Source: a virus
DNA: 22,641 nucleotides
Direction: 5' to 3' (one strand)
Virus record (IMG/VR): IMGVR_UViG_3300010157_002116
Location: 1-22,641 of that record
Part shown: piece by piece, positions 1-22,641 of the stretch
Layout: each line of letters opens with the position of its first letter
How positions within the stretch are numbered: position 1 is the stretch's first letter
Position numbers and translations under genes: made by a program
The notes under the pieces: model-generated
Seen by the model: the letters and a program-made list of their open reading frames with translations, nothing else
Told to the model about the DNA's origin: nothing
Databases searched by the model: none

Positions 1-1
1 A

Positions 2-1132
2 AAGAAGGCAGCAGCAGCGGCTGCTGCGGATGCAAGTAGCGCTGTTAGCGGAAGAGCTGGCGCAGCAGGTGGCGCACTTGGTAACTTAACTGTTGCAGCA
101 GGTGCATTAGGTGCAGCAGCAGGTGGCGCACTTGGTAACTTAACTGGTGCAGCAGGTGCATTAGGTGCAGCAGCAGGTGGGGCACTTGGTAACTTAACTG
201 GTGCATTAGGTGCAGCAGCAGGTGGGGCAGCGGGCGCTGCCTCGGCACTGGCTAGTGGTATAAGTAATTTGCCCGGTGGACTAAATGCAATTGCATCAGT
301 AACAAACTCGGCCACTGGAGTACTTAATGGTGCAGCAAGTTTAGGAGCAGTTGGTGCAATTGCTAATAATTTATCAGCAGGAGCATTAAATGGAATCAGC
401 AGCGCCGCCGCATCATTAGGATCAGCCGCATCATTATTAACCGGATCAGCATTAACGGGTGCAGGAAGTGCATTAAATGGGATAACAGGCGCAGCAGGTG
501 CAGCATTGGGTAATTTAACAGGCGCAGCAGGTGCAGCATTGGGTAATTTAACAGGCGCAGCAGGTGCAGCATTGGGTAATTTAACAGGCGCAGCAGGTGC
601 AGCATTGGGTAAGTTAGATGGATTAACAAAAGGACTTCAAGCAGGAAAGTTAGGATTAGCATCATTAGCATCAGCTGGTTTGCCCGCAGGTGCAGCAGCA
701 GCACTTTCTGCTAGTATGAACGCACTAAGTTCATCAAGTCCCTTCCCAATAAAAATGCCCTCAATTGCAACAGGAACAATTGATAGAGGTGAGATTACAG
801 CGTTAGCTAGTAAACTATTAGGAAATCCATTAATACCTGCGCCAAACTTCAGTATGGAAGCAGCTAAAAAAGATATTGCTGATAGCAATGCTAAACTTGA
901 AGCACATGCTAAAATAAAAGCTGAAGGTGATGTTGAGAGAGCAAAATATGAGAAATTAATGAATGAAGCTATAGCAGCATTTGAAACTGCTAAAAATAGT
1001 TTACCGGCAGGTGATCCAGAAATAGAAACTTTAAGAAAAGCAGCAAGAGCAGCAATTTTCAAATCTAGTGATGTTGGGACAGAATGGTATAGAAAAGAAC
1101 AAACTGCACTAGGTTTTAAACCGGTTATATAA
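2..1132 (+). CDS. Ala/Gly-rich repeat protein upstream of gp25, 5'-truncated by window edge
   Basis: The frame is open from nt 2 to the TAA at 1130-1132 (376 codons visible), so the true start lies left of the window. An in-frame TTG at 269 is not the start, because the same repeat-rich coding continues upstream of it. The visible protein begins KKAAAAAAADAS and then carries two tandem repeat blocks: 18-residue units (GGALGNLT.AAGALGAAA) and 11-residue units (GAAGAALGNLT). A less repetitive part follows (PFPIKMPSIATGTIDRG), then a charged, probably helical C-terminus of about 95 residues rich in Lys, Glu and Ala, ending in GFKPVI. No signal peptide or membrane segment can be judged because the N-terminus is missing. 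It lies directly before gp25 in a baseplate cluster, so a tail or baseplate role is plausible (inference). In T4-like phages this neighbourhood can hold hub or spike genes, but no gp5 lysozyme or PAAR motif is visible here. Codons are more GC-rich than in the neighbours, mostly because of GCA and GGT/GGC in the repeats. Function is not recognised. Confidence 0.8.
   Translation, partial: KKAAAAAAADASSAVSGRAGAAGGALGNLTVAAGALGAAAGGALGNLTGAAGALGAAAGGALGNLTGALGAAAGGAAGAASALASGISNLPGGLNAIASVTNSATGVLNGAASLGAVGAIANNLSAGALNGISSAAASLGSAASLLTGSALTGAGSALNGITGAAGAALGNLTGAAGAALGNLTGAAGAALGNLTGAAGAALGKLDGLTKGLQAGKLGLASLASAGLPAGAAAALSASMNALSSSSPFPIKMPSIATGTIDRGEITALASKLLGNPLIPAPNFSMEAAKKDIADSNAKLEAHAKIKAEGDVERAKYEKLMNEAIAAFETAKNSLPAGDPEIETLRKAARAAIFKSSDVGTEWYRKEQTALGFKPVI
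68..220 (+). repeat. 54-bp in-frame tandem repeats (18-aa units), third unit shortened
   Basis: Units lie at 68-121, 122-175 and 176-220. The first two encode GGALGNLT(V/G)AAGALGAAA. The third has lost three codons (45 bp) but keeps the reading frame. Differences between units are few (GTT/GGT, GGC/GGG). The array is continuous coding sequence in the Ala/Gly-rich gene, without spacers. Confidence 0.9.
488..619 (+). repeat. 33-bp perfect tandem repeats (11-aa units)
   Basis: Units 488-520, 521-553 and 554-586 are identical at the DNA level and encode GAAGAALGNLT. The fourth unit (587-619) is the same until its end, where NLT becomes KLD. A decayed 30-bp relative (GAGSALNGIT) precedes the array at 458-487. 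Identity at silent positions points to recent duplication or gene conversion rather than selection on protein sequence alone. All units keep the frame. Confidence 0.93.
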
Positions 1133-1135
1133 ATA
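1128..1135 (+). promoter_or_regulatory. T4-type late promoter (TATAAATA) for gp25
   Basis: An exact TATAAATA overlaps the stop codon of the upstream gene and ends 16 nt before the gp25 ATG. In T4-like phages this octamer is the whole late promoter, read by the phage sigma factor gp55, with transcription starting a few bases downstream. That would leave a leader of about 10 nt that still holds the AGGA ribosome site at 1142-1145. Position and exact match make it credible. Chance occurrence in AT-rich DNA is the main alternative. Confidence 0.65.
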
Positions 1136-1151
1136 AGTTATAGGATAGATT

Positions 1152-1601
1152 ATGCCAACATATATTGGATTCAGTACACAAAATGCAAATAAACCTAGGT
1201 CTACTAATTTACCTGCGGCTCCTCAAGGCGGAACGGGCGGAACAATTAACCCAGTAATTACTGGGAATAAATTTGGGTTATATGATACTCCGTTGGTTAT
1301 CCGTGACTTTATTAATGCATTGAATATACAACAGGGACAAAAAGTAGGACAACCCGGATATGGCACTTCTCTTTGGTCATTTGTGTTTGAACCTAACACA
1401 CTTGATACTCAGTTTGAATTAGAGAATGAAATTCGCAGGGTAGCAAATCAAGACCCTAGAATGATAGTCAATTCAGTAAAAGCATATCCTCAGGAAAACG
1501 GTATATTGCTTGAAGTTGAAATGGCTATAAGTCCCTTCAACCAAGCACAATTATTAAGCGTATTCTTTAATAACTCTACAAATACTGCTGTTTTACAATA
1601 A
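1152..1601 (+). CDS. 25: Baseplate wedge subunit, gp25/GPW family
   Basis: This 149-aa protein belongs to the GPW/gp25 family, the small wedge protein that joins the inner baseplate to the sheath end in contractile tails; T4 gp25 is of similar length (132 aa). The N-terminal 40 residues are a Gly/Pro-rich extension. The family core follows: DTPLVIRDFINALNIQQGQ, then GYGTSLWSFVFEPNTLDTQ (residues about 70-90), the helix and conserved turn IRRVANQDPRMIVNSVKAY (the position of the EPR-type motif), and the last strands GILLEVEMAISPFNQAQLL. The ATG at 1152 is chosen because an AGGA lies at 1142-1145 with a 6-nt spacer. The gene is 19 nt after the upstream stop and 52 nt before gp6, as expected for a late structural operon. 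No truncation or frameshift is seen. A phage tail role is firm. Whether the contig is a free phage or a prophage cannot be told here. Confidence 0.92.
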   Translation: MPTYIGFSTQNANKPRSTNLPAAPQGGTGGTINPVITGNKFGLYDTPLVIRDFINALNIQQGQKVGQPGYGTSLWSFVFEPNTLDTQFELENEIRRVANQDPRMIVNSVKAYPQENGILLEVEMAISPFNQAQLLSVFFNNSTNTAVLQ

Positions 1602-1628
1602 CCCTAAAAAACCCAGGTTCTCAGGTAT

Positions 1629-1636
1629 GATAAATA
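1629..1636 (+). promoter_or_regulatory. Probable T4-type late promoter (GATAAATA) for gp6
   Basis: The octamer GATAAATA lies in the 52-nt gap between gp25 and gp6, 17 nt before the gp6 ATG. It differs from the T4 late consensus only at the first base. The spacing to the gene mirrors that of the exact TATAAATA before gp25, which strengthens both calls. A weak purine-rich ribosome site (AGAG, 1643-1646) lies between it and the ATG. No intrinsic terminator is seen in the gap. Confidence 0.5.
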
Positions 1637-1653
1637 CTTAAAAGAGAATACTT

Positions 1654-4600
1654 ATGGCTACAAGTTCAAGACAATCAGCATTATTTGGCGTAAATGACTG
1701 GAAAGCCATTTACCAAACCTTCCGTGAGGCAGATTTTAGAAGCTACGACTATGAAACATTACGTAAGAGTTTTATAGATTACTTACGTGCATACTATCCT
1801 GAAACCTTCAACGACTATATTGAAAGTTCAGAATTCATCGCCCTACTTGACGTTATGGCGTTCATGGGACAAGGTCTTGCTTTCCGAAATGACTTAAACA
1901 CCCGTGAAAACTTCATGGATACTGCTGAACGTAGAGATAGTGTTATCAAATTGGCTAATCTAGTAAGCTATACTCCTAAACGTAATTTAGAATCACAGGG
2001 TTATTTAAAAGTAACTAGTATTCAAACTTCACAAAATATTACTGATTTAAATGGATTCAATTTAAGTAATATTCCTATTTTATGGAATGATCCTGCTAAC
2101 CCATATTGGTTAGAACAATACAATACAATCATTAATGCTGCATTAATTAACACACAACGAGTTGGATTACCGGCTAATACAGCACAGATTCTTGGTGTAA
2201 AAACTGACGAATACACATTACAAATTCCAGCAGGAAGTTTACCTGTTATCCCGTTTAATTCACAAGTTAATGGTATAAACATGAATTTTGAATTGTGTAG
2301 TGTAAGTACCGTAGGTGAAGATTATGTATATGAAATTCCACCTGCACCTACTAACAGATTCAATATGCTATATCGCAATGATAAACTTGGGTATGGCAGT
2401 CCAAACACAGGATTCTTCTTTTATTTCAAACAAGGATCATTAACTAATTTTGATTTTACCTTGCAGCAACAAATTGCTAATCAAACAATTGATATTGATA
2501 TACAAGGTATCAACAATACTGATACATGGTTATATGAAATTAGCAGAACAAATGGTGCATTTGGTTTATGGAAAAAAGTAGATAATATTTACGCTGATGC
2601 ATACTTACAAACTGAAAGCAGTATTAAGAAAATCTTTTCAGTTAACAGTAGATTCAATGACCAAGTAACTTATGTATTTGGCGACGGTGTGTTTAGTGAT
2701 ATCCCTGTTGGTAACTTTAGAGCATATGTTCGTGCTGGTAATGCACTAACATATACTATCCAGCCAACTGAAATGCAAGGTATATCTATATCATTTAATT
2801 ATGTAAATAGAGTTGGTGTACAAGAAACATTAACGCTTGGACTATCATTACAAGTTCCAGTATCAAATGCTCAAGTGCGTGAATCAATTGCTGATATTAA
2901 GCAACGTGCTCCAAGTCGTTACTATACTCAGAATCGTATGGTCAACGGGGAAGATTATAATAACTTCCCTTACACATTGTATAGTTCAATTATTAAATCA
3001 AAAGCTATTAATCGTAGTAGTGTTGGTGTAAGTAAAAATTTAGATTTATTAGATCCAACTGGTAAATATAGTAGCACCAATAGTTATTCCAATGACGGTG
3101 GATTATGGTTAGACAATACAGAAGGTTATTCATTACTTACTATTAATAACCTTAGTGATATTACTACATTCTTAACAGATACTTTAGCTGCTATCTTAGC
3201 TGATAACAGGTCTTTACAATATTATATTCAAAATTATCCTAGATATGCAATTGGACCTAGTTCAGATACTAGTTTAGTAAGTGATCCAAATGAAGGTACA
3301 GTATATTGGCATGCCAGTACAGTAGATGCTAACAGTTTAACTGGTTATTTTTATAACATAATAAACGGTGGTGATAACCCAATACCAATTGGTACATACT
3401 CAACATACAATACAAAGTATATAACTAAAGGTGCTTTATTAAAATTCAAAGCGCCGGCAGGTTACTATTTTGATAATACCAATAGATTACTAAGTGGCGT
3501 TCCGGGCGCCAGTGGTAAAACATATATTTGGACTACTGTATTAAATGTAATCGGTGACGGTTACAATAATGGATTGGGTCAATTTGCAAACGGCACAGGT
3601 GCAATAACATTGAATGGTTATGTACCATCAGTGGCAATAATTACAACAGTAATACCAGCATTTGAAAACACATTGCCTAACTCAGTTATAAATGATTGCA
3701 CTATCAGATTAGAATTGCAACAAAACTTTACTTTGGTTTTTAATAATTCATTAACTATTGCACAAACTCGTTGGAGTGTAGAATCAGTTACTAATTCAAA
3801 CTATTTTGTAAAATTTGAAAGTAACGGCAATAGATATACGGTTACATATCGTGCATTAGCATATTATTTTGGTAGTGTAGCTGATACTAGATTCACATAT
3901 GAATCAGGTAAGCTAGTATATGATCCATTCTCTGGTGTAATTTTACAAGATTTTGTAAAAGTATTAACTACTAATACACAGCCAGGATCTAATTATCCTT
4001 TAACTGAACCAGTAACTGCTAGTATCATTGGTCAAACGGTTGAAAGTGATGGGTATATTAATGACTTTGAAGTAGAAGTCGCTAGTATAGATGTGTACAA
4101 CAGATCCGTATTAAATAATCCTGACTTCTTTAATGAGATTACTGGTTATATTACCGGCAATAGTAATATAGGAGTTTATTCATTTTTTGTAACTACACAA
4201 GATGCAATTAATTTAACTAGATTACAATTGATACCTTCAACCAGTTTGAATTATCAATTTGCTACAAAAACTCAAATTGAAGTTGTAAAATATGAATATC
4301 CTGCTGGTCAATTATTTTATGCATATAACGAAAATGCATTTTATATAACTGTTCAAGATCCAATGATTGCTACTCCATACTATACATTGGTTATTCAACC
4401 GCAATACAGTATGAAGCCTGGGCGTCAAGGATTACAATTCCAATATCGACACAACAGTAATAACACTACACGTATTGATCCGGCTACAACTAATATTATT
4501 GATTTATACGTAGTTACTCAGGCATATTATACTCAGTATCAAAATTGGATACAAGATACTACTGGAACAGTTCCTATGCCAACTAGACCAACCATTAATG

Positions 4601-5046
4601 ATTTGTCTACTGCATACAGTCAAATTCAAGATTATAAAATGTTATCTGATAGTGCGATAATAAACAGTGTAGTGTTTAAACCATTATTTGGTGCTAAGGC
4701 TGCGGTTGAATTACGCGGCACAATTAAGGTTATTAAAAATTCTAACACTAATGCCAGTGATAGTGAAATTCGTAGTGCAGTATTAACACAAATGAATAAT
4801 TATTTTAATATTAACAATTGGCAATTTGGTGACACTTTTTACTTTAGTGAATTGAGTGCATACATTCATGCCAATATTGGAGAGTTAGTAAGTTCTTGTG
4901 TATTAGTACCTAATGATCCTACGTTAAAATTTGGAGATTTATATGAAATTAAATGCTTGCCATATGAGATATTTGTAAACGCAGCCACATCAAATGACGT
5001 GGTTGTAATCGCAGCATTAACACCTGCTGAATTACAAATAGCATAA
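1654..5046 (+). CDS. 6: Baseplate wedge subunit, gp6 family (long form)
   Basis: The 1130-aa product is a gp6-like wedge protein, which in T4 forms the dimer ring that holds the wedges together. Evidence along the chain: DFRSYDYETLRKSFIDYLRA near residue 30; SSEFIALLDVMAFMGQGLAF and NTRENFMDTAERRDSVIKLA at residues about 56-100; the Baseplate_J-like RYYTQNRMVNGEDYNNFPYT near 420-440, followed by a DPTGKYSSTN stretch seen in cyanophage-type gp6; YYFGSVADTRFTYESGKLVY and DPFSGVILQDFVKVL near 735-775; and a C-terminal FGDTFYFSELSAYIHANIGE near 1057-1076. T4 gp6 is about 660 aa, so this is a long form with extra sequence mainly in the middle and before the C-terminus. It starts 52 nt after gp25 with a weak AGAG ribosome site. 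Its stop is 28 nt before the giant structural gene, so co-transcription with that gene is likely. Family assignment is firm; the role of the extra part is unknown. Confidence 0.92.
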   Translation: MATSSRQSALFGVNDWKAIYQTFREADFRSYDYETLRKSFIDYLRAYYPETFNDYIESSEFIALLDVMAFMGQGLAFRNDLNTRENFMDTAERRDSVIKLANLVSYTPKRNLESQGYLKVTSIQTSQNITDLNGFNLSNIPILWNDPANPYWLEQYNTIINAALINTQRVGLPANTAQILGVKTDEYTLQIPAGSLPVIPFNSQVNGINMNFELCSVSTVGEDYVYEIPPAPTNRFNMLYRNDKLGYGSPNTGFFFYFKQGSLTNFDFTLQQQIANQTIDIDIQGINNTDTWLYEISRTNGAFGLWKKVDNIYADAYLQTESSIKKIFSVNSRFNDQVTYVFGDGVFSDIPVGNFRAYVRAGNALTYTIQPTEMQGISISFNYVNRVGVQETLTLGLSLQVPVSNAQVRESIADIKQRAPSRYYTQNRMVNGEDYNNFPYTLYSSIIKSKAINRSSVGVSKNLDLLDPTGKYSSTNSYSNDGGLWLDNTEGYSLLTINNLSDITTFLTDTLAAILADNRSLQYYIQNYPRYAIGPSSDTSLVSDPNEGTVYWHASTVDANSLTGYFYNIINGGDNPIPIGTYSTYNTKYITKGALLKFKAPAGYYFDNTNRLLSGVPGASGKTYIWTTVLNVIGDGYNNGLGQFANGTGAITLNGYVPSVAIITTVIPAFENTLPNSVINDCTIRLELQQNFTLVFNNSLTIAQTRWSVESVTNSNYFVKFESNGNRYTVTYRALAYYFGSVADTRFTYESGKLVYDPFSGVILQDFVKVLTTNTQPGSNYPLTEPVTASIIGQTVESDGYINDFEVEVASIDVYNRSVLNNPDFFNEITGYITGNSNIGVYSFFVTTQDAINLTRLQLIPSTSLNYQFATKTQIEVVKYEYPAGQLFYAYNENAFYITVQDPMIATPYYTLVIQPQYSMKPGRQGLQFQYRHNSNNTTRIDPATTNIIDLYVVTQAYYTQYQNWIQDTTGTVPMPTRPTINDLSTAYSQIQDYKMLSDSAIINSVVFKPLFGAKAAVELRGTIKVIKNSNTNASDSEIRSAVLTQMNNYFNINNWQFGDTFYFSELSAYIHANIGELVSSCVLVPNDPTLKFGDLYEIKCLPYEIFVNAATSNDVVVIAALTPAELQIA

Positions 5047-5074
5047 GTAATATATAGCAACAGAGATTATTAAA

Positions 5075-8000
5075 ATGGCAACAAGAATAAGAACACTAAA
5101 TTTTTTACCAGAGATATTTAAAACAGAAACCAACGCACAGTTTTTAGCTGCAACATTAGATCAACTAGTTGCACAGCCAAATACTAAAAAAGTTGAGGGT
5201 TATATAGGTAGTAAGTTTGGGTATGGTATTAATGCTAAAGATTATTATGTAACTGAACCCACTAAAACTAGGGTTGATTACCAATTAGAGCCTGGTGTTG
5301 TTTTCTTAAAAGAAAATCAAACAACAGCAAAAGATTTCATTAGTTATCCTGGTATAATTGATGCATTAAAACTTGAAGGTGGGGTGACCGCCGACAACAA
5401 TCGTTTATTCAATAGTCAATTCTATTCATGGGATTCGTTTACCAACCTAGACCCTATAATTAATTTCAATCAATATTATTGGTTGCCTGAAGGACCAGAA
5501 CGTGTAATTGTTTCCTCAGATATTGTATATAACAGTTCAAGTTATGTTATACAAGATGAAGCTACGTATTATTTGATTTCATCAGATATTGATTCGATCC
5601 CTGCATCTAATCCATCTCTAACGTTATTGAGAGGCGGTACATATACATTTACTGTAAACCAAGATACTCAATTCTGGATACAAGGCGAGCCGGGTATTAC
5701 TGGGTTAAGCCAAACACAACATAATGTACAAACTCGTGATGTATATGGTGTTACAAATAATGGTGCATCTCAGGGTGTTGTATCATTCACAGTACCGGAA
5801 AAAAATGCATTAGATGGGCAAATATTTCCTGGTAATAACAGAGTTGATGTAGTATCTACTATTCCTTTTAGTCAACTAAACGGAGCTTTTGTAAATGCAA
5901 TTGGTGGCATTGACGGTATAACTTCATTAGATGGTCTAACTGTAATGTTTTACAACACCGGCACATATGATGAAATTGGATACACAAATAAATTTTACGA
6001 CCAAACATTATATGATGAAGAAGGTGGTGTTCCGTATGTAGAAGCAACCGATTACCCTGGCTCATCTATTTTTGATAATAATTATGAAGGTGGATTTTAT
6101 ACTCCGGTCAATGCTAATTTTTATACTATAACTTTATTGGGTGAAATAGATAATCCTATCATCCAATTAACTCCATCCTCTGCTATTCCAATTGAACAAC
6201 AAATAACAGTTGCGTATGGTACTGATTGGGCTAATAGAAATTTTTATCGTAGTGCAATTGGTGAAATAACATTAGAGCCATACAATAGTCCTATTTTAAA
6301 TACCTTATATTATCAAGATGGTTCTTCACCTACTAAAGTAGGTATTATTAATATTATTGATAACAATACTACAAATCAGATTGATGTAATTAATAATATT
6401 TTAGGTAAAAAGAATTATACAGCACCAAATGGTGTTGTGTTTACTAATGGATTGAAAGTATTATTTCAAGGTAATGTTTTCCCTGAAAGTTATAATAATC
6501 AAGAATACTATGTAGAGGGTGTGGGTACTTCAATTGAATTAATACCAGTTACTACATTAGTATCACCGGGTTTATTCTCAGAAGGTGAATATATACCATA
6601 TGACACTTTGTCATATGATATTGGAAATTATGATAGTAGTTTGTATATTCCTATAGAGCCTGACTATATTACTATTGCTAGAAATTCTATTAATAGAAAT
6701 GCATGGTCAAGAAGTAACCGATGGTTTCATATTAATGCTATTAATGCATCCGCAAAATATAACAACAATCCTAGCTTAGTTACACAATATACACAGATTG
6801 ATAACAAAGCAAAACGTCCAATTATTGAATTTTATCCTAATATTCGTTTATTTGATTCAGGTGCTGTGGGCAAAGATCCAATTGATTTTATTGATACCAA
6901 AACAACAGACGCATTTACATATGTAGCAGGTCAAACTAATTATTATCCAGATGTTGCTGGATGGACTACTTATAACGCTACAATTGCGCCTGTTACTAGC
7001 GCAATTACTTCAAAAATAGCAACCGCTACCTATGCATTATTGAATCAAGTTACCTTAAATAATGTAGTTGGTTTACATGTAAATGATACTATAACATTTG
7101 GCGGATCTGTGTTTGGTGGAATTTCTTCCGCTACTACATATTATATCACTGGTATTGTTGATAATAATATTACAATCTCTACCTCAAGACAAGGTACTAA
7201 TTTAGTATTATCAACTGCAAGTGGTACTATGTCTACTTCTATATATTCATATAGCACTACTATTACAATACCTACAATTGATGTATCTGGATTATTTGAA
7301 GTAGGACAATATTTAACTGATTCTACTAATTTATTACCTGAGATTACATTTATTACTGCTGTTACAACAGTAGGGTCAAACACAATAATAACTATTTCCT
7401 GGGATAATTATTCTGTAATTCAAGCTACGTCAGTTGCATCAATCGTAACTGCTGATACCCCGTTGTCAAACTATGCTCTTTTTAACGGATCAAGAATAGT
7501 ATTTGCAACTGATTCTGATGCAGCAGTTAGAAACAAAATATATATTTCACACTTTTCTATAGTAACTCCGGGCACTGCTCCAATCATTACTCTAACAGAA
7601 GCATCTGATGGGCTAGTATTACCAGATGAACAAACTGCGGTATACAGAGGATATAATTATAAGGGCAAAGATTTCTATTTTAATGGTGAAGTGTGGACTG
7701 AAGGCCAACAAAAAATCACAGTTAATCAAGCACCTAAGTTTGATGTGTTTGATAGTAACGGAATAAGTTTTGGTGATACTACCGTTTATGTTGGTACTTC
7801 ATTTACAGGATGTACATTATTTTCATATGGTTTAGGCACTGGTGCTAATGATACAGTATTGGGATTTCCTTTAAGATATAGTTCAGTAGATAACGTTGGT
7901 GATATTAGTTTTGACGTAACATTAAACTCCGCTTCTTTTAATTATGTAGAGGGAACAAAATCAATCAATCAAAAAGTTAATACAGGTTATGTATTTAATT

Positions 8001-11000
8001 ATGTAAATCTTCCAACTGTTGGTATAAAACCGCAAAGAGAAATTGGTTGGCAAACTGCTGTTTCTCTTAGTGCCCAATATCAAATTTTTGAATTTAATTA
8101 TGATCCAATAGCAACAGGTAATATATTTACGTGTGATATTGCACCAATTGTTACTACTCCAACTAAATGGCCCTTAATACAAGTTTATATTAATAATAAT
8201 TATTTACCTACACAATACTGGACAGCAACAACTAATGCTACTAATACGTCAACCGAAATTAGTATACCAAATATTGAAGCTGTGCCAACTATAGTTCAAA
8301 TATTAATATTAAGTGACCAAGTAAGTAATACTGCATATTTTCAAACGCCAGTTAATTTAAATAACAACCCGTTAAACCAAGACCTTACTACTGCTAATAT
8401 TGGTGATATTCGCGGACAATATCAAAGTATTTTCTTTAACAATCCTAACACAACCGGCGAAGTGTTTGGTCCAAACAATTATCACGACTTGGGTAATTTA
8501 GTTCCATGGGGAAATAGAATTATTCAAAACAGCTCCTCATTAGCAGCAGTTGGAACATTTTTGCGTAATCAAACACATGATTTGTTTAATTCTATATTAT
8601 ATAACAGCAGAAGTTATATTACTTTTAAAAATCTATTAGTAGATACAGTTAATAATACTGATTATAGTAGAATGTTAACTCCTTCTCAAATGCTTGATAA
8701 TGCATTGGATCAAATTAATGCATCACATACCAATGACCAATCATTCTTTTGGAGTGATATGTTGCCATCAAAGGCACCGTATATTGTTAATTCATATAGT
8801 TTTGCTAACTCACTTAACATTAGTATCTACCCTCTAAGTCACATTTATAATTTTGCTACAGCAAACTATAATGGTATATTAGTATATTTGATTCGTAATG
8901 GGGTTCAAAGTCAATTAATTAAAGGTGTTGATTATACTGTAAGTACAGACAGTCCTTCATTGACGGTTACGTTAGATTTATTACCTAATGATGAAATTAT
9001 AATTAAAGAATATAATCAAACATACGGTAACTATGTACCTAATACGCCAACCAAACTAGGCTTATATCCTTCTACTATACCAAAAGTATTTTTAGATACT
9101 GCATACAATCCACAAACATATTTCATTGTGGGACATGACGGTTCGTTTAATAAATTATATGGAACATACGATTCAACTAATAATACATTAAGCGATTTTA
9201 GAGATCAGGTATTACTTGAGTATGAAACTCGTGTATATAACAATTTAAAATTAAGTGAGACAGTTCCGGCCGGCACCTACCAAGGTGTTGTAATACCTGG
9301 CTTCTTCAGAACAACTGATTATTCATATGATGAGTTCTTAGAGATATACAGTGAATCTTTCTTAAGTTGGATAGGTCAAAATAGAATCACTTATAAAACA
9401 CAATTTTATAATAAAAATAATCAATTTACCTACAATTATAGAGATAGTGGTAATAAGATAAACAATCAACCAATTGAGCAAGGGTATTTTAGAGGAATGT
9501 ATTTGTATTTCTATGATACAGCTACCCCAAACGAAACGCCATGGGAAATGTTAGGTATAACAGATCAACCAACTTGGTGGACAACTAGATATGGTCCTGC
9601 TCCATATACAAGTGAAAACTTAGTGTTGTGGGAAGATTTAGCCGCCGGACTAGTTTGGAATAATGGAAATTCATATGTAAAGCCTAGCTATATACGTAAT
9701 GGATTATTAAATATAATCCCGGTCAATAGTGCTGGAGATTTAATATCACCATTTAATTCAATTGTAGGAAATTATAATCAAAATATTTTCCAACGTGATT
9801 GGATTGTTGGTGATGTGGGTCCTGCTGAATTCAGCTATCGTAGAAGCAGCACCTGGCCATTTGATTTAATGCGTATATTAGCAGTAACTAAACCTGCTGA
9901 TTTCTTTAATCTTGGCATCGATGTAGACAATTACAAATACAATTTAGAATTCAATCAATATCTAGTAAAAGATAGAAGTCATTTGGTATTATCTGATATA
10001 CCAGTATATGGTAATGGTACACCTGCAACTAGCTATATTAACTGGATTGTAGATTATGAAAAACAAGTTGGGGTGGACTCAACTACTAACATTACCACAC
10101 TATTAAACAACTTAGATGTTCGTTTAATCTATCGCATGGCTGGCTTTGGTGATAAGAATTTATTGCAATTCTATGTAGAAAAGAGTTCAGCCAATAGCAA
10201 TAATAGTTCATTATTAATCCCTGATGAAAGTTATGGTTTATTGTTATATGAAAATCAACCATACGATAGAATCGTATATAGCGGGGTTGTAATACAAGTA
10301 ACTGAACACGGTTATAAAGTATATGGTAATAGCCAAACAAATGCATATTTTAAAGTAGCTGTTCCTAAGTTTGGCGGTACTACAGAAAAAATCACTGTAG
10401 AAAATTTATCAGTATCACTTACACCAACTTTTTATGACATCACTGAAGAAATACCTTACGGCACTGAATTTTATAGTGTTCAACAAGTATCACAATTTTT
10501 AGTTAGTTACGGTGAATATTTAAGATCACAGGGTGTGTTGTTTGATCAAATTGAAAACGGTATACCAATCAATTGGTCACAAATGGTTGCTGAATTTTTA
10601 TATTGGGCACAAACTGGATGGGAAATTGGCAGTATTACTACAATAAACCCGGCTGCAACATTGTTGGCTATTGATAAAGAAAGTCGTATTGTTCAACCGT
10701 TAACAGTAAGACAAACTAACTTTATATTAAATCAAAACTTGTATCCTATACAAAATACTGATTTGTCAATTGTACGTGATGGCACATTATTTACGGCACA
10801 CCCATTAGCTTCGGGTGATAGTATTAGCTATGGTCAATTTAATATAAGCAACATTGAACATGGTATTGTATTTGATAATACGACATTATTCAATGATGTA
10901 ATTTATAATCTAGTTACTGGTTTACGTCAGAACAGAATTTATGTTCGTGGAACAAAAACTGCTGATTGGAATGGTAATATTGATGCATTTGGATTTATAT

Positions 11001-14000
11001 TAAACCAAGACAATATTGCTGAATGGTCAAAAGAAGTAAAATACACAAAAGGTTCTATAGTAAAATATAAAAACAAATATTGGTTTGCAACTAGTATTAT
11101 CCAAGCAAAAGAAGTATTTGATGAACGTGATTGGAAAGAAACTGATTACAACGAAATACAAAAAGGATTGTTACCAAATAGCAGCACCAGATCATATGAA
11201 AGTACATTATACTACAATGTAGATAAAGCTAACTTGGAAAATGATGCAGATTTATTATCTTTCTCATTAATTGGATATCGTCCAAGAGAATATATGTCTG
11301 TAGCAGACCTTACTGATATTACACAAGTTAATGTTTATAAAAATCTAATCAAAGAAAAGGGTACACTAAATGCTGCTAATGCATTTAAGGGTGCTAACTT
11401 GCCACAGGGTGGTATTGATTATGATATCTATGAAAACTGGGCTATTAAATCAGGTGAATTTGGCGGAATATTAAACAATAACTATGTGCAATTTAGATTA
11501 AATCAAACTGAATTGACCGGTAATCCTTCTATAGTTGGTTTAACTACGGGTAACTATCAAACGGGTGTTCAACAAGAAGTATGGTTGTATAATTTATTTA
11601 ATTATGGCACCCCAATCACCTCACCTAATGTATTACCTACATTAGCTACTGCTACTCCATCTACATTATATCCAACAGCTGGATATGTTAATTATGATGA
11701 TGTAAAGATGGCTAGCTATTATTATTCTGGATTGTCTACGGCACAAAACTCAGTAGGAACAACAATTCCAATTAATGAATTTTATGTACGTGATTATGTT
11801 TGGTTAGCTAATTATCTTTCAACTTGGCAAGTATATACCCCTACAAGTTTAGGTTCAGTTATTAATGCAAAAAATAATCTGAATGGTACAGTAACAATAA
11901 CTTTTAGTCAAGCACATAATTTAAAACGTTATCAACCGTTTGCGATTGTTAATTTTAATGCAGCAATTAATAATTATTACATTGTAGCAGCAGTAGTGGA
12001 TCCATTCAATGTTATAATTAATTTGTCATTGAATCCTCAATTAACTAACCTTACTGGGCAAGGAATTGGATTCAAATTACAAAGTCAACGTGTAGCCACT
12101 GCGCCTGAAATAATTAATTTACCGTTGTTAGATAATGAATTTAATAAATTAAAAGTTTGGGTTGACACAAACAATGACGGTAGTTGGGCTGTATATCGCA
12201 AGAGTTTAAACTATCAATATAGTAAAGAAATTGTAAAAACAAACAGTACAACTTTTGGTAGTGCAGTTGCATATTCTACATTGTTGGGTTATATGGTAAG
12301 TAATGCCGGCGCTGGCATTGTCTATAGATATGCATATGATAATTCAACCTCTAGTTACATTGAAAAACAAACTATTACACACAGTACATCATTTGGTTCA
12401 AACATAACATATATTGATGATTTGTTTGTAATATCTCAACCAACGAGTTCACCAACTGTTTATGTTTATAAATTAATAACTACCACATTGGTTAATGAAT
12501 TGCAATTATATCAAACTATAACTGCACCAGGGGGTGTAACAACCTGGGGTACTTCAACAGCATTGTCAGGGGATCAAAATTGGTTGTACATATCTGATAT
12601 AGATAATAACAATGTTTATGTATATCGCAAGTCCGCTATTACTAGTTTATATGAACAAGTAGCAATACTAACTGTTGCAGGATTATCTGCTGGTGATGAG
12701 TTTGGGCATTCAATCGCCACTGATTATTACGGAGATACAGTAGTAATAGGGACACCGTATAAAGATTATGATGTCAATACTCAAAATTACGGATACACAT
12801 ATGTATTCTCACGCACAATAGAAAATTTTGAAGCACAATCTACTAGCCAAGCATATATACCGTTAACCTTTGCGTTAGCATGGACTCCGGTAACATTGTC
12901 AACTACGGCAAGAAGTATATTAAGTAACGCAATTACACTTGATAGTGTTTCTGATTTAAAAGCAGGTGCTGAGGGTACCCCAATTGTCTTTACTGGTATA
13001 GCATTTGGCGGCATTGCAACAAATACAGTTTATTATGTAAAAACTATTGATCAATTGGGTTCTACTATTACAGTATCTTTAACCAGAAATGGTACTACTT
13101 TGTCTCTTACTAATACTGTTTCAGGTACTATGACTGCAACTGGACAAACAAATCCTTTATATGTAGCAGTTAATGGTAGTGAGTTGGCAGACAATAAGTA
13201 TGCGGTTATCGACTCTACATTCTATGTATATAGTAATGCAACACCCACATTAAATGCAGGTGATATAATTAATGTAAGTAGTACAAATTTCGTATTAACT
13301 CAAACACTAACCAATGAGCAAACTCCTAGAGTTGGTGTAGAATTTGGTACTAGTGTAGATACAAATACATTTGCAAATGAAATTTTAATTGGTGCTCCTT
13401 TTGAATTGTCTTATCAAAACTACGAAGGTGCTGTTCATAGATACACAAATGGTGGTGAAAGATACGGAATTATTATTGGAACTGCTGATTGTAATATAAC
13501 TGCTGCTAGAACTATTTTGTTAAATGGATTTAAAGTTGTATTACCAATTGGTAATGCAGCCGCAGCAGCCAATGCAATCAATGCAGCAAGAATTACAAAT
13601 GTCTATGCATCTACCGCAGATGGTAAATTGGTTATATCCTTGATAAATGTAAATTTAGGTATTGCAGGTAATAAATTATCATTATCTGTGTTAAGTGCTA
13701 TTACATTGAATGAGATGGGTATAACTTTATACAAACAAACTCAAACAATAAATTGTCCACACCTAACGGGCAGAACACAATTTGGTACAACAGTTAAGTT
13801 TGACAGTTCTAACTCTGGATCATTTATAGCAAGCGCACCAGTTGGTGCAAGATATTCAGCTACTACATTTGACTTTGTTGACGATGAATTAGACAATGAT
13901 ACAGTATTTGACAATAATGCAACGCAATGGGTTGACACATTCCGTAATGCAGGCGCAGTATATATGTTTGACTATTTGGCTAACTATGATGAAAACATTA

Positions 14001-17000
14001 ACGCCCCTGGTAAATTTGTATATGCACAAAGCACAAATGCACAAGATTTAGATTATGGCGCACAACCATACTATGGCACTGCATTAGATTTCAATAATAA
14101 CACAGTTACTATTGGTACACCAAACTTTAAACCAACTAGCAACCCAACTAATCTAGCTGGTCAAGTGGTTACTTATGTAAGCAATAGCAGCACCCCTGAT
14201 TGGACTGTATATAGAAGCTCCTCTGAGGTAGTAGATATAAATGGTGTATTTAATATCCAATTGTTCAGTGCAAATACTAATGAAACATTAATAAACTTAG
14301 ATTATATAGATCCGTTGCAAGGTAAATTATTAGGAGCAGTTGCTGAAAATATTGATATCGTTTCTAATATAGACCCAGCATCATATAATTCAATTAATAA
14401 TCAGTCAGGATTAGTTTGGGGCGCAGATAAGATAGGTACATTGTGGTTTGATACTAGCAATACTCGTTTTATGAATTATCATCAAAATGATATAGCTTAT
14501 AATAGTCAGTATTGGGGTAGAGTATTTCCTGGTAGTGATGTTTCAGTATATTCATGGGTTGCAAGCAATGTAATACCTGCACAATATACAGGTCCCGGAA
14601 CCCCATACAATACTGATACTTACACTATCCGTGGCACTGTTAATGCTGAAGGGTTAATCAGTCCTATCTATTATTTCTGGGCTAGAAACACTAATATTGT
14701 ATTTGATAAGTTAGGAAAAACTTTAGCTGATTCTACATTGCAGTTATACATAGCGAACCCACAAAACACCGGTATTAGTTATTTTACACCATTGTTATCT
14801 AACGTATTTGGATTATACAATTGCATTCCTTTTATAAATGCTACTGACACTGTGTTGCAGCTTGGGTATGCAATTAGTAACAATGATGATGTTGCTCATA
14901 CACAGTATAGTTTAATCCGAGCAAATTATGCTGATGATTTCTTACCGGGAATCCCTGGCTCGGGCGCAGCATATCAAAATCATGCATCAGTTGGAATAAC
15001 TGAACCAATTGGTTTATATAACAGGATGATAGACAGTATGTGCGGTGTGGATAATGCAGGTGGTGTTGTGCCCGACCCATTATTACCAAAAGCAGTACAA
15101 ACAGGTGTATTAGCTAGACCAAGACAAGGTTTCTTCTATAATAGATTTGGTGCATTGAAGAATTATTTACAGTATGCCAATGTTATATTAGCGCAATTTC
15201 CTATAACAGAAACAAGAAATATACAATTATTAAATAGCGAAAATCCTGAAATACTTGATGAAAATGGTAATGTAATATTTGCAGCTGGGCAGCGTTATGA
15301 TACTAAAAAATACTGGAATACTATTAATTGGTGGGCACCTGGTTATAATGATAACACTAAGTCATCATTACAAGTACCTGTATATTCAGATTTATCTACA
15401 CTAAGTGTACCCGTAGGTACAATCGTTACAGTTGCAATGAATGGTAACGGTAATAGTGAAACATATATATACGCTGCTGATGGCACTTGGATACGCATAG
15501 GACTAACCAACGGAACAATTGAATTTGATTCTGTACTTTGGGATTACACAAGTGCTAGATTAGGGTTTGGTGATAATTTCTTTGATACAACACCGTTTGA
15601 TGAATACCCTTCAACTGAAACACGTTATATTGTTCGTTCATTGAATGAAGAAATTTATACAAATGAATTATTAATTTTTAGAAATAAGAGTTTGATTTTA
15701 CTATTTGATTATATCCAAAGTGAAACTATTGAAAGTCAAAATTATTTAAATTGGTTAAACAAAACTTCATTTGTTGATGTTGCTCATACTATACGTGAAT
15801 TGGTACCATTGGAAGTATTTCGTTCTGATAATCAAACATTCTTAGAAGGTTATTTGAATGAAGTTAAACCTTACCATGTTGTAATTAAAGAATTTATATT
15901 TAAATATACTAAAACTGATATATTTGAGGGTGACATTACTGACTTTGATTTGCCAGCACAATTTGACCCAACGATTGACCAGTTCCTTACACCTGAATTA
16001 GTATATGCTAATCCTAGTGGTAATTATCAATTCTTATCAACTGATCCAATATGGAACAATCCACTATACACTCAATGGTATAATAATTATGGATTAAGTA
16101 TTGTTGGTCAAACTGACTATCAAATAGCAAGATTAGATTCATATATGGCATTAAATACCACTTCATGCTATGTTGATAACATTAATGGATTCCCAGTTAC
16201 CGGTACTATCATGATAGGTACTGAGCAAATTGCATATATTAATAGAAATTTACAAACCGGAGAACTTACTGGTTTGTCAAGGGGAGTAAACGGTACTACA
16301 ATTACTATTCATTTACCTGGCGAAAATATTTATATAGATTTATCTCCTATCGTTATATTGAATGAAGGAAGAGGTTACTCTAACCCACCAAGAATAATAG
16401 CTTATATAGATACTACGATCTACCCTCCACCAAGAACTCCTGCGCAATTCAAACCTATAATGAGTTTGGGTTCGGTCATTGGGGTAACTGTTATTAATCC
16501 AGGTGAAGGCTATGCTGCATTGCCTTCGATTATTATTGATCCGGCTTATGTTATTAGCATTACAGAGGCTCAAATAAATGTAGTAGATAATACAATAGAA
16601 TTGTATAACCCTTTACTACAAACAGGTGATTTGATAACCTATACTATAGCGGCCGGCTCAACTGCTATAGAAGGATTAACAATTGGACAACGATATTATG
16701 TAGGTTTATTGGAAACGACCCCGGTACCTATATTTGCTCTTTATTCTAGTTATTTGGATGCTATAAACGACCATGATCGTATTCCATTATATACAACAGG
16801 ATCCGGAACTCAGTATTTTGATCAGGGTGCAATTGCAAGTTGTGTAACCAGTGCGATGCCAATAAGAGAAAATAGTATATCATTAAAATATGATAGAACT
16901 TCATATACTTCTCAAGTTATACCTTGGGTTGGCGGTAATTTTTATGGCTCATTCTATGCAGGAACATTGTCTAATAGTAACAAGATAGCATCTTCATCTA

Positions 17001-20000
17001 TATTGCTATATAGCGAGCAACCTCCAATTGAATCAATATTAGCCAGTGCTCAGGGTGAGACCTTTGAGATTTTAAATGTTGAGAATCAACAAAATATAAC
17101 TTGGTCATCACGCACTAGAGATACTATACAAACGTATGGTTCTACTTATCCAACACTGTCATATCAAAACGCAATACGAATTAACCCAACAGTTGGTGGA
17201 GCACCAGTTGCCGGTAATATAGGTTCTACTATTGGTTTCTATGTTGGTATGCCTGTTAAATTTGTAGGATCTACTACTGGAACTAGATTAACAAGTAGTA
17301 GCCCAACAAGTACTACAACATATTATGTAAAATCTTTAGTTCAATTGCCTAGTGCAGATTATACTTTAACTACTGATTTGATAGTTGGTCAGCAATATGT
17401 AATCGCGGGATTGGGATCAACAAACTGGAATACTGTTGCAGGGACTATAGGAGTCACCTATTCAGTTGGAGATAACGTAATTGTTAAATCAACCGCATCT
17501 GGTTCAGGCTCAGCATTTTTATTAGAAGATACTGGCTTTACTATTTCTGATTCTGTAGATATTAACGGTAACCCGCAAAGCGTTTACTCACCTAACTTAG
17601 GTTCAAGTTATGTTAATATATCTGTTGCTGGATTGACATTATATGTAGGTGAATTGACAAATCTTGCTGTAATGACAATCAATTATAGCGGCATACGAAC
17701 CGCAACAGCTACTACTTCTACAGTTAATGCAATATCTGTATTATTAACTCCAACTGGACAAAATGGTACAACTAATTTTTACACAGGACTACCAATCTTC
17801 TTCACTGGACATGTGTTTGGTGGAATAGAAGAAAATCAAACATACTATATAACTACAGTAATTGATAATCAATCATTCACGATGTCAGCATCAGATACTG
17901 CGCCTACATCATCTACTGTTACTGCAACTGCTTCTAGCAATGATTCAGTAACATGTGATACTGCACTTGGGTTGGTAATCAATGATCCTATTATATTTAC
18001 AGGTGACACCTTTGGTGGCATAGTTGCGGGTACTACTTATTATGTAAGAGAAATATTCTCAGGAAATATACAATTTTCTATTGCAGCAGTAGTCAATGGA
18101 CCGGCTGTAACATTAACAGATGACTCTGGGTCTTGCACATTTACTAGCCAACGTAATATCGTTAAATTAACTAATGGCACTGGTTTAATGACATTAAACG
18201 TGGGATTACCAGTAAGTCCTGGTCAAATCAATGGCCAACAGTTTACGTTATATGAAACTTCTACACAGTACACCGGTGTTTTTGGCACAGTTTCTAATTT
18301 ATTAACAAGAAATATTTCAGCTACATTAGGAACTCTAAAGAGAATTTGTATCCCTTCAACAACTTTGGGATTAACCAATGTATATCAAAATATGCAATTT
18401 ATTTTTGATAAAAGCATTGGTGGGTTAGTTGCTGCTACTCCATATACAATCACTAGTACAGGAACAACATCAATAACAGTAAATAGTACTACTAGTACAA
18501 ATAATTGGTTGATATTAGATGTTGCATCAAACCCAGATTTAACAAATGTATTGTACGTGGGTATGCCATTATACTTCTCGGGCACATCATTGGGCGGAGT
18601 ATCATTGGGTGAAGTGTATTATGTATATGAAATAGATAGTTCACCTCCAACAGGTCAAGGCAGATTTAAATTATCAGAAAATATTAATCTTACTAGTGTA
18701 TATACATTGTTCAACAGCAATGGTGAAATGACAGGCACCGGTGAATCTTATGTAACTATATCAAACACAGTATTAAATTCAAGTCAGACAGCATCTAGTA
18801 TTACTGTAGCTGATCCGACTGTAATTACAGTTTCAAATGGTTCTGCATTCCCCAATGGTACTGCAATAAGATTAACTACGACAGGAACATTACCAACTCC
18901 ACTGACTACTGAATTAACATACTATGTTAGAAATAGAAGCGGTAATACATTTAATATATCATATACACCAACTAGTAGCTTAATTAAAACTACTGTATCG
19001 GGAACAGGTAAATTTAATGTAAATGCAATTGAAGTGTTGTTAACTCAGTACATAAACCCAATAAATCACGCAGTATTTGACGTAAGTTATATCTTGGGCG
19101 GGTATAGTTCAGCAATTACCACTAGTGGTAGTGGATATACTATTGACAACGTTATTACCATAGATGGATCATCAATTGGTGGTGTAAGCGGAGTAAATGA
19201 TTTGTCTATTACTATTAATATGATTGACGGTAACATTCCAGTTGGGCAAGTTAGTCCACCTGTTTCAAATGGATCACTAGTTTCAGCGATATCTGCCGGT
19301 ACACCTGCAGGTATTGTAGATAGTTATTATGTTAAAGTACTTTCAGAAAATCAAGTAGGTATATACAGTAATCCAACTCTTACTGTACCCGTAACAGGTC
19401 AAAATTTTAATTATACTGGTATAACTTCTACTTCAGTAACCTCAGTAACTGCATCAACTAATATATTAACTGTACTTGATTCTAGTAAGTTTAATGTTAA
19501 TGATCCGGTAGTGTTTACTAATGTTGTTCCTGCTACATCAATAAGAGCAGGACAAACATATCAAGTTCTTACATTAGGAGATACCAATTTTGCTTTAATA
19601 GGTGCATTAACTAATACAGTAGGGCAAGTATTTGTTGCTACTACATCTGGTGCTGGTACTGGAACTGCTATTGCTAGCGTATACGGTGGCATCACCGCAG
19701 GTGAAACATATTATATTAAGAGCAAGCCATCACCAACTGGTGTAACAATAGCTACTACGATTGGTGTGTCTACCTTTGATATAACTACTGATGTTATAGG
19801 ATCAATGACAATGGCTAAATTTGGTGACTATGCATTGTTACCAGAACCATTCTTCTTTAATCCAAGTGTTGTAAAATATAACAATAGATTGTATCAATGT
19901 GTAGTTAGTAACAATGATCCTGACTTTATATTTGGTAAATGGGAATTATTAAATTCAAATAGCAGACAAATAAATGCATTAGATAGAATTGTTGGTTACT

Positions 20001-22641
20001 ATCAACCTACTGTAAACATGCCAGGTAATGACATGACACAGTTGGTAACAGGAATCACCTATCCAAATAGCACATATTTAGCCAATGCATTTGCGCCCGC
20101 AGATGAATATCCGTTAGATACATTGTTGCAAGATCAACCGTTCTATGCAACTGGATTAAATCTTAAGGGTATAGTATGGAATGGTTTACATTACCTTGCA
20201 GTGTCCGATGCTGCTACTTATTCAGCATTCAACGTAAGCGCAGACGGAGTTAGTTGGACAATTAATAACTTAGCAAATCAATCACTTGGTATTACTGATT
20301 TGATATATGCCGGTGGTAGCTATGTTATTACTACAACTAATAGCGCAACTCCAATGCTAATAAGTGATAACGGATACAACTGGATTACAAATGGTACATT
20401 TACCCCATATGATAGTATCCCATATGATACTGGAAACTTTGACGTATCATTATTAAATGTATCATCATTATCATTAAATGGTGTTGCATATAACAATGGT
20501 TTATATGTTGCTGTTGGACAGGATATCATAACCTCTACTGACTTATATACATGGACTGAGCGTTATGCATTTTCAAATGGTTTAGTAAATTCATTTAATG
20601 GAATAACATATGTTAACACTAGTGGATTTACTGGATTTGTTGCTATAGGATTAGGTCAACGGCTAGTTAATGGCATTGCTACAAACGTAGCAATAATATA
20701 TACTAGTACAACCGGACTTGTTTGGCGCCAAGTACCGTTCACTAGTAGTGAATATGGATTTAATGCTATTGCAGCAAACAATCAGACAATAGTTGCTGTT
20801 GGAGACAATGGTATTATATATACCAGCTTCAATACAATTGATTGGTTCCCTCAAACATCAGGTGTATCATATAATTTGAATAATGTTTATTGGGATAGTT
20901 ATAGTAACATCTTTATAATAGTTGGTGATCACGGAACAATATTAACATCTGACATCAGTGGCATAACATGGGCAGATCAGTCAAGTTCCTCAGTAACTAC
21001 TAATAATTTAACTGGGGTAACACATAACACAATTGACGGGCAGTATATTATTGTTGGTTTAGATAATACAATTTTATCTAGCACAGATACTATCACTTGG
21101 ACATCAATAGGAACATTCAAAACTTTAGAATCAATTTATTCTATTCAAGGAGATAGTTTTGAGTATGGGTATGGACCAGAAGAATTGGTACCTGGCGTAG
21201 TATCTGATACATTGACTATGGTCGTAGCAACTCGTCCTGGTACGAACTGGGATGAAACAGTATACCAACATGTTGGCTATAATGTAGTTTCTACAGAAAT
21301 AGCACCTACATCAAGTACGCAAACTGAGTATAGTTTTGCTAACTTAGTAACTACACCTGCGCAATTGAGTGTATTTGTAATTCATTATTCAACTGGCTTA
21401 AGCACCACACTATATGAAGGAACAGATTACACAATAAATTGGGTTAACAGTATTGTTACATTAAACACCAGTTTAAATTACAATCCTACTACTGATAAAT
21501 TACGCATTGATGTATATGAAGTTGGTAACGGTGATCAATTAGTAAAGGCAAGTACCAAAACAGATCCTATTAGGATAAATTCTACTACAGGATTCCAAGA
21601 AATATATCTAAATGCAAATTATAGTGCAGGTATATTTCAAGGCTCAGGTATAATGAGACCTCAAACTTCTCCAATATATGTCAATGCAATACAAACTGAT
21701 GGATTAACTAATACAATTACTTGTACTAGTGTTAATCACTTTATATTAAATAGTGCAATAACTTTCTCTGGTGCAATATTTGGTGGTATAGTTGAAGATC
21801 AAGTATATTATGTAAAATCTATTGGCGGTGTTTCTAATAGAATTACTATATCTGCGACATATAACGCAAGTACCGGAACAGCAGGTGAAACAGTAACATT
21901 AACATCAGCGACTGGCATTATGGAAGTTGTTATAAAAGTTGGTACAGGATCAGTATGGACACCACCTGCGGTGTATCATAACGGTACTCAACTCGTATTA
22001 GGAACAACTGCACCGATAACTAGAACAAAATCAATCACCAATACGATAACAACAATTTCAACTGGTGGATTAATACCCAATACGTCCATCACGTTTAGTG
22101 ATACGATATTTGGTGGAGTATTGCAACCTGACACCGTGTATTATGTAAAAACTATATATGATAATAATGAATTCTCTGTGTCATTAACATCAGGTGGTGC
22201 TATATTAGAATTAACTGATGCAACTGGTGGAGCAACATTTGTAACAAATGATTTTGCTATTGGATTGACAAGTAACGGAATCGATGCTGCAATTATATTA
22301 GCGGTTGACTACGATGCTACAGTAGATTATATCTCTTATACATTAATGGGAGAAACATTACCAATACAGTATGGTTATACGATACCACAGATTCAAAAAT
22401 TTACTGGCAATGGAACGACGGCTTCATTTGCATTAACCAATTATATTGGTGCAGATAATGCAACTAATGCTATCGTTGAGATTAATGGATTGCGTCAAAC
22501 TAACTCTGCTTATGCCATCAATGCTGATAATAATACTATATTGTTCACCCCACCTCCACCAAACGGCTCTGTTGTTGCAATAACGTCATATAACTTAACC
22601 GAGAGACAATATTTAAATACTCAATATAACATAACTGGAAG
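5075..22641 (+). CDS. Giant modular virion structural protein (baseplate/tail), 3'-truncated by window edge
   Basis: One frame runs from ATG 5075 past the right edge: at least 5855 codons with no stop. The start is chosen from its position 28 nt after gp6, an AGAG ribosome site at 5062-5065, and an N-terminus (MATRIRTLNFLPEIFKTETN, then QLEPGVV) that resembles large structural proteins of cyanophage-type myoviruses. No signal peptide or membrane span was noticed. Approximate order by residue: N-terminal block with a cupredoxin-like segment (182-246); conserved PWEMLGITDQPTWW block (1489-1620); chitin-binding-like module (1983-2023); FG-GAP-type propeller with inserts (2350-3050); conserved FDTTPFDEYP block (3489-3631); E-I-Y...GL(S/T)RG motif (3712-3752); array of FGG(I/V)/YYVK repeats (about 3846-4914); second chitin-binding-like module (4928-4958); seven-bladed BNR-like propeller (5030-5346); two more FGG repeats; and a vNGv-type phage module at the edge. 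It occupies the T4 gp7 position, but I see no gp7 or gp8 signature. A peripheral baseplate or adhesive fibre role is inferred. Confidence 0.88.
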   Translation, partial: MATRIRTLNFLPEIFKTETNAQFLAATLDQLVAQPNTKKVEGYIGSKFGYGINAKDYYVTEPTKTRVDYQLEPGVVFLKENQTTAKDFISYPGIIDALKLEGGVTADNNRLFNSQFYSWDSFTNLDPIINFNQYYWLPEGPERVIVSSDIVYNSSSYVIQDEATYYLISSDIDSIPASNPSLTLLRGGTYTFTVNQDTQFWIQGEPGITGLSQTQHNVQTRDVYGVTNNGASQGVVSFTVPEKNALDGQIFPGNNRVDVVSTIPFSQLNGAFVNAIGGIDGITSLDGLTVMFYNTGTYDEIGYTNKFYDQTLYDEEGGVPYVEATDYPGSSIFDNNYEGGFYTPVNANFYTITLLGEIDNPIIQLTPSSAIPIEQQITVAYGTDWANRNFYRSAIGEITLEPYNSPILNTLYYQDGSSPTKVGIINIIDNNTTNQIDVINNILGKKNYTAPNGVVFTNGLKVLFQGNVFPESYNNQEYYVEGVGTSIELIPVTTLVSPGLFSEGEYIPYDTLSYDIGNYDSSLYIPIEPDYITIARNSINRNAWSRSNRWFHINAINASAKYNNNPSLVTQYTQIDNKAKRPIIEFYPNIRLFDSGAVGKDPIDFIDTKTTDAFTYVAGQTNYYPDVAGWTTYNATIAPVTSAITSKIATATYALLNQVTLNNVVGLHVNDTITFGGSVFGGISSATTYYITGIVDNNITISTSRQGTNLVLSTASGTMSTSIYSYSTTITIPTIDVSGLFEVGQYLTDSTNLLPEITFITAVTTVGSNTIITISWDNYSVIQATSVASIVTADTPLSNYALFNGSRIVFATDSDAAVRNKIYISHFSIVTPGTAPIITLTEASDGLVLPDEQTAVYRGYNYKGKDFYFNGEVWTEGQQKITVNQAPKFDVFDSNGISFGDTTVYVGTSFTGCTLFSYGLGTGANDTVLGFPLRYSSVDNVGDISFDVTLNSASFNYVEGTKSINQKVNTGYVFNYVNLPTVGIKPQREIGWQTAVSLSAQYQIFEFNYDPIATGNIFTCDIAPIVTTPTKWPLIQVYINNNYLPTQYWTATTNATNTSTEISIPNIEAVPTIVQILILSDQVSNTAYFQTPVNLNNNPLNQDLTTANIGDIRGQYQSIFFNNPNTTGEVFGPNNYHDLGNLVPWGNRIIQNSSSLAAVGTFLRNQTHDLFNSILYNSRSYITFKNLLVDTVNNTDYSRMLTPSQMLDNALDQINASHTNDQSFFWSDMLPSKAPYIVNSYSFANSLNISIYPLSHIYNFATANYNGILVYLIRNGVQSQLIKGVDYTVSTDSPSLTVTLDLLPNDEIIIKEYNQTYGNYVPNTPTKLGLYPSTIPKVFLDTAYNPQTYFIVGHDGSFNKLYGTYDSTNNTLSDFRDQVLLEYETRVYNNLKLSETVPAGTYQGVVIPGFFRTTDYSYDEFLEIYSESFLSWIGQNRITYKTQFYNKNNQFTYNYRDSGNKINNQPIEQGYFRGMYLYFYDTATPNETPWEMLGITDQPTWWTTRYGPAPYTSENLVLWEDLAAGLVWNNGNSYVKPSYIRNGLLNIIPVNSAGDLISPFNSIVGNYNQNIFQRDWIVGDVGPAEFSYRRSSTWPFDLMRILAVTKPADFFNLGIDVDNYKYNLEFNQYLVKDRSHLVLSDIPVYGNGTPATSYINWIVDYEKQVGVDSTTNITTLLNNLDVRLIYRMAGFGDKNLLQFYVEKSSANSNNSSLLIPDESYGLLLYENQPYDRIVYSGVVIQVTEHGYKVYGNSQTNAYFKVAVPKFGGTTEKITVENLSVSLTPTFYDITEEIPYGTEFYSVQQVSQFLVSYGEYLRSQGVLFDQIENGIPINWSQMVAEFLYWAQTGWEIGSITTINPAATLLAIDKESRIVQPLTVRQTNFILNQNLYPIQNTDLSIVRDGTLFTAHPLASGDSISYGQFNISNIEHGIVFDNTTLFNDVIYNLVTGLRQNRIYVRGTKTADWNGNIDAFGFILNQDNIAEWSKEVKYTKGSIVKYKNKYWFATSIIQAKEVFDERDWKETDYNEIQKGLLPNSSTRSYESTLYYNVDKANLENDADLLSFSLIGYRPREYMSVADLTDITQVNVYKNLIKEKGTLNAANAFKGANLPQGGIDYDIYENWAIKSGEFGGILNNNYVQFRLNQTELTGNPSIVGLTTGNYQTGVQQEVWLYNLFNYGTPITSPNVLPTLATATPSTLYPTAGYVNYDDVKMASYYYSGLSTAQNSVGTTIPINEFYVRDYVWLANYLSTWQVYTPTSLGSVINAKNNLNGTVTITFSQAHNLKRYQPFAIVNFNAAINNYYIVAAVVDPFNVIINLSLNPQLTNLTGQGIGFKLQSQRVATAPEIINLPLLDNEFNKLKVWVDTNNDGSWAVYRKSLNYQYSKEIVKTNSTTFGSAVAYSTLLGYMVSNAGAGIVYRYAYDNSTSSYIEKQTITHSTSFGSNITYIDDLFVISQPTSSPTVYVYKLITTTLVNELQLYQTITAPGGVTTWGTSTALSGDQNWLYISDIDNNNVYVYRKSAITSLYEQVAILTVAGLSAGDEFGHSIATDYYGDTVVIGTPYKDYDVNTQNYGYTYVFSRTIENFEAQSTSQAYIPLTFALAWTPVTLSTTARSILSNAITLDSVSDLKAGAEGTPIVFTGIAFGGIATNTVYYVKTIDQLGSTITVSLTRNGTTLSLTNTVSGTMTATGQTNPLYVAVNGSELADNKYAVIDSTFYVYSNATPTLNAGDIINVSSTNFVLTQTLTNEQTPRVGVEFGTSVDTNTFANEILIGAPFELSYQNYEGAVHRYTNGGERYGIIIGTADCNITAARTILLNGFKVVLPIGNAAAAANAINAARITNVYASTADGKLVISLINVNLGIAGNKLSLSVLSAITLNEMGITLYKQTQTINCPHLTGRTQFGTTVKFDSSNSGSFIASAPVGARYSATTFDFVDDELDNDTVFDNNATQWVDTFRNAGAVYMFDYLANYDENINAPGKFVYAQSTNAQDLDYGAQPYYGTALDFNNNTVTIGTPNFKPTSNPTNLAGQVVTYVSNSSTPDWTVYRSSSEVVDINGVFNIQLFSANTNETLINLDYIDPLQGKLLGAVAENIDIVSNIDPASYNSINNQSGLVWGADKIGTLWFDTSNTRFMNYHQNDIAYNSQYWGRVFPGSDVSVYSWVASNVIPAQYTGPGTPYNTDTYTIRGTVNAEGLISPIYYFWARNTNIVFDKLGKTLADSTLQLYIANPQNTGISYFTPLLSNVFGLYNCIPFINATDTVLQLGYAISNNDDVAHTQYSLIRANYADDFLPGIPGSGAAYQNHASVGITEPIGLYNRMIDSMCGVDNAGGVVPDPLLPKAVQTGVLARPRQGFFYNRFGALKNYLQYANVILAQFPITETRNIQLLNSENPEILDENGNVIFAAGQRYDTKKYWNTINWWAPGYNDNTKSSLQVPVYSDLSTLSVPVGTIVTVAMNGNGNSETYIYAADGTWIRIGLTNGTIEFDSVLWDYTSARLGFGDNFFDTTPFDEYPSTETRYIVRSLNEEIYTNELLIFRNKSLILLFDYIQSETIESQNYLNWLNKTSFVDVAHTIRELVPLEVFRSDNQTFLEGYLNEVKPYHVVIKEFIFKYTKTDIFEGDITDFDLPAQFDPTIDQFLTPELVYANPSGNYQFLSTDPIWNNPLYTQWYNNYGLSIVGQTDYQIARLDSYMALNTTSCYVDNINGFPVTGTIMIGTEQIAYINRNLQTGELTGLSRGVNGTTITIHLPGENIYIDLSPIVILNEGRGYSNPPRIIAYIDTTIYPPPRTPAQFKPIMSLGSVIGVTVINPGEGYAALPSIIIDPAYVISITEAQINVVDNTIELYNPLLQTGDLITYTIAAGSTAIEGLTIGQRYYVGLLETTPVPIFALYSSYLDAINDHDRIPLYTTGSGTQYFDQGAIASCVTSAMPIRENSISLKYDRTSYTSQVIPWVGGNFYGSFYAGTLSNSNKIASSSILLYSEQPPIESILASAQGETFEILNVENQQNITWSSRTRDTIQTYGSTYPTLSYQNAIRINPTVGGAPVAGNIGSTIGFYVGMPVKFVGSTTGTRLTSSSPTSTTTYYVKSLVQLPSADYTLTTDLIVGQQYVIAGLGSTNWNTVAGTIGVTYSVGDNVIVKSTASGSGSAFLLEDTGFTISDSVDINGNPQSVYSPNLGSSYVNISVAGLTLYVGELTNLAVMTINYSGIRTATATTSTVNAISVLLTPTGQNGTTNFYTGLPIFFTGHVFGGIEENQTYYITTVIDNQSFTMSASDTAPTSSTVTATASSNDSVTCDTALGLVINDPIIFTGDTFGGIVAGTTYYVREIFSGNIQFSIAAVVNGPAVTLTDDSGSCTFTSQRNIVKLTNGTGLMTLNVGLPVSPGQINGQQFTLYETSTQYTGVFGTVSNLLTRNISATLGTLKRICIPSTTLGLTNVYQNMQFIFDKSIGGLVAATPYTITSTGTTSITVNSTTSTNNWLILDVASNPDLTNVLYVGMPLYFSGTSLGGVSLGEVYYVYEIDSSPPTGQGRFKLSENINLTSVYTLFNSNGEMTGTGESYVTISNTVLNSSQTASSITVADPTVITVSNGSAFPNGTAIRLTTTGTLPTPLTTELTYYVRNRSGNTFNISYTPTSSLIKTTVSGTGKFNVNAIEVLLTQYINPINHAVFDVSYILGGYSSAITTSGSGYTIDNVITIDGSSIGGVSGVNDLSITINMIDGNIPVGQVSPPVSNGSLVSAISAGTPAGIVDSYYVKVLSENQVGIYSNPTLTVPVTGQNFNYTGITSTSVTSVTASTNILTVLDSSKFNVNDPVVFTNVVPATSIRAGQTYQVLTLGDTNFALIGALTNTVGQVFVATTSGAGTGTAIASVYGGITAGETYYIKSKPSPTGVTIATTIGVSTFDITTDVIGSMTMAKFGDYALLPEPFFFNPSVVKYNNRLYQCVVSNNDPDFIFGKWELLNSNSRQINALDRIVGYYQPTVNMPGNDMTQLVTGITYPNSTYLANAFAPADEYPLDTLLQDQPFYATGLNLKGIVWNGLHYLAVSDAATYSAFNVSADGVSWTINNLANQSLGITDLIYAGGSYVITTTNSATPMLISDNGYNWITNGTFTPYDSIPYDTGNFDVSLLNVSSLSLNGVAYNNGLYVAVGQDIITSTDLYTWTERYAFSNGLVNSFNGITYVNTSGFTGFVAIGLGQRLVNGIATNVAIIYTSTTGLVWRQVPFTSSEYGFNAIAANNQTIVAVGDNGIIYTSFNTIDWFPQTSGVSYNLNNVYWDSYSNIFIIVGDHGTILTSDISGITWADQSSSSVTTNNLTGVTHNTIDGQYIIVGLDNTILSSTDTITWTSIGTFKTLESIYSIQGDSFEYGYGPEELVPGVVSDTLTMVVATRPGTNWDETVYQHVGYNVVSTEIAPTSSTQTEYSFANLVTTPAQLSVFVIHYSTGLSTTLYEGTDYTINWVNSIVTLNTSLNYNPTTDKLRIDVYEVGNGDQLVKASTKTDPIRINSTTGFQEIYLNANYSAGIFQGSGIMRPQTSPIYVNAIQTDGLTNTITCTSVNHFILNSAITFSGAIFGGIVEDQVYYVKSIGGVSNRITISATYNASTGTAGETVTLTSATGIMEVVIKVGTGSVWTPPAVYHNGTQLVLGTTAPITRTKSITNTITTISTGGLIPNTSITFSDTIFGGVLQPDTVYYVKTIYDNNEFSVSLTSGGAILELTDATGGATFVTNDFAIGLTSNGIDAAIILAVDYDATVDYISYTLMGETLPIQYGYTIPQIQKFTGNGTTASFALTNYIGADNATNAIVEINGLRQTNSAYAINADNNTILFTPPPPNGSVVAITSYNLTERQYLNTQYNITG
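5618..5810 (+). other. Cupredoxin-like segment of the giant protein (residues ~182-246)
   Basis: The segment reads LLRGGTYTFTV, then FWIQGEP, RDVYGVTNNGASQG and VVSFTVP. This order of an RGGTYTF strand, an FWI strand and a final V.F.VP strand is like cupredoxin-type domains found in large phage structural proteins. The usual copper-binding His/Cys/Met set is not evident, so a structural rather than metal role is likely. The fold is inferred from motif order only. Confidence 0.5.
7064..7234 (+). repeat. FGGI/YYVK-type repeat, copy 1 (residues ~664-720)
   Basis: The copy reads VGLHVNDTITFGGSVFGGIS, then TTYYITGIVDNNITIST and a final GTMS. It is the first member of a protein-level repeat family with the scheme 'G..V.f.g..FGGi..gt.YYVk.i....f.iS...... 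G.m'. It is isolated, about 5.7 kb before the next copy at 12947. Confidence 0.7.
9539..9925 (+). other. Conserved structural block of the giant protein (residues ~1489-1617)
   Basis: This Trp-rich stretch contains PWEMLGITDQPTWWTTRYG, then LVLWEDLAAGLVW, FQRDWIVGDVGPAEFSYRRS and STWPFDLMRILAVTKPADFF. It reads as a compact conserved region rather than a low-complexity linker, and similar blocks occur, to my recollection, in cyanophage-type giant structural proteins. It probably belongs to the ancestral core that the beta modules were added to (inference). No enzymatic motif is seen. Confidence 0.55.
11021..11143 (+). other. Chitin-binding-like (CBM5/12-type) module of the giant protein (residues ~1983-2023)
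   Basis: The segment EWSKEVKYTKGSIVKYKNKY is followed by WFATSIIQAKEV and DERDWKE. The pattern W..... Y.kG..V.Y.nkyW.a...q ... W matches the small aromatic carbohydrate-binding fold of chitinase C-termini and phage fibres. It suggests binding to a surface glycan. It is a pattern match only. Confidence 0.45.
12947..13141 (+). repeat. FGGI/YYVK-type repeat, copy 2, inserted between FG-GAP blades
   Basis: The copy contains GTPIVFTGIAFGGIATNTVY, YVKTIDQLGSTITVSLTRNG and a final SGTMTATG. It is full length for the family (about 65 residues) and lies within the FG-GAP propeller region, between the blades that begin at 12701 and 13343. Confidence 0.7.
13466..13770 (+). other. Inserted phage-type domain within an FG-GAP blade
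   Basis: The segment runs GIIIGTADCNITAARTILLN, GFKVVLPIG, AAAAANAINAARITNVYAST, GKLVISLINV, GNKLSLSVLSA, MGITLYKQTQTI. The order 'I.lNG..v.l... A..INaa.i..v.A......L.I.......gnkLs...l......lGi....y.qTq' is, to my recollection, a small domain repeated in phage structural proteins. It splits the blade that begins at 13343 from the next FG turn at 13781. Confidence 0.5.
15539..15965 (+). other. Second conserved structural block of the giant protein (residues ~3489-3631)
   Basis: The block reads WDYTSARLGFGDNFFDTTPF, DEYPSTETRYIVRSLNEEIY, a helical stretch, NWLNKTSFVDVAHTIREL, and NEVKPYHVVIKEFIFKYTKT ending at DFDLP. It resembles a conserved region I recall from cyanophage large structural proteins, and it separates the FG-GAP propeller from the repeat array. 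Its charged helical character contrasts with the surrounding beta-rich modules. The role is unknown. Confidence 0.55.
16208..16545 (+). other. E-I-Y / GLSRG motif and G-GY-P repeats in the giant protein (residues ~3712-3824)
   Basis: IMIGTEQIAYINRN is followed by LTGLSRGVNGTTITIHLPGE, matching a common phage structural motif (E.I.Y......LtgltRG..gT....H..G). After it come two GxGY...P strands, GRGYSNPPRIIAYI and GVTVINPGEGYAALPSIII, which look like a small duplicated beta unit. A third, weaker relative (TSGSGYTIDNVITI) lies near 19120. Confidence 0.55.
17381..17527 (+). repeat. 'VG..Y.I..LG.TN' module, copy 1, inside the FGG repeat array
   Basis: IVGQQYVIAGLGSTNWNTVA is followed by SVGDNVIVKSTASGSGSAFL. 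The scheme 'G..Y.I...G.T.w..vG.......G..F.at..g.GsG.a' matches a short module widespread in phage structural proteins. It follows directly after the YYVKSL strand of a degenerate FGG-type repeat. Confidence 0.6.
19547..19672 (+). repeat. 'VG..Y.I..LG.TN' module, copy 2, nested within an FGG repeat
   Basis: AGQTYQVLTLGDTNFALIGA and then VGQVFVATTSGAGTGTA form a full copy of the same module as at 17381. It sits between the first strand (NDPVVFTNVVP, from 19499) and the GG turn with YYIKS (from 19682) of one FGG-type repeat, so it splits that repeat. Confidence 0.65.
19856..19949 (+). other. Second chitin-binding-like module of the giant protein (residues ~4928-4958)
   Basis: NPSVVKYNNRLYQCVVSNND followed by FIFGKWEL shows the pattern V.Y.n.lY.c......p....W of the small CBM5/12-type aromatic fold, like the module at 11021. 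It lies between the FGG repeat array and the seven-bladed propeller, a typical place for a glycan-binding insert. Confidence 0.45.
20162..21110 (+). other. Seven-bladed BNR/Ycf48-like beta-propeller (residues ~5030-5346)
   Basis: Seven successive blades each combine a 'v.yng..y.avG' strand pair with an 'i.tS.dg..W' turn: GIVWNGLHYLAVSD/SADGVSWT; DLIYAGGSYVITTT/ISDNGYNWI; GVAYNNGLYVAVGQ/TSTDLYTWT; GITYVNTSGFTGFVAIG/TSTTGLVWR; AIAANNQTIVAVGDNGIIYTS with IDWF; NVYWDSYSNIFIIVGDHGTI/GITWA; GVTHNTIDGQYIIVG/SSTDTITWT. Blades are 40-60 residues, and seven is the usual closed number. Asp-box-like S.D/T...W turns recall sialidase/BNR and Ycf48 propellers. No sialidase arginine triad is apparent, so a binding rather than catalytic role is likely. 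Confidence 0.75.
21731..22249 (+). repeat. Two further FGG(I/V)/YYVK repeats (residues ~5553-5725)
   Basis: Copy at 21731-21919: NSAITFSGAIFGGIVEDQVY, YVKSIGG, ITIS and a closing SATGIMEV. Copy at 22058-22249: TSITFSDTIFGGVLQPDTVY, YVKTIYDNNEFSVSL, then ELTDATGGATFV. These two are the clearest examples of the family and lie after the seven-bladed propeller, so the repeat type brackets it on both sides. Confidence 0.72.
22397..22641 (+). other. vNGv-type phage module at the right edge, truncated by the window
   Basis: KFTGNGTTASFALTNYIG, IVEINGLRQTNSAYAIN, NTILFTPPPPNGSVVAIT. The scheme 'f.gdG.t..F.l......... v.inG..q....Y.i...ti.F...pp.gs.v.i' is a common phage tail-fibre module. Looser relatives occur in the same protein near 8158-8310, 8880-9020 and 21356-21530. 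The frame is still open at the last base. Confidence 0.6.

Follow-up and report, generated by a model that had tools for sequence, protein, structure and literature searches.

Gene content of the locus

The window, by which we mean the whole analysed stretch of 22,641 nucleotides (positions 1 to 22,641 of IMG/VR virus record IMGVR_UViG_3300010157_002116), carries two baseplate genes followed by a giant open reading frame whose 3' end lies beyond the window:

1152..1601, plus strand: gp25-type baseplate wedge / sheath initiator protein, 149 aa (Pfam PF04965, GPW_gp25, 28.6 bits, above cut-off; phrog_261, phrog_43)
1654..5046, plus strand: gp6-type baseplate wedge protein, 1,130 aa (phrog_10646, E 1.5e-255; phrog_219, E 5.8e-22)
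5075..22641 (last codon ends at 22639), plus strand: giant ORF, ATG start, 5,855 codons

A first-pass annotation had placed the giant frame in the gp7 position of a T4-like baseplate cluster, which is borne out by gp25 (Pfam) and gp6 (PHROG) directly upstream. The gp6-type protein is 31-42% identical to its counterparts in RaK2-like jumbo phages (tblastn), and in a gp6 tree the freshwater sequences group together, separate from the isolates, with long branches that leave the deeper branching order uncertain. The order gp25, gp6, giant gene and a gene for a 206-aa protein was found in all ten complete freshwater relatives, and gp25-gp6-giant also in RaK2, PA5oct, Phosso, Atu_ph07, CBB, XacN1 and Vibrio phage 2.275.O. 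Salicola phage SCTP-2 is the exception, with its giant gene about 92 kb away from gp25-gp6, indicating that the linkage between the giant and gp6 is not obligatory. The SCTP-2 giant gene comes after another very large gene (gene 141, 3,096 aa; L111, L115).

Just 5' of gp25, window positions 2-1132 encode an Ala/Gly-rich protein with near-perfect 54-bp and 33-bp tandem repeats (GALGNLTGAAGA), located at positions 62-214 and 483-616. A similar, variable protein is found upstream of gp25 in relatives, and one relative (G005; L094/L095) has an extra 229-aa ORF between gp25 and gp6.

The giant reading frame is a single gene

The first-pass annotation had described a stop-free frame of at least 5855 codons from the ATG at 5075, and the ORF scan agreed, with 0 in-frame stops up to the last base of the window and coding character over the full length. 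At the base composition of the ORF, such a run would arise by chance with a probability of about 10^-200, and the same span holds 472 and 744 stops in the two other plus-strand frames and 310-550 in the three minus-strand frames. Codon positions 1/2/3 have GC contents of about 0.40/0.42/0.19 over the full length, with ranges of 0.17 to 0.21 at third positions and 0.36 to 0.48 at positions 1 and 2. Comparison with two relatives gave dN of 0.14-0.32 and dS of 1.1-2.0 in every 650-codon block, dS being close to saturation and the dN/dS ratio thus approximate only. With dN well below dS and codon-position GC maintained along the ORF, the entire frame is coding and under purifying selection.

The complete giant gene is present as one ORF with a stop in ten other contigs, encoding proteins of 5,996, 6,219, 6,242, 6,404, 6,408, 6,516, 6,548, 6,597, 6,617 and 6,886 aa with predicted masses of 656-747 kDa. 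These are 61-78% identical to the window protein over the first 600 residues, and the alignment suggests that the window protein is short of them by 516-1,002 C-terminal residues, giving roughly 6,400-6,900 aa for the full-length protein of this virus. IMG/VR contains 346 stretches in all that encode a protein related to the first 600 residues.

The first-pass annotation had also raised the concern that misassembly or a frameshift might have fused two or more genes, and the window is indeed an IMG/VR fragment that breaks off within the giant gene. Such an artefact is exceedingly improbable, given the ten complete single ORFs in other contigs and the gene's presence in several isolate genomes, the continuous alignment to relatives and the purifying selection over the whole ORF. 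A second contig of the same virus, G001 (29,811 bases), ends in the modular C-terminal part at the very base (22641) at which the window ends, and contig G002 likewise stops within the giant gene; the module array may be the cause of these assembly breaks.

A known family of jumbo-phage virion proteins

Sequence comparison placed the window protein in an established family annotated as 'virion structural protein' (PHROG 10938), which it matched in two segments with E 6.5e-128 and 1.6e-107; freshwater contigs G008, G013 and G016 match the same family in 4-6 blocks. The evidence from tblastn, PHROGs and gene order jointly links it to RaK2-like jumbo phages, as the counterpart of their giant virion structural protein. 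Members from isolates are RaK2 ORF070 (3,326 aa), CBB gp236 (3,340 aa) and PA5oct gp355 (3,857 aa), to which Atu_ph07 gp180, XacN1 ORF325 (HMM E 1.3e-85) and the proteins of Phosso, SCTP-2 and Vibrio phage 2.275.O can be added. Contigs of freshwater relatives reach 263,709 and 348,701 bases, so these too are jumbo phages.

That the giant is a virion protein, as the first-pass annotation had supposed, holds by orthology: the PA5oct gp355 record carries an ESI-MS/MS note, meaning detection in the virion by mass spectrometry, and CBB gp236 was found in virions with 21 peptides and 7.7% coverage (PMC5259590). Mass spectrometry of these orthologues speaks to presence in the virion, not to location.

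Isolate and freshwater proteins have in common the place after gp25-gp6, the conserved blocks and a KGT motif, and, with the exception of XacN1, a KPY motif. They differ in size, 3,313-4,555 aa in isolates versus 5,996-6,886 aa in the freshwater clade. The freshwater proteins are set apart by so-called FGGI modules and an FG-GAP region, and their C-terminal part exceeds that of the isolates in length by a factor of about 2-5. What is new here is therefore the approximately doubled size and the string of extra domains, smaller versions of the protein being known in related jumbo phages. A search of the open-access literature (subscription papers lay outside it) found no paper describing the freshwater expansion. 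Relatives of the giant have already been deposited, as a model of aa 3018-3700 matched two UniProt entries from uncultured Caudovirales phages, A0A6J5L0K2 and A0A6J5T0D1 (Foldseek E values of 8e-42 and 1.2e-38), with 24% identity in this part. Both are named 'YHYH domain-containing protein' after a short domain only and, judging from the entry suffix, were deposited as pieces of longer proteins. Moraphages (PMC12619734) were considered as the home lineage and dropped, as that paper deals mainly with Bacteroidota phages and leaves RaK2 unmentioned.

Conserved scaffold and lineage-specific modules

In the family alignment, aa 1-145, 480-600, 800-2110 and 3040-3680 are conserved throughout, and the following features were delineated within these parts:

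5075..5509, plus strand: N-terminal conserved block, aa 1-145, in all family members (alignment, invariant columns)
6512..6874, plus strand: conserved block, aa 480-600 (alignment, invariant columns)
8942..11404, plus strand: most conserved core, aa 1290-2110 (PHROG 10938, E 6.5e-128)
11252..11389, plus strand: KGT segment, aa ~2060-2105 (KGT/KGS in all aligned members)
14192..16114, plus strand: second conserved core, aa 3040-3680, with a helical part and a KPY[HRT]xxI[KR] motif at aa 3598

The core at aa 1290-2110 is 25-34% identical to RaK2, PA5oct, Atu_ph07, Phosso, SCTP-2 and the Vibrio phage. The scaffold blocks evolve slowly, with dN mostly 0.14-0.2, versus 0.28-0.32 in the faster, modular C-terminal part. 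AF2 models of aa 1-1180 and aa 3018-3700 reached mean pLDDT values of 53 and 59 from thin input alignments (42 and 36 sequences); both are confident in beta domains only and poor in the scaffold blocks, which counts against a place in the wedge. The low confidence could fit segments that fold on their partners or, equally, could stem from the thin alignments. Sequence and profile searches returned no solved structure related to the giant, Foldseek of the two models against the PDB gave no match at E <= 0.001, and for the aa 3018-3700 model the best VIA-align score was an uninformative Z 5.2 over 48 residues.

Between and behind the conserved parts lie the modules:

5525..6373, plus strand: beta-sandwich of cupredoxin-like fold, aa 151-433, lineage-specific (AF2 model)
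7007..7270, plus strand: copy of the ~85-aa FGGI beta module, aa 645-732 (self-similarity and iterated HMM; pLDDT mostly 83-92)
12242..14179, plus strand: FG-GAP repeat region, aa ~2390-3035 (Pfam FG-GAP_2 26.3 bits, above cut-off; seven FG-GAP-like motifs)
16172..16369, plus strand: short 'GTEQI...GLSRGVNGT' module, aa ~3700-3765, common to cyanophage giants (hhalign probability 90.8)
17132..19843, plus strand: FGGI module array, aa ~4020-4923, lineage-specific (iterated HMM)
20222..21094, plus strand: Asp-box / YCF48-like repeats, aa ~5050-5340 (Pfam PSII_BNR E 0.0038, below cut-off; three Asp-box motifs)
21674..22273, plus strand: two more FGGI modules, aa 5534-5733 (self-similarity and iterated HMM)

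The beta-sandwich resembles rusticyanin (VIA-align Z 9.7, rmsd 2.7, 96 residues aligned), a likeness of fold that carries no claim of metal binding. The FG-GAP region is a probable seven-bladed propeller with an inserted FGGI module, and the Asp-box / YCF48-like repeats may, as a weaker prediction, form a second beta-propeller. The FGGI repeats, found by tile-wise self-comparison followed by an iterated HMM, number 13 in the window protein and from 9 to 18 in its complete relatives, with 0 in isolates. One FGGI module resembled E1_FCCH (E 2.7e-5, below the Pfam cut-off), with Uba6 among the weak Foldseek rows; the likeness was not reproduced with the whole module set and serves as no more than a lead.

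Past the KPY motif, complete freshwater proteins continue for 2,450-3,198 residues and isolate proteins for 564-1,331, and a profile of the freshwater C-terminal part found little in isolates beyond the edge of the conserved core, apart from a few short stretches. The module distribution and this profile result point to modular expansion as the source of the extra size. At the level of sequence, lineage-specific beta modules, a long array of C-terminal modules and the FG-GAP region nearly double the size of the family in the freshwater clade, whose range of 5,996-6,886 aa shows what length such a protein can attain with its conserved scaffold retained.

Relation to T4 gp7, P2 gpI and cyanophage giants

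T4 gp7 has 1,032 residues and its gene follows gp6, as the first-pass annotation had stated. It has the same position and the same expected role as the giant, and differs in length (about 6,000 aa or more for the giant) and in the lack of detected sequence homology. The reported absence of a gp7 signature also stood: segments of the window gave no match to the gp7 profiles phrog_964 and Pfam Gp7_helical, Gp7_5th and Gp7_6th, which T4 gp7 itself matches. Comparisons of the giant with T4 gp7 by blastp, hhalign and HMM found no homology, and blastp against T4 gp7, gp8, gp9 and gp10 gave nothing convincing. Between CBB residues 787-852 and T4 gp7, blastp gave a similarity at E 0.003 that profile comparison failed to reproduce, and it was rejected. 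Since phrog_964 had no recognisable match in RaK2, CBB, PA5oct, Atu_ph07, Phosso or three long freshwater contigs, no other candidate for gp7 is seen in these eight. In a whole-genome Pfam search of ten records with Tail_P2_I (PF09684), only P2 itself matched.

Two of these comparisons discriminate poorly. P2 gpI and T4 gp7 are regarded as counterparts in the literature (PMC6300606), and the hhalign test misses this pair as well, so its failure between the giant and T4 gp7 says little. T4 gp7 was not among the VIA or Foldseek matches listed, which excludes nothing because the AF2 models are poor in the scaffold blocks.

Cyanophages likewise have a giant between gp6 and gp8, and gp7 has been reported absent and replaced there (PMC7029224). 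These cyanophage and pelagiphage proteins (phrog_4406, phrog_2885, phrog_701; ACG-2014e gp083, 3,495 aa) are of a similar size class. They share with the window giant a short module ('GTE...RGxxGT') and perhaps also the KGT core. The family HMM found no significant domain in ACG-2014e gp083, with only short modules in common. Giants in the gp7 slot thus recur in jumbo phages and cyanophages, and the first-pass annotation's remark on the rarity of phage proteins of this size has to be qualified, as the structural profiles phrog_2885 and phrog_701 in PHROGs have 4,179 and 6,136 positions. T4 gp7 aa 646-758 (L112) shares a KG(I/T) core with the cyanophage giant wedge proteins (L113), although the literature has gp7 replaced in these phages.

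The KGT segment is a candidate gp6-binding core of the gp7/gpI type, the likeness being suggestive only; in the gp7 family, the gp6 dimer is bound by a core-bundle helix-turn-helix together with a trifurcation domain. In comparisons with the cyanophage wedge core, four of five tilings (about 110-150 tiles each) had the KGT tile in first place, and in RaK2 it came second, with the alignment in motif register. The hhalign p value was 0.011, and 2 of 200 column shuffles scored as well. The cyanophage core in turn matches T4 gp7 (84% probability, E 7e-6), which also matches giant wedge PHROGs. However, a p value near 0.01 is weak for a motif chosen by eye before testing, the tilings were built on one alignment and their rankings are not independent, the segment aligns to T4 itself out of register, and the Pfam Gp7 and Tail_P2_I families gave no match. 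As the motif had been noticed beforehand and one common alignment was used, we treat the likeness as a lead rather than a result. True homology to T4 gp7 and P2 gpI, in which a diverged protein with its gp6-binding core at aa ~2060-2105 would have been enlarged by domain insertion, is a conceivable but doubtful reading and a sharper form of the explanation that places the giant in the wedge at the gp7 position.

Proposed role in the baseplate wedge

We consider it fairly probable, with some reservation, that the giant is a tail-baseplate virion protein in the gp7 position, most likely doing the job of gp7. T4 wedges have the composition (gp6)2-gp7, gp7 being a monomer with six copies in all (PMC3004832, PMC10457771). 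By analogy, one copy of the giant per wedge would bind the gp6 dimer and gp25, hold the wedge together and connect it to peripheral parts. The four conserved stretches would form the scaffold that binds gp6 and gp25, interrupted and extended by the lineage-specific beta modules, the FG-GAP region and the C-terminal part, which may project outward as spacers or as surface- or glycan-binding, host-surface parts.

The alternative is a peripheral appendage or adhesion protein, such as a whisker, fibre or decoration, that merely adjoins gp6 and lies outside the wedge scaffold. Much of the protein is made up of beta modules and of FG-GAP and Asp-box repeats, elements characteristic of adhesion or binding, the PHROG category of the family is 'head and packaging' rather than tail, which also counts against the baseplate reading, and SCTP-2 lacks the linkage to gp6. 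Yet the most conserved parts are the long scaffold blocks and not the modules. The first-pass annotation had suggested that so large a protein could account for a major visible appendage, for which we found no support. The orthologues of RaK2, for which whiskers are not reported, and of whiskered CBB are equal in size (3,326 and 3,340 aa), the tail whiskers of CBB not having been described in other published RaK2-like phages (CBB paper). RaK2's long tail fibres have been assigned to other proteins, gp526-534 (PMC10253068). We regard a purely peripheral protein as unlikely.

Within the preferred wedge role, a more far-reaching arrangement can be imagined, in which a gp6-binding core of the gp7/gpI type sits mid-chain and the peripheral parts that are separate in T4, serving adhesion and fibre anchoring, are fused around it in a single chain of up to about 750 kDa; this we put forward as speculation. 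Should the scaffold be the equivalent of gp7, it would help to reconstruct how large single-chain baseplates arose from simple (gp6)2-gp7 wedges, and would hint at the possible site of host-binding parts in lake jumbo phages.

Genes downstream of the giant gene

Downstream of the giant in nine loci (L087, L089, L091, L093, L097, L099, L101, L103 and L105), runs of adjacent genes encode C-x-x-PW ... CC motifs and resemble radical-SAM/SPASM-type proteins, with glycosyltransferase-like genes alongside; Atu_ph07 and Phosso each have one annotated radical SAM gene downstream of the giant. A downstream protein of about 415 aa (L087:4912-6159) matches Peptidase_G2 (IMC autoproteolytic cleavage) above cut-off and is probably a self-cleaving fibre or spike. 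The gene behind it, encoding about 318 aa, is present as a tandem duplicate in two relatives (G004 and G010).
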